Source of the DNA: Candidatus Acidiferrales bacterium
GTDB lineage: Bacteria; Acidobacteriota; Terriglobia; Acidiferrales; UBA7541
Assembly: GCA_035934015.1 (NCBI GenBank)
Contig: DASYYH010000016.1
Coordinates: 248,001 to 312,000, forward strand
DNA: 64,000 bases
Direction of reading: 5' to 3'
The notes beneath the pieces were generated by a model that saw only the letters and a list, made by a program, of their open reading frames with translations, did not search any database and had not been told where the DNA came from. Below are positions 1-64,000 of the stretch, piece after piece. A program made the translations under genes and the position numbers. Numbering within the stretch: the stretch's first letter is position 1; the number at the start of each line of letters is the position of its first letter.

Positions 1-202
1 CTACATGCATGCGACACTCAGAACCTGAGATGGAGACATAAGAACAAAATCACTTACGCTCCGTCAAGGGTTGTTCGCGCAACTCCAGCCCAGAACAGCT
101 CTTTTGCGTTCTTACCTGACGTCTGATTCACATTCAATGATAGCCGCTCAAGACTCGTCGGTTGAACCTCACATTAAGGAAGGGAAATCTGCGTCTAGAC
201 TG

Positions 203-231
203 TTGACATTTTCGTTAACCCATGCTATAAG
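203..231 (+). promoter_or_regulatory. sigma70-type promoter (TTGACA-17-TATAAG)
   Basis: TTGACA at 203-208 matches the -35 consensus exactly and is followed after 17 bases by TATAAG at 226-231, close to TATAAT. The expected start of transcription is near 238, about 400 bases before the PfkB start codon. This is one of the best promoter matches I can see in the window. Function is inferred from consensus alone. Confidence 0.6.
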
Positions 232-356
232 CGTATTGTATGGTTATAGTACCTAACTCCGCGATCTTCGCCCCTTCGAGGCTTCTCCGGTGGAGTTTCC
301 TCTCCGCCTAGCCCTCCCGAGCCGCTTCCCGGCTCTTAATACCCCACTCCCTCGAA

Positions 357-446
357 TTTCTAATCGCCAGACCTATGAAGAATTAGAATTCGCCGTAACT
401 TACACAAAACAAAGGCTCGGACCCGTTTCTAATCGCCAGACTTATG
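357..446 (+). repeat. paired direct repeat, copy 1 of an element also found near 39.75-39.83 kb
   Basis: A 21-base unit starting TTTCTAATCGCCAGAC occurs at 357-377 and again at 426-446 with one mismatch, a period of 69. Between them, AATTAGAA at 381-388 is the same core inverted. The same arrangement, with start-to-start spacings of 23 and 68, recurs upstream of the thiolase gene on the other strand, in the same orientation relative to its downstream gene. It may be a regulatory site or RNA element. Confidence 0.55.
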
Positions 447-645
447 CATTTTTCCCACGGTACGCTCGCTGCGCCTCCCTCGTTCTTGAGGAGTCCTTCC
501 TGCGCTTCCGGACGCTGGGTGCTTCCCGCTTGACTCCTGTCCCCACCGGAACTATAAGCACCCCCGGCCCGGGTCTTGCCCCGATCATTGGCCGCCACGC
601 GGCGTCCAGCCGGCAGGCGAGCGCCGAAATTGGCAAGGAGCAGTC

Positions 646-1617
646 ATGACTGAATCGGCCCAGGTCGTCGGCATCGGCAGTTGCACCGTGGATTATTTCG
701 CTATCGTCCCCCGCCTGCTCGGCCCCGACGAAAAAACCAACGCCGACCGCCTGGAAATTCACGCTGGCGGCGTCACTGCCAATAATCTCACGCAGGTCGC
801 GCGCCTCGGCGCCAGCGCCGGATGGCTCGGCCTCCTCGGCGACGATGACAACGGCCAGATCATCCGCAAAGCCTTCGCCGATGACGGTATGGATTTATCC
901 GGAATTGAAATCGTGAAGGGCGAGCGCTCCTCCCTCACCTGGATTCCCGTCGACGCCGCAGGCGAGCGCTGCATTTATATGTTTCCCAACGTCACCGGAA
1001 AAATCAGCGTGCATCAGGTGCGCGCACGCTTCGCGCCGCACATCAAAGCGGCGAAGCATTTTCATACCGAAGCTTCTCAACTGCCTATCGCTCCCGTCCG
1101 CGAAGCCATGCAAATTGCCCACGACGCTGGCGTGCGGGTGCTCTTCGATCTCGATGTCGCTCCGAGTTTTTTCTGCGCCATGAACCTCGGCACGCAAGAG
1201 CAGCTGACCGCAGCGCTGAAATTAGTGGACGTGCTCAAGCCATGCAAAGCCGCTGCACGCGAATTGACCGGCGAAGAAGATTACGAGCGCATCGCGCAGA
1301 GCTTGCTCGCCCATGGCCCCAGGCTCGTTGCCGTGACCATGGGTTCGAATGGCTGCCTCATTGCCACGAAAGACAAGATGGTGCATGTGCCGGCATTTTC
1401 CGTGAAAGTGCAAGACACGACCGGCGCCGGCGACGCTTTCATGGGCGGCCTCTCCTATGGCCTGCTTCAGGGCTGGGACCTCAATCGCGTCGGCTCATTC
1501 GCAAACGCATGTGCAGCGCTTTGTTGCATGAGAATCGGCGCGCGCGCCATGTCCCGCCACGACGAAGTCGTCTCGTTGATTCGTTCGCAGCGGCCCGCCG
1601 CAGCCGTGGGGCTCTAA
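646..1617 (+). CDS. PfkB/ribokinase-family carbohydrate kinase
   Basis: Transfers phosphate from ATP to a sugar or nucleoside in the cytoplasm. The 323-residue length is normal for the PfkB family. The N-terminal part has the glycine-rich substrate loop (HAGGVTANN, about residues 40-48), and the family signature DTTGAGDAF lies at residues 257-265, with D263 as the expected catalytic base. An AAGGAG ribosome binding site five bases before the ATG supports the start. It is followed after 18 bases by a membrane permease, so the pair probably imports and phosphorylates one substrate. The substrate cannot be told from sequence: ribose-, fructose- and adenosine-kinase-like members share this signature. 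Confidence 0.9.
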   Translation: MTESAQVVGIGSCTVDYFAIVPRLLGPDEKTNADRLEIHAGGVTANNLTQVARLGASAGWLGLLGDDDNGQIIRKAFADDGMDLSGIEIVKGERSSLTWIPVDAAGERCIYMFPNVTGKISVHQVRARFAPHIKAAKHFHTEASQLPIAPVREAMQIAHDAGVRVLFDLDVAPSFFCAMNLGTQEQLTAALKLVDVLKPCKAAARELTGEEDYERIAQSLLAHGPRLVAVTMGSNGCLIATKDKMVHVPAFSVKVQDTTGAGDAFMGGLSYGLLQGWDLNRVGSFANACAALCCMRIGARAMSRHDEVVSLIRSQRPAAAVGL

Positions 1618-1635
1618 ACCGGTGCGCTAAGAAGA

Positions 1636-2616
1636 ATGTTCACGCCGCATAATTTTTCCGTCGCACTTTTGATGATGATGACCAGCGCGGTTTGCTGGGG
1701 CTCCTGGGCCAACACGTACAAAGGCGTGAAAAATTACCGCTTCGAACTTTTCTACTGGGACTACGCCATTGGCATTTTCCTGACTTCCCTGATTCTCGCT
1801 CTGACCATGGGCAGCGCCCAAGGCGGCGGCTCCAGTTTTCTCGCGAACCTGCAAACAGCCGACCGCTCGAACATGTTCTACGCAATGGCCGGCGGCATGG
1901 TCTTCAATCTTGCGAATCTGTTGCTCGTCGCTGGAATCGATATGGCCGGACTGGCGATTGCGTTCCCCGTCTCAATCGGCATCGCCCTCGTCGTCGGCAC
2001 GGTGATGAGTTACGCGATTCAGCCTCGCGGCAGCGCCGGCTTGCTCGCTCTCGGCGTGGTCTTTGCACTGGTCGCCGTAATCCTCGACGGCAAAGCATAC
2101 GCCGCGCTCGGGGGAGGCCGGAGCGCATCGCGAAAAAGCATCGTGGTCTGCGTCGTTTCCGGAATCTTGATGGGCCTCTGGGCGCCATTCGTCACGCACG
2201 CGCTTACGGCCGGAAACGTGCTCGGCCCGTATACGGCTGCTGTGTTCTTGACGCTCGGCGCGCTCCTCTCCTGCTTCATTTTTAATATCTATTTCATGCG
2301 AAAACCGCTCGTCGGAGAACCGGTGAGCATCGGCGGTTTCTTTCGAGCTTCTGCGGGAGGACATTTGCTGGGTCTTGCGGGAGGAATCGTTTGGGGCGTC
2401 GGCACGGTTTTCAACCTGGTGGCCGCGAATTTTACGGGCGTCGCCATTTCCTATGCCATCGGCCAATCGGCGCCGATGGTTGCCGCGCTGTGGGGCGTTT
2501 TCGCGTGGCATGAATTTCGCGGCGCAAACAAAAAAGCAAAAACATGCTTAGTATTGATGTTTTTGTTCTATGTTTTTGCCATCGCCAGTATTGCGCGGGC
2601 AAACACAGCCGGGTGA
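1636..2616 (+). CDS. DMT-superfamily permease, GRP sugar / ureide permease-like
   Basis: An integral membrane protein of 326 residues with about ten hydrophobic segments spread over its full length, as expected for the drug/metabolite transporter superfamily. The N-terminus (CWGSWANTYK) and the conserved stretch around residues 95-115 resemble the glucose/ribose porter and ureide permease branches. It lies 18 bases after the PfkB kinase and is probably co-transcribed, which suggests uptake of the sugar or nucleoside that the kinase phosphorylates. The ribosome binding site is weak (AAGAAG). The substrate is an inference from context only. Confidence 0.8.
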   Translation: MFTPHNFSVALLMMMTSAVCWGSWANTYKGVKNYRFELFYWDYAIGIFLTSLILALTMGSAQGGGSSFLANLQTADRSNMFYAMAGGMVFNLANLLLVAGIDMAGLAIAFPVSIGIALVVGTVMSYAIQPRGSAGLLALGVVFALVAVILDGKAYAALGGGRSASRKSIVVCVVSGILMGLWAPFVTHALTAGNVLGPYTAAVFLTLGALLSCFIFNIYFMRKPLVGEPVSIGGFFRASAGGHLLGLAGGIVWGVGTVFNLVAANFTGVAISYAIGQSAPMVAALWGVFAWHEFRGANKKAKTCLVLMFLFYVFAIASIARANTAG

Positions 2617-2731
2617 AACTCAAGATGCTGAAAATCGCCAGCGAAAACAGGCATTTGCAGCTCGGGCGCCTTGCTTCCCGCCGCCGACAATGCTATTTTG
2701 ATTTTTCCCTGAAGTAGCGCCTATCTGCGAA

Positions 2732-5128
2732 ATGGAGTCCCGAACCACATTCCAGCCGAAATCGGATCATCGCTCCGACGATGAGCAGGATCCCCGCGCC
2801 CGCCAGGAACGGCCGCGCAATCCCGTTTTTTGGCGCGTCGAAGGGAGCCTGCTCAATCTGACCGCCGTCCGGCCTGTAGGCTTTTTTGCGTGGAACGCGC
2901 AGAGTTTTCTCGAGCGATGGACGCGCCGCGGCGGAATGCTCATTCTGGCCGTCGCGCGGCCGATTCTCTATCTGACGAATCGCGCCATGGCCACGCGGCT
3001 CCTGCACACAATCCTGCGCGGCGTCAGCCGCGATCGCCTCGACGTTCTCGGCGATGAATATTTCACTTACATATTGAAGCCAGCTCTGAAGCCGCGCGGG
3101 GTGGAAGAATTGAAAAAGGCGCAGGAGCGCGGCGAAGAAATTGTTCTCGTCAGCCAGGGACTCGACCACGTGATGCGGCCGCTGGCGAAATACCTGGGTG
3201 TGAAATTCTTGATTTCCAACCGTCTGGAATTTCGTGATGGTATGGCCACGGGGCGATTGATCGATCCGGTGATTCGGCCGCGCGGGCCGCTGGCACGCCT
3301 GACGGGAAGCGCTCCCAACGGCCAAGTGGACCGGGCGCGATTAGCCAAGAATCTTGGGTTCGCACGGCGCCCGGAAATTGTGGAAGCCGCCAGGGAACCT
3401 GCATCGCAGGCTCCCTGCAGGACTTTCCTGCGCGTCGTGCATTGCAAACCGGAGACCAACATTGAGCGGCTCTCTGTGCGGGAGGCATTGCGCGGCAAAA
3501 ACATTTTGCTGGCAGGCGCAACGGGGTTCATCGGAAAAGTGTGGCTGGTGAATTTGCTCACGGATGTGCCAGAGATCGGAAAAGTTTTTGTTCTCGTCCG
3601 CCGGCGGAAAACGACCACAGCCGCACAGCGATTTCGAAAAATTTTGGAGGAGTCGCCGCTCTTCGAAGTGCTGGCGCGACGATGGGGGACGCAATTCGAA
3701 GAACTTTTGGCGAAGCATGTCGAAGTGGTCGACGGCGATTTGAGCAAGCCAGGCCTGGGACTCGACGACGCTGCACGCGCACGACTGGCACGGACGCTCG
3801 ATCTGGTTATCAACAGTTCCGGCCTGACCGATTTCAATCCCGACCTGCGCGACGCTCTTTCCGCGAATGTGGATTCCACCGCGCATTTAATCCAATTCAT
3901 GCACGCGACGGACCACGCGGCACTATTGCACCTTTCGACGTGCTACGTCACGGGAGAACGCGACGGACGGATCAGCGAAACTCTCGTGGCAAATTACAAT
4001 CCGGCCAATGTCGCAGGATTCGACGCGGAAAAAGAATGGCAATCGCTACAGGGGATGATTCGCGATACGGAGGCGCAGGCCGACAGCGCGATGGTGACGG
4101 ACGAATTGCGCAAGAGCGCCATCGAGAAGCCCACGGCGGCCAAAGGTCTGGGCGGCGCGGCGCTCGATAATCAGATTCGCAAGAACCGCACGCGGTGGCT
4201 GCGGCAAACGCTGATGGATGCAGGGACGCGGCGCGCGAATGAACTCGGCTGGCCCAACACATACACATTAACGAAGGGCCTGGCCGAATCGCTCCTCGTG
4301 AAGCGCGGCGCGGGATTGCCAGTTGCCATTGTGAGGCCGTCCATTGTCGAATCGTCGCTCGACAAGCCATTCCGCGGATGGAATGAAGGAATCAACACTT
4401 CGGCTTCGCTCTCGTATTTGCTCGGAACCTATTTCCGGCAATTACCTACGAACGAGCGGAAGTGCCTGGATATCATTCCCGTTGACCAGGTAACGCGCGG
4501 GATGACGCTGGTCGCCGCGGCGCTGATCGAACGCAAACACCAACCGCTCTATCATCTGGCAACTTCCGTCACGAATCCTTGCAACATGCGGCGTTCGATA
4601 GAACTCACCAGCCTGGGGCACAGAAAATTCTACCGTACACAGGACGGCTTCAAGCACTGGCTCCGGTCACGCTTCGACGCGATTCCCGTGTCAAAAACGC
4701 GATACGAAAAACTTTCCGCGCCCGCGCAGAAGGCCATCGTACAAGCGATCAATCGCGGAGTTTCGAGCGTGGGAATCAACAACGCGCCTCTGGTGCGGCG
4801 CGAACGAGAACTCGAGCGTGTCATCAAATTGATTCGCTTGTTCGAGCCATTCATTTTGCATAACGAACACACGTTCGAAGCGCTTAATGTGGAACGGCTC
4901 TCTGCGGCGCTGCCGTCCGAAGAACAAGCCGATTTCGGATACGATTCACGCTCGATCGACTGGTGCGACTACTGGGTGAATGTGCACATTCCGGCGCTGC
5001 GCAAGTGGTGTTATCCTCTCATCGAAGGCCGCTCTGTGGAGACGCGCAACGATGGAAAAGTGCCTCCCATGGGACAGCCAAACGCGGACGCAGCGACGGG
5101 ACAAAGCGTGTCCGCGGCAGCGCCGTGA
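2732..5128 (+). CDS. degenerate HAD domain fused to fatty acyl reductase (male-sterility type SDR)
   Basis: A 798-residue, two-part protein. Residues about 30-230 follow the HAD-IB (SerB-like) phosphatase pattern, but the nucleophile motif normally reading DxDGT is WRVEGSLL near residue 34, so both catalytic aspartates are gone. From residue 255 there is a Rossmann reductase domain with GATGFIG at 262-268 and Y511-x3-K515 as the catalytic pair, followed by a C-terminal region like the male-sterility domain of fatty acyl-CoA reductases. Expected reaction: NADPH reduction of an acyl thioester to aldehyde or alcohol. It opens a co-directional lipid gene cluster and is followed after 12 bases by a second SDR. 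No clear Shine-Dalgarno precedes the ATG, so the start could be slightly downstream. Confidence 0.75.
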   Translation: MESRTTFQPKSDHRSDDEQDPRARQERPRNPVFWRVEGSLLNLTAVRPVGFFAWNAQSFLERWTRRGGMLILAVARPILYLTNRAMATRLLHTILRGVSRDRLDVLGDEYFTYILKPALKPRGVEELKKAQERGEEIVLVSQGLDHVMRPLAKYLGVKFLISNRLEFRDGMATGRLIDPVIRPRGPLARLTGSAPNGQVDRARLAKNLGFARRPEIVEAAREPASQAPCRTFLRVVHCKPETNIERLSVREALRGKNILLAGATGFIGKVWLVNLLTDVPEIGKVFVLVRRRKTTTAAQRFRKILEESPLFEVLARRWGTQFEELLAKHVEVVDGDLSKPGLGLDDAARARLARTLDLVINSSGLTDFNPDLRDALSANVDSTAHLIQFMHATDHAALLHLSTCYVTGERDGRISETLVANYNPANVAGFDAEKEWQSLQGMIRDTEAQADSAMVTDELRKSAIEKPTAAKGLGGAALDNQIRKNRTRWLRQTLMDAGTRRANELGWPNTYTLTKGLAESLLVKRGAGLPVAIVRPSIVESSLDKPFRGWNEGINTSASLSYLLGTYFRQLPTNERKCLDIIPVDQVTRGMTLVAAALIERKHQPLYHLATSVTNPCNMRRSIELTSLGHRKFYRTQDGFKHWLRSRFDAIPVSKTRYEKLSAPAQKAIVQAINRGVSSVGINNAPLVRRERELERVIKLIRLFEPFILHNEHTFEALNVERLSAALPSEEQADFGYDSRSIDWCDYWVNVHIPALRKWCYPLIEGRSVETRNDGKVPPMGQPNADAATGQSVSAAAP

Positions 5129-5140
5129 GACCTTCGAACC

Positions 5141-6277
5141 GTGGCCATCTTCCTTACCGGATCAACCGGCTATATTGGCGCGCACATCGCCGCAAACCTG
5201 CTTGGAGACAGCAGCGAACCGCTGAACTTGCTGGTGCGCGCAAGAAATTCGCAGGAAGCCAAGGAACGACTGTGGCACGCGCTGCAACTGCACATGAGTT
5301 TTCCGCAATTCCGCGAATTTCTCGATTCGCGTTTGCAGATTTTTCTTGGCGATTTGACCGGCGCGAACTTTGGCCTCGAAGATAACGCCTACCGCCAGTT
5401 GGTGCGGTCGACCGAGTCGATCATCCACTGCGCAGCTTCACTGAACCGCAAATCCGAGAAGAGCTGCCTGAATGTGAACCTGCGTGGCACGCTGCAGGTC
5501 ATCCAGCTCGGCATGCGCGCACGCGATGAACATGGCCTGCGGCGATTCAGCCACGTGAGTACGGTGGCTGTAGCGGGCCAGCGGCAAAACGAAATCGTGG
5601 AAGAGGATTCGTCGATCGATTGGAATCGCTCAGACTACGATCCCTACGCGCGGACGAAAAAATTCTGCGAATACATGTTGGCCGAACTTTTGCCCGACGT
5701 GCCGCGAACGATTTTTCGTCCCAGCATCGTGCTGGGAGATAGCCGACGGCCAGAGACAAATCAGTTCGACATGGTGCAGGCATTTGTGTTTCTCGCAGGA
5801 CTGCCCTTGCTGCCATTCCGGCCGGACGATCGCGTGGACATTGTGCCAGTGGATTATGTGGCTAACGCAATTACGACTTTGCACCAAAAGGAAAAGACGG
5901 CGCACGAGATCTATCACTTGTCATCGGGAGCGGAATCGGAAACGTACCGGCAATTGACGCTGGCGCTCGCCGAAGCGCAGGGGAAACGTCCGCCAGTATT
6001 TGTGCCATCGCTCGAGCAGCCGACAGCAAGCACTGTTAATTTCGCGGCAGGAAAATTCGGCAAAGCGGGAAAATTGGCGACATTGCTGAAAGTTTTCTTG
6101 CCGTACTTGCGATGGAATACGGTTTTTGACAACACGCGCGTGGTCTCCGAAATGGGATGCACACCGGATCCATTTTCGAAATACTGCTATCCGCTGCTGA
6201 AATTCAGCCGTGAAAACCATTTCACGTACCCATATCGAAGCTGGCCGCAAGAAGCCGCGCAGGAAATTCCGCGATGA
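5141..6277 (+). CDS. extended SDR / thioester-reductase-like NAD(P)-binding protein
   Basis: A 378-residue extended short-chain dehydrogenase. The nucleotide-binding motif GSTGYIG lies at residues 7-13, and a YxxxK pair occurs in YARTK near residue 168. The overall layout (AANLLG, later [10 protein letters not shown]) matches thioester-reductase and NAD-epimerase relatives that act on acyl chains or carrier-bound acids. The start is GTG, 12 bases after the acyl reductase, and the stop overlaps the next gene by four bases (ATGA), so translation is probably coupled. It may reduce the same acyl substrate a second time or act on a different intermediate; the exact reaction is not resolved. Confidence 0.8.
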
Positions 6278-7686
6278 TGGATTTTCTGCTGGAGGCCTGG
6301 GTCGCCGGGTCGATCGAGTGGGCGAAATTCACGTGGATGCTCGGACGAGGAAAAAGATGGCAGCCAGGCGAAAAATTGCGGCTGCTTTTTGCGTGCTACT
6401 GCGGGGCGAGGAATACGGGATCGGATCTGCGCGTCGAGGAAATTCTGCGGCAGGTGCGGCGCGTTCTCGGCGATGAAAATGTGGATTTGGCAGTGATGAC
6501 GCAGGATTTCGATCTGACGCGCGGCTATTTTCAGGGCACGCGGCAGGTGCGATTGCCGGACGTCTTCCCGCCATTTCTGAACCGCGAAACGCCGCAATAC
6601 GACGGCGTGGTGGCATGCGAAGGGTCGATGTTCAAGAGCAAGTTCGCGAACGCGCTGACGACGATGATGATCGGCTCGCTGGCGCTGGCTTCGGCACGCA
6701 ACCGGCTTTCCGTGGGATACGGCGGGGAAGCGGGCCACATGGATCCGCTCGTCGAGAAAATGTGCAAACACTATTGCCGCGACTCGATCGTGATCACGCG
6801 AAGCGAGGAATCGCAGGCGCTTCTTGGCAAACTGGGAATCCCCACGGAACTTGGCACAGACACGGCGTGGACATTCGAGCCGCGCCCTGCGGAATACGGG
6901 CAAAAAGTCTTGCGCGAGGCCGGCTGGGACGGGACGACGCCGGTGCTCGTGCTTTGCCCTATCAATCCTTTCTGGTGGCCGGTGAAGGCGTCCGTGGCAA
7001 AGGCGGCGGCGCGAATGCTGACGGGCGCTTATAAGGAGAGCCACTACCGCTCGATTTATTTTCACCGCTCGGGACGCAGCGTCGAAAGCGCATATAGCCG
7101 TTATATCCATGCGTTTGCCCGCGGCGTCGATCGCTTTCGGAGGGAGCACAAAGTTTTTACTGTGTGCGTCGGGATGGAAATGCTGGATCGCAATGCCTGT
7201 GAGCGCGTGGCCGCGCAACTGGGCGGTGCGCCGATTTTTTGCTCGGACCAATACGACATGTACGAGATCGTGAGCATTTTGCGCGCCTGCCATCTGATGG
7301 TGTCTTCGCGCTACCACGCGATTGTCACGTCGATGCCCGCGGGCGTGCCTTCGCTGGGCGTTACGATGGATGAACGAATTCGCAATTTGATGCGGCAGCG
7401 CGGGCATTCACACTTGACGCTTAGCGTGGACGACGCCGAACTGGAAGATAAATTGTCCGGCGCGCTCGAAAACTTGTGGCGAGAGAGAGAAAATGTGGGA
7501 GAAGGAATTGGGCGCACGGTTGCGCAGAATTTGCGGCTGATGTCGAGGATGGGAATGTATTTCGAGGGGTTTGTCGCGCAGCAATATCCGGAATTTCCGC
7601 TGCGCAAGGGGGCGCTAAACTGGGAAGAGTATTTGCCGCCGCTTAGCGCAAACTTGCAGAGGCTGCTGGAAAAGTACGGCGCATGA
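6274..7686 (+). CDS. polysaccharide pyruvyl transferase family protein
   Basis: A 470-residue protein that looks like the polysaccharide pyruvyl transferase (CsaB/GumL) family. It has an N-terminal Rossmann-like part beginning near [13 protein letters not shown], a central region, and a C-terminal part with SSRYHAIV followed by [13 protein letters not shown], which is the typical family signature around residues 345-370. Such enzymes usually add pyruvate ketals to sugars or wall polymers. Here it sits between acyl reductases and an acyl-CoA synthetase, overlapping both neighbours by four bases, so it probably modifies a head group made by this cluster. The acceptor is unknown. Confidence 0.75.
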
Positions 7687-9350
7687 AATTTCTTGCCGAT
7701 ATTTTTCAAAGGCTGGAGCGCGCCGACGACGCAATTGTTCTTCAGGAAATCCATGGACAAGAAATCACGAAGGCATCCGGCAAGGAATTGCTGGAGCTGA
7801 CCGCGAAGGCCGGTAGATTTTTGGACGCGGCGAGTCCGCGGATTCATGCCGGCGACCGCTGCGCACTGCTCGGGCCGAATAGCATTCGCTGGGCCGCGGC
7901 GGATTTAGCGCTGATGTCCAGGGGGATTATTGTCGTGCCGCTTTACGCGCGCCAGGAACCGGCGGAATTAGCTGCTATGGTTCGCGACAGCGGAGCCACG
8001 GCGATCCTGTGCGACGGAGCGCAATTGCGCGATGCGGTGTTGCGTTCGTTTCCCGATGCACCGGCGATTTTTCTCTTCGACGAAGTGTTTGCGCATAAAC
8101 CGGCAGAATCGATCCACACTGACAAAGCAACTGCCGGTGGACCTGTTCCGCTCACGATTATTTATACGTCGGGAACCTCCGGCGAGGCGAAGGGCGTGGT
8201 GCTCAACGACTGCAACGTCGATCACATGCTGGCGTGCACGACGGAGCGGCTGAATCAGTTGATGGGGCCGCGGAACGAGCCAGAACAGGTGTTTCATTGG
8301 ACGCCTTTCAACTTTGCAGCGTCGTGGATTTCGTTGCTGAGCTCGCTTTCGCGAAATAGCGTTGTGTCGCTTTCGACTGACATCACAAAGCTCGCAGATG
8401 AAATACGCATCGCCGCGCCGAATTATTTTCTGAATGTGCCGACGCTGCTCGAACGCGTCCGAACAAAGATCGAAGAAAACATCCGCGGACGAGGTGGATG
8501 GATTGCGAATGTATTTTTCAAGGCGAAGAGCGCGTACCTGTGCCGCGGAACGAAGGAAGCGAAGTTCTCAGACATCTTCTGGCTAAAGATCGCCGGGGCG
8601 TTGATTTTTCCGACGATCCGCAAAGGAATGGGGCCGAATTTGAAGGCGCTGATCTGTGGCTCGGCGCCGCTTTCCGTGGAAACACAGAACTTTTTCATGA
8701 TGCTAGGGATTCAGGTATTGCAGGCCTATGGGCTGACGGAAACGACGGCGATATGCACGATGGACGATCCGGCGCGCGTCGAGCCGGGGTATGTGGGCCA
8801 TGCAATTCCGGGGCTGGAGATGAAAATCGACGACAATCAGGAAATCCTCGTGCGCGGACCGAACGTTTTTTCGGGCTACTGGAAGCGCCCGGAGGATACG
8901 GCGAAAGTGTTGCGCGACGGCTGGTTCCACACCGGCGACCAGGGAAAAATGAACGAACGCGGCAACTGGAAAATCACCGGACGGATCAAGAATCTAATTA
9001 TTTTGAATTCAGGGCACAACGTCGCGCCCGAGCCTCTGGAGGAAGATCTCACGAGTCTGCTGCCGCGCGCGCAACAGGTGGTGCTTGTTGGCAACGAGCG
9101 CAGTTATCTGGCCGCAGTCATTACGACGGAACCAAACTCCGGACTGAACGAGGCGGCGGTCTCGGCGGCGCTTGAGAAGATGAATGCTCGATTGCCGCAC
9201 TATCGTCAAATCCGCGCGTTCCACCTGGAGCGAAAGCCCTTCACGATCGAGAGCGGATTATTGACGGCCAATGGTAAACTCAGGCGCGACGCAGTTGCGG
9301 CGCACCTAAAGTCACAGATCGAAGAGCTTTATCGAAAGCGGCATGCATGA
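7683..9350 (+). CDS. AMP-binding long-chain acyl-CoA/ACP synthetase
   Basis: An acyl-adenylate-forming enzyme of 555 residues. The ATP-binding loop YTSGTSGEAKG lies near residues 161-171, the adenine motif YGLTET near 349, and the hinge region GWFHTGDQGK near 413. A C-terminal lysine occurs in TANGKLRRD near residue 530, so it appears catalytically complete. It would activate a carboxylic acid, probably a fatty acid, to acyl-AMP and then a thioester. It overlaps the genes on both sides by four bases. A second AMP ligase lies 3.2 kb downstream, so the cluster activates either two acids or one acid twice. Confidence 0.88.
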   Translation: MKFLADIFQRLERADDAIVLQEIHGQEITKASGKELLELTAKAGRFLDAASPRIHAGDRCALLGPNSIRWAAADLALMSRGIIVVPLYARQEPAELAAMVRDSGATAILCDGAQLRDAVLRSFPDAPAIFLFDEVFAHKPAESIHTDKATAGGPVPLTIIYTSGTSGEAKGVVLNDCNVDHMLACTTERLNQLMGPRNEPEQVFHWTPFNFAASWISLLSSLSRNSVVSLSTDITKLADEIRIAAPNYFLNVPTLLERVRTKIEENIRGRGGWIANVFFKAKSAYLCRGTKEAKFSDIFWLKIAGALIFPTIRKGMGPNLKALICGSAPLSVETQNFFMMLGIQVLQAYGLTETTAICTMDDPARVEPGYVGHAIPGLEMKIDDNQEILVRGPNVFSGYWKRPEDTAKVLRDGWFHTGDQGKMNERGNWKITGRIKNLIILNSGHNVAPEPLEEDLTSLLPRAQQVVLVGNERSYLAAVITTEPNSGLNEAAVSAALEKMNARLPHYRQIRAFHLERKPFTIESGLLTANGKLRRDAVAAHLKSQIEELYRKRHA

Positions 9351-10150
9351 GCGGATTCCGGGGCGAAACGTTATCCTGGGAAATCAGCGGCGGAATCATC
9401 GAGCTGAAACTGCATCGCGAGCCGTGCAATGAAATCGGCTTGAAGACGCTCGAAGAGCTCGAAGAATTTTCCGTTGCGCTTGAGGCGACAAAGAAGAGCG
9501 CCGGCGCGCTGATCATCTATAGCGCGATGACGGCGGGATTCAGCGCCGGCGCGGACCTCCGTGAACTTTACCGCCGTTCTCAGCCGCTTCCGGCGGCTCA
9601 GCGTGTCACAGCGGTCCGTGATTTTCTGCAAAGGATTCATCACGTCTTGAATGCGCTCGATGATGCACCTTTGACGACGATTGCCGCCGTTCACGGAGTC
9701 ACATTCGGCGGCGGACTAGAATTGGCGCTGGCGTGCGACATGATTATCGCCGACAAAACGGCGCGATTTGCTTTCCCGGAGCTGCGCCTGGGATTGATCC
9801 CAGGATTTGGCGGGATCCCCCGTCTGAAGCGCGATCTTGGCAACGAGATCGTTCGCGATCTGGTGCTTACCGGCCGCAGCTTCAACGCCACGAAAGCGCA
9901 GGCCATAGGACTGGTTAGCCAAGTTGCGGGGGAAAACGAAGCGCTGCGTGCGGCACGCGCGACCGCGGCGCAGGTTTGCAAATTTGATCGCGACACGGCG
10001 ATTGTGGCCAAGCGATTCATCAAAAAAGTGCCCTATGAGGAGTTGCGCACGGAAATCGAGATTTTCTGCGAGCTTTTTGGCAGGCCTGCGGTCGAGGAGG
10101 GCTTGCGGAAATTCGCGGAGAGCACGGACGCAATGCCGTATCTGCCCTAG
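9347..10150 (+). CDS. enoyl-CoA hydratase/isomerase (crotonase) family protein
   Basis: A 267-residue crotonase-fold enzyme. Both oxyanion-hole regions are present (FSAGADLREL and TFGGGLEL), and the two glutamates of classical enoyl-CoA hydratase are kept in GGGLE and in PELRLGLIPG, so true hydratase activity is possible. It overlaps the preceding synthetase by four bases. Its role inside a lipid-assembly cluster could be to process an unsaturated acyl thioester. Isomerase or hydrolase activity are alternatives for this family. Confidence 0.88.
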   Translation: MSGFRGETLSWEISGGIIELKLHREPCNEIGLKTLEELEEFSVALEATKKSAGALIIYSAMTAGFSAGADLRELYRRSQPLPAAQRVTAVRDFLQRIHHVLNALDDAPLTTIAAVHGVTFGGGLELALACDMIIADKTARFAFPELRLGLIPGFGGIPRLKRDLGNEIVRDLVLTGRSFNATKAQAIGLVSQVAGENEALRAARATAAQVCKFDRDTAIVAKRFIKKVPYEELRTEIEIFCELFGRPAVEEGLRKFAESTDAMPYLP

Positions 10151-10175
10151 AGATTCCGGGACTGGAGCGTACGAG

Positions 10176-12251
10176 ATGAACACGAGCGGACCTGAGAACA
10201 AACGAACACCACAAACGAAGGAGCAGCGATTTACGAAGCGTGCCGCATACGTGACGATTCTATTTGCCACGGGAATGATTTTCGCTGCACAGGCGCCGGT
10301 CGCGCAGGCGCAAAAACGCCGTATTCAAATTTCCGACATGGCAAAAATCGTGCACCCCGCCGATCCGCAAATTTCGCCGGACGACAAATCGATCGCCGTG
10401 GTCGTGGCGCACTCGAACATGAAGGAAGACCGTACGGACAGCGAAATCATGCTGATCGATATCGCGACAGGTTCGCAGCGCTCGCTGACCTATGGACGCA
10501 AAGGCGCGAGTTCGCCGCGATGGTCGCCGAATGGAGATCGCCTCGCGTTTCTGGCCATGGTCGGCAGTGACAAAGACGCCCAGCCGCAAATTTTCGTTCT
10601 GCGCATGGATGGCGGCGACGCCCAACAGATCACGAACGCTCCCGATGGAGTCGAACAATTTGCGTGGCGGCCGGATGGGACTGCATTTGCGTTTGTGACA
10701 CCGGACCCTGCCGATAAGAAAGCCATTGAGACGCATCACGACGCGTTTCAAGTGGGCGATACGGATTACCTGGAAACGGCGGCAGCAGAATCTTCGCATG
10801 TTTGGTTGATTTCGGCTGCGGGCGGCGAAGCCAAGCGGCTGACTTCCGGCACATGGAGCCTGCCGATTGTCTTTCCGCCGAACCCGCCATCGTCGCCGCT
10901 TTCGTGGTCGCCGGATGGGAAATCCATTGTCATTACGCGACAGGAGACGCCCGAACCAGGCGACGGCGATGAAACAACACTGCAGATTCTCGACGTGGCG
11001 GCAGGGCAAATGCGCAAGCTGACGTCGCACGACAAGTTTGAAAGCACCGGCGTGTATTCGCCGGATGGGTCAAAGATCGCGTATTGGTATGCGCGGGAAG
11101 GGGATCCGAACAACGAAAATGAAATTTATGTCACCTCCAGCGACAGCGGAGATGGCAACGATGCGACGCGAGGAATTGACCGCAATGTGCAGCGCGCGAT
11201 TTGGATGCCAGATGGAAAATCGCTGTTGGTTGGCGGACACGACGGCACAACGACATCGTTGTGGTTGCAACCGCTAAGAGGGCCAGCGCGAAAGCTCGAC
11301 CTCGGTGACATCGAGCCCTCGTGGAGCTTCTGGATTGACGCTATGGTTGGTCCGAAAGGCGATATTGCGTTTACCGGAAATACACCGGGACGACCGACGG
11401 AGCTCTATTACATGACTTCGCCAGGGACCGCGCCGAAACGGTTGACGAACTACAACGCGGAGACGGCAGCGCTCGATTTGGGAAAAGCACAAAGCATCGA
11501 ATGGCAGGCCGATGGCTTTCCTGAGGACGGCGTGCTCACGTATCCTCCGGATTTCGAGCAGAGCAAAAAATATCCGCTCGTGCTGCTGATTCACGGCGGC
11601 CCTCAGGCGAGCTCGACGCTTTCGTTCAGCCTGCTGGCACAGGTGATCGCAGCGGAGGGATATTTCGTGTTCTCACCAAACTACCGAGGCAGCGATAATC
11701 TGGGGAACGCATATCAGCGCGCCATTTACCGCGACGCTGGAGCGGGACCCGGACGCGATGTGATGGCCGGGCTGGCCGAAATCGAAAAAATTGGTTTTAT
11801 TGACACGGACAAAATCGCGGTGACGGGATGGTCGTACGGCGGGTATATGACTTCGTGGATGATCAGCCACTATCACATCTGGAAGGCGGCCGTTTCCGGC
11901 GCGGCGGTCAATGATTTGACGATGGAGGCGACGGTCTCCGACGGGAACCGGACGGATTATTATTCGATGGGCGGGTCGCCGTGGGCGGGCGACAACTGGA
12001 AAATTTACCGCGACGAATCGCCGATCACTTATGCGGCACAAATCAAAACGCCGACGCTGATTCTGTGCGACGTGGGCGATTTTCGCGTGCCCATCGTGCA
12101 ATCGTACGAGATGTATCACGCGCTGAAAGACAATGGAGTGACGACGCAGTTTTGGGCGTATCCGGTCGGCGGGCATTTTCCGGGGGATCCGGTGCGTGCG
12201 GCGGATGTAATGACGCGCTGGGTAGGCTGGGTGAATCAATATTTGAAATAG
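10176..12251 (+). CDS. secreted S9-family prolyl oligopeptidase-type serine peptidase
   Basis: A 691-residue peptidase with an N-terminal signal-like segment (about residues 24-46, ending AQAQ). Next comes a WD40/TolB-like beta-propeller with repeated SPDGK or SPNGD motifs, then an alpha/beta-hydrolase domain. The triad is visible as S553 in GWSYGG, D635 in GDFRVP and H667 in GGHFPG. I start at the ATG at 10176 because the longer open frame runs through the crotonase gene. It cleaves short peptides or acyl-peptides, probably in the periplasm. It lies within the lipid cluster, 25 bases after the crotonase, but has no obvious functional link to it. Confidence 0.88.
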   Translation: MNTSGPENKRTPQTKEQRFTKRAAYVTILFATGMIFAAQAPVAQAQKRRIQISDMAKIVHPADPQISPDDKSIAVVVAHSNMKEDRTDSEIMLIDIATGSQRSLTYGRKGASSPRWSPNGDRLAFLAMVGSDKDAQPQIFVLRMDGGDAQQITNAPDGVEQFAWRPDGTAFAFVTPDPADKKAIETHHDAFQVGDTDYLETAAAESSHVWLISAAGGEAKRLTSGTWSLPIVFPPNPPSSPLSWSPDGKSIVITRQETPEPGDGDETTLQILDVAAGQMRKLTSHDKFESTGVYSPDGSKIAYWYAREGDPNNENEIYVTSSDSGDGNDATRGIDRNVQRAIWMPDGKSLLVGGHDGTTTSLWLQPLRGPARKLDLGDIEPSWSFWIDAMVGPKGDIAFTGNTPGRPTELYYMTSPGTAPKRLTNYNAETAALDLGKAQSIEWQADGFPEDGVLTYPPDFEQSKKYPLVLLIHGGPQASSTLSFSLLAQVIAAEGYFVFSPNYRGSDNLGNAYQRAIYRDAGAGPGRDVMAGLAEIEKIGFIDTDKIAVTGWSYGGYMTSWMISHYHIWKAAVSGAAVNDLTMEATVSDGNRTDYYSMGGSPWAGDNWKIYRDESPITYAAQIKTPTLILCDVGDFRVPIVQSYEMYHALKDNGVTTQFWAYPVGGHFPGDPVRAADVMTRWVGWVNQYLK

Positions 12252-12350
12252 CCCGGACTCGCGGCGCGACACGGAAAATTTGCGGCATAAAATTTGCGAG
12301 AGAACGGGCGCGTGGCGCACGGCAGTGGAATTCACCTAAAATAGAGGACT

Positions 12351-12593
12351 ATGCGATCGCTTCAAGAAGTGACGGACGAAGTCCTGCAACTGGCGGCTGC
12401 GCATTTCAAAGTGCCGCGCGAACAGCTTGCGCCGGACGATGATTTTTTCAAAAAGCTGAATATCAACAGTCTGCAGGCGCTCGACTTGCTGACACACATC
12501 GAGAATCACTTCCACATTGAATTGCCGGACTACGAATTGCAGGGCATCAGCGACTTCCGCACGCTCGCCGCGCGCATCCAAGCGCGCCTCTGA
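12351..12593 (+). CDS. acyl carrier protein
   Basis: An 80-residue free-standing acyl carrier protein. S40 in NINSLQAL is the expected 4'-phosphopantetheine attachment site, and the surrounding helices (DDDFFKKL before, ELPDYELQ after) match the ACP fold. Its stop overlaps the start of the following AMP ligase by one base (TGATG), a strong sign that the ligase loads this carrier. It is distinct from a housekeeping AcpP, which normally has DSLD at the attachment site. Confidence 0.88.
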
Positions 12594-14302
12594 TGCTCGA
12601 CCTCCATGAATATTCCTCGCTGGGCGCGGCTTTGCGCGCCGCGCTCGAACGCTGGCCGAATGAAATTTGCCTGATCGAAGCGGACCGCGAACGCGAAAAT
12701 TGCCGACTAACGTACCAGCAGTTCAAAGAAGCAGCCTTGCCGCTCGCGCGCGCGATGCAGGATTCCGGATTTGCCGCGGGCGGGCGCGTGTCGATCATTA
12801 TGACGAATCAGTCGAAGTGGCTGATTTCCGCATACGCGATTTTTTATTGCGGCGGCGTGCTCGTGCCGCTCGATTACAAGCTCACGGCGCGGGAGCACTT
12901 GCAACTTTTGGCGCACTCCCAATCCGACGTGCTCGTCACGGAATATTACCTTTGGCGCGCGATTACGCAGGCCGAAGGCTTCACGGATCTGAAGCTGAAG
13001 ACCGTCCTAGTAACGGAAGCTCCGGCGAAAGCGGATTTGCGAGGTGCAAACCGCTGGGAAGAGTTTCACGGCAATGGCGATCCCGTTTTTGTGGAACGGA
13101 AGCGCACGGACTGGGCATCAATCGTTTATTCGTCTGGGACCGGCGGGCAGCCAAAGGGCTGCGTGATGACGCATGAGAATTACCTCGAACAATGCGCGTC
13201 GCTCGCTTCGCTTTTTCCTTTTTGGCCTGGCGTGCGCTATTTGAGCATCCTGCCGACGAATCATGCGATCGATTTCATGATCGGGTTCATCGGACCGTTC
13301 GTCTGCGGTGCAGCAGTGGTGCACTTGCGGACGCTAAGACCGGAATTCATCCGCGAGGCATTCACGCGCTATCGCATCACGTACATCACCGTAGTGCCGA
13401 TGGTGCTGAAAAATCTCGAGCGCGCCATGCGCCAGAAGTTCGAGGAACTCCCTAAATCGCGACGCATCATGCTGGGCTGGCTAATCGCCGTGAATCGCGC
13501 GCTCACTCGCCGACGGCCGCATGTGCACCTGAGCAGATTGCTGCTGGGCGATATTCACAAGGCATTTGGAGGCGAACTGCGTGCGATTTTTGTCGGAGGC
13601 GCGTTCACGGAACCGGCGACGCTGCAATTTTTTTACGACCTGGGAATCCCCGTGGGGAATGGATATGGATTGACAGAGGCGGGAACGGTGATCACGCTGA
13701 ACGACTTCAAACCCTTTCGCGCCGATACCGTCGGGAAGCCGCTGCCGGGCACGGAAGTTCGCATTGTGAGTCCAGGCCCAGACGGAATTGGAGAAGTCGC
13801 CGCGCATGGCAAGACGATCATGTCGCACTACCTCGACGATCGGGAGATGACCGCGGCGACGATTGTGGACGGCTGGCTGATGACAGGCGACCTTGGGAGA
13901 ATGGACGCGATGGGGCATTTGCAGCTTTTCGGGCGCAAGAAAAATATGATCGTCACCGAAGGCGGCAAGAATATATACCCGGAAGATATCGAAAACGCGT
14001 TCGAAGGCCTCCCATTGAAGGAATTTTGCATTTTTGCTGCAAATTACGTGTGGCCGCAACGAACAATGCTTGGTGAGCAATTAGTCTTGGTGCTGCGGCT
14101 CGATGACGCCTCACAATTCACGGACGAATTGCGCACGCAAATCATTGAACGCAACCGGCGATTGCCCGATTTCAAGCGTGTTGGCGGAAGCCTCGTCTGG
14201 ACGCGCGATTTCCCGCGCACGGCATCGCTGAAAATCAAGCGCGAGGCACTGGCCGACGAGATTCGAAATGTGACCGATAGCTCGGCTATGATTTCGGTGT
14301 GA
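12593..14302 (+). CDS. AMP-binding acyl-activating enzyme, probable acyl-ACP ligase
   Basis: A 569-residue adenylate-forming ligase with the P-loop [11 protein letters not shown] near residues 179-189, YGLTEAG near 359, the hinge [10 protein letters not shown] near 425, and a C-terminal lysine in ASLKIKRE near 551. It starts one base inside the stop of the acyl carrier protein gene, so the two are translationally coupled and this ligase most likely charges that carrier. The substrate is probably a fatty or aryl acid. It differs clearly from the first AMP ligase of the cluster and is not a recent duplicate. Confidence 0.87.
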
Positions 14303-14312
14303 GGGCTCGCGA

Positions 14313-15233
14313 GTGACGAAACGTTTTTTTGCACTGGTGAATCCGGCGGCAGGCGGAGGCAAGTGCGGCAAACTCGCGCCAGCGGCGCTCGCGAAGTTGC
14401 GCGCTTCGGGCATTGAAATTGATGTTGCGGAAACGCACGCGCCGGGTCATGCCACGGAGCTTGTCCGCGAGGCGCAGAAGCTGGGACATCGAAATTTTCT
14501 TTCCGTCGGCGGGGACGGCACGTCCTACGAAATCGTGAACGGAATTTTCCCTTTGTCTCCGGGAGATTCCGGCGAACGGCGGGCGCTGGCGTTCCTGCCG
14601 CTGGGCACGGGCAACTCGTTTTTGCGGGATTTTCTGGATCATCGCGGCGTGGAGAGTGTGGAAAGCGTCGCGCGTGCGATTTTGAGCGGACAGCGCCGCA
14701 CTTGCGACGTGATTCGGCTAAAGCACGCGACGGGGGAAGTTCACTACATCAATTTATTGACGCTCGGATTTGCCGCGGACGCGGCGGAATTCGCAAACCG
14801 GCACCTTAAGGCCTTTGGTTACACCGGCTATGCGCTCAGTATCCTGGCGTGCCTTGCGCGCCTGAATCGCCGCGCGTTTGCTCTGCGCACAGATGGCGCG
14901 ACGGAATTCGACCGCCGGCGCTGCCTCTTTCTTGCATTCAGCAACACGAAATTCACGGGCGGAAACATGATGATCACGCCCAACGCGGACTCTTCCGACG
15001 GGCTGATCGAATACGTCCGCTGGGGGCCGATTGGACGGATCGCCTTGCTGCGCAATCTGCACACGCTATTCGATGGGACGCACATTCATCATCCGCTGGC
15101 GTCGCGCGCCGCAGTGCGGGAGGTGGAATTCGCGCTCGACGAGCCCGTAAGTGTAACAATCGACGGAGAGAGCCTGCGCCTGAAATGCGAGCGGCTGAGT
15201 ATTCTGCCGGGTGCACTGGACGTTGTCATATGA
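14313..15233 (+). CDS. diacylglycerol/sphingosine kinase-family lipid kinase
   Basis: A 306-residue member of the DagK/YegS family. The N-terminus ([14 protein letters not shown]) and the ATP-binding GGDGT near residue 69 are typical, and NGIFPLSPG is followed by LPLGTGNSF. It would phosphorylate a lipid alcohol such as diacylglycerol or a long-chain base. Translation starts at GTG ten bases after the AMP ligase, and its stop overlaps the next acyltransferase gene by four bases. With the acyl reductase upstream, a plausible substrate is an alcohol or ether-type lipid, but that is inference. Confidence 0.85.
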
Positions 15234-15985
15234 GATCCGCATACCTCAAAGTGCGCTCGGCGGTGTTATGGGCCGCCAGCGGGGTGCATTTTTTCGTGGT
15301 TTGCACGCTGCTCGTCGCGCTGGGAATGATCGCCGATCCGCGCAAGAACGACCGCCCGCAGCGAATTTTCTTCCGCAACATTTTGCGGCTGGCGGGAGTG
15401 AGATTTGAAGTCCAGCGAGCGCCGGGATTCGACGCGCAGCGCACGAGTCTTTTCGTCTGCAATCATGTGAATATTTTCGATCCGTTTGTGATTTATTCTG
15501 CGATTCCGCAATTCGTGCGCGGGTTCGAGCTGGCCTCGCATTTCAAGGTGCCCGCGTACGGATGGATGATGGGCCGGTTCGGAAATGTCCCCGTACCGGA
15601 TGAAAACGACCGCAGCCGCGCGTCGCTCGAATTGATGACGCGGAAGGCGAGAAATTCGTTGGATTCCGGAATCAGCCTGATTGCGTTTGCAGAAGGCTCG
15701 CGGACGCGTACGGGGCACGTTGGAGCATTCCAGAAGGGTGTCTTTCGGCTGGCGGTCAGCTTTGGCGTGCCGATTGTGCCGATGAGCATCGTAGGATCTT
15801 ACGAATTTCATCGCACCGGCAATTGGATGCTGAATCCGGGGAAAATCACGGTCATCCTGCACGATACGATCGAGACAAAGGGGATGAACAAGACGGACGC
15901 GGAGGGATTGCGAGACCGCGTACATGCCATCGTCTCCGCACCTGTGGAAGAACATATTGCAAGGCTTGCGAAGGACTCGCTGTAG
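15230..15985 (+). CDS. PlsC-type lysophospholipid acyltransferase
   Basis: A 251-residue acyltransferase starting at the ATG that overlaps the lipid kinase stop by four bases; a longer upstream frame runs antiparallel to family expectations and is rejected. The HX4D catalytic pair is H79 and D84 in NHVNIFD, and the substrate-binding EGSRTRTG lies near residue 150. One hydrophobic N-terminal segment (about residues 11-34) would anchor it in the membrane. The expected reaction is transfer of an acyl group to a lysophosphatidate-like lipid. As the last gene of the forward cluster, it fits phospholipid assembly after the kinase step. Confidence 0.88.
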
Positions 15986-16025
15986 TCATCTTGCGGAATT
16001 CGTTGCGGAAAAAGGAAAATGAAAA

Positions 16026-16667
16026 CTAAAAGGGCTCACGGTGACCGGGGATCATTCGCCCTGCGCGAATTTCCTGTCCGGTATAGATGATTCGATGAAT
16101 CACCGTCAGCGTCGAGAGCGCGGCAATGACCCACAAGACCGGCGCCATGCGGTCAAATACGCCACCGATAATCAGGAGTACGAGACGTTCCGGGCGCTCC
16201 ATAAATCCCACTTTGCAGAGCGGAATCAGCGACTCTGCGCGCGCGCGCGAATAACTGACCATGAAGGAACTGGCCATGGCTACCGCAGCCAGCGCCATAT
16301 AGAACGGTCGATTGATCAGCGTGTAATGAACGACGAGGCCCATGTACAGGCCGAGGTCGGAGTAACGGTCCAGCGTGGAATCCAAAAACGCGCCAAATGC
16401 CGTCACTCGACCGGCGCGGCGCGCGACTTGGCCATCGGCCATGTCGAGAAAGCCCGCAAGAAATAACACAGCCGCCGCGCTGAGAAAATTGCCGTACGCA
16501 AACAAAACCGCCGCCCAAACATTGACGGCCATACCTACCACCGTCAAAACGTTTGGCGTGATTCCAGTGGCGGCGAGACCGCTGACCACGTGGCGAAGAA
16601 GCCATCCCGCGCCGGAACCGATCCAATGTGTAGCGGGCTGCCAAAATGGAGCCTTTGAATCTTTCAT
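16026..16667 (-). CDS. CDP-alcohol phosphatidyltransferase family protein
   Basis: A 213-residue integral membrane enzyme with the full family signature: D75, D78-G79, A82-R83, G92, D96 and D100. About five or six hydrophobic segments are visible. It exchanges CMP of a CDP-activated lipid for an alcohol such as inositol phosphate or glycerol phosphate. It is convergent with the lipid cluster, ending 41 bases from the PlsC gene, and lies 114 bases downstream of the VPS10-like gene on the same strand, with a terminator in between. It could supply a head group to the cluster product; the alcohol is not known. Confidence 0.85.
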   Translation of the reverse strand: MKDSKAPFWQPATHWIGSGAGWLLRHVVSGLAATGITPNVLTVVGMAVNVWAAVLFAYGNFLSAAAVLFLAGFLDMADGQVARRAGRVTAFGAFLDSTLDRYSDLGLYMGLVVHYTLINRPFYMALAAVAMASSFMVSYSRARAESLIPLCKVGFMERPERLVLLIIGGVFDRMAPVLWVIAALSTLTVIHRIIYTGQEIRAGRMIPGHREPF

Positions 16668-16717
16668 CGTGTCAGAAATGAATCATACGACAGCCGTGAC
16701 GCTGCCTCAAGTGAGTG

Positions 16718-16759
16718 AAACAAATGGGCCGCGCAACCACAACAGGATTGCGCGGGCCC
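16718..16759 (-). terminator. rho-independent terminator after the first VPS10-like gene
   Basis: On the minus strand GGGCCCGCGCAA pairs with TTGCGCGGCCC, an 11-bp GC-rich stem with one bulged base and an 11-base loop, followed by ATTTGTTT. It lies directly after the stop codon of the large VPS10-like gene and before the CDP-alcohol phosphatidyltransferase, so the two are probably separate transcripts. Confidence 0.6.
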
Positions 16760-16781
16760 GCGGTTTATTCCACCCTCGGAA

Positions 16782-19700
16782 CTACATCGAGGAATGATTC
16801 GCTCCGCCTCCATGTGGCGCGGTGACGGAGATTGCCGGAATGTTGTCGTTGCGAATGCGCCGGTTGAGATCGGCGAGATCTTTGTCTCTGAGCTGGTGAT
16901 ACGTCGCCATTTGGGCGTCAATCTGCTTGGTCAGAAGATCGAAAACCTCGTGCGTGGAAGGCGTCGGAGCTGTGTCCGCGCTTTCCACTGTTCCGTCAAC
17001 GTCCTCCAACTGATTGATGAGCATGATGGGATAGTTCAGCGGGTCTTCACCGCTCTCCGATTTGGGCTGAATCAACGCGTCTTCGACGTCCGTCAGTTTC
17101 TTGTCGAGTTCCTTCGCTGCGTCGGCGACGGATTTCTCCTTGTCATTACCAGTGAGCCGTTTCTGCAGATCGGCAAGCTGCGTGTGAAGATCACGAATTT
17201 GGTTCACGGCGGCGTTGGCCGCGCTGACATGTTCGCGAATCTGCAGACTGAAATTGAGCTGCTGTTGCAGATCCGCAGTGGACACGTGGACGCGAGGATC
17301 TTCTTCGAGCGTGAGCGGAGCTGTGTAACTCTGACCCGCGACGGTCAGTTTCACCTGATAGTTCCCCGGAACTGCGTATGGTCCGGCTGCCCCACCGCCC
17401 CAGCCCACAATGCCGGGAACCCTTGTTGCCGCCTCGTAGCGCAAATCCCACTCGAAACGGTTCAAGCCTGCCTTTGCCGGAAGGCTCGCGCCGCCGCCCC
17501 CAAAGAAGCCGCCTCTTCTTCTGCCTCCGGCGGCCTCGGACTTGCTCGAATACTTGCGGACGACTTTGCCATCCGAGCCGAGGATTTCGAGCGTGATTGG
17601 ATCTTTTGGCGCGGTCTTCAGCGAATAATCAATCACGGCGCCGAAAGACGGATTCGAGCCTGCGGCCGCTCCACCGGGCAACCGGAAGCCGAAGCCATGG
17701 AAACGATATGCGGTTTCGGGCTTGAAGAGATGCACATTCTCGTTGAGGACATCCGCGTTCATCTGGCGGAGCGGCGTGATGTCGTCGAGCGCCCAAAACG
17801 CACGGCCGTGCGTGGCGAGAATGAGATCGTTTCCGTGAATCGTCATGTCGTGAACGGGCACGGTCGGCAAATCCAACTGAAGCGATTGCCAGTTTGCGCC
17901 GTCGTCAAACGAGACATAAATTCCGGTTTCGGTCCCGGCGAAAAGCAAACCCTTGCGGACGGCATCTTCGCGAATCGCGTGCGTGAAGATGTTTTCGGGA
18001 AGGCCGTTCACGATCTTCGTCCACGTCTTGCCGTAATCGGTAGTCTTGTAGAGATACGGATGGAAATCGTCCCAACGGCTGCGATCTGCGGCCATGTAGG
18101 CGGTCCCGGCCGCGTACGGAGAGGGATCGATAATGTCGATGCGGCTCCAGTCGGGAAGATCCTTGGGCGTCACATCGGCCCACGTTTTCCCGCCGTCGCG
18201 CGTGACGTGAACAAGGCCATCATCACTGCCCGCCCAAATCAGGCCGCGTTCGACCGGCGATTCCGCGATGGCGAAAATCGTGTCGTAGTATTCGACGCTG
18301 GTATTGTCCTGCTCAAGGGGGCCGCCTGACGAAACTTGTTTGGCCTTGTCATTGCGCGTCAGATCCGGGCTGATGACGGTCCAGTGTTGGCCCTGATCCG
18401 TGCTTTTGAAGATGACCTGTGCGCCGTGATAAATCGTGTTGGAGTCGAACGGCGACATGGCAATCGGCGCAGTCCATTGGAAGCGATACTTCGTGTCGAT
18501 GGCGCCGTGACCCATAGGATTGAGAGGCCAAGCGGTGATGTCCTGCTCCTGGCCGTTGGCTTTGTTGAACCGCGTGATCAATCCATCGTAAGAGCCAGCG
18601 TAAACGATATTCGGATTCTTCGGATCCGGAACGACGAAGCCGCTTTCGCCGCCGCCCACGTCGTACCAATCTTTGTCCGTAATGGCGAAGCCGTCGGTGC
18701 GGCTGGCGATGGCGACGGTGGTGTTGTCCTGCTGCGCGCCGTAAATGTAGTAGTTGAATTGATTGTCCGTGGCGACGTGATAGAACTCCGCCGTCGGCTG
18801 ATTATCCTCAGAAGACCACGACTCGCCGCCATCTTCGGAAATCGTCGCGCCGCCGTCGTCGCATTCGATCATTCGGCTTGTGTTCGTGGGATCGATCCAC
18901 AAATCGTGACGATCGCCGTGAGGCGCATCGAGGCTTTTGAACGTCTGGCCGCCGTCGGTTGAGCGATACATTCCCGTATTGAGGATGTAGACCGTGTCCG
19001 TCTGCTTTGGATCAGCAAAAATGTGCATGAAGTACCAGGCCCGCTGCGTATAGTCGTGATTACCGTTGATGAATTGCCACGTTTCGCCGCCGTCGTCGGA
19101 GCGATAGAGGCCACGCTTGTCCGCTTCGATGAGCGCATAGACGCGCTCGCCATTGGCTCCCACGGCGATTCCGATGCGGCCCATCACGCCCGTCGGCAGG
19201 CCATGGCCTTCGAGTTGCTTCCACGTCGACCCGCCGTCGGTCGACTTGTAAATTCCGCTGCCCGGGCCGCCGCTGACAAAACCCCACGGGGTGCGCAACT
19301 CCTGGTACATCGCGGCATAGAGCGTGTGCGGATTCGCGGAGGCGAAAGTGAGATCTACAGCGCCCGTCTTGTCGTCTTTGTAGAGGACTTTTTGCCAGGT
19401 TTTGCCGGCATCAGTGGAGCGAAAGACGCCGCGTTCTTCATTCGGGCCGAACGCGTGGCCAATGGCGGCGACAAAGACAATGTTCGGATTCGTGGGGTCG
19501 ATCAGGATTTTCGCGATGTGACGCGTGTCGTCGAGTCCGATGTGCGTCCACGTTTGTCCGCCGTCAACGGACTTGTACATCCCGTCGCCGTAGGAAATAT
19601 CGCCGCGCAGGCATGGTTCGCCGGTGCCGACATAGATCACGTTGGGATCTTGCGGGTCAACCGCAATGGCGCCGATGGACGAGACAGGCTCGTGCTGGAA

Positions 19701-19970
19701 GAGCGGCTTCCAGGAGATTCCGGCGTCCGTCGTCTTCCAGACGCCACCGGCGACCGAACCAAAATAAAATACGCTCGGATTGCCGATGACTCCGCTGACT
19801 GCTTCTGTGCGGCCGCCACGGAACGGGCCGACCTGGCGCCACGACATTCCAGCAAGCGAATCCTTGGCCAAGGTCTGCGCGACTGTTGGAACAGAAACGG
19901 CAAAACCAGCCATGACCAGAACCGCGACGGAAACGAAGAGGCTTGCTCTTGCTCGTAACATTGCTTGCAT
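16782..19970 (-). CDS. secreted VPS10/BNR-repeat glycosyl-hydrolase-like protein, copy 1
   Basis: A 1,062-residue exported protein. The signal peptide (residues about 1-32, ending TVAQ) is followed by many BNR/Asp-box-type blades with STDGG, TTDAG, SDDGGxTW and related motifs, typical of VPS10/sortilin-like propellers and GH74-like enzymes. A C-terminal part of about 250 residues has an immunoglobulin-like region and a predicted coiled coil. I start at 19970 because AGGAGG lies six bases before that ATG; 29 extra upstream codons are rejected. A homologue of similar length lies at 25.8 kb. No catalytic residues can be assigned, so binding and hydrolysis are both possible. Confidence 0.8.
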   Translation of the reverse strand: MQAMLRARASLFVSVAVLVMAGFAVSVPTVAQTLAKDSLAGMSWRQVGPFRGGRTEAVSGVIGNPSVFYFGSVAGGVWKTTDAGISWKPLFQHEPVSSIGAIAVDPQDPNVIYVGTGEPCLRGDISYGDGMYKSVDGGQTWTHIGLDDTRHIAKILIDPTNPNIVFVAAIGHAFGPNEERGVFRSTDAGKTWQKVLYKDDKTGAVDLTFASANPHTLYAAMYQELRTPWGFVSGGPGSGIYKSTDGGSTWKQLEGHGLPTGVMGRIGIAVGANGERVYALIEADKRGLYRSDDGGETWQFINGNHDYTQRAWYFMHIFADPKQTDTVYILNTGMYRSTDGGQTFKSLDAPHGDRHDLWIDPTNTSRMIECDDGGATISEDGGESWSSEDNQPTAEFYHVATDNQFNYYIYGAQQDNTTVAIASRTDGFAITDKDWYDVGGGESGFVVPDPKNPNIVYAGSYDGLITRFNKANGQEQDITAWPLNPMGHGAIDTKYRFQWTAPIAMSPFDSNTIYHGAQVIFKSTDQGQHWTVISPDLTRNDKAKQVSSGGPLEQDNTSVEYYDTIFAIAESPVERGLIWAGSDDGLVHVTRDGGKTWADVTPKDLPDWSRIDIIDPSPYAAGTAYMAADRSRWDDFHPYLYKTTDYGKTWTKIVNGLPENIFTHAIREDAVRKGLLFAGTETGIYVSFDDGANWQSLQLDLPTVPVHDMTIHGNDLILATHGRAFWALDDITPLRQMNADVLNENVHLFKPETAYRFHGFGFRLPGGAAAGSNPSFGAVIDYSLKTAPKDPITLEILGSDGKVVRKYSSKSEAAGGRRRGGFFGGGGASLPAKAGLNRFEWDLRYEAATRVPGIVGWGGGAAGPYAVPGNYQVKLTVAGQSYTAPLTLEEDPRVHVSTADLQQQLNFSLQIREHVSAANAAVNQIRDLHTQLADLQKRLTGNDKEKSVADAAKELDKKLTDVEDALIQPKSESGEDPLNYPIMLINQLEDVDGTVESADTAPTPSTHEVFDLLTKQIDAQMATYHQLRDKDLADLNRRIRNDNIPAISVTAPHGGGANHSSM

Positions 19971-20333
19971 CCAACTCCTCCTATGCCAGATAAACATCGG
20001 AAAATCGTTCGCCAAAGCGCGAATACTCCGGTTCCGCGCGCTGCAACTCAAATTCAACCAGCGGCAAATCCTAAACGCCAGATCTGCAAACGGTCCGCCG
20101 TCGAAGAGGCGTATGTATATCCCATTCGCGGCAAAAAATGAATACTACAGTTGATCGTATCGGAGCCGACGAGCGCACACCCCGCAGAGCACAGCGCAAT
20201 TGCCCACAGCAAGGTTAGAAGGACGGCGGCAACGGGAGCCGCGTTACAAAAATCGTCGAGCGCCACGCTCAAAATCCGCGATTATAATGTTCTGCTAAGT
20301 TTTCCATCCCAGATTGTTTAGTGGAGAGCAAGC

Positions 20334-21278
20334 ATGAAGAGCTTCGACAGTTTGTCCGAGCAGGAAGTTTTGGCGTTGGCAATTTCACTCGAAGAAGACG
20401 ATGAGCGCATTTACGCCGACTACGCCGAAGGCTTGCGCGGTGAGTACGCAGAAACTGCCGCGGCATTTGATGACATGCGCGGAGAGGAATCCGAACATCG
20501 CCGGCGCTTGATTGAACTCTATCGGCAGCGATTCGGCGAGCATATCCCGCTGATTCGGCGCACCGACGTCAAGGGATTCGTGAAGCGCCAGCCTATTTGG
20601 CTGGCGAAACCGCTTCGGCTCGGGGCCATCCGGAGTCAAGCTAGCGCGATGGAAGAGGAAACGCGGCGCTTCTATGAGAAGGCGGCGTCCCGGGCACACG
20701 ACGCGAGCACACGCCAGCTTCTTGACGATCTGGCGCAGGTGGAACGCACGCACGAGCATCGTGCGAAAGGCGATCTCGACTCGACTGTGTCTCTGCACGA
20801 GGATGAAGCACGCAAGAAGCTGCTCGTCTTGCAGATTGTCCAGCCGGGCTTAGCGGGACTGATGGATGGTTCGGTTTCGACGCTAGCGCCCGTGTTTGCC
20901 GCGGCCTTCGCCAGTCACAAGACTTGGACGGCGTTTCTCGTCGGACTTGCTGCATCGTTGGGAGCAGGAATCAGCATGGGATTCGCGGAGGCACTTTCGG
21001 ATGACGGTAGCTTGACTGGGCGCGGCCTACCGTGGATTCGCGGCCTGGTCTGCGGATTGATGACTACGCTCGGAGGGATCGGGCACACGCTGCCGTTCCT
21101 CATTGGCCAGTTCAATCTCGCTCTGGGTATTGCGATCGCCGTTGTTCTCATCGAATTAGCGACGATCACATGGGTCCGGCGACGCTACATGGACACGCCG
21201 ATTTTCTCCGCTGCTCTGCAAGTCGCTTTGGGCGGCGCGATTGTCTTTGCCACCGGCGTGCTCATCGGCAGTTGGTAA
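20334..21278 (+). CDS. mbfA: membrane-bound ferritin / VIT1-family iron transporter fusion
   Basis: A 314-residue protein with an N-terminal ferritin-like (erythrin) domain, residues about 1-155, holding acidic and histidine ligands such as SLEEDDE, GEESEH, MEEE and ERTHEH. The C-terminal VIT1/CCC1-type membrane domain has about five segments and begins near DGSVSTL. This order and length match MbfA, which exports iron in Bradyrhizobium and Agrobacterium and protects against iron and peroxide stress. GGAGAG precedes the ATG by five bases, and a TATAAT at 20283-20288 may be its -10 box. It is divergent from the VPS10-like gene. Confidence 0.87.
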   Translation: MKSFDSLSEQEVLALAISLEEDDERIYADYAEGLRGEYAETAAAFDDMRGEESEHRRRLIELYRQRFGEHIPLIRRTDVKGFVKRQPIWLAKPLRLGAIRSQASAMEEETRRFYEKAASRAHDASTRQLLDDLAQVERTHEHRAKGDLDSTVSLHEDEARKKLLVLQIVQPGLAGLMDGSVSTLAPVFAAAFASHKTWTAFLVGLAASLGAGISMGFAEALSDDGSLTGRGLPWIRGLVCGLMTTLGGIGHTLPFLIGQFNLALGIAIAVVLIELATITWVRRRYMDTPIFSAALQVALGGAIVFATGVLIGSW

Positions 21279-21484
21279 GCAAGAATGCCAGCGCGAATTT
21301 GGAACAGGAATTAAAGAAACTGACCGGCGAATCTGGTTTTTTGATTCCGGCAACGGACGCCACCGTGCAAATGATCACGATGCATAGAAGCGCGGCGGTT
21401 GGTTTTCGCAGTCAACCACTCATCGACCGTGAACTTCTCTCAACCCTGCGCCCGACATGCAGCTTCGTCCTCACAATTTGAACT

Positions 21485-21573
21485 TGGTGCCCGGGGCGGG
21501 AGTCGAACCCGCACGACCGTTTAAGGGTCCGAGGATTTTAAGTCCCCTGCGTATGCCATTCCGCCACCCGGGC
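21485..21573 (-). tRNA. tRNA-Leu (anticodon UAA)
   Basis: Read on the minus strand, the acceptor arms GCCCGGG and CCCGGGC pair fully over 7 bp. The D-arm region is TGGCGGAATGGCA, the anticodon loop CTTAAAA holds TAA, a long variable arm follows as in class II tRNAs, and the T-arm contains GGGTTCGACTCCC. The 3' CCA is encoded. The length of 89 bases including CCA fits leucine tRNAs. It stands alone between mbfA and a DinB gene. Confidence 0.95.
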
Positions 21574-21688
21574 ACCGCGCGCAAGCCTATCGTATCAAAA
21601 GCTCGCAGCAATATCGCGCAAGGGAAAAGTTCTCCCTGGAATTCGCGTGTCAAACTGAAGAGGGCGAAATGATCAACGGCGACCGGCG

Positions 21689-22180
21689 TTAGCTGCGACT
21701 GCGAGCCTTATGCAAACGCCTGAGAAGTTGAATTTGCCCAGCGTGATAAACGTCGTGAAAAGCGACGCCGGCAATCTGCGCGCTCGCGATTCCTCTGTGT
21801 CCAGGCGCCGGACGGCCAAGCGCGTTCGACGCAAATTTTGCAACAACCTCACGCAACTTTTTGTGTTCTCCGTCGAGTAGCTTCAGGTCCGCACGCCACG
21901 CTTTTTCGCCGAGTGAGCCGGATCGCACAAACCAATTGCGCCCGGATAGCGCAAAACGGTCACGCTTTTCGCCGAGCAGCCTGCATCGCACGGCATATTT
22001 CCAATAAGCTGCGTGGACGACGATCTCCCAAATATTATGACGCCCCGGAGCAGGACGCCAGGCGGCATCGCGCGCGCTGAGTCCGCGCACCGATGCGCGA
22101 AGGTTCGGCCCGTGCCAGGCTGGCTTCGAATATCCCTCGTCGAGCAATCGAAGCAGCTTGGCGATTTCTGCGGCGGGCAT
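21689..22180 (-). CDS. DinB-family protein
   Basis: A 163-residue protein of the DinB/YfiT four-helix fold. The metal-site histidines can be seen in the usual places, in VVHAAYW near residue 54 and in FHDVYHAGQ near residue 140. Members include thiol-dependent transferases and many uncharacterised metalloproteins. I choose the ATG at 22180 because AGGGGAGG lies just upstream; the longer frame adds 18 arginine- and glycine-rich residues without a ribosome binding site. Function is unknown. Confidence 0.75.
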   Translation of the reverse strand: MPAAEIAKLLRLLDEGYSKPAWHGPNLRASVRGLSARDAAWRPAPGRHNIWEIVVHAAYWKYAVRCRLLGEKRDRFALSGRNWFVRSGSLGEKAWRADLKLLDGEHKKLREVVAKFASNALGRPAPGHRGIASAQIAGVAFHDVYHAGQIQLLRRLHKARSRS

Positions 22181-22353
22181 CTTGCCGCCTCCCCTGCGGA
22201 TGAAAATGCGCGCCCGGCCACGGCCAGGTTGCATCAGCCATTATAATGAATCCGACGCAGCCCGCTGTTGCACACAGCTTATTGCCCATCGCAATTCACT
22301 GCGAGTGTATAAACAACCATTCAGACTCGGCGGCACAAAATAATTAACGGCCG

Positions 22354-22785
22354 TTAATGCGCGTCCGTAACCAGATGTACGTTCTTTAATTCTTTGATTT
22401 CAGTGATGGCAATCGCTCGCGTGCCCTCGCGCTCGTATAAGGTCCCTGTCACCTGGACATATTTCCCAATGTAAGGCATCAATTTCTGATGCTGGTCCAC
22501 ATCAGGCATGGAACTGGAAATTGGGAAATACATTCTCCCAGCCTTCGTCAGGATGATGAGCGGCGACCCGCGCTTGGCGCAGTCCAATGCGCATTGCAGA
22601 TTGAAATTTGTTGCCGTCGCGGCAGTATTCTGGATCGGGCATGCAATGTCGCGAACCAGCCCCTCTATCGTTACCTTGGGTGGATTTGCAGATGGCGAAG
22701 ATGCCGTCTTGGAATCCTGCGGCTGGCCAAATGCCAGACCCGCAACCAGGCAAAATAATAGACAAATATGCGAAATAATCTTCAT
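22354..22785 (-). CDS. exported hypothetical protein with conserved cysteines
   Basis: I do not recognise a named family. The 143-residue protein has a clear signal peptide (MKIISHICLLFCLVAG..., cleavage near AFGQ) and AAGGAG six bases before the ATG. The mature part has three cysteines, in DIACP and in CALDCAKRG, followed by a segment (YVQVTGTLYER) that could be an OB-like beta-barrel. Small proteins of this kind are common as exported proteins in soil bacteria. Its neighbours give no functional hint. Confidence 0.65.
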   Translation of the reverse strand: MKIISHICLLFCLVAGLAFGQPQDSKTASSPSANPPKVTIEGLVRDIACPIQNTAATATNFNLQCALDCAKRGSPLIILTKAGRMYFPISSSMPDVDQHQKLMPYIGKYVQVTGTLYEREGTRAIAITEIKELKNVHLVTDAH

Positions 22786-22934
22786 TTATGACTCCTTCAT
22801 TAGACGCATTGGATTGTGCAACATCTGCGAACTCTCTAAGGATCACATCTTCCTGGGCGCTGCTCGCCACTGTCGCTCAAATTCGGCTACGCAAGAGCAG
22901 GAACAGATGAATTTTCCGCCTGACATTCCAGGCC

Positions 22935-23807
22935 TTATGAGCAGCCCTTGATTTCACGCGGCGAGACACCCAAGATCCGCTTCATATGCGCGGCCAAATG
23001 GCTCTGATGGGTGAAGCCCATTTCCAGAGCGACCTGACTGATCGAAGCCCTTTCCTGCCGCAACGCTAACGCCGCGCGTTCGACTCTGCGGCGAATTACA
23101 TATTGATGCACGGGCATCCCCAGAGATTTGCGGAACAAAACCTTCAGATGCGAGACGCTCACGTCCGCGATGCGCGCGATGGCCTCAAGCGAGAGATCCT
23201 CGCCGAGATTGTCCTCGATATAGGAAACCACCTGCCGAAGCTTGCGTGCGGGCAAGCCTCCGTTCGGCGAAGCGTGCTTGCCGCCTAGCGAGCTATGGTT
23301 TCGCAATAGCTGCACGCCAAGCGCAGTCGCAAGGCTCTGCAGGAAGAGGCTCCCATTCGGATATCCCTGCTCCATTTCGGCCATCAGCGCCCAGCCGATA
23401 TGCTCGATCTGCCTGTCTCGAATATGGAATCGATCGCGGAGCTGCAAACCCCGGGGATCCAACCCTGATTCTTGCGCAAGCCGCTCAAGAAATTTTGTCG
23501 AAATGCTGAGGAGAAGAGCAGTGTCTGTCTCCTTCATTTCCCAGCGCGCCGGCATTCCGCTCGGGATGATGTCGATATCGCCGTGAATTGCCAAGCCGCT
23601 GTACTTTTCATTTCCATGCCGGCATTCCAGCCGGACAGGCCTCCCAACGTGAATGGCTACGACGGATCTTGTGCGGCTGGGAGCTTCCACCACGCCGGGC
23701 GTATCGGCTTGCAGAATGACGCGAATCTGGCTCGATGCCGGTCCTGAGTCCAGTATTCTTATCGGCGAGGCAGGCTCGCGCAGGACCGCGGCGGTTTGCG
23801 GGTTCAT
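22935..23807 (-). CDS. AraC-family transcriptional regulator
   Basis: A 290-residue regulator. The C-terminal hundred residues carry two helix-turn-helix units: LEAIARIADVSVSHLKVLFR, then ISQVALEMGFTHQSHL with the AraC consensus GF and H/S positions. The N-terminal part is a cupin-like sensing domain with no recognisable ligand. The ATG at 23807 is preferred over an upstream start 24 codons earlier because family similarity begins after it. Upstream lies a long gene-free stretch, and the target genes are not obvious. Confidence 0.82.
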   Translation of the reverse strand: MNPQTAAVLREPASPIRILDSGPASSQIRVILQADTPGVVEAPSRTRSVVAIHVGRPVRLECRHGNEKYSGLAIHGDIDIIPSGMPARWEMKETDTALLLSISTKFLERLAQESGLDPRGLQLRDRFHIRDRQIEHIGWALMAEMEQGYPNGSLFLQSLATALGVQLLRNHSSLGGKHASPNGGLPARKLRQVVSYIEDNLGEDLSLEAIARIADVSVSHLKVLFRKSLGMPVHQYVIRRRVERAALALRQERASISQVALEMGFTHQSHLAAHMKRILGVSPREIKGCS

Positions 23808-24469
23808 TTGACCTTTTACACCGAAATTTACTTTACAAATTCGCTCGGCCCGCAAGGACCTGCGCGGGCTCCTGAGCACACCCCTATATGCCTGACGACA
23901 TCAGTTGCCGTCCCGGCCAAAATGGTTGCTTTTGTCGATGTTGGAAGGCAAGGAACGCCCAAGGACTTCGCAATGTTCTGCTAATGTTTCGTTGTTTTCG
24001 AGAAGACCTGCAAATTCACTTTCTGTCCGAATTTGCTCTACCCCGCCCAATCATGAGCGACTCACTTAACGTTCCTAGGTCATCATGATGAAGCTATCTA
24101 GCCTGTATTTTCGAATATCGTCGAGTTCTCTCTCCGCAGGATGGGATGCAAACATCGGAGGGACTCTAAGAGGATGGCTTCAGTAATCGGGGCAAATTAA
24201 CCAGAAATGTTTCGGCGCGGGCATTCCGCAATGTCGCGGAAGGCGATCTTCGGTCGGCGGTGCTGTTACTCCTACCCCAGGCTCTGCCGCAACCGATAGC
24301 TGAGAATTGAGGCTGGAGGGTTCCTCCAGTCTCAATTCCTGAGCGATGGATAGGAGGACGCGCATAGTTCCTTCCGTTCACTATAGAGTTTGCTGATCTC
24401 TATACAGTCACAGCCTTCAATCAGCGGGGTATAAGTTGTAGAATGGGGTGGGATCGGAGACGTCCAAAA
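23808..24469. other. gene-free stretch between the AraC regulator and the DUF1223 gene
   Basis: Short open frames here have no ribosome binding sites and look random. The stretch holds a nearly perfect 16-bp hairpin at 24304-24338, described separately. Base composition is lower in GC than the flanking genes, and the sequence may be the remains of a lost gene or a transposable fragment, but nothing identifiable is left. Confidence 0.4.
24304..24338. repeat. long inverted repeat (16-bp stem, 3-base loop)
   Basis: GAATTGAG-G-CTGGAGG (24304-24319) and CCTCCAG-T-CTCAATTC (24323-24338) form a stem with 15 Watson-Crick pairs and one G-T pair around a GTT loop. Neither side has a run of T, so it is not a standard terminator. 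It lies 132 bases before the DUF1223 start codon. A regulatory RNA hairpin, a protein-binding palindrome or a mobile-element relic are all possible. Confidence 0.6.
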
Positions 24470-25297
24470 ATGAAAAGGCTAATGATTCTTGCCTCATGTA
24501 TCGCCGCATTCCTCGGAGTCTTGACAATTGGCTCTCAATCGGTCGCGCAGGGAAATTCTCAAGCGGCGGCGGCCAATGCCAACACGGATCGTAGGCCGGT
24601 GCTTGTTGAGTTGTTTACGGCTGAGGGCTGCTCGTCCTGCCCGCCGGCTGAAAAGTTGCTTGCCGCCCTTGAAGCCCGCCAACCGGCGTCAAACGCCGAG
24701 ATCATCCCTCTCGAGGAGCACGTCGATTATTGGAACCATGATGGCTGGACTGATCCATTTTCATCTTCAGACTGGACTGCTCGACAGCAAGATTATGTCT
24801 TTAAGTTCAAGGAAAGCTCCCCGTACACTCCGGAAATGGTTGTCGATGGGGATGCGCATTTCAACGGGAGTATGGGCCATACGGCGGTCATGGCAATTGA
24901 AGCCGCTGCTCGCCAGCCTGAAACGGAAATTACAGTGTCGTCCGGCCAGCCAGGATCACATGACGCTGAAGCTTTCAGCGTGAAAGTCGCTGCCATTCAG
25001 GGCGACCCCCAAGGCGATACGGCCGACGTTTGGCTCGCGATAACCGAAACCGGACTTCATTCCAATGTGACCGCTGGTGAGAACGCAGGACAAGAGCTTT
25101 ATCATGTTGCCGTCATGCGATACCTCCATAAGATCGGTGTCGTACATTCAGACAGCGATCCCATCGCATATAGCGGCACCGCTGAAGTGAAGCTGAAATC
25201 CAATTGGAAGCTCGAAAATTTGTCCGTAGTCGTTTTCGTGCAGGATAAGAAGAGCCTGCGCGTCCTCGGCGTTGCTTCGGCCAAGGTATCAAGCTAA
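24470..25297 (+). CDS. exported DUF1223 thioredoxin-fold protein
   Basis: A 275-residue protein matching the DUF1223 family. The signal peptide (residues about 1-27, ending SVAQ) is followed by VLVELFTAEGCSSCPPAE, where the CxxC pair sits as in thioredoxin-like proteins. The later stretches EHVDYWNHDGW and SPYTPEMVVDG are family hallmarks. It acts outside the cytoplasm, probably in thiol redox or metal handling; the reaction is not known. I start at the ATG at 24470, nine codons into the open frame, because the signal peptide begins there. Confidence 0.83.
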   Translation: MKRLMILASCIAAFLGVLTIGSQSVAQGNSQAAAANANTDRRPVLVELFTAEGCSSCPPAEKLLAALEARQPASNAEIIPLEEHVDYWNHDGWTDPFSSSDWTARQQDYVFKFKESSPYTPEMVVDGDAHFNGSMGHTAVMAIEAAARQPETEITVSSGQPGSHDAEAFSVKVAAIQGDPQGDTADVWLAITETGLHSNVTAGENAGQELYHVAVMRYLHKIGVVHSDSDPIAYSGTAEVKLKSNWKLENLSVVVFVQDKKSLRVLGVASAKVSS

Positions 25298-25431
25298 TAA
25301 GAGTCGTGCTTTCTTCGCTCGGCCAGCTGAGTAGCCGATAACGTTGTCTTGCTGCTTGCCAAATTTTTGACTTCAGAGTTGATTACAGAAGGACACTCGA
25401 ACGCCACCGTCGATTTTGCATAAAATATCCC

Positions 25432-25459
25432 TTGACTTCCCCTGTTGTATCCATACACT
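25432..25459 (+). promoter_or_regulatory. candidate sigma70 promoter upstream of the second VPS10-like gene
   Basis: TTGACT at 25432-25437 and TACACT at 25454-25459 are separated by 16 bases. The predicted transcript would begin near 25466 and pass through the 25490-25528 hairpin before reaching the VPS10-like gene at 25843. Consensus match only. Confidence 0.4.
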
Positions 25460-25489
25460 CCCGAATTTCACGAACTGATTTCAAATTGA

Positions 25490-25528
25490 GAGTCTCGCGG
25501 CGTGTCTCTCTTGCTCGCCGTGAGACTC
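25490..25528 (+). repeat. 13-bp hairpin in a long mRNA leader
   Basis: GAGTCTCGCGGCG (25490-25502) pairs with CGCCGTGAGACTC (25516-25528), with one G-T pair, around a 13-base pyrimidine-rich loop. There is no T-run after it. It lies 31 bases after the candidate promoter, in what would be the 5' leader of the downstream gene. It may stabilise or control the message. Confidence 0.5.
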
Positions 25529-25538
25529 GGGTCTTACG

Positions 25539-25832
25539 ATGAACATCTTCCACCATGACTGGCGTCGCTGGGCCGGTCATGTCATTTGTCTCGGCACTGC
25601 ATGTATCTTTGAGGGATTGGCATCCATACTGAATACAGGCGGGGCGTCCTCTGCCATGATGTTTTCGACTGCTGGTCCTCCACCTGGGGAGAATCCATTC
25701 GACGAATTTGGTGATTTGCGAACCGGGGATTCGTCTTTATGGCGCGGTGGCGCTAAACTTGCAACCTTTTCGGAAGCAAAGAATGCTATGAACGGAATTC
25801 TTGGGGAAACTTTTGCAGGTCCTCGCCATTAA
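25539..25832 (+). CDS. doubtful small open reading frame, 97 residues
   Basis: An open frame starting ten bases after the leader hairpin, with no ribosome binding site and no family I recognise. One hydrophobic stretch near residues 12-32 is followed by a proline- and glycine-rich part. It ends 10 bases before the VPS10-like start, so it could be a small partner or a leader peptide; equally it may be chance. I keep it only because the region is otherwise empty. Confidence 0.22.
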   Translation: MNIFHHDWRRWAGHVICLGTACIFEGLASILNTGGASSAMMFSTAGPPPGENPFDEFGDLRTGDSSLWRGGAKLATFSEAKNAMNGILGETFAGPRH

Positions 25833-25842
25833 AGGAGCAAAA

Positions 25843-28800
25843 ATGCCGAAAAGCAATAAGCGGTCACTGAATTTTTTACTCTGCATACTTTTTGCTGTTT
25901 TTTTTGCCGCGCCTACTTTTGCACAACGCCGATTTCGCGGCGGCAATGAAGATGCGTTCCGATTCCGTTTTGTCGGGCCTGTCATCGGCAACCGTATCGC
26001 CTCTGTCGCGGGCGTGCCCGGAGATCCCAATGTCTATTACGCAGGCGCCGCATCAGGCGGCGTCTGGAAGACGACGGACGGCGGCAACCGCTGGGCGCCG
26101 GTTTTCGATAAAGAGCCGGCAGCTGCCATCGGCGCGCTCGCTGTGGCGCCTTCCGATCCTAACGTCGTGTGGGCTGGGACCGGCGAGGCATGGGTCATTC
26201 GCGACAGCGACGTGATGGGCAACGGTATCTACAAGTCGACTGATGCTGGAAAGACGTGGACGAACATAGGCCTGGCGCAGACGGGCCGCATCGGCCGTGT
26301 GATCGTCAATCCGACGGATCCGAACAACGTCTATGTCTGCGCGCTGGGGCGCACGACCGGTCCTCAGCAAGCGCGCGGCGTCTATCGCACGACTGACGGC
26401 GGCAAGACCTGGGAGCGTGTGCTTTTCGTGGATGAGAATACAGGCTGCTCAGGGTTATCCATGGATCCTGAAAATCCGCGGACTCTTTTCGCTGGCGCGT
26501 GGCAAGTCGCCATGCACACCTACGGAGAATTCAGCGGCGGACCGGGAAGTGGTGTCTACGTTTCGCATGACAGCGGCACAACGTGGACGCGCATCGAAGG
26601 CCACGGTTTGCCGAAGTCACCGGTGGGGAAAATTGACGTCGCGGTCGCGCCGACGAATTCGGACCGCGTCTACGCGCTGATTCAAACCGCGGATCAAGGC
26701 TCTGTTTGGCTTTCGGATGATGGCGGCGAAAATTGGCGTGTCGTCAACTGGTCGCGGCAGCTCACCGGCCGCGCGGGGTACTACATTCGCATCGCTGTTT
26801 CTCCCGCCAGCGACAATGAAGTCTACCTTGCGAACAGCAGTTTCTTCGAATCTCTCGACGGCGGAGAAAACTTCAATGAGGTCCCGTGGGGCGGCGACAA
26901 CCACGACATCTGGATTGATCCGAAGAATCCCGACCGCTTCGCGTTAACCAACGACGGTGGCATGTTAATCACCAGAACTCACGGCCGGGGCTTTCAGCGT
27001 GTCTCGCTGCCTATCGGCCAGATGTATCACGTCGCTGTGGACAATCAGGTTCCCTACGAGGTTTACAGCAACATGCAGGACGACGGCAACATGCGCGGCC
27101 CGAGCACGTCCTTTATTTTCGGGTTCGGCGTTCAGGCGGAATCCGATTGGGACCACGGCATGGGCGGATGCGAATCCGGATGGACCGTTCCGGACCCGAC
27201 CGATCCAAATATCGTTTGGGCTACGTGTTACGGTGATGAAGTGACGCGATGGGACGCGCGAACGAAGATGGCGCGCTCCGTTAGCCCCTGGCTGCACACG
27301 CTCGATTCCGCTCCGAACGAGACGAAGTACCGATGCCATTGGACTCCTCCGCTGGCAATCGATCCATTCGATAACAACACAGTCTATTACGGCTGTCAGG
27401 TCATCTTCAAAACTTCGAATGGCGGCCAGAGTTGGTCGGTCATCAGCCCTGATCTCTCGACAAATGATCCGAGCCGCATAGTCTCCTCCGGCGGCATCGT
27501 CGGCGACAATCTCGGCCAGTTCTATGGTGAAGTTGTTTTCGCCATCGCGCCGTCGCAGATTCAGAAAGGGCTGATCTGGGCTGGCACGAACGACGGTCAA
27601 GTCTGGTACACCAAGGACGGCGGCGGGCATTGGAACAATGTCGCGAAAAATATTTCCGGCCTGCCGGCTTGGGGTACGGTGACGAGCATCGAACCTTCCC
27701 ACTTTGATCCCGGAACCGCCTACGTCTCCTTCGATTTCCACCTGATGGACAATCGCGATCCGTATATCTACAAAACCACCGATTTTGGCCAGACCTGGAC
27801 TCGCATCGACAGCAATCTTCCACACGACGAACTCTCTTACGTTCGCGTCATTGCGGAAGATCCGAATTGCAAGGGTCTCCTTTTTGCCGGAACGGGAAAT
27901 GATCTCCATTATTCGCCAGACGACGGCGGTCACTGGATGGCTCTGGATGACGGAATTCCGCACACAACCGTTTCGTGGGCCGTTGTGCAGAAGCAATTCC
28001 ACGACCTTGTGATTTCCACGTATGGCCGTGGTCTGTACATCCTCGATGACATCACTCCACTCGAGCAAGAGGCCAAGGAGCAGTCGGACGCCGCAGCGCG
28101 ATTCTTTGCGCCCCGCGACACGTATCGCTTCGTGCGCAATGCTCGCGCATATCTGGATTTTTCTTCGAAGGCCGCAGCAAAGGAGCCGGCACGGATCGAA
28201 ATCCTCGATTCGCACGGAACTGTGATTCGCAGAATGCGGCAGCCGGTCAAGGCGGGGCTTAATCGCGCAGTTTGGGATCTGCGATATGACTCGCCGCATC
28301 TGATCGCTCTGCGCACTGCCGCTCCCGATAATCCGCATGTCTGGGATGAGCCGCGCTTCCGCGACAAGGATTCAAGGACCGTGACACATTGGGGCATTGA
28401 GGGTGCTCAGCAAGGACCCCTCGTCGCTCCTGGGAAATATACGGTGCGCTTGACCATCGATAAGCAGACTTTCACTCAGCCACTGACGATCCTTCGCGAT
28501 CCAAAGTCACCGGGCACTGACGCGGATATAGAAGCTTCCGTGAAGGCTCTGCTCCGCATTCGCAACGACATCACCAGTACGTCAGACATGGTGAATCGCA
28601 TCGAGTGGCTCCGAAAACAGCTCGGCGACATTGATGCGACGCTCACCTCTGAAATCGCCCAGGATCGGATGGACCAAAAGAACGACCCGAAGAAAGCCGA
28701 CTTGCTGAAATCGGTCAAATCCATGGAGCAGGATATGGAGTCGGTCGAATATAAGTTGATCAGCAAAGTCGAAACCAACAGCGACGACAAGTATTACGTC

Positions 28801-29082
28801 ACCGCCTACAAGATCTATCTCAATCTGATCTGGCTCAATGGAGAGATCGGCACCGGCGCGGGTGACGTTGCCGGCGGCGCCGACTTTGCGCCGACCGATA
28901 CCGACATGAGCCTTCTCGCCATGATTGAAAAAGACCTCGCGTCAGCGACGGGGGACTACAAGAACCTCATGGATCAGCAGCTCCCGGCGTTCAATCGCTC
29001 GCTCGAACAGCAGGGCGTCACTCCCCTGTCTACCGTCGTGCCGCCGTCGCAGATGGACGCCGCGGAGGGCTCCGAACCATAA
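25843..29082 (+). CDS. secreted VPS10/BNR-repeat glycosyl-hydrolase-like protein, copy 2
   Basis: A 1,079-residue exported protein homologous to the one at 16.8-20 kb. An N-terminal signal peptide (residues about 1-28, ending TFAQ) is followed by repeated BNR-type blades with TTDGG, STDAG, SDDGG and SPDDGG motifs, and then a C-terminal region of immunoglobulin-like plus helical character. AAAGGAG four bases before the ATG at 25843 settles the start. Related acidobacterial proteins are usually annotated as glycosyl hydrolases or sortilin-like, without proven activity. The two copies differ widely in sequence, so this is an old duplication. Confidence 0.8.
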   Translation: MPKSNKRSLNFLLCILFAVFFAAPTFAQRRFRGGNEDAFRFRFVGPVIGNRIASVAGVPGDPNVYYAGAASGGVWKTTDGGNRWAPVFDKEPAAAIGALAVAPSDPNVVWAGTGEAWVIRDSDVMGNGIYKSTDAGKTWTNIGLAQTGRIGRVIVNPTDPNNVYVCALGRTTGPQQARGVYRTTDGGKTWERVLFVDENTGCSGLSMDPENPRTLFAGAWQVAMHTYGEFSGGPGSGVYVSHDSGTTWTRIEGHGLPKSPVGKIDVAVAPTNSDRVYALIQTADQGSVWLSDDGGENWRVVNWSRQLTGRAGYYIRIAVSPASDNEVYLANSSFFESLDGGENFNEVPWGGDNHDIWIDPKNPDRFALTNDGGMLITRTHGRGFQRVSLPIGQMYHVAVDNQVPYEVYSNMQDDGNMRGPSTSFIFGFGVQAESDWDHGMGGCESGWTVPDPTDPNIVWATCYGDEVTRWDARTKMARSVSPWLHTLDSAPNETKYRCHWTPPLAIDPFDNNTVYYGCQVIFKTSNGGQSWSVISPDLSTNDPSRIVSSGGIVGDNLGQFYGEVVFAIAPSQIQKGLIWAGTNDGQVWYTKDGGGHWNNVAKNISGLPAWGTVTSIEPSHFDPGTAYVSFDFHLMDNRDPYIYKTTDFGQTWTRIDSNLPHDELSYVRVIAEDPNCKGLLFAGTGNDLHYSPDDGGHWMALDDGIPHTTVSWAVVQKQFHDLVISTYGRGLYILDDITPLEQEAKEQSDAAARFFAPRDTYRFVRNARAYLDFSSKAAAKEPARIEILDSHGTVIRRMRQPVKAGLNRAVWDLRYDSPHLIALRTAAPDNPHVWDEPRFRDKDSRTVTHWGIEGAQQGPLVAPGKYTVRLTIDKQTFTQPLTILRDPKSPGTDADIEASVKALLRIRNDITSTSDMVNRIEWLRKQLGDIDATLTSEIAQDRMDQKNDPKKADLLKSVKSMEQDMESVEYKLISKVETNSDDKYYVTAYKIYLNLIWLNGEIGTGAGDVAGGADFAPTDTDMSLLAMIEKDLASATGDYKNLMDQQLPAFNRSLEQQGVTPLSTVVPPSQMDAAEGSEP

Positions 29083-29182
29083 ACTTATTGTGAGTGTCGG
29101 CTCTCGCCAGACTTGCGATTGTTGGCTGCTTTACTGTAATTGGCGCGGCGGAAGGAAGTTCGCGAGAAGGGGCAGTGCGGGC

Positions 29183-29884
29183 TTACTTCCGCCGCTGCTT
29201 TACGAACTCTTTGAGCATCTGCCCCGCGTTGTGAATGTGGCCCCGGAGCAGATCGCAGGCGTTCGCGACGTCGCGTTGTCGGCAAAGTTCCAATAGTTGA
29301 CGGTGCTCCTGCTTTGCCCGCTCGAACGCCTGCGTCAAATACAGTTGCAAGCGCGTATAGCGGTCGCCATTATTGTTGATGGTCTGAATCAGTGCAATGA
29401 ATCGCGGGCGTTTGGCGCGGGAATAGAGCGTCGAGTGGAATTGCCAGTTCAAGCGGCCCCACGTCCCCACTTCTTCTTTAATCCAGAGGGCCTTTTCGTA
29501 AGCTTGCAGAATCTCTTCGGCCTTCCCGAACTCCGACTCAGTTAGATTGGGAATGGACAGCCTCAGAACGTCGCACTCCAGAAGCGCGCGAATGTCGAAA
29601 AGCTCTTCAATTTCATCGGGCGAAAGCGCGGAAACCACAGCGCCGCGATGCGGAACGATATTGATGAGTCCTTCGGCTTCCAGTTGCCGCATCGCCTCGC
29701 GAACTGGGATTCGGCTGACGTCAAAATCCTTGGCGATGGCATCCTGCCGCAGTTGCTCTCCCTCCTGAATTTCGCCGCGAATGATCTTTTCGCGCAACTT
29801 ATCGGCCACCGCCGATGTCAGCGAAACTCTGCGGATACCGTTAACGGCAGGTGTGTTAGAGCCAACTTCTATTTCAGATGTCAT
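29183..29884 (-). CDS. GntR-family regulator with FCD ligand domain
   Basis: A 233-residue repressor-type regulator. The winged helix at residues about 20-88 contains QDAIAKDFDVSRIPVREAM, the classic GntR recognition helix, and GLINIVPHRGAVV as the wing. The FCD domain after residue 90 keeps the metal-binding histidines in WQFHSTLY, EHRQLL and GHIHNAG, so it probably senses a carboxylate. An 8-bp palindrome GTACGTAC lies about 85 bases upstream. Its regulon is unknown; it is flanked by the VPS10-like gene and by a HAD phosphatase. Confidence 0.87.
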   Translation of the reverse strand: MTSEIEVGSNTPAVNGIRRVSLTSAVADKLREKIIRGEIQEGEQLRQDAIAKDFDVSRIPVREAMRQLEAEGLINIVPHRGAVVSALSPDEIEELFDIRALLECDVLRLSIPNLTESEFGKAEEILQAYEKALWIKEEVGTWGRLNWQFHSTLYSRAKRPRFIALIQTINNNGDRYTRLQLYLTQAFERAKQEHRQLLELCRQRDVANACDLLRGHIHNAGQMLKEFVKQRRK

Positions 29885-29967
29885 TGCCGTAAAAGAGGAA
29901 TCCCTTGTCGTGAATCATAAAGGCTGCAAGGCAACCTGCTTTGTGGGATAGACGATAACACATTTTG

Positions 29968-29975
29968 TACGTACC
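29968..29975. promoter_or_regulatory. possible GntR operator palindrome
   Basis: GTACGTAC is a perfect 8-bp palindrome within TTTTGTACGTACCTTT, about 85 bases upstream of the FCD-type GntR gene. FadR-type regulators often bind short GT-N-AC palindromes and control themselves. The match is short, so this is only a suggestion. Confidence 0.25.
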
Positions 29976-30037
29976 TTTCCTTCTCTTTATCCCCTAGAGC
30001 ATTTCGCCAGAAAAATGATCTCAGCGCCTGCAGCGCA

Positions 30038-30733
30038 CTATCGCGCGAACCATTCTGCAATTTCGCCGGCGTCTCCAAGGATTCCGCGCGCGTCCAGGTC
30101 GCGCAACTTTGCCGCCCGAATTCGCCGCTCCTGGCTGCCTTTCGGAAGAACTCCTAGAAACGCCACTCGCGCACTCCGGGCCGCGAGTGCATCGTCAATG
30201 TTATCGCCCAAATAGATCGCTATCTCTGGCGAGCGTCCGTCCAGAATTTTCGTCAGGCCTTCGGGGTCCGGTTTCGGTTTCGCGACGCTCTCCACCGTGA
30301 CAATGCGCTTGAAGCACGTGCGCGCAGAAAAGCGACCGAGCGTGTAATCGAGCTCAGAGTTTGTTCGCCCGGTGAAGATGGCCAGTTCAGCGCGGCTGGC
30401 CAGGGCGCGCATCCGCTGGTGAGAGAGCAGCCAGCGTTCGCGCGACACATTGCCATCCCCGTCGTGGCCCCAATAGATCTTTTCAAATTGTTTCTTCACT
30501 TCCTCGTAGCTGAACTCGGCTCCGAGTTCGCGAACCCACGCATGAGTTAGTTTCCAATCGTCGTTGAAGCCCGGACGATTTTTCCACTGGTGCAATTCGC
30601 GCCGCGTGACGCGCTTGCCTGTAAAGTGCCGCACCGTCTCGAGCACCGTGCGCTGGTATGATTCGCGCACGTCAACGAGCACGCCATCCACGTCAAAAAT
30701 GATGATGTGCCACGGAAACTTAGCCGTCTTCAC
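30038..30733 (-). CDS. HAD-superfamily phosphatase coupled to HisC
   Basis: A 231-residue HAD subfamily IA hydrolase with the nucleophile motif FDVDGVLVD near residues 14-22, motif II threonine in IFTGRT, motif III lysine in KPKPDPEG, and motif IV GDNIDDALAA. All catalytic positions are present. It begins with GTG four bases inside the hisC stop, so the two are coupled, and it resembles the TIGR01548-type HAD proteins often found beside HisC-like aminotransferases. A role as histidinol-phosphate phosphatase or in a related phosphoester pathway is inference from this pairing. Confidence 0.82.
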   Translation of the reverse strand: MKTAKFPWHIIIFDVDGVLVDVRESYQRTVLETVRHFTGKRVTRRELHQWKNRPGFNDDWKLTHAWVRELGAEFSYEEVKKQFEKIYWGHDGDGNVSRERWLLSHQRMRALASRAELAIFTGRTNSELDYTLGRFSARTCFKRIVTVESVAKPKPDPEGLTKILDGRSPEIAIYLGDNIDDALAARSARVAFLGVLPKGSQERRIRAAKLRDLDARGILGDAGEIAEWFAR

Positions 30734-31785
30734 GCCAACGGCTCCAGCGCTTTGAGGAAGCCCCGCATTTGTGCGCTTGTTCCCACGGTGATGCGAACAA
30801 AGCCCGGCCGCCCGAAGGCGCCTGATTGATCGCGTATCAGAATGCCTTGCCGCCGCAGCGCGGAGATGATGCTCGGCCCACGCGCGCCGAAATCCACAAG
30901 GACAAAGTTCGCCGCGCTCGGAAATGTCCTCACACCCAGTCGCTCGAAGCCATTCACCAGAATTTTTCGCGCTCGCACAATTTCGCTGACATAGCGCTTC
31001 ACAAACGCTTTGTCTTTCAGCGCCGCCTCAGCCACAGCTAAAGCCGGCGCGCCGATGGGAAACGGTGCCTGCGCCCTTCTCAACAACTTCATGATCTCGC
31101 GGTGTGCGAATGCGCACCCCACGCGCAGTCCGGCGAGCCCACTGGTTTTGGAAAACGTCCGCGTCACAATCAGATTGCGCCGCTTCCGAATCTCACGCAG
31201 CATCGTCACGCCGGAAAATTCAAAATAGGCCTCGTCGACGACAATCAGGGTCCCATGCGCGGCGTCCAGAATCGCTTCGATTTCTCGCCGGCTGAGCAAT
31301 CCGGCCGTTGGATTATTCGGATTCGCAAGGAAGAAAACATCCGGCGCCGATCTCAGCGCAACAAGCACATCACGCAGTGGGAAATTCATTCCGCCGTCAT
31401 ACCGCAGCGAAATGATTCGCGCCTCGCGCTGTCCAGCATAAAAGCGATACATCGGGAACGTTGGCTCAACCAGCAGAACTTTCCGTCCGCGCTCAAGAAA
31501 CACATCAGCAATCAACCGAAGCGCGTCATCGATGCCGCATGTCACCAGCATTTCGTCCGCGCGAACGTCAAAATGTGGCGCCAGCCTTTCGACAGCGTTC
31601 TCCTTCTCCGGGTACATCGAGAAATCTTCGGAATCCAAGCGACGCAAAGCGGCGTGCGCCTTCGGCGAGCAACCGAGAACGTTTTCGTTCATGTCCAGCC
31701 GCAGTTTGCCCTTGCGGTTCTCCAGCATCGGAGGGTTGTCCTCTGCCTCTGCGATCGCGGGTCTTGGTCGGATTCGTTTTCTCAT
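30730..31785 (-). CDS. hisC: histidinol-phosphate aminotransferase-like PLP enzyme
   Basis: A 351-residue fold-type I aminotransferase of the HisC group. MNENVLGCSP at residues 32-41 is the substrate-contact start seen in HisC, and NPNNPTAG and VDEAYFEF are the conserved PLP-pocket motifs. The Schiff-base lysine lies in TFSKTSGLAGLRVG near residue 222. It would convert imidazole-acetol phosphate and glutamate to histidinol phosphate, or a similar amino-phosphate reaction. Downstream it is coupled to a HAD phosphatase; other his genes are not nearby, so a side-pathway role remains possible. Confidence 0.82.
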   Translation of the reverse strand: MRKRIRPRPAIAEAEDNPPMLENRKGKLRLDMNENVLGCSPKAHAALRRLDSEDFSMYPEKENAVERLAPHFDVRADEMLVTCGIDDALRLIADVFLERGRKVLLVEPTFPMYRFYAGQREARIISLRYDGGMNFPLRDVLVALRSAPDVFFLANPNNPTAGLLSRREIEAILDAAHGTLIVVDEAYFEFSGVTMLREIRKRRNLIVTRTFSKTSGLAGLRVGCAFAHREIMKLLRRAQAPFPIGAPALAVAEAALKDKAFVKRYVSEIVRARKILVNGFERLGVRTFPSAANFVLVDFGARGPSIISALRRQGILIRDQSGAFGRPGFVRITVGTSAQMRGFLKALEPLA

Positions 31786-31899
31786 TGGGGGTGGCAGTAA
31801 GTTAGAGGTCTTTCCGCCTGACGGCCAGCATGCCCATGGCGATCATAAAAACCGGGTGAAACCCTGCGATGAGGCAAATAAGAGTGGAACGGTGAGTTT

Positions 31900-32937
31900 C
31901 TATTCAGTTGCAGAAGCGGATGGCTCCGTCGAAGTCTGCGCCGCGGAACTCTCTGCTACGCCTTCCGCAGCAGGCGCAGCGGGAGCGGCAGTGGCTGCGG
32001 CTGCTTGTGTTTGTGTTTCTGCCTGCAAACGCGCGGCAAGTGCAGACGCGAGTAAATCGATCACGACTTTCGCGCCGCGCCCATCGGAATCCTTGTCGGG
32101 ATTGTATGCCGCCACTTCCAGTGCCACCAACCGTGGCTGCTTCACAAAAATTTCCAGCGCCTGCCGGATTTCGTCGAGCCGTAATCCTCCTGAACTAGGC
32201 AAATCCGTCGTCTGAAAATCATCGATCGAGATCACATCGACATCGAGATGCACCACAAGCTCATTTTTGCCGCCGTGAATGCGCTCGATGGCCATTTCCG
32301 CTGCCGCGACCGCGCCCATTCTTCGCACATCGGTGGCGCGAAAAATGCGGATGGGATAGCGCGCCAGCACTTCTTCCTCGGGCGGATCGAGACGATTCAC
32401 ACCGAAGAGTGCGACATCTGGATCGCGGACGAGCGGCGGCTCGCCCCAAAAGCGAACGAGTTCCGCAGCGCCACGACCTGTCAGATGCGACACAACCATT
32501 CCGTCAACGCAACCGGAAGGCGACGTGGCCGGAACGTTCAGGTCCGCGTCGCTATCCATGTAAACGATGCTCGCGCCTCGATAATACCTGCGCACGCCCG
32601 CAACCGTCGCGAGCGCCGGCGAGCAATCGCCGGTCAGAATCAGCGGCAAACCACCGGTCTTCACTGCGGCTTCGACGCGAGGCTTCAGGGCTTCGAGAGA
32701 AGCGACGACGCGGGGCAAGTTTCGCGCGCGCGGACTTTCTTCATCGGGTTGGTACAGGGCGATGGGATCATCACCCATGTCCGTGACGCTGAATCCCAGC
32801 GATTGCAGCCGGTCAACCAATCCCGCTGCGCGCAGCGCTTGAGGAGCCTTCTCATGACCAGCTGTGAGCGCCGCGGCGCTGGTCGGTGCACCCAACAAAA
32901 CAATCTGTTTCGGCTGGCGCGTAATCCGCACCGCCAT
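31900..32937 (-). CDS. arginase/ureohydrolase-fold protein with altered metal site
   Basis: A 345-residue member of the arginase fold with an Ala/Pro-rich tail after residue 310. Several canonical residues differ. The motif usually reading GGDHS is TGDCS (C105), DAHxD is DSDAD (128-132), and the HGM motif is VDGM near residue 147; only the HLDVDV motif of the second metal pair is standard. GAGGAG six bases before the ATG supports the start. The GGDC and DGM or DWM variants occur in uncharacterised arginase-family proteins, so a different substrate or metal, or no hydrolysis, is likely. Calling it rocF would be unsafe. Confidence 0.75.
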   Translation of the reverse strand: MAVRITRQPKQIVLLGAPTSAAALTAGHEKAPQALRAAGLVDRLQSLGFSVTDMGDDPIALYQPDEESPRARNLPRVVASLEALKPRVEAAVKTGGLPLILTGDCSPALATVAGVRRYYRGASIVYMDSDADLNVPATSPSGCVDGMVVSHLTGRGAAELVRFWGEPPLVRDPDVALFGVNRLDPPEEEVLARYPIRIFRATDVRRMGAVAAAEMAIERIHGGKNELVVHLDVDVISIDDFQTTDLPSSGGLRLDEIRQALEIFVKQPRLVALEVAAYNPDKDSDGRGAKVVIDLLASALAARLQAETQTQAAAATAAPAAPAAEGVAESSAAQTSTEPSASATE

Positions 32938-32974
32938 GCGTTGCTCCTCTGATTGAATTTATCTGCCGGACGAG

Positions 32975-33964
32975 CTACGCGGCCCCCGAGTTCCGGCGCG
33001 CGGCAAGCTCAGGCGGCAAAGTGAATCGCACATCCTCGCGAATCAAATCAAGGTCGCGTTGATCCGTAAAACCGAAATTCGCCAGTCGCTGGCTCACCTG
33101 CTCGACAAGAATCTCCGGAGCGGAAGCGCCCGCAGTAAGTCCCAGCCGCGAAACACCTTCAAACCACGACGGCTGTAGATCATTCCCATCCTCGATCAGC
33201 CGCGCCGCAACTCCAGCACGCTGCGCCACTTCCACCAGCCGGTTCGAATTCGAGCTATTCGCCGAACCCACGACGAGAATCAAATCCACTTCGCGTGTCA
33301 ACGCCTCGACTGCTTCCTGCCGGTTCTGTGTCGCATAGCAAATATCGTCCGACGCCGGCCCGACGATTTTCGGAAACCGCTGGCGCAAACGCGTAACAAT
33401 TTCCTGCGTGTCGTAAAGGCTCAGGGTAGTTTGCGTCAAATAGGCTAGCTTTTCGGGATCCTGTACCTGAAGTTCGTCAACCTCTTCCACGCTCCCAACA
33501 ACGACGGTCTGCTGCGGCGCCTCTCCGGAGGTCCCGACGATTTCCTGGTGGTCGCGATGTCCGATCAAAATCAGCGTGCGGCTCTCGCGCGCAAATTTTC
33601 GCGCCTCAAGATGCACTTTTGTCACCAGCGGACACGTCGCGTCAATCACGCGCAGGCTGCGCTCGGTGGCTTCCTCACGGACGCGCGGCGGAACGCCATG
33701 CGCGCTGAATACCAGCACAGCTTCCCTCGGCACCTCGCCGATGGACTCTACAAAAATTGCGCCTCGCTGCCGCAACTGTTCCACCACGTATCGGTTATGG
33801 ACGATTTCGTGGTGGACGTAGACCGGCGCACCATACGCTTCGAGTGCGAGTTCAACAATATCCACCGCGCGCACCACTCCCGCGCAGAATCCGCGCGGGC
33901 GAACGCGAACCAGCACTTTATGGCCGTTGCCGCTCCCTTTAATCTGTGCAAGCTCTGGAGACAT
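32975..33964 (-). CDS. ispH: 4-hydroxy-3-methylbut-2-enyl diphosphate reductase
   Basis: The last enzyme of the MEP isoprenoid pathway, a 4Fe-4S reductase producing IPP and DMAPP. The three iron-sulfur cysteines are in GFCAGV (C27), DATCPLVTKVH and CYATQNRQEAV. Substrate-site histidines occur in HHEIVHN and SAHGVP, and SSNSNRL is also present. The 329-residue length is normal with the ATG at 33964, where GGAGG lies only three bases upstream; the longer frame adds 103 residues with no IspH similarity. It is divergent from the SDR gene, with a 133-base shared upstream region. Confidence 0.93.
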   Translation of the reverse strand: MSPELAQIKGSGNGHKVLVRVRPRGFCAGVVRAVDIVELALEAYGAPVYVHHEIVHNRYVVEQLRQRGAIFVESIGEVPREAVLVFSAHGVPPRVREEATERSLRVIDATCPLVTKVHLEARKFARESRTLILIGHRDHQEIVGTSGEAPQQTVVVGSVEEVDELQVQDPEKLAYLTQTTLSLYDTQEIVTRLRQRFPKIVGPASDDICYATQNRQEAVEALTREVDLILVVGSANSSNSNRLVEVAQRAGVAARLIEDGNDLQPSWFEGVSRLGLTAGASAPEILVEQVSQRLANFGFTDQRDLDLIREDVRFTLPPELAARRNSGAA

Positions 33965-34097
33965 AGACCTCCATGGTATCGCATCCTGCCACTTTACGTC
34001 ACCCGGTTTCCAAATCGGCGCGTCTGATCCAATAACGATCTGCCAGTCAGAGTTAATGATATTCTGTCGTACTTCGAAATACACCAGGGGGGAGCTT

Positions 34098-34880
34098 ATG
34101 CTTTTGATCGATAGGATTGCCATCATCACTGGCGGTGGCCGTGGAATTGGGCGTGCCATCGCCCGGCGTTTTGCTGCCGCCGGCGCTAAGGTCGCCGTCG
34201 TCGCGCGCACCCAAAAAGAAATTGAAACTGTCGCGGGGGAACTGAGATCCGCGGGATATTCCGCCGTGGCCATTTCCGCCGACGTCTCGCAAGAGTCCGG
34301 CGCTCAAAAAATCGTTGCAGAGACGCTCAAGCATTTTGGCCGTATCGACATTCTCGTCAACAACGCCGGCGTGCTCGGCTCGGTCAAGGCCATCGAAGAA
34401 GTCGATCCGGCGGAATGGGATGCAGTCATTGCCGCAAACCTGCGCGGGCCTTTCCTGCTTTCGCGCCTCGTATTGCCGGAGATGTACCATCAAAAATCCG
34501 GAGCCATCATCAACATGTCCAGCGTCGCGGGTAAAGCCGCCTTTCGCTGGAATGCTCCGTATGCCGCTTCCAAGACAGGTCTGCTCGGCCTCACTCGAAC
34601 GCTCGCCGCAGAAGCAGCGGCAAACGGGGTTCGCGTCAATGCGATCTGTCCTGGGCCTGTGGAGGAAACGGAAATGTTGCAAAAATTGGGCAAGGGGCTG
34701 AGCGAACGCTTGCAAACGAGTTCAGAGAAAGTCTCTCAGCAACTCGCTCTGGGAATACTTCAAGGCCGCGCCCAGAGGGTCGAGGAAATCGCAGCAGCCG
34801 CGCTTTTTCTCGCGTCGGACGCAGCGAGCGCGATTACGGGGCAGACTCTGAATGTGGATGGCGGAATGTCTTTTTACTGA
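34098..34880 (+). CDS. SDR-family oxidoreductase, FabG/3-ketoacyl reductase-like
   Basis: A 260-residue classical short-chain dehydrogenase. The cofactor motif GGGRGIG lies at residues 12-18, NNAGVLG near 90, the catalytic serine in NMSSVAG, and Y-x3-K in YAASK near 160. The C-terminus NVDGGM is typical of the FabG-like group. GGGGGGAG six bases before the ATG at 34098 is a strong ribosome binding site and rules out the longer frame that runs into the ispH leader. NADPH-dependent reduction of a ketone is expected; the substrate is not assignable. Confidence 0.85.
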   Translation: MLLIDRIAIITGGGRGIGRAIARRFAAAGAKVAVVARTQKEIETVAGELRSAGYSAVAISADVSQESGAQKIVAETLKHFGRIDILVNNAGVLGSVKAIEEVDPAEWDAVIAANLRGPFLLSRLVLPEMYHQKSGAIINMSSVAGKAAFRWNAPYAASKTGLLGLTRTLAAEAAANGVRVNAICPGPVEETEMLQKLGKGLSERLQTSSEKVSQQLALGILQGRAQRVEEIAAAALFLASDAASAITGQTLNVDGGMSFY

Positions 34881-35130
34881 TCGCTTCGAGCCGCGTCCAC
34901 TGCTGATGAATTTTAGGAATCAAAAGCTTGCCGCTGGCTTCCACCCAGTTCAGTCCGCGATCTCCCGCTTCCGTAACTACGTAAATCGCCAGCACGAAGA
35001 GCAAAAAACCGCCGAAAATCACCGCGAACAGGAGCTCGGCTGAAACCAGCTCTTGAAAGAAGTACGTCTGAAGCGCCAGAAAAGCGACAACACACCACCA
35101 AACCCACTTGGGAACCCGAGGAATTCGCAT
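34834..35130 (-). CDS. small membrane protein, hypothetical
   Basis: A 98-residue protein with two likely transmembrane segments (residues about 8-26 and 30-52) and a charged C-terminal tail. I recognise no family. Its 3' end overlaps the convergent SDR gene by 47 bases. It could be an accessory membrane protein; the confidence is moderate because no clear Shine-Dalgarno precedes the ATG. Confidence 0.5.
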   Translation of the reverse strand: MRIPRVPKWVWWCVVAFLALQTYFFQELVSAELLFAVIFGGFLLFVLAIYVVTEAGDRGLNWVEASGKLLIPKIHQQWTRLEAISKKTFRHPHSESAP

Positions 35131-35290
35131 GGCCGTATACCTACCCCCGCTTGGTTAGATGCAAATAGGAGGCCGAAGGAACCGCTCACAAATTCTGCTT
35201 TGACTGACACTTCCGGGCGCGTCAGTCGGCCACGTGCAAAAAATATGTAAGACATTTCCGTGAATGTGAGGAATTTTGCGGAGTCCAGCA

Positions 35291-35911
35291 TCAGCTGCGC
35301 GCGGCTTCTTCTTTCAGCTTGCGCACCAATCCGCTTCGCACCAGCCACGCAAGCGTCTCAATGAAGAAATTGCGCGACAAATGTTTTTGCTTTTCGATTG
35401 GCCAGGTGCCCATCGGCCAGTGGCGCGCCATCGCAGGAAGTTCGTGCTCGTGAAAAACGAATCGCGGCGGTCGGTGTGTCAGCCAGCGGATATATTCAAA
35501 TGTCTTTCGCAGCAAACTATCCGGCTCTGCCGCCAGCCGCTTGTGAAGCCTGCCGCCAACCGGACGAATCCCTGCAAAGACCAGACATTCCGGTGGTTCG
35601 GGACGCAGAAACGAAAAATCTGCACCATCCACTAGATAGCCAACGAAAAAACCGGCGGCCTGGCTGTTGCTTCGCCTGTGCGAAGCGCTCCGCGAATCCG
35701 ATATTGCTAGCGAGCTTGAAGAACGCGAGGCCAGAAACCAATAGCCCCTGAGTCCGCTTTCGCTCGCCGCGATTGGCAGATAACCCTTCAGGTATGGCGT
35801 AGCCAGTTCGCGAATCCATGCGGCTGACTCAGACGCGGGCTCGCGAACCGGCGAGCGGCGCCGTGTCCGTGAAATCGCCGCGCGCTTCTTCTTTGGCCGC
35901 GCGCCTTTCAA
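35291..35911 (-). CDS. hypothetical protein coupled to acyl-CoA dehydrogenase
   Basis: A 206-residue protein of no recognised family. Its TTG start overlaps the acyl-CoA dehydrogenase stop by four bases, which supports a real, coupled gene, although the exact start is uncertain. The N-terminus is rich in lysine and arginine; the rest has several aromatic and proline-containing segments (HRPPRFVFHEHELPAM). It closes the beta-oxidation operon on this strand, so a role linked to fatty-acid breakdown is possible. Confidence 0.5.
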   Translation of the reverse strand: MKGARPKKKRAAISRTRRRSPVREPASESAAWIRELATPYLKGYLPIAASESGLRGYWFLASRSSSSLAISDSRSASHRRSNSQAAGFFVGYLVDGADFSFLRPEPPECLVFAGIRPVGGRLHKRLAAEPDSLLRKTFEYIRWLTHRPPRFVFHEHELPAMARHWPMGTWPIEKQKHLSRNFFIETLAWLVRSGLVRKLKEEAARS

Positions 35912-37707
35912 CGGCCCTCGAATGGATACTTGTCGCCCGCGAGAACCGCAGCAGCAACACGCCTGCGAAGGGCAATCGTGTCGATGGGGTCGCGCTTCGC
36001 GAAGCGTCGCAGCACGGCGATTTGCGTCCGCAGCGCGTCACCCTCGAGCGTCGCTGCCAGGGCCGTGCGCGCTTCGCGTTCGATGCGATCCGCCGCATCG
36101 GATATAAACGCGCGCGTCGCGTCGCCCATCAGCGCGGCCGCGTCGCTGCTCTGGCGATTCGCTGCTTTCTGTGCGCGTCGCAAGCTGGATTCCATAGCGT
36201 AGATTTCCATCACTACATTGGCGAGGCACGCAACGATTTCCTGCCGCTCCGAAAGCTGCTCGCGGAAACGCTGTACCGCCGCGCCCGCGGCCTGCAGGAA
36301 AATCTTCTTCCCGTTCGTGATCGCCTTTTCCTCCGCAGCAAAAGGTCCCCCGGAACCTTCATCGAATGACGGCCCGGCCAGTACCTCATCGGCCAGCTTC
36401 ATCGCCGCAGGAATCAGCGGCAACACTCCGCCGGTTGCGCGCTTCATCAGCATCTGAATGATGAGCATGCGGTTGATTTCGTTCGTTCCCTCGAAGATGC
36501 GGTTCACGCGGCTGTCTCGATACGAACGCGCCACAGGATAGTCCTCGTGAAATCCATAGCCGCCAAAAATCTGCACCGCTTCATCGACGCAATAGTCGAC
36601 CACTTCGCTGCCATAGATTTTGCTGATGGAGCTTTCGATGGCGTATTCCTCGAGCATCTTCATGCCCTGCTCGGTTTTCGTCGTGCCTTCCGGAGCCGCT
36701 TCGATGGCTGCGTCGATCAATCCTGCAGAGCGGTAAATCATCGACTCGACCGCATAAATGCGAATCGCCATCTCCGCGAGTTTTGCGTCGATCAGTCCGA
36801 ATTGCGCGAGTTGCTTGCCGAACGCTGTGCGCTCCTTCGCGTACTTCGACGCTGCTTCCAACACTTTCTTCGCGCCGCCGACGCAATACGCACCGAGGCT
36901 GAATCGTCCAGCATTCAGCGTGTTGAATGCGACGATGTGCCCGCGCCCAATTTCGTGCAGCAGGTTTTCCTTTGGCACGGGGCAGTTTTCAAAGAAGAGC
37001 GCCACCGTCGAGCTGCCCTTGATTCCCATCTTTTTCTCTTCTGCGCCAATGGAAAATCCCGGCAACCCGCGCTCCACGAGAAAACAAGAAAACTTTTCGC
37101 CATCTACCTTGGCAAACACGACGTACAAATCCGCAAAACCGCCGTTCGTGATCCACATTTTCTGGCCGTTCAGAATCCAATTCTTGCCGTCCGGCGAGAG
37201 CGTCGCGCGCGTTCGTGCCGCCAGCGCATCCGAGCCTGCCTGTGGTTCGGACAAGCAGTAGCAGGAAATAATTTCGCCAGTCGCAATTCGCGGAAGATAT
37301 TTTTTCTTCTGCTCATCCGTTCCGAAATAAACGATGGGAACCGTGCCAATGCCCGCGTGCCCGCCATGTGTCACCGCAAAAGACGCATACGCAGCGAGTT
37401 TTTCCGAAAGCAACGTCGAGGAAACTTTGTCCAGCCCCGCTCCGCCGTACTCTTCCGGAATCCCGCCGCCGAGCAAACCGACTTCGCCCGCCTTCTTGAG
37501 CACTTGCGCCATCAAGCCTTCTTTGTGCTGTTCCAGCTCAGGGACGAGCGGGAGAACTTCCTTGGCGACAAACTCTTCGGCCGTCTGTCCGATCAATCGT
37601 TGATCGCCCGTCAAATCCGCCGGTGTGAAAATGTCTTCGGGTTTACAGGTGGAGATTAAAAATCCGCCGCCGCGCGTGAGACTTTGCGAAACCGTCGTTG
37701 TCGCCAT
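35908..37707 (-). CDS. acyl-CoA dehydrogenase, FadE-like
   Basis: A 599-residue flavoprotein. The core has the FAD/substrate motifs CYCLSEPQAGSD near residue 149 and the catalytic glutamate in IFEGTNEI near 409, in the classic acyl-CoA dehydrogenase position. A C-terminal extension of about 150 residues places it with the longer FadE-type enzymes. AAGGAG five bases before the ATG fixes the start. It oxidises acyl-CoA to trans-2-enoyl-CoA, the first step of beta-oxidation, and shares its strand with the thiolase and the 3-hydroxyacyl-CoA dehydrogenase fusion upstream. Confidence 0.9.
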   Translation of the reverse strand: MATTTVSQSLTRGGGFLISTCKPEDIFTPADLTGDQRLIGQTAEEFVAKEVLPLVPELEQHKEGLMAQVLKKAGEVGLLGGGIPEEYGGAGLDKVSSTLLSEKLAAYASFAVTHGGHAGIGTVPIVYFGTDEQKKKYLPRIATGEIISCYCLSEPQAGSDALAARTRATLSPDGKNWILNGQKMWITNGGFADLYVVFAKVDGEKFSCFLVERGLPGFSIGAEEKKMGIKGSSTVALFFENCPVPKENLLHEIGRGHIVAFNTLNAGRFSLGAYCVGGAKKVLEAASKYAKERTAFGKQLAQFGLIDAKLAEMAIRIYAVESMIYRSAGLIDAAIEAAPEGTTKTEQGMKMLEEYAIESSISKIYGSEVVDYCVDEAVQIFGGYGFHEDYPVARSYRDSRVNRIFEGTNEINRMLIIQMLMKRATGGVLPLIPAAMKLADEVLAGPSFDEGSGGPFAAEEKAITNGKKIFLQAAGAAVQRFREQLSERQEIVACLANVVMEIYAMESSLRRAQKAANRQSSDAAALMGDATRAFISDAADRIEREARTALAATLEGDALRTQIAVLRRFAKRDPIDTIALRRRVAAAVLAGDKYPFEGR

Positions 37708-37778
37708 ATCGACTCCTTCACCACAAGAACTTGAACGCGAAAACGTGGCCGCGAAAAATCGCGACGCAAAATTCGCAT

Positions 37779-38231
37779 CTATCCGCTTTGCGCCGCCGCC
37801 TTGACTTTCTCGACGTACTCGGCTGGAAAATTGTGCTCCGCCGCGCCTTCCAAAATCGTCTGTAAATAATGCGGCGCGGGCCGCAGCCCCTTGTCCACCT
37901 TCGTCGCAATGTAAACCTGCGCGGCTGCGCTTTTGCCTTCTCCGTAAGTGACGTTCACTTCAATCCGCCGGTAATGCTCGGGCACACCCTCGAATCGGTC
38001 CAGGTTTCGAAACGACGACTCCGTGATCCGGTAAAGCACGCCAAGAACAAATTCCCCCGCTGCCTGGCGAACGTTCGCTGTCGCAACACCGCCGCGAGCC
38101 TTCTTATTGAACACAAGCTCGTAATTCTCCAGCCGCGCTGCGTGCTCCTCCAGAATCTCTGCGCGCGAGCTCATCTGCTTCTTGCTCATGTTACTGGCGT
38201 AAGCGAAATACCAGGCTGCTGGTGCGGGCAT
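37779..38231 (-). CDS. gamma-glutamylcyclotransferase-like protein
   Basis: A 150-residue protein of the GGCT fold, with YFAYASNM at its N-terminus (the substrate loop of the family) and the catalytic glutamate in RFEGVPEHYRR near residue 80. Expected activity is release of 5-oxoproline from gamma-glutamyl compounds. It sits between the thiolase and acyl-CoA dehydrogenase genes on the same strand, an odd place with no clear metabolic link. Confidence 0.8.
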   Translation of the reverse strand: MPAPAAWYFAYASNMSKKQMSSRAEILEEHAARLENYELVFNKKARGGVATANVRQAAGEFVLGVLYRITESSFRNLDRFEGVPEHYRRIEVNVTYGEGKSAAAQVYIATKVDKGLRPAPHYLQTILEGAAEHNFPAEYVEKVKAAAQSG

Positions 38232-38427
38232 CGTTTCCTACGGAACTGAATTGAAGTTCGCGTCCAGTGCTTTACTATCTTAGCCAGAATTCGCGTCGCG
38301 CGTAAATCCCCTCGTGGCCCGGCATGCACGATTCATAGACTTAGGAACCATTTCTCCTGGTTAGTGTCTTCCACATCACCATTTCTTGTTCTTGCATCAA
38401 GTCTTCGAGCCGTCTGCGCACAGGCGT

Positions 38428-39612
38428 TTACATGCGCTCGAAAATTCCTGCTGCGCCCATGCCGCCGCCGACGCACATGGTCACCAGACCGTAACGCGCC
38501 TTGCGCCGCTCGAGTTCGCGCAGAATTGTCGCTGTCAACTTCGCTCCTGTGCATCCCAGCGGATGCCCCAGCGCGACGGCGCCGCCATTCGGGTTCACGC
38601 GCGCTGGATCAAGCTTCGCCAGCTTGATTACCGTCAGCGATTGCGCCGCGAACGCTTCGTTCAATTCGATTACGTCGATCTGGTCGAGAGCAAGTCCTGC
38701 AAGCTTCAGCGCTTTCGGTATCGCGAACACGGGCCCGACGCCCATCTCCTCCGGCGGGCAGCCTGCCGTCGCGAACGCCACAAAGCGAGCTAGCGGTTTC
38801 GCCGCCAGCGATCGTGCGTGCTCCGCCGACATCACAATCGCCGCGGCCGCCCCGTCGCTCATCTGCGAACTGTTTCCTGCGGTTACAACTCCCCGCGCAT
38901 GAAACGCCGACTTCAGTTTCGCGAGCGCTTCCATCGACGTGTCCGCGCGCGGGCCTTCGTCCGTGTCGAATTTGACTTTCGCGGTTTTCGCGCGATTCCC
39001 ATTCGAATTGTCCACAGAAGTGAAATCCACTTCGACCGGAACGATTTCGTCTTTGAATTTTCCCTCCGCAATTGCCGCAAGGGCTTTTTGGTGGCTCTGA
39101 TACGAAAATTCGTCGGCCTGCTCGCGCGTTATACCGTATTTTTTCGCAAGATTTTCCGCAGTCAGCCCCATGCCCAGGTACGCATCGGGATAATGATCCA
39201 TCAGCCAGGGATTTGGTGAAATTTTATTGCCGCCCATGGGAATCAAGCTCATCGATTCCGTTCCACCGGCGAGAATCACATCCGCGCCGCCGGCCGCCAC
39301 GCGTTCCGCGGCGATAGCAATCGCTTGCAATCCCGAAGAGCAGAATCTGTTGATGGTCATTGCCGAGGCTTCGACAGGCAACCCTGCGCGCAGCGCGGCA
39401 ATGCGCGCCACATTCATTCCCTGCTCGGCCTCTGGCATCGCGCAGCCGAGAATCACATCGTCGATTTCCCTGGCGTCGAGCCCGGGCACGCGCGCGATTG
39501 CTTCGCGCATCGCCGCGGCCGCCAAATCATCCGGGCGCTCCGCGCGCAGCGTGCCCTTGAACGCTTTCCCTACTGCTGTTCGCAGCGAACTGACAATTAC
39601 TGCTTCCCTCAT
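38428..39612 (-). CDS. acetyl-CoA acyltransferase (thiolase), FadA-like
   Basis: A 394-residue thiolase. C91 in NRFCSSGLQ is the acyl-accepting nucleophile, HPLGCTGA carries the catalytic histidine, and the second cysteine lies in CVGGGMGA near the C-terminus. It cleaves 3-ketoacyl-CoA to acetyl-CoA and a shortened acyl-CoA. It lies 453 bases downstream of the 3-hydroxyacyl-CoA dehydrogenase/hydratase gene and 196 bases upstream of the glutamylcyclotransferase gene on the same strand. Its upstream region carries a copy of the paired repeat and a candidate small RNA. Confidence 0.92.
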
Positions 39613-39748
39613 GCCGCACCTCGCATCTCCAGCTTTTCATCATTGGACGCCGAAGCATCCAAAAAAGCAACTGCGGCGCGAAGCAACAGCGCCTCAAAGA
39701 GCGGTGTCCGGAAGCGGACGCGCGCTCGAAAAAAACTGCGAAAAAACT

Positions 39749-39826
39749 CGATTAGAAATGACCTCGTTCGTCTGTTTTCAATGAGTTGCATGAGGTTCTA
39801 ATTTCCAATAGAAACTCGATTAGAAA
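39749..39826 (-). repeat. paired direct repeat, copy 2 of the element at 357-446
   Basis: A 16-base unit AAACTCGATTAGAAAT (plus strand) is found twice, at 39744-39759 and 39812-39827, 68 bases apart, with an inverted TTCTAATT core at 39796-39803 between them. Read towards thiolase, the order TTTCTAATCG, AATTAGAA, TTTCTAATCG and its spacing repeat those at 357-446. Both copies lie 100-300 bases upstream of a gene in the same direction. Confidence 0.55.
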
Positions 39827-39842
39827 TTTGAAAGCGCATAAA

Positions 39843-39869
39843 AAGCGAAAAGGCCGCGTCTCCGCGGCC
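39843..39869 (-). terminator. hairpin terminator on the minus strand
   Basis: On the minus strand GGCCGCG-GAGA-CGCGGCC forms a 7-bp GC stem with a tetraloop, followed directly by TTTTCGCTTTTT. This is a good intrinsic terminator for the FadN-like gene ending at 40065, or for a short transcript starting near 39930. Confidence 0.6.
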
Positions 39870-39930
39870 CGCCTTCCATTTTGTTATCTGCAGCCTCGAT
39901 CCAAGCTACAAACGAGAACCCTAAGCTACA
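39845..39930 (-). ncRNA. candidate small RNA or attenuator upstream of thiolase
   Basis: A promoter-like TTGAAA-17-TATACA (minus strand, 39965-39937) would start transcription near 39930, and the intrinsic terminator ends it by about 39845, giving an RNA of roughly 85 nt. Its 5' half has the octamer TGTAGCTT twice, 20 bases apart. No known RNA family is recognised. It could be independent, or part of a thiolase leader with regulated read-through. Confidence 0.3.
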
Positions 39931-39936
39931 AGTGCA

Positions 39937-39965
39937 TGTATACCATAGAGTTAAGATAATTTCAA
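39937..39965 (-). promoter_or_regulatory. candidate sigma70 promoter, minus strand
   Basis: Read on the minus strand, TTGAAA (39965-39960) is followed by 17 bases and TATACA (39942-39937). The direction is towards thiolase. The next strong signal is a terminator only about 70 bases downstream. Confidence 0.4.
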
Positions 39966-40064
39966 GGGAAAAGTGATGATCGCTGCCAAATTTCGAGGAA
40001 ATCCAGACACGGCAGCAAGTCACTCAAAGTCAAATTGCTCGAACGCATTCCGGGACATGCGTTG

Positions 40065-42488
40065 TTAGTTGCGCAGGGGCTTGCCGGTTTTCAGGGTATG
40101 GGCGATGCGGTCCTGGGTCTTGCGTTCGCCGCAGAGGGACACAAACGCTTCGCGCTCCAGATCGAGGACATACTGTTCGGAAACCATCTGCGGAGCGGAA
40201 AGCGCACCCCCGCCGAGAACGTGCGCCAGCTTTCGTCCCACGAGCGCATCGTATTCGGAGATGTATTCGCCGCGCAGCATTTGATGAATTGCCAGCTTCG
40301 CAGCGGCGATGAGTTCCTCGCCAAGAACGCGAATCTGCGCCGGTGCAGGCGGATGATAGCCAGCGCGCACCGTCGCCAGCGCGGTCTCTTTCGCGTCTGC
40401 AATGAGCCGGTCGAGATTCATCGAGACGGCATCCGAGGCGCGCAGATAGCCGAGCGCGCGGCACTCTTCCGCGCTCGTTCCCACTTTCGCCATGGCGATA
40501 TTTTCGAAGACCGGCTTCATGGCGTGGAACAGATCCAAGTCCTCTTCGCCCGCCGCGTGTTCATTCGCGCGAATCAGCATTTCCTTTGATCCGCCGCCCG
40601 CAGGAATCAGCCCCACTCCCGTTTCGACCAATCCGATATACGCCTCCGCCGCCGCGTGGATTTTCGCGGCATGCAAACTAATCTCGCAGCCGCCGCCGAG
40701 CGCCATTCCTTGCGGCGCGGCAACCACCGGCCCGGGTGCGTATTTGATAGCCATATTCACATTCTGAAATTGCCGCACAGCGAGATGAATATCGTCCCAT
40801 TCCTGTTCTTGAGCGCTTACGAGCAGCAGCATCAAATTCGCGCCGACGGAAAAATTCACGGATTGATTCGCGATCACCATCGCGGCGAAATCGCTGTGCA
40901 GGCGCTTCACGCCCGCGTGCAGCATGGCCACGATGTCTCCGCCGATGGCGTTCATCTTGGCGTGAAATTCGCAGCAAAGGACGCCATCTCCCAAATCGAT
41001 CAGGCTCGCGCCGGAATTTTCCTCCACGACATTCGATTGCTCCTTGAGCGATTTCAGCAGGATGACGCCGCGCGGCTCTTCGAGCGGTTTGTAATCTGCC
41101 GCGCCGAGATCGAAATAACTCGTGCGACCTTGCGCCGATTCGTAGAACGATTTTTTGCCCGATGACAGAAGCGAGGCAACAATTGGCGCCTGCGGTTTGC
41201 CTAGCATCTTCAAGATTCGCGCCATGGGCTCGACTCCGATGGCGTCCCAGATTTCGAACGGACCGAGTTCCCAGTTGAATCCCCATCGCATCGCGCGATC
41301 CACTTCCACGATGCGTTCGGCGATTTCCGGAATGCGACGCGCGGCGTAGAGGCATGTCTGCGAAAGGCTGCCCCACAAGAAGCGCATCGCCTTGTCGCCG
41401 ACCTGGCCATCCAAAATCGGCTGAACGAATGCGCGCAACCGTTCGCGCGTGTCTTCCACCAATTTTCCTGCCTCGATGGATGCGAATTTCGCCTTCTGCC
41501 GCGGTCGGTACTCCATCGTCTTCGCATCGAGCGCCAGAATTTCCGTCTCGCTGCCTTTTTTCACGCGTTTGTAAAAACCGCCGCCGGTCTTTTCGCCCAG
41601 CCAGCCGCGGTCCATCATTTCTTCGATCAGCGGCGGCAGTTTGTAAATCTCGCGCGATTCGTCGTCCGGGACGCTTTCATAGATGTTGTTCACCACATGC
41701 GCCAGCACGTCGAGGCCGACGAGATCGGCCGTGCGGAACGTTGCCGACTTCGGCTGGCCGATCGCCGGACCGGTGCACGCGTCCACTTCTTCGACGGTCA
41801 TGCCCAGTTCGGCCATGAGGCGCATGGCGTTCAGCATCGAAAATGTTCCGATGCGATTGGCGACGAAATTGGGCGTGTCTTTCCCTGCCACCACGCCTTT
41901 TCCCAGACGCCGGTCGCAGAACTCTTCGAGCGCCGCGAGAACTTCAGGCTTAGTCTTGGGCCCGGCGATCAGCTCGACAAGCTTCATGTAGCGCGGAGGA
42001 TTGAAGAAATGCGTCCCCGCCCAGTGCGCCTGAAAATCCTCTGAGCGTCCTTCGGCGACGAGATGAATCGGCAATCCGGACGTGTTCGTGGTGACAATCG
42101 TTCCCGGCCGCCGGTGTTTCTCAACGCGCGCCAGCAGATCGCGCTTGATCTCCAGATCTTCCGTTACGGCTTCGATGATCCAATCCGCTTCCTTGCACCA
42201 ATCGAGGTTGTCTTCGAAATTCCCGGCGCGAATCAGCCGCGCAAAATCAGAGACAAAAAATGCCGCCGGACGAGATTTTTTCGCCGCTTCGATTCCCGCG
42301 AGCGCAAAACGATTCCTCGCCGCGGGCGATTCGAGCGTCAGGCCCTTGCGGGTTTCTTCGGCGTTCAATTCGCGAGGCACGATGTCCAGCAAGAAACAGG
42401 GCACGCCCGCGTTCGCCAGATGCGCCGCGATGCGCGATCCCATCGTTCCCGCGCCGAGAACTGCCGCTTTTTCAATGCGAATGCTCAT
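40065..42488 (-). CDS. 3-hydroxyacyl-CoA dehydrogenase / enoyl-CoA hydratase fusion, FadN-like
   Basis: An 807-residue bifunctional beta-oxidation enzyme. The N-terminal half is a 3-hydroxyacyl-CoA dehydrogenase with NAD motif GAGTMGSR near residues 12-19 and the catalytic histidine region THFFNPPRYMKLVE near 155. The C-terminal half is a crotonase domain with QGMALGGGCEIS and the second glutamate in GLVETGVGLIPAGGG. This domain order is opposite to E. coli FadB and matches FadN of Bacillus subtilis, whose gene also stands before fadA and fadE, as here. It would convert enoyl-CoA to 3-ketoacyl-CoA for the thiolase encoded downstream. Confidence 0.9.
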   Translation of the reverse strand: MSIRIEKAAVLGAGTMGSRIAAHLANAGVPCFLLDIVPRELNAEETRKGLTLESPAARNRFALAGIEAAKKSRPAAFFVSDFARLIRAGNFEDNLDWCKEADWIIEAVTEDLEIKRDLLARVEKHRRPGTIVTTNTSGLPIHLVAEGRSEDFQAHWAGTHFFNPPRYMKLVELIAGPKTKPEVLAALEEFCDRRLGKGVVAGKDTPNFVANRIGTFSMLNAMRLMAELGMTVEEVDACTGPAIGQPKSATFRTADLVGLDVLAHVVNNIYESVPDDESREIYKLPPLIEEMMDRGWLGEKTGGGFYKRVKKGSETEILALDAKTMEYRPRQKAKFASIEAGKLVEDTRERLRAFVQPILDGQVGDKAMRFLWGSLSQTCLYAARRIPEIAERIVEVDRAMRWGFNWELGPFEIWDAIGVEPMARILKMLGKPQAPIVASLLSSGKKSFYESAQGRTSYFDLGAADYKPLEEPRGVILLKSLKEQSNVVEENSGASLIDLGDGVLCCEFHAKMNAIGGDIVAMLHAGVKRLHSDFAAMVIANQSVNFSVGANLMLLLVSAQEQEWDDIHLAVRQFQNVNMAIKYAPGPVVAAPQGMALGGGCEISLHAAKIHAAAEAYIGLVETGVGLIPAGGGSKEMLIRANEHAAGEEDLDLFHAMKPVFENIAMAKVGTSAEECRALGYLRASDAVSMNLDRLIADAKETALATVRAGYHPPAPAQIRVLGEELIAAAKLAIHQMLRGEYISEYDALVGRKLAHVLGGGALSAPQMVSEQYVLDLEREAFVSLCGERKTQDRIAHTLKTGKPLRN

Positions 42489-42614
42489 CTTTCCAGAAGG
42501 GAAGCTCGGAGGTTACAGAACTAGTATCGCAGGGTCAATCAAAAACCCCCGGCAACACCAACGGGGATAGAATAATCTTATAGGTACCGGCCTGAAAACA
42601 GGAAGAAGAACCGC

Positions 42615-43520
42615 ATGGGCAACGTAATTCGATGGCTTGGCTCCGCCGTCAAGGGTTTGCGGTCGTTCGCCTACGCGCGGCCCGACGGAGATATCGATCG
42701 TCCGAGGATCGGCGTCGCTCTTGGCGGTGGATTCGCTCGCGGCATTGCGCACATCGGCGTATTGCGCGTATTCGAGGAGAACGACATCCCCATCGATCTG
42801 ATGGCGGGAACGAGCGTCGGCGCTCTGGTCGGTGCGGCTTACGCCAGCGGCACGCCCCTCGAAGAACTCGAACGCCAAGGTGCGTTGACGCATTTCCGCG
42901 ATTTTGGCCGCTGGACGATTTCGCGCATGGGCATGGCCATCAACGAGCGCCTGGAAGGCTATTTGCACCGCCTGACACCGTGCACGACTTTCGAAGAGCT
43001 AAAAATTCCTTTTGCCATCGTTGCCACGAATATCGTTTCCGGCGAAACCGTATATTTCACCAAAGGCGAACTCGCCCGGCCGCTGCGCGCCTCGTGCGCT
43101 TTTCCTGGCATGTTTTTGCCCATTGAGTACGACGGCAGCATGCTCGTCGATGGCTTCCTGACAGAGGCTGTCCCCGCCGAAGCAGTCCGCCGCATGGGCG
43201 CCGACGTCGTTATCGCCGTGCATCTCGATCCCGGCCAGCCGGACCAGCGACCGAAGAACACCATCGAAATTATCAGCCGTTCCTTCTCTATCCTCCAGCA
43301 GCAACAGCCACCCCGCTGGCTGCGTTTCGCTGACATCATCCTCAAACCAGCGGTGAAGCAAATCCACTGGGATGACTTTCAGCGCACGCCGGACCTGATT
43401 GCCGCCGGTGTCGCCGCCGCGGAGGAGGCCTTGCCCGAAATTCGCATCGCGCTCAAGCGCACAGCGGCTATGAGCCGCTCTGCGCCAGACAAATCTCGCA
43501 GCTTCTCCGCCGACATCTGA
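42615..43520 (+). CDS. patatin-like phospholipase, RssA-type
   Basis: A 301-residue patatin-fold hydrolase. The oxyanion loop GGGFARGIAHIG lies at residues 37-48, the nucleophile S67 in GTSVGAL (GXSXG), and the catalytic aspartate in the LVDGF motif near residue 178, where the usual small residue after DG is replaced by phenylalanine. It would hydrolyse acyl esters of phospholipids, probably in the cytoplasm. It is divergent from the FadN-like gene, and its position next to beta-oxidation genes fits lipid turnover. Confidence 0.87.
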   Translation: MGNVIRWLGSAVKGLRSFAYARPDGDIDRPRIGVALGGGFARGIAHIGVLRVFEENDIPIDLMAGTSVGALVGAAYASGTPLEELERQGALTHFRDFGRWTISRMGMAINERLEGYLHRLTPCTTFEELKIPFAIVATNIVSGETVYFTKGELARPLRASCAFPGMFLPIEYDGSMLVDGFLTEAVPAEAVRRMGADVVIAVHLDPGQPDQRPKNTIEIISRSFSILQQQQPPRWLRFADIILKPAVKQIHWDDFQRTPDLIAAGVAAAEEALPEIRIALKRTAAMSRSAPDKSRSFSADI

Positions 43521-43552
43521 TTTGTTTTTCGATTTTTCAAACCGCGGCAGGG

Positions 43553-43813
43553 TTACTCGACTTTGACTTCCACGCGTACCGGCTTGCCATTTGCTTTGCC
43601 GCGCTTCGTTAGCCACTCGCCAAACTCCGCTGCGAAGCGCGCCGGTTCCACACGCAGGCTCGCTTCGATTTGGCCGTCGCCTGCCGGCAGCGTATCGTCA
43701 AACTCCGCCGAGCCAGTGAAATTGCGCATGCAAAACGCGTCCAGCCAGTCGAGCGGACATGCTTTGCGCTCGCCGTCGATCACCACATCCACGCGGAGTT
43801 TTCGCGCGTACAT
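43553..43813 (-). CDS. small hypothetical protein
   Basis: An 86-residue protein with no recognised family. It contains a cysteine-containing middle (KACPLDWLDAFC) and charged ends. It lies just left of the mobile element and is convergent with the patatin gene. Codon use looks like its neighbours, which supports it, but there is no clear ribosome binding site. Confidence 0.45.
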   Translation of the reverse strand: MYARKLRVDVVIDGERKACPLDWLDAFCMRNFTGSAEFDDTLPAGDGQIEASLRVEPARFAAEFGEWLTKRGKANGKPVRVEVKVE

Positions 43814-43937
43814 GTCCGCAGTATAGCATCGCGGCTGTTTGCAATCGTCGCCGGCTCCGCGATTTGACGGCCGTTCCCCGCGAAACCGCGCTTCACAGTT
43901 GTTAACCTCGACGGCACATACGAACCGCGCTGCTTCC

Positions 43938-43945
43938 TTGCTTTT
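43938..43945. repeat. target-site duplication, left copy
   Basis: TTGCTTTT directly before the left inverted repeat recurs directly after the right one (46394-46401). Because the ends share bases with the flank, the duplication can be read as 8 to 11 bases (CCTTGCTTTTG). IS1-family elements normally make about 9-base duplications. Confidence 0.75.
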
Positions 43946-43968
43946 GGTACTGGGTCAGTTTGAATTTC
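43946..43968 (+). repeat. left terminal inverted repeat
   Basis: Starts GGTACTGGGTCAGTTTGA and is the exact reverse complement of 46371-46393 over all 23 bases; similarity stops directly inside. It forms the left end of the transposable element. Confidence 0.85.
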
Positions 43969-44109
43969 GCCGCTCTGCTCGACTCCTATGTTCGGCATCC
44001 GAATTGCCTTCCCGCACGGGGGTGTGCTTAGATGAGGCTCGCTAAGCCGCTCCCGCTTTCCTTCCCGCGACCGATACCTAGACAGCGGCTACAGAGGAGG
44101 CCAACGGCC

Positions 44110-44841
44110 ATGACCCTCGTTGCCGCTTTCCGATGCCGGAATACCGGAATCCTGCTCTGCGCTGACCGTGAAGAGGATGACAGCTATACAAAAAGGGAAG
44201 TAGATAAGATTTTTCGGGCGGGATTCCATCAATTTGAGCTGTTCATCGCTGGCGCTGGGCTTACTACAGCAGTTATGGACGCATGGGCGGAAATCAATCG
44301 CGACCTGCAAAGGGCCGCCAACCTCGACAAGAGGGACATTGAGGTTGAACATCGCTCCGTTATTGAATCAAGCCTGAGAACGATCCATGCGAAGCATAAA
44401 AATGATTTGAAGAACTTTCCGCTGTATCTACTCATCGTTGTCGCGCTCCGTAAGCAAAACAGCATTCCGATTCTCTACCGGACAGATAGGAGCACCTTGA
44501 TTGAGGAAGGCTATTATGCCGCTGTTGGAACGGGGAAATTGCTTTCGGATTATTTCGCAAGTTATCTCTACAAGCATGGAGCGCAAGACGATTATCTCGC
44601 GGTACTTGCCTCATTCATTTTGAAAGAAGCGGAAAAATATGCATCGGGAGTAGGGCATGGAAACGACATGGTTTTCATTTGCCCGAATGGATTGCTCAAG
44701 TTCTTGTCCAAAGAATCCATCGCCGAGATTCAGGCGGGCATTCCAGATTTGAAAGATGCCATTCATTCTTGCTGGGCAGAGCGTTTGAAAGTACCTGCAT
44801 GGCTCAAAGATTACGCTGCCTCAAGCGGTTTAACAGCATGA
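44110..44841 (+). CDS. proteasome-like Ntn-hydrolase (transposon cargo)
   Basis: A 243-residue protein that begins MTLVAAFRC. If the first methionine is removed, the exposed threonine is the T1 nucleophile of proteasome beta-type Ntn hydrolases, and D18 (LLCADRE) and K32 fall at the other two catalytic positions (D17 and K33 in proteasome). The later AAVGTGKLLSDYF resembles the conserved GSG region. GAGGAGG upstream supports the ATG at 44110. It is not HslV: there is no HslU nearby and the body is longer. It lies inside the element and overlaps the transposase 3' end by 31 bases. Its substrate is unknown. Confidence 0.72.
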   Translation: MTLVAAFRCRNTGILLCADREEDDSYTKREVDKIFRAGFHQFELFIAGAGLTTAVMDAWAEINRDLQRAANLDKRDIEVEHRSVIESSLRTIHAKHKNDLKNFPLYLLIVVALRKQNSIPILYRTDRSTLIEEGYYAAVGTGKLLSDYFASYLYKHGAQDDYLAVLASFILKEAEKYASGVGHGNDMVFICPNGLLKFLSKESIAEIQAGIPDLKDAIHSCWAERLKVPAWLKDYAASSGLTA

Positions 44842-45668
44842 ACACCGTCCAGCAAACTTATCATCTCTTCGATAGACCAAACGTGGTCTGCGACTCCCGC
44901 TTCCATTGCGGGGGTAACTCGCAGCGTTTCGTGAATCCGGCAGAAGTTGTAATGCATATAGTGAATGGCGATGGACGCGATATGGTTCTCAACTTTTTTG
45001 GAGTGGGCGTTGGTAAGCCGAGTGAATCGGCGCATGTGCATTCGCATGGTGAGGTTCTGCCGCTCAACAAAGCTGGTAGAGATATGCTTGGGGTCTGGCT
45101 TCCCGCTCACAGCGACTTCACGGCATCCAATGCATTCTGCGGGGCTGTATCGCGTGTCGTTCGTCGCATCATTTCCGTAGAGTTTTACCAGCATTGCATA
45201 GTCGATCTCGCTACCAAAACTATCTTCCACAGCGTTCAGATATGCGCGATGACCGTCGGTGGTCAGTTGCACGCGATTCGCAAGGCGCTTCGCCAAATCC
45301 TGCATAAAGCCATAGGCGCTTCCCGCATCGCGGTCAGCAACGAGCCAAGAGACAATCAGTTTGCTGTCGGCGTCCATTCCGACCCATGTCCAAACGTCAC
45401 CGTAGCCGAACAGTCCGCGCTTTTCTTCTGGCACATTCTTTTCTTTGGCATAACAGAACGACCAGATTTCGTCGCACTGGATTCGCTTGCAGTTCAAATT
45501 AACCAGAGCCTTATTGAGGTAATCCGAGCACGCCGCCCCAAGCTCCACAAGCAATTTCGCAATCGTGTTCTTGGACACGCCCGTCATGCGAACGGTCGCG
45601 CGGATGCCGTTTCCCTCAACGAGGCTCGCAATCACTTGACGCCGCTTTTCCGTTGTCAGTCTGTTCAT
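44811..45668 (-). CDS. IS1-type DDE transposase
   Basis: A 285-residue transposase with an N-terminal helix-turn-helix (VRMTGVSKNTIAKLL) and a DDE nuclease core: D in QCDEIWSF, D in TTDGHRAY, and E in SFVERQNLTMR. These motifs match the single-frame IS1-type transposases common in soil bacteria. A strong promoter lies so close to the ATG that the message would be leaderless. It is full length with no frameshift, so it may be active. Confidence 0.88.
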   Translation of the reverse strand: MNRLTTEKRRQVIASLVEGNGIRATVRMTGVSKNTIAKLLVELGAACSDYLNKALVNLNCKRIQCDEIWSFCYAKEKNVPEEKRGLFGYGDVWTWVGMDADSKLIVSWLVADRDAGSAYGFMQDLAKRLANRVQLTTDGHRAYLNAVEDSFGSEIDYAMLVKLYGNDATNDTRYSPAECIGCREVAVSGKPDPKHISTSFVERQNLTMRMHMRRFTRLTNAHSKKVENHIASIAIHYMHYNFCRIHETLRVTPAMEAGVADHVWSIEEMISLLDGVHAVKPLEAA

Positions 45669-45677
45669 AATGTGAAT

Positions 45678-45706
45678 ATTCTAGCAGCGGTCAAGCATAA
45701 TGTCAA
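45678..45706 (-). promoter_or_regulatory. transposase promoter, leaderless arrangement
   Basis: On the minus strand TTGACA (45706-45701), a 17-base spacer and TAGAAT (45683-45678) lie only nine bases before the transposase ATG at 45668. Transcription would start within three bases or so of the ATG, so translation would be leaderless. No Shine-Dalgarno fits in that space. Confidence 0.6.
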
Positions 45707-45730
45707 GTAGAAAATGGATGGTTGTAAATC

Positions 45731-46006
45731 ATGGGTTCTAAAAGGTTTAAGAGACAAACAGTGATAACCATCGATTGGGATTCAGGACAGGCAACGCTAA
45801 AGGGGGTGTCTTTGGGAGACTATATCTCGGAGGCCCTGTCGAAGCATTTTGCGCGCAAAGCCGCTGTGTACTTGAAGAGGTCTAAGTCTCGGTTTGCCAG
45901 AAGTCACGTATCCTCGCAACGATTGCATCCGTTAAAGAATCCTCATCCATCACGCTTAGAATTGAGTGGCACTGCGGGCAAACGAAAGCTACGCCGGAGG
46001 ACTTGA
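45731..46006 (+). CDS. doubtful open frame inside the element, 91 residues
   Basis: The first 55 residues look protein-like (VITIDWDSGQATLKG, then SLGDYISEALSKH), the rest is basic and overlaps the zinc-ribbon gene antisense. No ribosome binding site is visible and no family is recognised. It may be a truncated passenger gene. Confidence 0.28.
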   Translation: MGSKRFKRQTVITIDWDSGQATLKGVSLGDYISEALSKHFARKAAVYLKRSKSRFARSHVSSQRLHPLKNPHPSRLELSGTAGKRKLRRRT

Positions 46007-46097
46007 CGTGGCGTTCTATGATTTCGATGGATTCTGCGGTGACGAAGCTAATTGGACTGCCGCATTTGGGGCACTTGGCCATGTTTACTTGTTCCAT
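45882..46097 (-). CDS. small zinc-ribbon protein (transposon cargo)
   Basis: A 71-residue protein with two CxxC knuckles, CPKCGS near residue 9 and CPQCHS near 40, which form a zinc ribbon. Its start overlaps the stop of the KGG-type gene by 13 bases, so the two are probably translated together from the right end of the element. Nucleic-acid or protein binding is likely; the specific role is unknown. Confidence 0.65.
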   Translation of the reverse strand: MEQVNMAKCPKCGSPISFVTAESIEIIERHVKSSGVAFVCPQCHSILSVMDEDSLTDAIVARIRDFWQTET

Positions 46098-46327
46098 CTC
46101 GCCTTAGCTGCTTTAGCGGCGATCTGGGAGCGTTTCCGGCGACTGAGTTTGGCCGCTCTAGCATGGCCGCCCTTGAGACCGCCGAGACGCCCCAGGGCGA
46201 CAGCGGCAGGGTTCTTGGGCCTCTCTGCTGGCGGCTGATATTTCGGAGCTTGGCCTGTGGATTCGAGCATGACTTGGTAGGCAAGCTGGTTCGGGTCACG
46301 TGGTCTCTTCTTTGACCGGTCAGGCAT
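46085..46327 (-). CDS. small basic KGG-type protein (transposon cargo)
   Basis: An 80-residue protein. The N-terminal KKRPRDPNQLAYQV and the C-terminal NPAAVALGRLGGLKGG, followed by AKAARW-like repeats, match a common family of small, lysine- and alanine-rich bacterial proteins found in many soil genomes and often near mobile DNA. The basic C-terminus suggests DNA binding, as in histone H1-like tails. I start at the ATG at 46327, since the longer frame would use TTG close to the inverted repeat. Confidence 0.65.
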   Translation of the reverse strand: MPDRSKKRPRDPNQLAYQVMLESTGQAPKYQPPAERPKNPAAVALGRLGGLKGGHARAAKLSRRKRSQIAAKAAKARWNK

Positions 46328-46370
46328 AGGCAGAAGGTAGCATCGCGGGAGAAAGGGCGTCAATATGAAA

Positions 46371-46393
46371 GAAATTCAAACTGACCCAGTACC
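46371..46393 (-). repeat. right terminal inverted repeat
   Basis: GAAATTCAAACTGACCCAGT with its last three bases is the exact reverse complement of the left end. It lies 36 bases outside the start of the KGG-type gene. Confidence 0.85.
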
Positions 46394-46401
46394 TTGCTTT
46401 T
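46394..46401. repeat. target-site duplication, right copy
   Basis: TTGCTTTT repeats the eight bases directly left of the element. Joining the two flanks at this point restores a continuous sequence into the pckG leader. Confidence 0.75.
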
Positions 46402-46535
46402 GATTGCATTTCATTCTTCGGCGGAATAGACTTTTACTTGGAATATTTGCATTTTTAGCTCTTCAGACGCGACGCGCGAAGGCCCCTCCGGACGGTCGGG
46501 CAACTTTCCCCGCGCCAACCAAATTAGGAGGGAAT

Positions 46536-48296
46536 GTGCCAACTCCGCTGGAACGGTGGGTTGAGGACGTAACACGCCTAACGACGCCGAAACAAATCGT
46601 CTGGTGCGACGGCTCGGCAAGCGAATATCAGGGAATTATCGAAGGAATGTTGCGCGACAGCTCCCTTGTCAGCCTCAATGCTACGACTCATCCCAAATGT
46701 TATCTTCACCGCAGCAATCCAAATGATGTAGCCCGCACCGAGAGCGTGACGTTCATCTGCACACGCGAAAAATCAGACGCCGGCCCCACGAACAACTGGA
46801 TGGCCCCCGAAGAAGCCAAGCAAAAGGCCGAAGTTTTTTTCCGCGGCTCGATGAAGGGCCGCACGATGTACGTCGTGCCTTACATCCTCGGCCCTGAAAA
46901 ATCTCCCTACAGCAAAATCGGCGTCGAAATCACGGACAGCGCGTACGTCGCAGCCAGCATGCGCATCATGTCTCGAATGGGCAAGACCGCCCTCGACCGA
47001 CTCGGCAGTTCCGACGATTTTGTTCCCGGCCTTCACTCTCTTGGCGACATGGATCCGCAGCACCGCCTTGTACTTCACTTCCCCGAAGAGAAATTGATCT
47101 GGAGCGTCGGCTCGGGCTATGGCGGAAATGCGCTGCTCGGCAAGAAATGTTTTGCTCTGCGCATCGCCAGCTGGATGGCGCGGCAGAATTCCTGGATGGC
47201 CGAGCACACGCTGATTCTTGGCCTCGAAGATCCCTCCGGCAAAGTGACCTACATGTGCGCCGCATTTCCCAGCGCCTGCGGCAAGACCAATCTCGCCATG
47301 CTCGTTTCGCCGCTCGAAAAGCAAGGGTATCGCGTCTGGACGATTGGCGACGACATCGCCTGGCTGCACGTCGGTGGCGACGGCATGCTGCGAGCGATCA
47401 ATCCCGAAAACGGATTCTTCGGCGTCGCGCCGGGCACAAATGGAAAGACCAATCCCAACGTCATGACGGCTCTGCGCCACGACACGATTTTCACGAACGT
47501 TGCCATGACCGCCGACAGCGAACCCTGGTGGGAAGGCATGGACGGCTCTATTCCAGCCAGCATGACCGACTGGAAAGGCGAGAAGTGGACTCCGAGCAAA
47601 GGTCCCGCCGCTCATCCAAATTCCCGCTACACCGTCGCCGCCAAGCAGTCGCCTTCGATCTCTAAACATTTCGAGGACCCCGAAGGCGTGCCGATTTCCG
47701 CCATTATCTTCGGCGGACGCCGCGCCAAAGTGGCGCCTCTCGTTTTTGAAGCGCGCAACTGGGAGCACGGCGTATTCGTCGGCGCAGCGATGGCCTCAGA
47801 AACGACCGCCGCCGCAACCGGCGCCGTGGGCGTGACGCGCCGCGATCCCATGGCGATGCTTCCCTTCTGCGGTTACAACATGGCGGATTATTTTGGCCAC
47901 TGGCTCGAAATGGGCAAGCGCGTCAAAAATCCGCCCAAGATTTTCCACGTCAATTGGTTCCGCAAAGGCGACGATGGCAAATTCCTCTGGCCCGGCTATG
48001 GTGAAAACGTGCGCGTTCTCAAATGGATGCTGGACCGCATCGAAGGCCGCGCTCAGGCGCGCGAAACCCCCATTGGCAATGTACCCACGACCGGTTCGCT
48101 GACGCTCGATGGCCTGGATATCTCCTCCGACGCCCTGGAAAAACTTCTCAGCGTTGATTCGGCTGCATGGGCGGACGAGCACGAAGGAATTGGCAAATTC
48201 TTCGAGAAATTTGGCAAGCGTTTGCCGCAAGCTCTTCGCGACCAGCACGAAAAGCTTGGCCAGCGGCTGCAGCAAGTCGCCGTCGCGCAGAAATAA
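46536..48296 (+). CDS. pckG: phosphoenolpyruvate carboxykinase (GTP)
   Basis: A 586-residue GTP-dependent PEPCK that interconverts oxaloacetate and phosphoenolpyruvate at the start of gluconeogenesis. The N-terminus VPTPLERWVEDVTRLT, the P-loop FPSACGKTN with C248 and K250, IGDDIAW, and the GTP-type motif NWFRKGDDGKFLWPGYGEN (near residue 472) are all present. I choose the GTG at 46536, with AGGAGG four bases upstream, since an earlier ATG adds 44 residues unrelated to the family. The IS1-type element lies about 140 bases upstream, so its native promoter may be split. A clear terminator follows. Confidence 0.93.
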   Translation: MPTPLERWVEDVTRLTTPKQIVWCDGSASEYQGIIEGMLRDSSLVSLNATTHPKCYLHRSNPNDVARTESVTFICTREKSDAGPTNNWMAPEEAKQKAEVFFRGSMKGRTMYVVPYILGPEKSPYSKIGVEITDSAYVAASMRIMSRMGKTALDRLGSSDDFVPGLHSLGDMDPQHRLVLHFPEEKLIWSVGSGYGGNALLGKKCFALRIASWMARQNSWMAEHTLILGLEDPSGKVTYMCAAFPSACGKTNLAMLVSPLEKQGYRVWTIGDDIAWLHVGGDGMLRAINPENGFFGVAPGTNGKTNPNVMTALRHDTIFTNVAMTADSEPWWEGMDGSIPASMTDWKGEKWTPSKGPAAHPNSRYTVAAKQSPSISKHFEDPEGVPISAIIFGGRRAKVAPLVFEARNWEHGVFVGAAMASETTAAATGAVGVTRRDPMAMLPFCGYNMADYFGHWLEMGKRVKNPPKIFHVNWFRKGDDGKFLWPGYGENVRVLKWMLDRIEGRAQARETPIGNVPTTGSLTLDGLDISSDALEKLLSVDSAAWADEHEGIGKFFEKFGKRLPQALRDQHEKLGQRLQQVAVAQK

Positions 48297-48318
48297 CGAG
48301 CCTCGGCCTCCAACTTCG

Positions 48319-48354
48319 TGCCGCAGAACCGGTCGCGTTCTGCGGCATTTTCAT
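48319..48354 (+). terminator. rho-independent terminator after pckG
   Basis: TGCCGCAGAA (48319-48328) pairs perfectly over 10 bases with TTCTGCGGCA (48338-48347), with a 9-base loop, followed by TTTTCATTT. This is a textbook intrinsic terminator 23 bases after the pckG stop. Confidence 0.82.
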
Positions 48355-48427
48355 TTAAGCTCTCTTGCGTCGGTACCGGCGAATCGAATCAGCAGCGAAA
48401 CCAGAACCACAAATAGGGAGTCGTGAA

Positions 48428-48835
48428 GTGAACGTCGACTGGGTACGCAAATTTTGCATGGCGATGCCGCACGCCACCGAATCCATTCAGTGGGGCGACG
48501 ATCTGGTTTTCAAAGTCGGCGGGAAAATGTTTGCCGTGCTGGTGCTCGAACCGGCGCCCGTCTGGCTGTCGTTCAAATGCACGCCGGAGGAATTCGCGGA
48601 ATTGACCGAGCGCCCGGGCATTATTCCCGCGCCTTATTCCGCGCGCTATTTCTGGATCGCTCTCCAAACACAAGAAGCATTGAGTTCCGCGGAACTCGAG
48701 CGCCTTTTACAGACTTCTTATGATTTGGTCGTTGAAAAATTGCCACAAAAAACTCGCGCAGCGCTTTCGCAGGCCACTGCAAGACCGAAAATCAAATCCA
48801 CAAAAAAGCTCCGCTCTCGCCGTAAGCCGCGTTGA
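48428..48835 (+). CDS. MmcQ/YjbR-family protein
   Basis: A 135-residue member of the MmcQ/YjbR family, small single-domain proteins of the CyaY-like fold. The sequence VDWVRKFCMAMPHATES at the start, KVGGKMFA in the middle and the C-terminal ERLLQTSYDLVVEKLP are typical. I choose the GTG at 48428, with GGGAG seven bases before it, which starts at the family N-terminus. A basic tail of about 20 residues follows. DNA binding has been proposed for the family; the function is unproven. Confidence 0.8.
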   Translation: MNVDWVRKFCMAMPHATESIQWGDDLVFKVGGKMFAVLVLEPAPVWLSFKCTPEEFAELTERPGIIPAPYSARYFWIALQTQEALSSAELERLLQTSYDLVVEKLPQKTRAALSQATARPKIKSTKKLRSRRKPR

Positions 48836-49418
48836 CGTAAAACAGATTCGCATGCTCGGTGGACCCAAGGGCCTGGCAGAGTTTCTTCGTTCCGTGCTCC
48901 GCGCAGAAATGTTCTCCGCTGGCTGAAGCAATCTTCGCTGTCTCATCGAGATTGGCAACCTGCTCGCGCGAAAACCACAGCCAGGTCGCAGTTCGCGTGC
49001 ATTCCTGGCACGGCTGCGTGCCATCCAGTCGACCCAGTCTTCCGCCAATCGCCTCCGCCACTGCCGGTTCGACGCCTGCCGCGTCCAAGTCCGGCGCAGC
49101 CACGAAAAAATATTGCGTCATGGACTCGCCGTCCGGTTCGAACGCGACCACGCGGCCCACGTAGCATGCCAGTCCTTTTTCCAGCGTCCGGCATAGGCAT
49201 TCGCGGCACAGGGACACTTCCGGCCGCTGCGGCTCGCGCACGCGCACATTCTTGCCTTGCAGAAAAAGATTGTCCGGCAGAAACGTGGCCATCCACGGCG
49301 GATGCCCCTCTAGATGCACACATTCCGCGGGCATGCGGATCAAGCGCGAAAGCCAGTTGGCCGTCCGCCGCCGGAAAAAAAGCTCTGGATACGCTGCTGC
49401 ATAGCTCAAACGCGCCAC
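48792..49418 (-). CDS. hypothetical cysteine-rich protein
   Basis: A 208-residue protein of no recognised family. Three cysteine clusters (CRECLC, CQEC and CAEHGTKKLC) suggest zinc or iron binding. The N-terminal part contains aromatic residues typical of globular proteins. It overlaps the MmcQ-type gene by 44 bases tail to tail. I believe it is real because of the ordered cysteines, but nothing points to a function. Confidence 0.5.
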   Translation of the reverse strand: MARLSYAAAYPELFFRRRTANWLSRLIRMPAECVHLEGHPPWMATFLPDNLFLQGKNVRVREPQRPEVSLCRECLCRTLEKGLACYVGRVVAFEPDGESMTQYFFVAAPDLDAAGVEPAVAEAIGGRLGRLDGTQPCQECTRTATWLWFSREQVANLDETAKIASASGEHFCAEHGTKKLCQALGSTEHANLFYVNAAYGESGAFLWI

Positions 49419-49556
49419 GGCGTTATGTTAGCGCACTCGCAGGCCGGGCACGAATGCCACGTTTGTGTCTCGTCGCACGCTTCGGTTATTATAAATCGCT
49501 TCTCAGGCGGAGCGATTCGCCAGCGCCATCATCGCAGAAAAATTCAAGGAGGCATC

Positions 49557-50018
49557 ATGCCGATTGCCGTGGGATCTCCCGCGCCGGAATTCACGCTGAA
49601 GGATCAGGACCAGAAGGAAATCAAACTCAGCGATTTCAAAGGCAAGAAAAACGTCGTCATCGTTTTTTATCCGCTCGATTGGAGTCCTGTCTGCACCAAT
49701 GAGCACATCTGCTTCGTCAATGACATGAAGAATTTCGAGAAGCTCAACGCGCAGGTTCTCGGCCTTTCCGTTGACAGCGTCTGGTCGCACAAAGCCTGGG
49801 CCGACAAAATGGGCATTCACTATCCTCTGCTTGCCGATTTTCACCCGCGCGGCGCCGTGGCCGAAAAATTCGGCGTCTATCTGCCGGAGAAAGGAATCAC
49901 TGGCCGCTCCATCGCGATTATCGACCGCAATGGAAAAGTAGCGTGGTTCAAGAATTACGAAATCTTGCAGGTCCCTGATCTAAAGGAAGTCGCCGAAGCG
50001 CTCGCGAAAGTCGGTTAG
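49557..50018 (+). CDS. peroxiredoxin
   Basis: A 153-residue thioredoxin-fold peroxidase. The peroxidatic cysteine is C46 in DWSPVCTNEH, and a further cysteine C52 lies six residues on, unlike the CX4C of BCP-type enzymes. VIVFYPLDW and SVDSVWSHKAW match AhpC/TSA-family peroxiredoxins. It reduces hydroperoxides in the cytoplasm with a thiol donor. AAGGAGG before the ATG at 49557 settles the start and excludes a longer frame. Confidence 0.88.
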   Translation: MPIAVGSPAPEFTLKDQDQKEIKLSDFKGKKNVVIVFYPLDWSPVCTNEHICFVNDMKNFEKLNAQVLGLSVDSVWSHKAWADKMGIHYPLLADFHPRGAVAEKFGVYLPEKGITGRSIAIIDRNGKVAWFKNYEILQVPDLKEVAEALAKVG

Positions 50019-50028
50019 CACTGCGCGT

Positions 50029-50466
50029 TCATTTCTCTGCGGACGGGCTCGCCGGATGTGCGAAATTGCGCAGTAGGTCCACGAGCTCCCAGCGCTGCTC
50101 GTCCGTCAGCCGATTCTTGAACGACGGCATTGGTTTTCGTCCGTTGGTCAGCTTCCAAAAAATTTCGCCGTCGTTCATCCCGTCCATCAGCCGCGCGTTC
50201 GTGAAGTTCGTCGGCGGCGTGTTGTAAGAATACATCGAGCCCGGCGGCTTCTTCCCGTCACCATTCGCTCCGTGGCACTTCTCGCAATATTGCACGTACG
50301 TCGCACGTGCGTCCGCAAGCGTCGCCGCATTCGCAGGCACGGGATTCTTCAACTCGTTCGCGTTCGGTGGCACGTTCCATCCTCCGCAGCCCAAACACGT
50401 CGCGGAAATGCCCAACGCCAGTCCCGCCATCGCAAGATACTTCCGGATAATTTCCGAAATACGCAA
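50029..50466 (-). CDS. exported mono-haem cytochrome c
   Basis: A 145-residue c-type cytochrome with an N-terminal signal anchor and the haem motif CEKCH (C61, C64, H65). The likely sixth ligand is the methionine in GRKPMPSF near residue 113. I use the TTG at 50466 because GGGAG lies five bases upstream and it gives the signal peptide its positive residues; the internal ATG at 50430 is the alternative. A cysteine near residue 24-27 could be a lipid anchor. It carries electrons in the periplasm. Confidence 0.82.
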   Translation of the reverse strand: MRISEIIRKYLAMAGLALGISATCLGCGGWNVPPNANELKNPVPANAATLADARATYVQYCEKCHGANGDGKKPPGSMYSYNTPPTNFTNARLMDGMNDGEIFWKLTNGRKPMPSFKNRLTDEQRWELVDLLRNFAHPASPSAEK

Positions 50467-50547
50467 ATCCGCTCCCGCTTCGGTAGAAATTTGAACTCCC
50501 TCGTTATTATTGCCTGAAGGACTCGTTTCTGAGGGAGAGATTTCCGC

Positions 50548-50817
50548 TCAAGGTGAGCGATGCAGCGCGCGCAGCACGGAAATCAGCACAATCACGAGCA
50601 TCACGAAGACGTAGATGCGCATTCCCCAGAGCATCGCCCGCATTCCTACGGAAAGTTTTCGCGGCCCGAATCGCGTATGAGTTTTCGCCGCGACGACCTG
50701 GTCCGCTTCAAGAAGCGACAAGACAACGTTCGGATCTCCGAGATCCGGCCGCGCTTCCGCTGCCACTGCGGGTTCTGTTTCCGCCGCCTGCTTTCGAAAC
50801 TTCGCCTCGTCATTCAT
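50548..50817 (-). CDS. small membrane-anchored hypothetical protein
   Basis: An 89-residue protein with a hydrophilic N-terminal half (the sequence EAKFRKQAAETEPAV and beyond) and one transmembrane segment near residues 64-84 at the C-terminus. No family recognised. It follows the Nramp-family transporter gene by 54 bases on the same strand and may be a small partner of it. Confidence 0.55.
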   Translation of the reverse strand: MNDEAKFRKQAAETEPAVAAEARPDLGDPNVVLSLLEADQVVAAKTHTRFGPRKLSVGMRAMLWGMRIYVFVMLVIVLISVLRALHRSP

Positions 50818-50871
50818 CACTCGATTCCTCGATTAGCTCTTGTCATCGTTTCGCTCTTCTGCCGCGCAGTT

Positions 50872-52305
50872 TCAGCCGCCCAGCAAACCTGGCATCACCG
50901 TCGCAATCGCGAATCCCAGTCCTGCGATGACGAGAAGCACCGTCACCGTGACGCCCGCCAGATTCATGCCGAAATTGTTGCCGTGCTCGCCCATTAGTTC
51001 GCGGTCATTGACCAGCATCAGCAGAAACACCAGAGCCGGCGGCATCGCCAGCACCGCGATCACATTGACGATCAGCACGATGAATTCCAGCGGCGCGTGC
51101 GGAATCAATACCAGAGCCGCTGCCGCGCACGCGGAGCCAAGCAAAATCAAATAAAACGGCCACGCCTCGCGAAACGGCCGGTTCAAGCTGTGCGCCGTCC
51201 CGAAAACTTCGCCGAATGCGTAGGCCGACGAAGTCGAAATCGCGATCGCCGCCACGATTCCCGCTTCGAACATTCCCAGCGCAACGAGCGCCCCACCCAC
51301 ATGGCCCAGCCACGGCACGAGCGCCTGTGCGAATTGCGCATACTCGAAATCCGCCGCGTTAATTCCGTGATGAAACAGCGGCACGGTTGCGAGAATTGCG
51401 GCTATCGCGAATACAGTGGCCAGCACCGTGCCGAGCAGAGTGTCCGCGCGCCCGGCTTTGATGTCGCGTGGCTGCATTCCCTTGTCGACCACTGCGCTTT
51501 GCTGGAAGAAAAGCATCCACGGCGTCACGGTGGCGCCAATCGTCGACAAAATCAGCAGCACGATTTCCGACCGGTCGCCACTGGGCAGCGGAGACCACGT
51601 CAGCAGCGCATGGCCGACGGCTGGCCAATTGGGATGCGCCAGCAGGGCCGCCGGTATGAAAAGCCCGTTGAAAATCGCCAGCCCCATGGTGATGCGTTCC
51701 CATGTCCAATAGCGTCCCGTGGTGATCACCGCCAGGACCAGCAGCAGCGCGCCGCCCACCGCAATCCCCGGCCGTATGCCGAAAAAACTCAATCCCGCGC
51801 GCACGCCGATGAACTCCGCCACGAGCGTCAGAAAATTTCCGAAGACCAGATCGGCCATCGAAAATAATCCCCAGAACCTGCCGAAGCGGTCGAAGATCAA
51901 TTCGGCGTGGCCGCGATGCGTCACGGCGCCCAGCCGCACGGTCATTTCCTGCACGATAAATCCCATCGCGAATGTCAGCACGACAAAGGGAATGAAAAAA
52001 CCGATTCCGTAACGCGCGCCATCCGCCGAATACGAAAGCATGCTTGGCGCGTCGTTTTCGCCCAGGAACACCAGCACGCCCGGCCCCACAAGAAGCCAGA
52101 GAATGCGCAACCCCCCCAGCGATTTCCATCCGCGTCCGAACCACCGCGCTCGCGCCACGCGCCAGCGATCGCGGGCACGGTCCACATCTTCGTGCGTAAG
52201 CTGGCCGACAAGGTCTCGCGCGAGGGAAGATGCAACAGCGGATTCCGTTGTGAGCTGCACCGTCTCGAAAGAAGCCGTCTTGTGTGAATTTTTCTTGTGC
52301 GGCAT
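50872..52305 (-). CDS. divergent Nramp-family metal/Mg transporter
   Basis: A 477-residue membrane protein of the Nramp superfamily with about eleven hydrophobic segments. The region after GPGVLVFLGEND and the long stretch around residues 118-250 align with Nramp topology. However, the metal-binding DPGN of the first helix reads NDAPS, and the MPH of the sixth helix reads TPWM. Such changes occur in Nramp-related magnesium or non-transition-metal transporters, so manganese import should not be assumed. Confidence 0.75.
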   Translation of the reverse strand: MPHKKNSHKTASFETVQLTTESAVASSLARDLVGQLTHEDVDRARDRWRVARARWFGRGWKSLGGLRILWLLVGPGVLVFLGENDAPSMLSYSADGARYGIGFFIPFVVLTFAMGFIVQEMTVRLGAVTHRGHAELIFDRFGRFWGLFSMADLVFGNFLTLVAEFIGVRAGLSFFGIRPGIAVGGALLLVLAVITTGRYWTWERITMGLAIFNGLFIPAALLAHPNWPAVGHALLTWSPLPSGDRSEIVLLILSTIGATVTPWMLFFQQSAVVDKGMQPRDIKAGRADTLLGTVLATVFAIAAILATVPLFHHGINAADFEYAQFAQALVPWLGHVGGALVALGMFEAGIVAAIAISTSSAYAFGEVFGTAHSLNRPFREAWPFYLILLGSACAAAALVLIPHAPLEFIVLIVNVIAVLAMPPALVFLLMLVNDRELMGEHGNNFGMNLAGVTVTVLLVIAGLGFAIATVMPGLLGG

Positions 52306-52463
52306 GAGTTAATGCCAATGAACTAATGGAATAAACTACACTTAACCCGTGCGGGCGTCAATCCGCGTTGTTCGCGTTCATGCCGAAAACCAAAATGCGC
52401 TTTGGCCCGGCGCATTCCGCCGAAACCTTCTGCTATAGTGGTCGCGACTTCCGGGAGGGTTCC

Positions 52464-52766
52464 ATGGCCGAAGGCCCAAAACCGCAGCAGGTGCAGATCA
52501 AAGCGGACGAGAAAGAACTGGTCGGGCAGTACTCAAATCTCGTGATGATTCACCACAATGCCGAGGAATTCACGCTCAATTTCATCTATATTTTTCCGAG
52601 TGTGCCGCAGGGCAAGCTGGTGAGCAGCGTCATCGTCAGTCCCGGCCACGCCAAGCGATTGATGCGCGCGCTGAGCGAGAACATCACTCGCTATGAAGCG
52701 CAGTTCGGGCCCATCGCCGAAGGTCCGGGCCCCACTCCTGAACCGACCGTCGGCTTCGTGCAATAA
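52464..52766 (+). CDS. DUF3467-family protein
   Basis: A 100-residue protein resembling DUF3467. The central stretch YSNLVMIHHNAEEFTLNFIY and the later SPGHAKRLMRALSENI are characteristic. It starts at the ATG at 52464, where GGGAGGG lies four bases upstream. The family is small and uncharacterised in function. The proline- and glycine-rich tail is typical. It is divergent from the Nramp-family gene. Confidence 0.75.
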   Translation: MAEGPKPQQVQIKADEKELVGQYSNLVMIHHNAEEFTLNFIYIFPSVPQGKLVSSVIVSPGHAKRLMRALSENITRYEAQFGPIAEGPGPTPEPTVGFVQ

Positions 52767-52823
52767 GACGCGAGGCGGAATCGGGTAGCTACCGTCGCCC
52801 GCCGATCCCAAACGAGCGTTTTT

Positions 52824-53165
52824 TCACGCTGCCGAAGCGCCCGACGCGATCACCCACTGCCCTTCCAGTTCCAGGAATTCGACTCCAACGGCGAATCCTG
52901 TTCCTCGCGTGGGTTCGCAGTAAGCCACTCGCGCCAGTGACCGGAAATTCCCCGTCAGCGACGATACGGAAATGCTTTCGCCGATTCGCCAGCGCCGCAC
53001 GCTGCGCACTCGCGCACCTCGCGAGCTGACGTTTTCCGTGAACGTCGCTTCCTGCCCGGGCAAAAATGTATTGCCCGAGATCTTCACTCCGACTTCCATC
53101 GGCACGCGTGCTTCGCGTCGTTCTATTTGGTAATTCCTCGCCTTTGCCCTTCCTCGGATCCCCAT
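52824..53165 (-). CDS. PilZ-domain protein
   Basis: A 113-residue protein with the PilZ signature: RREARVP near residue 16 (the RxxxR of c-di-GMP binding) and ENVSSRGARV near 44 (the D/NxSxxG part). It probably binds cyclic di-GMP and changes the activity of a partner. Its start lies inside the 3' end of the diguanylate cyclase gene (43-base overlap), so the two are produced together, coupling synthesis of the signal to a receptor. Confidence 0.8.
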   Translation of the reverse strand: MGIRGRAKARNYQIERREARVPMEVGVKISGNTFLPGQEATFTENVSSRGARVRSVRRWRIGESISVSSLTGNFRSLARVAYCEPTRGTGFAVGVEFLELEGQWVIASGASAA

Positions 53166-54511
53166 TCCCCTGCCCCCTGTTCACCGAGATAACTACCTTC
53201 CATGCCTGTCCCATTTCCCAATGGAGCCCGCCTGCCCTTCATCGCATACAAAGCGTTGTCCGCCGAGTGCAGCAATTTCTCGATCGTCAAGCCGTCGCGC
53301 GGATAAATGGCCACCCCTGCGCTGACGGTGATTTTCGGCTCGTGCCCGTCCTCGGCCAAACGCTTGCGAATTCGATGCGCCACTTGCACAGCAACGGCTT
53401 CTTCCGCTTCTGGCAGCACCAGCGCGAATTCATCTCCGCCGTATCGCGCCGCCGTATCCATCGCGCGGCAATGCTGGCGCAGCACATTTCCCAGGCGCTT
53501 CAGCGCCTGGCTGCCGGTCAAATGGCCATGAACGTCGTTGATTTGCTTCAGGTGGTCGAGGTCCAGCAGCAACACGGCAAATCCGCGACCCGTGCGCTGC
53601 GCGCGCAGCAGTTCTCTTTCCATCACTTCCAGCAGCCGGCGGTAATTCGCAAGTCCAGTCAAAGGATCGCTGATCGCCAGCCGGCTGACCTGATCGAAGA
53701 GATTCGCGTTATCGAGCAGCGCTCCCGCCAGCACGATCGCATAACCTGTCGCTTCCAATACCTCCGCCGCGCCCGACGCAGCATTGAAATGGCTCGCCGC
53801 TTGCGTCATCGCCAGGTGGCACGCGACATTCACCGCCGCCGCCAGAAACAGCGCCCGATCCAGCGCGGACTCCGTGCGCTTCAGCCGCTTCCAGAATCCC
53901 AGCGTCGCAACAAAATAAATGGACGCCGGCAATAAATCCCACGGTCGCGCCAGAAGTGCGTGCGGGTAAATCTCCGGCGCTACCGGCGCGGCGAAAAAAA
54001 CCACGCTCGTCAGATACGAAATCAGTCCCACAACGAGCAGCGCCCAGGCGATTTCTTTGTTCGGCTCCCGCGAAAGCGGCAGGCTTCGCTCCACGAGCAG
54101 CGCCACCACGAGCAAGACCGCAAGTAGCGTCCGGCTGACCATCCACGAGAGCGGAACAGCCAGCGCTGCGCCCTCGGCGTGCGGCGCCAGATTCGCGCCC
54201 ATCTCAATCAGTCCGGCAAGCCCGAATCCGAATGCCAGAATCAGCGTGATGCGATCGTGCATTCCGCGAAAGCGCACCAGTGCATTTGCAGCAAACGTGA
54301 ACGCCAGCAGGCTTCCTGTCAGTTGGATATACCGGCTCAACAGCGGGTCTGGAATGTAGCTCGAGGTTCGCAGCGACCAGAGGAGGCCAACTGTGACCGC
54401 TCCTCCGATCAGCCACACGAATGCCCATTTCAGATGTAACAGTCTGTTTGAAGGCTTCTTCTGGTCTGGCCTGTCCAATGGCCCCCCAAGGCACACCTGC
54501 ACTGCCCGCAA
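53123..54511 (-). CDS. membrane-bound diguanylate cyclase (GGDEF)
   Basis: A 462-residue protein. The N-terminal 240 residues hold about eight hydrophobic segments forming a membrane sensor module; the C-terminal GGDEF domain has the intact active site YGGDEFAL near residue 352. An inhibitory RxxD site (RAMD) lies five residues before GGDEF, so product feedback is likely. It makes cyclic di-GMP from two GTP. The start is TTG with no strong ribosome binding site, so the first ten or twenty residues are uncertain. Confidence 0.88.
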   Translation of the reverse strand: MRAVQVCLGGPLDRPDQKKPSNRLLHLKWAFVWLIGGAVTVGLLWSLRTSSYIPDPLLSRYIQLTGSLLAFTFAANALVRFRGMHDRITLILAFGFGLAGLIEMGANLAPHAEGAALAVPLSWMVSRTLLAVLLVVALLVERSLPLSREPNKEIAWALLVVGLISYLTSVVFFAAPVAPEIYPHALLARPWDLLPASIYFVATLGFWKRLKRTESALDRALFLAAAVNVACHLAMTQAASHFNAASGAAEVLEATGYAIVLAGALLDNANLFDQVSRLAISDPLTGLANYRRLLEVMERELLRAQRTGRGFAVLLLDLDHLKQINDVHGHLTGSQALKRLGNVLRQHCRAMDTAARYGGDEFALVLPEAEEAVAVQVAHRIRKRLAEDGHEPKITVSAGVAIYPRDGLTIEKLLHSADNALYAMKGRRAPLGNGTGMEGSYLGEQGAGEWGSEEGQRRGITK

Positions 54512-54731
54512 ACTATATTGGGGAGCACTCCAGAGGCCGTTCTTACAATAGTCCTGGTACTATGTATCATACTTATTATAAAGTGTTTATTCGATTTCAG
54601 ACGGAGGGCTGTTCTAATTTAGTCAAGGAAGAATGTTCTAGCCGGGTGAAAATGTTACGAAGTGACGCGATGCATTCCGTGTGGAGAACATAGGCTTCTG
54701 TGGAAATCCACGTTGCCTACGGCTGCAAATC

Positions 54732-54965
54732 TCAGACTTTCGGCGCAGGGGGCGGCAGGTCGCGGGCAACAATCACGCTTTGAAACCCGCATTGATTATG
54801 CGTCCCGTCGCAAAAAGGCTTGTTGGTCGATTGTCCGCAGCGGCAGAGCGAGACCGCCGTTCGTCCCCCCAGTCCGAACACGCGGCCTTGCGAATCCACG
54901 ATCTCAAAATCGCCTTCGACTCGGATCGACCCGTTGTCTTTGACCAAAATTCTTGTCCCTGCCAT
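54732..54965 (-). CDS. CDGSH-type iron-sulfur protein
   Basis: A 77-residue protein with the CDGSH 2Fe-2S ligands C41, C43, C52 and H56, in CRCGQSTNKPFCDGTH. AGGAG four bases before the ATG supports the start. It is the last gene of a four-gene operon with an E1-like enzyme, a MoaD/ThiS-like carrier and a JAMM peptidase, only 18 bases after the E1 gene. It may serve as an electron or cluster carrier in the sulfur-transfer pathway of that operon. Confidence 0.88.
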   Translation of the reverse strand: MAGTRILVKDNGSIRVEGDFEIVDSQGRVFGLGGRTAVSLCRCGQSTNKPFCDGTHNQCGFQSVIVARDLPPPAPKV

Positions 54966-54983
54966 TTTGCTCCTGTGTGTTTT

Positions 54984-56171
54984 TCAGTATTTTGGTACGG
55001 ACGAATCGACTTCATCCGACCAAGCCAGAATTCCGCCCTTGAGATTCCAAATTTTCTGGAAGCCCGCTTTTTTCAGGAATTCGACGGCTTCCGCAGAACG
55101 CTTCCCGCTGCGGCAGTGTGCCACAATCTCGCGCGAACTGTCGAGTTCGCTCACGCGCCTGGGCAGATCGCCGAGCGGAATCAAATAGCCCTGCAAGTTG
55201 CAGATCTGATATTCGTGCGGTTCGCGAACATCCAGAACAAACAAATCATCGCCGCGATCGAGTCTTCCCTTGAGCTGCTTCGGCGTAATTTCCGGAACCG
55301 CCGTTGCTGGCGCGGGCGCTTCCTCGCCGCGAATACCGCAAAATTCGGCGTAGTCAATCAGTTTCGTAATCGTGCGGTGTTCGCCGCAGAGCGGACATTC
55401 CGGATTCTTCCGCAGCTTCAATTCCCGGAATCGCATTCCCAGCGCATCGAAGAGCAACAAGCGGCCAACGAGCGTGTCGCCTTTACCCATAATCAGCTTC
55501 AGCGTTTCCATGGCCTGAATACAGCCGATGATTCCCGGCAGCACGCCCAGCACACCGCCTTCGGCGCACGACGGTACCAGCCCCGGCGGAGGCGGTTCCG
55601 GATACAAGCAGCGATAGCATGGCCCTCCCCGATACCCGAAAATGCTCGCCTGTCCTTCGAACCGGAAGATCGAGCCATAAACATTCGGCTTGCCCAGGAG
55701 GACGCACGCGTCATTCACCAGATAGCGCGTCGGGAAATTGTCCGTGCCATCGACAACGATGTCGTAATCGCGAAGAATCTCCAACGCGTTTTCGCTCGTC
55801 AGCATCGTCTCGAATGTCTTGATCTGAATCTCCGGATTCAAATCGCGCAGCCGCGCGCTGGCAGCTTCGAGCTTCCTGCGCCCCACGTCGCTCGTTCCAA
55901 ACACGACCTGCCGCTGCAAATTCGTGAAATCCACCGCGTCAAAATCGACGATGCCGAGCCGCCCGACTCCCGCCGCCGCAAGATATAGCCCCAGCGGCGC
56001 GCCCAATCCGCCCGAACCGATAAGCAGCACTTTCGCCTTCTTCAGCTTGAGCTGCCCGTCCATGCCCACTTCCGGCATAATCAAATGCCGGCTGTACCGC
56101 AGCACTTCCTGTTTGCTCAGGCCCGCTTGCGTTGCGGGTGCCGTCGCCGAATCTGTCAAACGCGTCGCCAT
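54984..56171 (-). CDS. MoeB/ThiF-like adenylyltransferase with C-terminal rhodanese domain
   Basis: A 395-residue E1-like enzyme. The ATP-binding GSGGLG lies at residues 52-57, and the zinc-binding CxxC pairs are in CYRCLYP and CPLCGEHR. A rhodanese domain from about residue 290 holds the active cysteine in CRSGKRS. It would adenylate the C-terminal glycine of the small carrier encoded upstream and convert it to a thiocarboxylate with sulfur from the rhodanese. This layout is that of MoeZ/MoeBR of actinobacteria. It follows the carrier gene by 17 bases. Confidence 0.88.
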   Translation of the reverse strand: MATRLTDSATAPATQAGLSKQEVLRYSRHLIMPEVGMDGQLKLKKAKVLLIGSGGLGAPLGLYLAAAGVGRLGIVDFDAVDFTNLQRQVVFGTSDVGRRKLEAASARLRDLNPEIQIKTFETMLTSENALEILRDYDIVVDGTDNFPTRYLVNDACVLLGKPNVYGSIFRFEGQASIFGYRGGPCYRCLYPEPPPPGLVPSCAEGGVLGVLPGIIGCIQAMETLKLIMGKGDTLVGRLLLFDALGMRFRELKLRKNPECPLCGEHRTITKLIDYAEFCGIRGEEAPAPATAVPEITPKQLKGRLDRGDDLFVLDVREPHEYQICNLQGYLIPLGDLPRRVSELDSSREIVAHCRSGKRSAEAVEFLKKAGFQKIWNLKGGILAWSDEVDSSVPKY

Positions 56172-56188
56172 TTTCTCTTCCTTTTCGC

Positions 56189-56473
56189 TTATCGTTCCGC
56201 GCCGCCGGCAATCGAAGGCACGATGCTGATCGTATCGCCTTGCGCCAGCGCCGTTTTTTCCCTCTGCAGAAAACGAATGTCCTCGTCGTTTACATACACG
56301 TTGACAAAACTCCGCAGCCGTCCGTCCTCCGAATACAAATGTTTTCGCAGATCCGCATATCGCGACGTCAGTGAGTTTAGCGCTTCTCCCACGGTCGTTG
56401 CTTCCAAATCCACGCTTTCCTGTTTCGCCGTGAATTGCCGCAACGGCGTCGGAATCACAACCTTGACACCCAT
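56189..56473 (-). CDS. MoaD/ThiS-like sulfur carrier with capped C-terminus
   Basis: A 94-residue beta-grasp protein of the ubiquitin/MoaD/ThiS group. The C-terminal segment GDTISIVPSIAGG is the classical carrier end, but three more residues, AER, follow the two glycines. A free GG is needed for adenylation, so the cap must be cleaved. The JAMM peptidase encoded upstream is the natural candidate. It lies in a tight operon with that peptidase and an E1-like adenylyltransferase, so it probably carries sulfur for cysteine, thiamin-like or molybdopterin-type biosynthesis. Confidence 0.85.
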   Translation of the reverse strand: MGVKVVIPTPLRQFTAKQESVDLEATTVGEALNSLTSRYADLRKHLYSEDGRLRSFVNVYVNDEDIRFLQREKTALAQGDTISIVPSIAGGAER

Positions 56474-56515
56474 TTTTCCTCTCCTTCAGTTCGATTCAGA
56501 CTCGTCGAAGATTTC

Positions 56516-56953
56516 TCATGCGCTAGCGATGTATTCGATGGCTTCTTCGGCGTATTGGCCGCCATCTTCTTCAAGCCGCCAGGAGCGCATTTCCCGCGGC
56601 TCGCCTTTCTCCACCTGAAAAATCACGTAGCTGTACCATGGCCAGGCATGCTCGCGATCGAATTCGCTCGGCCGCGCCGGAGCGTCCGGATGCGAGTGAT
56701 ACCATCCGATCAAATTGCAGCCCTTCTCCTTCGCTTCGTTCTCTGCCATTTGCACATCCAGCGGCGCAATCGAAAACCGATTCCTCGGCGAGTCATTTCG
56801 CTGATTGGCAAGCGGCATAAGGTCTACGACGACGCGATCCGCGCCCTCATCGCGGCCGAGAAGCGCACCGCAGCACTCATTCGGATAATCGCGCGCGCCA
56901 TGCGCGTGAATTTTGTCGATCAGCGAATGTCCAAGCTTCAACATTGCGCTCAC
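56516..56953 (-). CDS. JAMM/Mov34 (M67) metallopeptidase, Mec-like
   Basis: A 145-residue zinc isopeptidase-type protein with the complete JAMM motif: E26 in NECCGALL, H86 and H88 in YHSHPDAP, and D99 ten residues on. It matches Mec-type peptidases, which cut products from the sulfur carrier CysO in Mycobacterium. It opens a four-gene operon and probably trims the cap of, or releases a product from, the carrier. Translation starts at GTG, with AGGAGAGG four bases upstream; an ATG three codons later is possible. Confidence 0.88.
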   Translation of the reverse strand: MSAMLKLGHSLIDKIHAHGARDYPNECCGALLGRDEGADRVVVDLMPLANQRNDSPRNRFSIAPLDVQMAENEAKEKGCNLIGWYHSHPDAPARPSEFDREHAWPWYSYVIFQVEKGEPREMRSWRLEEDGGQYAEEAIEYIASA

Positions 56954-57202
56954 TCAGCCTCTCCTGCCCGCCACATTTTCGCGCTCTGCATGCCGCATTG
57001 GATGCAGAAACACCTCTCCCGTATTCACCGTATTTTGCTTATAACTCAAACTTTAGCAGAAACACCCTGTTTTCAGTAGGGAATCGGAAATTTGGTGCGT
57101 CCGCAAGCGTCCGACCACACCTTCTGACCGGCTCCTCGCCAAATCGCGTGCCGAATTTTTGTCTTTACAACTCCGCCTCGAAATCCTTACTCTGTTGGAG
57201 CC

Positions 57203-57646
57203 ATGTGGTACGTCAACGAAAAGTTTGCGGCGAAGAAAATCGAAGCGGAGTTGCCGCAGCACGGCTTCACGGTGCGCAGCTCCGGCGGCGTAGCGCGCAT
57301 CGAGAAATACAATTGCGGCGCCGAGTTCCGCAAATCCCCCGACGGCAAATATCAGATGACTGAACTTCCCGCCATTATGAAAAATGGCCAGTTCACGCAA
57401 CTCTGGGACGCCGGCTACCAGAAATTCCTGATCACCAAGGATGCCAAGAAACTCCCCGCCATCGTCACCGAGCTTTCCGACCTCCGCAAATTCAACGAGG
57501 AATTGCGTTACGCTCTTGGCGTGCCGACCTATTACAACGAAGCACTCGGCTCCACGTGCCATTACAGCGTTTACGATCGCGTGAAGGGTCGCGAGGGCGA
57601 CGTGCCCGACGAAACCGTCGGCGCGCACTCCGAAGAAGGTCACTAG
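57203..57646 (+). CDS. conserved hypothetical protein
   Basis: A 147-residue soluble-looking protein with no family I can name. It begins MWYVNEKFAAKKIE, and the middle has regularly spaced charged and aromatic residues, as expected of a folded alpha/beta protein. A GGAG ribosome binding site lies just before the ATG. Codon use matches its neighbours. It stands alone on the plus strand between the JAMM operon and a small membrane protein. Confidence 0.65.
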   Translation: MWYVNEKFAAKKIEAELPQHGFTVRSSGGVARIEKYNCGAEFRKSPDGKYQMTELPAIMKNGQFTQLWDAGYQKFLITKDAKKLPAIVTELSDLRKFNEELRYALGVPTYYNEALGSTCHYSVYDRVKGREGDVPDETVGAHSEEGH

Positions 57647-57709
57647 CGAGCCGCTCACAGGAACTTCCTAAGATATGCTCGCTCGAACCACGCCCCTCGG
57701 CAGGTTTCG

Positions 57710-58108
57710 ATGAATGGCCGCGACAAGGCTGCGCGCTTTTTCGTCATCCTGGGCTGCGTGGTGCTGTTCGTTAACGCTGCGCTTCATTGCGTTGGCGGAT
57801 ACAAAGCGGGTTTCCCGGCATTGAGCGCTTCGAACTTGGACCCCCACCTCCAAGCAGCCTTCCGGGTCGTTTTTCTCTCCCTTGCATGGCAGTGGGTTGT
57901 GACAGCGGTGGTCGCGCTGCTGGCAGGTATCACTCATACAAGATTGCGCAGAATACTTGTTCTGTTCTGCGGTTTGGCCGTGCTCGTGGAGGCGCTAGCC
58001 GGCGCCAGCATGATGGGATTTTTCCTGGGCAACGAAATAATCGGAGCGGGCGGATTGTTGCTTGTCTGCGGCGGCCTCTTATTTGACGAATCCGGAGTGC
58101 AAACGTAG
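57710..58108 (+). CDS. small integral membrane protein, hypothetical
   Basis: A 132-residue protein with about four transmembrane segments (residues near 10-30, 48-70, 78-97 and 102-124). No conserved motif is recognised. It is immediately followed, with no gap, by the PEP-mutase-type enzyme gene, so the two are probably co-transcribed. It may be a transporter partner; nothing further can be said. Confidence 0.65.
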   Translation: MNGRDKAARFFVILGCVVLFVNAALHCVGGYKAGFPALSASNLDPHLQAAFRVVFLSLAWQWVVTAVVALLAGITHTRLRRILVLFCGLAVLVEALAGASMMGFFLGNEIIGAGGLLLVCGGLLFDESGVQT

Positions 58109-58951
58109 ATGACCTCCTCAGCCCAATCAGAAAAAGCCCAGCGCTTTCTCTCGCTGCATCATGGTCCGAAGATTCTGCTTCTTCCCAACGCCTGGGACGT
58201 CTCGAGCGCGCGCATTTTCGAGGATGCCGGTTTCCCCGCCGTCGCCACGAGCAGCGCCGGTGTCGCTAACTCTCTCGGCTATCCCGACGGCCAGAAAATC
58301 TCCCGCGCTGAAATGCTCGAAGTCGTTTCGCGCATCGCTCACGCGCTTTCTGTGCCCGTCACCGCGGATATGGAAGCCGGCTATGGCACGACGCCCGATG
58401 AAATGGCGGAAACCGCGCGCCTCGTCATCGAAGCCGGTGCTGTAGGACTGAATCTGGAAGACGCTATCGGCGAAGGCACGGGCAAGCTCTACGATATTCC
58501 TCGGCAGCAGGAAAAAATCCGCGCCATGGTGGAAATAGGCAAGAAACTCGGCGTGCCGCTGGTCATCAACGCGCGAACGGACATCTATCTCGAAGAAATC
58601 GGCGAGCCAGCCTCGCGCGTCGAAGCCACGGCCAAGCGCCTCAACGCCTATCGCGACGCCGGCGCTTCATCGCTCTTCGCGCCCGGCCCGAAGGACGCGC
58701 CCACCATCGAAAAACTCGTTCGCGCCGTCCATGGCCCGCTGAATATTCTCGCGCTGAAGGGCGGTCCTTCCGCGCGCGAACTCGAAAAACTCGGCGTCGC
58801 TCGCGTCAGCGTCGGCTCCGGCCCTATGCGCGCCGTGATGGGTTTTACCTCGCGCCTCGCCAAGCATCTTCGCGATGCGGGCACTTTCGATCCCATGTTC
58901 GAAGGCCAGATGACCTACATCGACGCCAACCGCCTCTTCGAAAAACACTGA
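58109..58951 (+). CDS. isocitrate lyase / PEP mutase-family enzyme
   Basis: A 280-residue TIM-barrel enzyme of the isocitrate lyase/PEP mutase superfamily. The residues SSAGVANSLG, ADMEAGYG and NLEDAI give the metal-dependent site, and NARTDIYL contains a substrate-contact arginine. The KKCGH signature of true isocitrate lyase is absent, so methylisocitrate lyase, oxaloacetate hydrolase or carboxyphosphonoenolpyruvate mutase-type activity is more likely. Its start directly follows the stop codon of the small membrane protein gene. Confidence 0.82.
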   Translation: MTSSAQSEKAQRFLSLHHGPKILLLPNAWDVSSARIFEDAGFPAVATSSAGVANSLGYPDGQKISRAEMLEVVSRIAHALSVPVTADMEAGYGTTPDEMAETARLVIEAGAVGLNLEDAIGEGTGKLYDIPRQQEKIRAMVEIGKKLGVPLVINARTDIYLEEIGEPASRVEATAKRLNAYRDAGASSLFAPGPKDAPTIEKLVRAVHGPLNILALKGGPSARELEKLGVARVSVGSGPMRAVMGFTSRLAKHLRDAGTFDPMFEGQMTYIDANRLFEKH

Positions 58952-58982
58952 AGGAAATCTACAGTTCGTGGCGCCACTCGTC

Positions 58983-59456
58983 TTACTCGCTGGCGTCTTC
59001 CAGCGCTTTTCGGAATCGCGCCGTGTCCACATGATGCCGCGCAACTTCGCGCGAGCCCAGAAACACCACAGGCACATCATTCGTGTACAGCTCAAGAAGC
59101 TCCGCGTCGTCGTCGATATTCACTTCGCGCAGCTTCGCACCATGCTCGCGCAGGATCGGCGCAATGGTGACGCGCGCTTCGTCGCAGAGCCGGCATCGCG
59201 GACGGCTATAAAGCGTCGCGTCGTGCGGCCCAGCTACAGCGAGCCGTCCTTCTTCCGTGCGCCGGTAAAAATCTCCGCCGCCCGCCGGCGCAAGATATCC
59301 TTCGCGCGTAAGCATCTCGACAGCTTCCACGACGTTGTCGCGCCGCGCGGGATCGTTTCCCGCGGCGAATTCCATCAGCGCGTGGAGATCAAGCTCCTCG
59401 CGTTCCAGTTCGTCAAACACTTCCAGAACGCGGCGCGGAATTTCCTCGAGTTCCAT
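58983..59456 (-). CDS. glutaredoxin-like domain protein with N-terminal helical extension
   Basis: A 157-residue two-part protein. The last 75 residues resemble the glutaredoxin-like DUF836 family: YSRPRCRLCDEA with a CxxC pair, then REVNIDDDAELLELYTNDVPVVFLG. The first 80 residues look helical, perhaps a winged-helix or small binding domain. It may be a redox-linked protein. It lies five bases after the DinB-family gene on the same strand. Confidence 0.6.
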   Translation of the reverse strand: MELEEIPRRVLEVFDELEREELDLHALMEFAAGNDPARRDNVVEAVEMLTREGYLAPAGGGDFYRRTEEGRLAVAGPHDATLYSRPRCRLCDEARVTIAPILREHGAKLREVNIDDDAELLELYTNDVPVVFLGSREVARHHVDTARFRKALEDASE

Positions 59457-59461
59457 GCGAT

Positions 59462-59995
59462 TCAGGGTTTAACGCTGTAGAATTTCTGGAAAGGCCCCAT
59501 CCCCGGATAGAACGCGCGGGCGCGGAAGAGCTCCGTGATCTGCCGGATGTGTCCCAGATCGTGAAACGCCCACTCGTTCATCAGTTGCGCCACGGTGATC
59601 GGCCCGAATTTCTCGTGCTGTCCCTTGCGGCCCGCGATGCTCTCCGGCATGTAGCGCAGCCAGGAAACGCTGCGGTCGCGCTCGTGGCAGAAAACCTTCA
59701 GGTGCTCTCGCGCTTTTCCGCCGGTGTATCGCCCGGCCTTATACTGCGCGTCCTGATCGTACATCGCCAATTGCGGCATCTCTTCCTGCACCATGCGCTC
59801 GATGCGCTCGCGAAATCCCGCCACTTCCACGTCCGTCAGATGCGCCAGCACTTCGCTGATTGACCAGCGCTCCATCGACGGCTTCCAGTGCAACTGGTCT
59901 TCGCTCGCCAGCGAGACAATTTTTTCCAGAATGATCGGCGTCTGCTCGAGCACCGCAAGCCCGGGCAGCGGCGCGGGATTCATGGCGGCTTTCAT
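59462..59995 (-). CDS. DinB-family protein
   Basis: A 177-residue member of the DinB four-helix fold. Metal-site histidines lie in LAHLTDVE near residue 51 and in FHDLGHIRQITEL near residue 150, the usual positions. I choose the ATG at 59995 with GGAGG and a second GGAG just upstream; 34 further codons upstream have no ribosome binding site. Proteins of this family include thiol transferases and hydrolases; function is unknown here. It is a second, unrelated DinB copy in this window. Confidence 0.78.
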   Translation of the reverse strand: MKAAMNPAPLPGLAVLEQTPIILEKIVSLASEDQLHWKPSMERWSISEVLAHLTDVEVAGFRERIERMVQEEMPQLAMYDQDAQYKAGRYTGGKAREHLKVFCHERDRSVSWLRYMPESIAGRKGQHEKFGPITVAQLMNEWAFHDLGHIRQITELFRARAFYPGMGPFQKFYSVKP

Positions 59996-60230
59996 CTCCG
60001 TCCTCCGTAGAATTGGTGCGACCGTTCCTTTATACCGCATTTCGCCGCGCCCGCGAAACGTTCCGCGCCTGCAAAGCTTTTTTGCGCCCTTGCGCATCTT
60101 AAATTTTGGATTTTTCGCAGGGGCGGGGCTTGCCCCGCCCGTCGGCCTGCAAAGCAGGACGCAATCTGCCGCTCAATCGCTCATGTTTGTCAGAGCGCTC
60201 GGTTCGTGAGACTCTGAATCCGGAGGCTTC

Positions 60231-60584
60231 GTGCCGCAAGTCTTTGCTCTCGTCGACGACATTTTCTTTCAAGCCAAAATGCTCGAAACCGCCAAGCATC
60301 TCGGCGTGGAAATGAAATCTTTCGCCGCAGGCGACACCCTCCTCGCGGAACTTGCAAAGCAATCGCCCGCGCTCGTCGTCGTGGACTTGAACGCGCGCCA
60401 GTCTCCTACGGAAGCGATCGCCGCGCTTCGCGCACGCGACGCGCAAATCCCCATCGTCGCATTCTTTTCGCACGTGCAAACCGACCTGGCCCAGCGTGCG
60501 CGCCAGGCCGGATGCTCCGAAGTCATGCCACGCTCGAAATTCACGAAAGACCTCGCGGAGATTTTTTCGAGGGCAAAAGCATGA
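60231..60584 (+). CDS. degenerate response-regulator receiver-like protein
   Basis: A 117-residue single-domain protein with the alpha/beta layout of a receiver domain. The aspartate in VVVDLNAR near residue 52 could be the phosphoacceptor, but the usual N-terminal acidic pair is reduced to VDD and the lysine near the end is in PRSKF. The start is GTG with GGAGG a few bases upstream. It overlaps the next gene by four bases (ATGA). It may be a signalling pseudo-receiver. Confidence 0.55.
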   Translation: MPQVFALVDDIFFQAKMLETAKHLGVEMKSFAAGDTLLAELAKQSPALVVVDLNARQSPTEAIAALRARDAQIPIVAFFSHVQTDLAQRARQAGCSEVMPRSKFTKDLAEIFSRAKA

Positions 60585-61531
60585 GGCTCATAGCCGGGCG
60601 CATACTCGCCGCTTCGACCGTGCTTTTCTTCGCGCTGCTATCTGCATGCCCGGTCTCTCCGGCTCAAACGCAATCTTCGTCAGGGCCAGCGGCACAATCC
60701 ACATCCGACCCCGCTGACGCGCTCAATGCCGCTCTCGCCGCCGCGTGCCGCGAAAATGGCGCGAACTTCGCGAAATATTTGACCGTCGCCAATGCCGATT
60801 CTTTCCTCAAACTTTCTCCCGACGAACGCACCGCAATGATGAGCCGTTTCGTTCTCCTCGACGTTCCCGGCCAGCCGCTGCTTTCCACCAGTGCAGAAGG
60901 CCAGCAGGTTCTCCTCTGCGCCGCTTCCGACGCCAACGCGCAATTCACGTTCGGCGCAGCCCGCGTCCACGATAATCTCGCTTACATTCCCATCAGTGTC
61001 ACCGGCGGCGGCTCCATTCAGTTCGGCCTCGTGCGCGAAGACGGAAGCTGGAAGCTCCTCTCCATCGGCTTGTTGCTGATCGATATTCCCCAGCTGCAGA
61101 AGCAATGGGGCGTGCAGGACTTGCTCAATCGCGAGCAGTCCGCCATGCAAACGCTGCAGAATTTGGCTCAGGCCATCGACACATATCAGCGTGCATTTGG
61201 CGATCTGCCGCAATCTCTCGTGCAGCTTGGCCCATCGAAGGATGGTGTTTCGCCTTCGGCGGCGAAATTGATTGATGCCGGTCTCGCTTCAGGCAGCAAG
61301 AACGGCTACACATTCCGCTATCGCATCGTCTCCGCACCTGACGCCGCTTCGCCGGTCTACGAAATCGCCGCGATGCCGGCGGAATATGGCAAATCCGGGA
61401 AGCGCTCTTTTTTGCTGGATCAAAATGGCAAGATTCATGCGGCGGACAAACACGGCGGCGTTGCCACCGTTGACGATCCCACGGTCACGCCGGCAAACTC
61501 GGGAAATTCTCCCGGCGCCGGAGCTCTCTGA
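60581..61531 (+). CDS. exported hypothetical protein
   Basis: A 316-residue exported protein starting at the ATG that overlaps the preceding gene's stop. A signal peptide (residues about 1-28, with a cysteine near 23) is followed by a serine-, alanine- and proline-rich linker and a folded domain containing QKQWGVQDLLNREQSAMQT. I recognise no family. The upstream longer frame is rejected because it would start inside the receiver gene. It may act in the envelope. Confidence 0.62.
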   Translation: MRLIAGRILAASTVLFFALLSACPVSPAQTQSSSGPAAQSTSDPADALNAALAAACRENGANFAKYLTVANADSFLKLSPDERTAMMSRFVLLDVPGQPLLSTSAEGQQVLLCAASDANAQFTFGAARVHDNLAYIPISVTGGGSIQFGLVREDGSWKLLSIGLLLIDIPQLQKQWGVQDLLNREQSAMQTLQNLAQAIDTYQRAFGDLPQSLVQLGPSKDGVSPSAAKLIDAGLASGSKNGYTFRYRIVSAPDAASPVYEIAAMPAEYGKSGKRSFLLDQNGKIHAADKHGGVATVDDPTVTPANSGNSPGAGAL

Positions 61532-61547
61532 AGCGCCGAGCGGAAGA

Positions 61548-62576
61548 TTACTGTTGCTGCGGCGGCTGACTTAGCTCTGCTTGCGCTTTTCTCGCCTCAT
61601 CCGTTCCGGGAAATTTTTGCACCAACTGGCGGAACACCGCCTGCGCGCTTGCTTTCTTCCCCGTTTCCTGGAGGGCGCGCCCCTTTTCGAGCATCGCCGA
61701 AGCTACGCGCAAACTGTTCGGATAACCCATAATCACATTGTCATACGCATCGATCGCGCCGTTGTAGTCGCTCTGTTCATAGCAAATCTCGCCGAGATAA
61801 AATTGCGCATCCGCCGCAAAAGGGCCGTTCGGAAAATCCTTCAGGTAATCGCTGAACTCCTGGCGTGAGAGCGTGTTGTTGCCGCTGTTCAGATCGCGCT
61901 GCGCATTGGCGTAAAGCGTGTCCGCGGAAATCGGAGGCGGCGGCAATGTCGAAGCGGGCGCCGTTGCGGCGGGCGCTGTCGTTGCGGGCGCCGTGGTTGT
62001 CGCTGCGGGCTGCGTCGCCGCCGTTTGCTGCGCCGGAGAAGCTGCCGGAGGCGCGGCATTGGAAGGAGCGCTCACCGGAGCCGTGCTGCTCGGCGCGCTC
62101 TCCATATTCGAAGTCGTGCTGGTCTGCGCCGGCATCGCCGGTGCTCCTGTCGACACGCGCGCGTTGATTGATTGCAGCGTTGATTCCATGTCGCTCATCT
62201 GCTGCGCGAGTTTTGCGACGCGCGCTTGCAGGTCTTGCAAGTTGTCGGAGACGCCCTGCACCTGCTGCGCGACGTTGCTGTTATTCGCGCCGCTGTTTGC
62301 TTGCGCATCCTGCACTGTTTTCTGCAGCGCTCCCATCGTCTGGCTCAGCCGGCCCGAGGCGTCGAGCGACTGCTGCACCAGCGTCTGCATCGACGCCAGT
62401 TTCGAATCGACGTCGCTGCGAGCGTCCTGCTGGTTTTGCAGGATCTGGCTGATGCTCTGCTGAATCTGGATAATCTCGCGCGAAACGGCGTTCGCCGGCG
62501 CCGGCGTCAGCATCGCCGTCACGAGCGCCCCGGCGAGAAAAATCCCAAGTGATATCAAAATCGTTCTTGCGCGCAT
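61548..62576 (-). CDS. TPR protein, CpoB/YbgF-like
   Basis: A 342-residue exported protein. An N-terminal signal segment (residues about 7-29) is followed by a coiled coil (IQQSISQILQNQQ onwards), a low-complexity Ala/Pro/Thr linker (residues about 150-218) and a C-terminal TPR domain with three repeats (DAQFYLGEICYEQ, SAMLEKGRALQE and related). This is the layout of the Tol-Pal associated CpoB/YbgF, which coordinates the outer membrane and peptidoglycan at division. GGAGG nine bases before the ATG fixes the start. Other Tol-Pal genes are not in the window. Confidence 0.8.
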   Translation of the reverse strand: MRARTILISLGIFLAGALVTAMLTPAPANAVSREIIQIQQSISQILQNQQDARSDVDSKLASMQTLVQQSLDASGRLSQTMGALQKTVQDAQANSGANNSNVAQQVQGVSDNLQDLQARVAKLAQQMSDMESTLQSINARVSTGAPAMPAQTSTTSNMESAPSSTAPVSAPSNAAPPAASPAQQTAATQPAATTTAPATTAPAATAPASTLPPPPISADTLYANAQRDLNSGNNTLSRQEFSDYLKDFPNGPFAADAQFYLGEICYEQSDYNGAIDAYDNVIMGYPNSLRVASAMLEKGRALQETGKKASAQAVFRQLVQKFPGTDEARKAQAELSQPPQQQ

Positions 62577-63019
62577 TTCCCTTCCTCCTCAATCCTCCGC
62601 GCCTGTATTTTTCCGAAACAAGCGGCCTCTGCGTAACCCTTGCTTATAACAAAATCCCGCTGCGGATTCTGCATTCGTGCATTTTGCTGTGCCCTGTGAA
62701 CCACGGCTGGTCCGCAACCACTCGCGTGAGCCGCGCATTGTGCGCAGCTCGCATATTCTCTCACTCATTCTTCTCAAAAAGCTGCTACGCCCCTCGCGCA
62801 GCCCGCCCTCTTCAAGTTTGGATGCGTCAATCCTCCCCCGCGTCATGCTCCAGCGGCTCGCGGGGGCTTGGCTCGCCTCTGGCCTCTCGCGCCTCACTCT
62901 GGTATCCTATCGCTCGTCTGACACGGCGCCCCAGCCGGCCGGAATTCACTCCGAGCACACCAGTTCCCGCTCTGTGAATACCGCCCGACATCTGCACGAG
63001 GGCCGGCAGGAGTCCGTCC
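62577..63019. other. gene-free stretch upstream of mqnD
   Basis: About 440 bases without a supported gene: the open frames on either strand are arginine-rich and look like chance. I see no strong terminator or known RNA structure. It contains the promoter regions of both the mqnD gene and the divergent CpoB-like gene, though neither is clear by eye. Confidence 0.45.
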
Positions 63020-63907
63020 ATGGCTGCTGGAGAGGTAAATCCGATGTCTGCTCACATGGCAACGACGCAAACATCCGAAGTCCGCATCGCCCATTCGCCC
63101 GATAGCGACGATGCTTTCATGTTCTATGCGCTTGCCACGGGCAAGCTCCGCGTCCCGGGCATCAAATTCACGCACATCCTCTCCGACATCGAATCGCTCA
63201 ATCGCGCCGCGCAATCCGAGACGTACGACGTCACCGCCGTCAGCGTTTACGCCTATCCATTTCTCACGGACAAATACATTTTGCTCGATTGCGGCGCCAG
63301 TTTCGGCGAAGGCTATGGCCCGATCGTCGTTTCTTCACGCGCCATGAAGAAAAACGAACTGAAGGGCTGCCGCGTGGCCATTCCCGGCACGCGCACGACG
63401 TCTTATCTCGTTCTGAAACTCTTCGAGCCCGGCGTCGAAACCGTCACCATGCCTTTCGACAAAATTCTCGACGCCGTGAACAACAAAGAAGTCGAAGCCG
63501 GCCTGCTGATTCACGAAGGCCAGTTGCTCTACGCGCAATCCGGCGCGCACAAAGTCGTCGATCTCGGCCTCTGGTGGCAGGAGCAGACCGGCCTGCCGCT
63601 TCCGCTCGGCGCCAACGCCATTCGCCGTGCGCTGGGGGAGGATCTTGCTCGACAGGTCGCTGGCGCGATTCGCGGCAGCGTCGCCTACGCGCTCGATCAT
63701 CGCGAAGAAGCGCTCAATTACGCGCTGCAATTCGCTCGCGACATGGATCCTGCGCTCGCCGACAAATTCGTCGGCATGTACGTCAATCGCTGGACGCTCA
63801 ATTTCGGCGACGAAGGCCGCAAAGCCGTTGACGAACTCATCGCCCGCGCCAAATCCGCTGGCCTTATGCCCCCCTCCGCCCGCATCGAATTCCTGCGCGA
63901 AAACTAG
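63020..63907 (+). CDS. mqnD: 1,4-dihydroxy-6-naphthoate synthase (futalosine pathway)
   Basis: A 295-residue enzyme of menaquinone synthesis by the futalosine route. HSPDSDDAFMFYALATG near residue 24 is the MqnD hallmark, and the catalytic histidine is in LLIHEGQLLY near residue 167. It would convert cyclic dehypoxanthinyl futalosine to 1,4-dihydroxy-6-naphthoate in the cytoplasm. AGGAG lies eight bases before the ATG at 63020; an alternative ATG at 63044 also has a fair site. No other mqn gene is in the window. Confidence 0.9.
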   Translation: MAAGEVNPMSAHMATTQTSEVRIAHSPDSDDAFMFYALATGKLRVPGIKFTHILSDIESLNRAAQSETYDVTAVSVYAYPFLTDKYILLDCGASFGEGYGPIVVSSRAMKKNELKGCRVAIPGTRTTSYLVLKLFEPGVETVTMPFDKILDAVNNKEVEAGLLIHEGQLLYAQSGAHKVVDLGLWWQEQTGLPLPLGANAIRRALGEDLARQVAGAIRGSVAYALDHREEALNYALQFARDMDPALADKFVGMYVNRWTLNFGDEGRKAVDELIARAKSAGLMPPSARIEFLREN

Positions 63908-63949
63908 CGCGGCCTTTTGTCTGGTCGGATTTCGAAGCCGCGAATCGCA

Positions 63950-64000
63950 TCACCGCCTCACATCGCGAATAAAATCGCTAATCTTGCTTTCGGTGAGCCC
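63950..64000 (-). CDS. C-terminal fragment of a gene cut by the window edge
   Basis: Reading inward from position 64000 on the minus strand, an open frame runs 16 codons to a TGA at 63950. The peptide ends with ISDFIRDVRR. Nothing more can be said because the rest lies outside the window. Confidence 0.3.
   Translation of the reverse strand, partial: GLTESKISDFIRDVRR

Follow-up and report, generated by a model that had tools for sequence, protein, structure and literature searches.

A conserved operon of uncultured Acidobacteria that probably makes a fatty alcohol-derived polar lipid, possibly a glycerol ether

The window, a 64,000-nucleotide stretch of the genome of a Candidatus Acidiferrales bacterium, carries eight genes in an order (HADFAR-FAR2-PPT-AMP1-ECH-ACP-AMP2-DAGK) that recurs across the GTDB collection far beyond chance. 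The cluster genes almost certainly form one functional, tightly packed operon; its product is probably a polar lipid that stems from a fatty alcohol, and the chances that this is an ether lipid are about even. Tentatively, we propose a complete route to an alkylglycerol ether phospholipid whose three glycerol carbons come from phosphoenolpyruvate (PEP), with substrates and order of steps inferred from the genes present, their residues, their conservation and their coupling.

Ether lipids of soil and peat are in wide use as climate proxies. In most Acidobacteria, it is unclear how the ether bonds of membrane lipids are formed (PMC11868695, PMC10087280, PMC13274423). The operon is a concrete conserved candidate for ether lipid synthesis in uncultured Acidobacteria of peat, permafrost and soil, and one that is testable enzyme by enzyme. 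The PEP route, if true, would add to the known ways of making ether lipids and give the pyruvyl transferase family a new use; whatever the product, an operon in which eight genes are invariant and a pseudo-phosphatase is fixed merits product assignment.

The genes and domains of the locus in the window are as follows.

2732..3466, + strand, pseudo-HAD domain, N-terminal part of the HAD-FAR fusion (Pfam HAD, 61 bits)
3467..5128, + strand, FAR, alcohol-forming fatty acyl reductase with Sterile domain (NAD_binding_4, 186 bits; Sterile, 38 bits)
5141..6277, + strand, FAR2, thioester-reductase-type SDR (NAD_binding_4, 159 bits; TIGR01746, 136 bits)
6274..7686, + strand, PPT, polysaccharide pyruvyl transferase family protein (PF04230, 32.8 bits)
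7683..9350, + strand, AMP1 (ligase 1), AMP-forming acyl ligase (AMP-binding, 169 bits; AMP-binding_C_3)
9347..10150, + strand, ECH, enoyl-CoA hydratase (ECH_1, 147 bits)
10176..12251, S9 peptidase (Pfam match)
12351..12593, + strand, ACP, free acyl carrier protein (PP-binding, 44 bits)
12593..14302, + strand, AMP2 (ligase 2), AMP-forming acyl ligase (AMP-binding, 225 bits)
14313..15233, + strand, YegS/DAGK-type lipid kinase (DAGK_cat, 85 bits; YegS_C, 89 bits)
15230..15985, + strand, PlsC-type acyltransferase, accessory and lineage-dependent (Acyltransferase, 63 bits)
16026..16667, - strand, CDP-alcohol phosphotransferase, accessory (PF01066, 63 bits)

The genes named in the original prediction lie where it had placed them, each with a clear Pfam match, and the CDP-alcohol transferase that it noted nearby is encoded on the minus strand (16667-16026). 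The overlaps of one to four bases that it reported between lipid-type genes were also found, four of them of 4 bases (FAR2/PPT, PPT/AMP1, AMP1/ECH and DAGK/PlsC) and one of a single base (ACP/AMP2). Its count of one acyl reductase has to be corrected to two, the second being the thioester-reductase-type SDR at 5141-6277, and the hydratase gene at 9347-10150 is a further core gene that it had not listed.

Conservation in relatives, which had been suggested as a check, bears out the cluster: each core gene is present in all 46 full-context GTDB loci, except for FAR2, which is found in 45. Apart from the HAD domain, the core proteins show little or no variation at their tested catalytic residues. 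Three loci carry HADFAR-FAR2-PPT-AMP1 with no ACP, ligase 2 or kinase nearby, and two of these also have no orthologous ECH in the vicinity. The flanking genes are more variable. PlsC occurs in 12 loci (including the window), all of them from lineages nearer to the window, and in 0 of the 46 full-context GTDB loci, while the CDP-alcohol transferase adjoins the cluster in 8 loci, again including the window. We rejected the S9 peptidase as a pathway member because it is confined to the window and the single congener whose locus covers this position; it is a genus-level insertion.

The carriers belong to uncultured soil, peat and permafrost lineages of Acidobacteria, with no named cultured strain among the best 80 GTDB loci. 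Across the phylum, 17 of 247 genomes had a PPT match, a strong one in only 7, and identity between classes is 62-66%, as for transferred clusters; plasmid searches for close relatives of PPT and FAR yielded weak PPT-family matches and a single distant FAR from Streptomyces. Such a patchy distribution with this between-class identity would suit a fatty-alcohol-based secondary metabolite, or a storage or wax-type lipid, unrelated to membrane lipids. We consider such a product improbable: the lipid kinase belongs to the invariant core and comes with PlsC and the CDP-alcohol transferase in several lineages, and a Tes-like synthase, present in nearly all carrier genomes, is encoded directly upstream of the cluster in two loci, all of which point to membrane lipids.

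A close known counterpart is the elb operon (ElbA-E), which is required for ether lipids in Myxococcus (PMC9131029). The window cluster resembles the elb operons of Myxococcus xanthus and of Acidobacteria in its homologous FAR and HAD and in sharing AMP-ligase, ACP and PlsC as module types; a DAGK gene adjoins several acidobacterial elb-type operons and is also part of the window cluster. It differs in that FAR, AMP-ligase, ACP and acyltransferase are encoded by four separate genes, as opposed to the ∼ 1475-aa fusion of acidobacterial elb, in its dead HAD, and in having FAR2, PPT, AMP1 and ECH as extra invariant genes. No LarA-like protein (PF09861), the family that occupies the ElbC position in acidobacterial elb operons, was found in the genome. 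Nor does the cluster encode an ElbE-type SDR: its SDR is of the thioester reductase type, and proteins from the ElbE position gave no match to FAR2.

A simple split ElbD, as originally suggested, was tested domain by domain and only in part stands up. In a tree built without a M. xanthus sequence, FAR grouped with the ElbD-type reductases of acidobacterial elb operons with branch support of 100/99, this branch setting the window-type, SD4-type ElbD and split FARs apart from plant, Streptomyces and DAGK-type ElbD FARs. The PlsC link is not supported, as its scores against ElbD are no higher than those against other PlsC proteins. Ligase 2 scored 265-304 bits against ElbD ligases, compared with at most 208 bits for the other ligases of the genome, but the tree gave it no resolved placement. 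Modules other than FAR are no proof of a split ElbD. The HAD domain and the elb HAD are homologous, although in the former motif I reads WRVEGSL where elb HADs have FYDLDGT or FYDLEGT, the nucleophile Asp is replaced by Arg in 79 of 81 loci and there is no distal Asp motif (SDSxSDxPML). These residues rule out a phosphatase function, and on its sequence the domain is a fixed pseudo-phosphatase.

In a broader sense the cluster could still be a split elb-like system, with a FAR-made alcohol joined through an elb-like step to a glycerol or DHAP precursor, and with PPT, AMP1, ECH and FAR2 modifying the head group or the chain. Besides the shared FAR clade, the homologous HAD and the FAR, ligase, ACP, PlsC and DAGK modules in common, its distribution is consistent with this: none of 61 relatives has both the window-type cluster and the elb/split type (37 and 9 genomes). 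A class-level count of mutual exclusion carries less weight than this one, as it scored just two candidates in each genome. With the LarA-like and ElbE-type parts missing, ligase 2 not placed with the ElbD ligase, and four invariant core genes (PPT, ECH, AMP1 and FAR2) left without a necessary role, we regard a split elb-like system as unlikely.

Two further known routes, AGPS and PlsA/Ger, would also give glycerol ether lipids. There is no AGPS-like gene in the window cluster. PlsA/Ger was ruled out as the source of the ether bond here, since the genome encodes no DUF2229 (PlsA/Ger family) protein; such a protein is present in 75 of 200 genomes of the class.

The pyruvyl transferase, which the original prediction regarded, like the S9 peptidase, as an unexpected member, proved to be an invariant core gene, and its gene overlaps or abuts that of FAR2 in 99 of 99 loci. 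The protein meets the PF04230 family profile (32.8 bits, cut-off 25.3) but falls far below the cut-off of the CsaB equivalog TIGR03609 (61.8 bits, cut-off 213). Five PEP-binding positions have been defined in CsaB (PMC10435577); the corresponding S118, R176, R346, H348 and R368 of PPT are invariant in 99 of 99 sequences. R368 is an Arg where CsaB has Lys, and the CsaB K328R variant retains activity. The R, H, S and K positions also align with E. coli WcaK (hhalign E 1.3e-4). The predicted model (pLDDT 84) has a GT-B-type fold, and its fold-search matches were GT-B proteins, namely UDP-GlcNAc 2-epimerases and glycosyltransferases with Z scores reaching 22, while Pvg1p was missing from the 50 matches listed; this search on a predicted model decides the fold class only. 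A PDB sequence search with the PPT profile returned no relative.

Characterised members of the family form ketals on sugars, often lipid-linked ones (PMC6801904). PPT shares with the ketal pyruvyl transferases CsaB, WcaK and Pvg1p the predicted fold and all five PEP-binding positions, one Lys as Arg, but has an N-terminal helix ahead of the matched region; its gene belongs to a lipid operon whose core lacks sugar genes, and is coupled in every case to one for a thioester reductase. Family precedent nevertheless suggests another product, a pyruvylated glycolipid or surface-polymer anchor, in which the reductases, ligases and kinase would build the anchor and PPT would decorate a lipid-linked sugar or inositol with a pyruvate ketal. 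CsaB and WcfO use lipid-linked sugars (PMC10435577, PMC6801904), the fold class and PEP residues of PPT are in keeping with such a role, the adjacent CDP-alcohol transferase of 8 loci is PI-phosphate-synthase-like, and in one genome a myo-inositol-1-phosphate synthase gene lies 67 bp upstream of HADFAR. The core, however, includes no glycosyltransferase, and the universal overlap of PPT with the thioester reductase and the presence of a hydratase are left unexplained, so that we give this reading a low probability.

We instead propose PPT as a putative enolpyruvyl transferase with a fatty alcohol as its acceptor. Ligase 2, whose catalytic Lys is invariant (71/71), would load a fatty acid onto ACP, which has an invariant attachment Ser (84/84). 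HAD-FAR, in which the Y/K/T and glycine motifs are invariant or nearly so (83 rows; solved relative 7eoz, 155 bits), would then turn the acyl-ACP into a fatty alcohol, with the dead HAD only binding or scaffolding. PPT would transfer enolpyruvyl from PEP to this alcohol; as a mono-alcohol has no second hydroxyl for ketal closure, the product would be a 2-alkoxyacrylate. The likeness to MurA is in the proposed chemistry only (an enol ether from PEP and an alcohol), the protein families being unrelated. Ligase 1, with its catalytic Lys in all 86 rows covering the position, may convert the 2-alkoxyacrylate to a CoA (or ACP) thioester, and ECH, both of whose catalytic Glu residues are invariant (84/84), may hydrate the acryloyl double bond, yielding a 2-O-alkylglyceroyl thioester. 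The nearest relatives of ECH are solved hydratases, one match being the 3-hydroxypropionyl-CoA dehydratase 5zai, an enzyme that sets a precedent for the proposed step through its chemistry on acryloyl-CoA. FAR2, in which T/Y/K are invariant in 90 of 90 sequences, would reduce the thioester to 2-O-alkylglycerol; its closest solved relative is the reductase domain of MxaA (4u7w), a thioester reductase that carries the reduction through to the alcohol. Finally, the DAGK-type kinase (GGDGT residues kept, 73/73) would phosphorylate the 2-O-alkylglycerol and PlsC, where present, would acylate the remaining hydroxyl, giving an ether phosphatidic acid.

In an alternative use of the same enzymes, PPT would retain its known ketal chemistry: AMP1 would activate an enoic acid, ECH would make a 3-hydroxyacyl-CoA, FAR2 would reduce it to a long-chain 1,3-diol and PPT would close a six-membered pyruvate ketal, as on O4/O6 of hexoses. 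Although AMP1, ECH, FAR2 and PPT are used in order, HAD-FAR, ACP and ligase 2 would have no clear role except in a second chain, and we know of no long-chain 1,3-diol lipid with a pyruvate ketal; we consider this the least probable of the alternatives. The PEP route gives every core gene a job, the invariant core comprising the enzymes needed up to alkylglycerol phosphate.

The lack in the genome of DUF2229 and LarA proteins, known or suspected parts of ether-lipid synthesis, was counted for the PEP route, as were the FAR2-PPT coupling, the conserved PEP-binding positions and the grouping of FAR with ElbD-type FARs. Counted against it were the sugar-ketal precedent of the PPT family together with the score of PPT well below the CsaB equivalog cut-off, the promiscuity of the ECH, ligase and kinase families, the three loci that lack a nearby ACP, ligase 2 and kinase, and the unusual nature that a 2-O-alkyl product would have. 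Among the papers covered by our searches, none relevant linked pyruvyl transferase with ether lipids or PEP with alkylglycerol, and we did not find the route described. More speculative than the PEP route itself is that this would be a new glycerol ether route, with the backbone built on the fatty alcohol from PEP and the ether at sn-2, which with the Tes-like synthase could feed the synthesis of branched tetraethers (brGDGTs) in uncultured Acidobacteria of soil and peat.

The CDP-alcohol transferase, where adjacent, may attach a head group of the phospho-inositol type: it resembles PI-phosphate and archaetidylinositol-phosphate synthases (NF040950, 156 bits, cut-off 180) and has 6h5a and 5d92 as solved relatives. 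The generic steps of the PEP route, those of PlsC and the CDP-alcohol transferase, fall to the lineage-variable genes.

Nine lipid-type genes, all transcribed in the same direction, follow one another in this window of an acidobacterial genome (3.37 Mb in 28 contigs), and the S9 peptidase gene is their sole interruption. The features discussed below are as follows:

2732-15985, nine lipid-type genes in the order pseudo-HAD/alcohol-forming acyl reductase fusion (HAD-FAR), thioester-reductase-type SDR (FAR2), polysaccharide pyruvyl transferase family protein (PPT), AMP-forming ligase 1 (AMP1), enoyl-CoA hydratase (ECH), [S9], acyl carrier protein (ACP), AMP-forming ligase 2 (AMP2), YegS/DAGK-type lipid kinase (DAGK) and PlsC
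10176-12251, inside the operon, S9 peptidase that probably carries a signal peptide
16667-16026, minus strand, CDP-alcohol transferase, convergent with the cluster
G000:C20:22617-24803 (L200, L210; contig C20 of the same genome), Tes-like radical SAM protein matching NF045702

The genes listed in the original prediction were correct, but FAR2 and ECH had been overlooked. Its overlaps of one to four bases are borne out by the predicted gene starts: four-base overlaps chain FAR2-PPT-AMP1-ECH and join DAGK to PlsC, and ACP and AMP2 share one base.

Neighbourhoods from thirteen of the 37 relatives that carry HAD-FAR, belonging to several families of the class, retain the gene order with variations, the second half of the cluster being missing in one. 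The PPT profile, run against GTDB genomes, picked up 357 relatives, the best 80 of which were analysed as loci; all 80 come from acidobacterial MAGs, many of them from peat, permafrost and soil, and include Candidatus Sulfotelmatobacter. Conservation of the cluster, proposed originally as a check, is evident in the 46 of these loci whose flanks are long enough for the whole cluster: HAD-FAR, AMP1, ECH, ACP, AMP2 and DAGK accompany PPT in all 46 and FAR2 in 45, an eight-gene count drawn from the loci most similar to the search query. Core gene order is uniform except in two rearranged loci among the best 80. S9, PlsC and CDP-alcohol transferase genes are found in none of the 46; PlsC occurs in 12 loci and CDP-alcohol transferase in 8, from lineages nearer the window. 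Three loci have no second half of the cluster nearby. In a phylum-wide search, 7 of 247 genomes had strong PPT matches. Three of the seven lie outside the class, and because their PPTs (62-66% identity) are about as similar as those within it, the sequences suggest transfer.

Alignments of 71-99 sequences per protein showed that the catalytic residues of FAR and FAR2 (Y, K and T in each), both Glu of ECH, the ACP Ser, those of AMP1 and AMP2 (among them the A10 Lys) and the DAGK GGDGT motif are invariant or nearly so. The exception is the HAD domain, whose motif I reads WRVEGSL. In 79 of 81 sequences Arg takes the place of the nucleophile Asp, and in the other two Ser does; also missing is the distal Asp motif seen in HADs of elb-type operons (elb, ElbA-E, being the ether-lipid operon of Myxococcus xanthus). 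Judging from these residues, the reductase is fused to a pseudo-phosphatase that has been conserved. In CsaB, PEP binding has been assigned to R148, H308 and K328 by docking and mutagenesis and to S88 and R306 by docking, and a Lys-to-Arg exchange at K328 is tolerated (PMC10435577). The PPT equivalents, mapped by motif spacing and profile alignment with Escherichia coli WcaK (E 1.3e-4), are R176, H348, R368, S118 and R346, kept in 99/99 sequences, with R368 representing that same exchange. The PPT model has a predicted GT-B-type fold (pLDDT 84). In all 99 loci where both are readable, the PPT gene either overlaps the FAR2 gene or directly adjoins it.

The cluster had been proposed to be a split ElbD. 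In seven loci, all from a single region of the phylum, one protein of ~1475 aa unites the FAR, ligase, ACP and acyltransferase modules, and its gene is preceded by those for a HAD and a LarA-type protein and followed by one for an epimerase-type SDR, in agreement with the published description of elb (PMC9131029). Several subdivision 4 genomes carry the whole elb operon (PMC10087280), and we label the seven loci SD4-type by inference. A Pfam scan of one of the seven (L076) and of the LarA-like proteins of four other loci assigned PF09861 (nickel-pincer lactate racemase family) to elb-type and split loci L076, L081, L091, L042 and L043. In L076 the LarA-like protein occupies the position of ElbC, a protein of unknown function in the literature.

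Window-type FARs form one clade (support 100/100), and a 100/99 branch separates window-type, SD4-type and split FARs from the plant enzyme 7eoz, a Streptomyces FAR and a second ElbD-like set, mostly accompanied by DAGK genes. The domain-by-domain comparison with ElbD thus sides with the proposal for FAR; for AMP2, HMM scores favour ElbD and the tree gives no resolved placement. The second set (L081-L087) has ElbD-architecture proteins, mostly beside a DAGK gene, and because their FAR domains group nearer 7eoz than SD4-type ElbD, this architecture may have arisen twice.

Among 61 relatives, 37 carry the window-type HAD-FAR (counted from the table of relatives), nine the elb/split type and none both; the hypergeometric probability of such non-overlap, which ignores common descent, is near 1e-4 (1.2e-4 with 36 and 9). 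Within the same families, the two types are found in separate genera, which, with their mutual exclusion, hints at a shared role. Neither LarA nor a PlsA/Ger-type protein was found in the window genome. Three large AMP-ligase-PlsC proteins are encoded outside the cluster (L184 and L186 on G000:C8, L183 on C23), L184 being close to ACP-ligase-PlsC proteins of split elb-type loci.

The operon is tied to membrane lipids by a Tes-like synthase gene upstream in some loci and by a myo-inositol-1-phosphate synthase gene that, in one genome, precedes HAD-FAR at a distance of 67 bp. The former is nearly universal in the class (57/61 relatives); its score is 326 bits, below the NF045702 cut-off of 450. 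Of 71 loci with sufficient sequence on that side, 8 have it no more than ~6.1 kb upstream of HAD-FAR, and in two of them, L034 and L178, it lies directly upstream (132 and 151 bp). The window genome has its myo-inositol-1-phosphate synthase gene away from the cluster, just 3' of a BchE-like radical SAM gene (G000:C11, L209:7719-10914).

With rather less than even confidence, we propose a full PEP route from fatty acid to ether lipid that would give each core gene a job. AMP2 and ACP would convert the acid to acyl-ACP, HAD-FAR would reduce this to a fatty alcohol, and PPT would join the alcohol to PEP, yielding a 2-alkoxyacrylate; on chemical grounds an enol ether is expected instead of a ketal, since a fatty alcohol lacks a second hydroxyl for ketal closure. 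AMP1 would form the thioester and ECH, whose matches include 3-hydroxypropionyl-CoA dehydratase, offered as precedent, would hydrate the double bond of its acryloyl unit, producing a 2-O-alkylglyceroyl thioester. FAR2, whose nearest solved relative is MxaA, would reduce this to 2-O-alkylglycerol, DAGK would phosphorylate it, PlsC would acylate it, and the CDP-alcohol transferase, nearest to PI-phosphate synthases, would add a head group.

The S9 gene is inserted in the operon only in the window and its congener L026, and is absent there from other lineages. Downstream, a large repeat protein (16782-20009, minus strand) reads like a putative VPS10/sortilin-type beta-propeller, and 13 of the 46 full-context loci carry homologues on the same side of their cluster. 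The gene at 20334-21278 encodes a protein that combines rubrerythrin with a VIT1-like membrane domain. Directly upstream, a PfkB-type sugar kinase gene and a ureide-permease/sugar-transport-like gene (646-2616) are kept, among the loci read, within the genus only.
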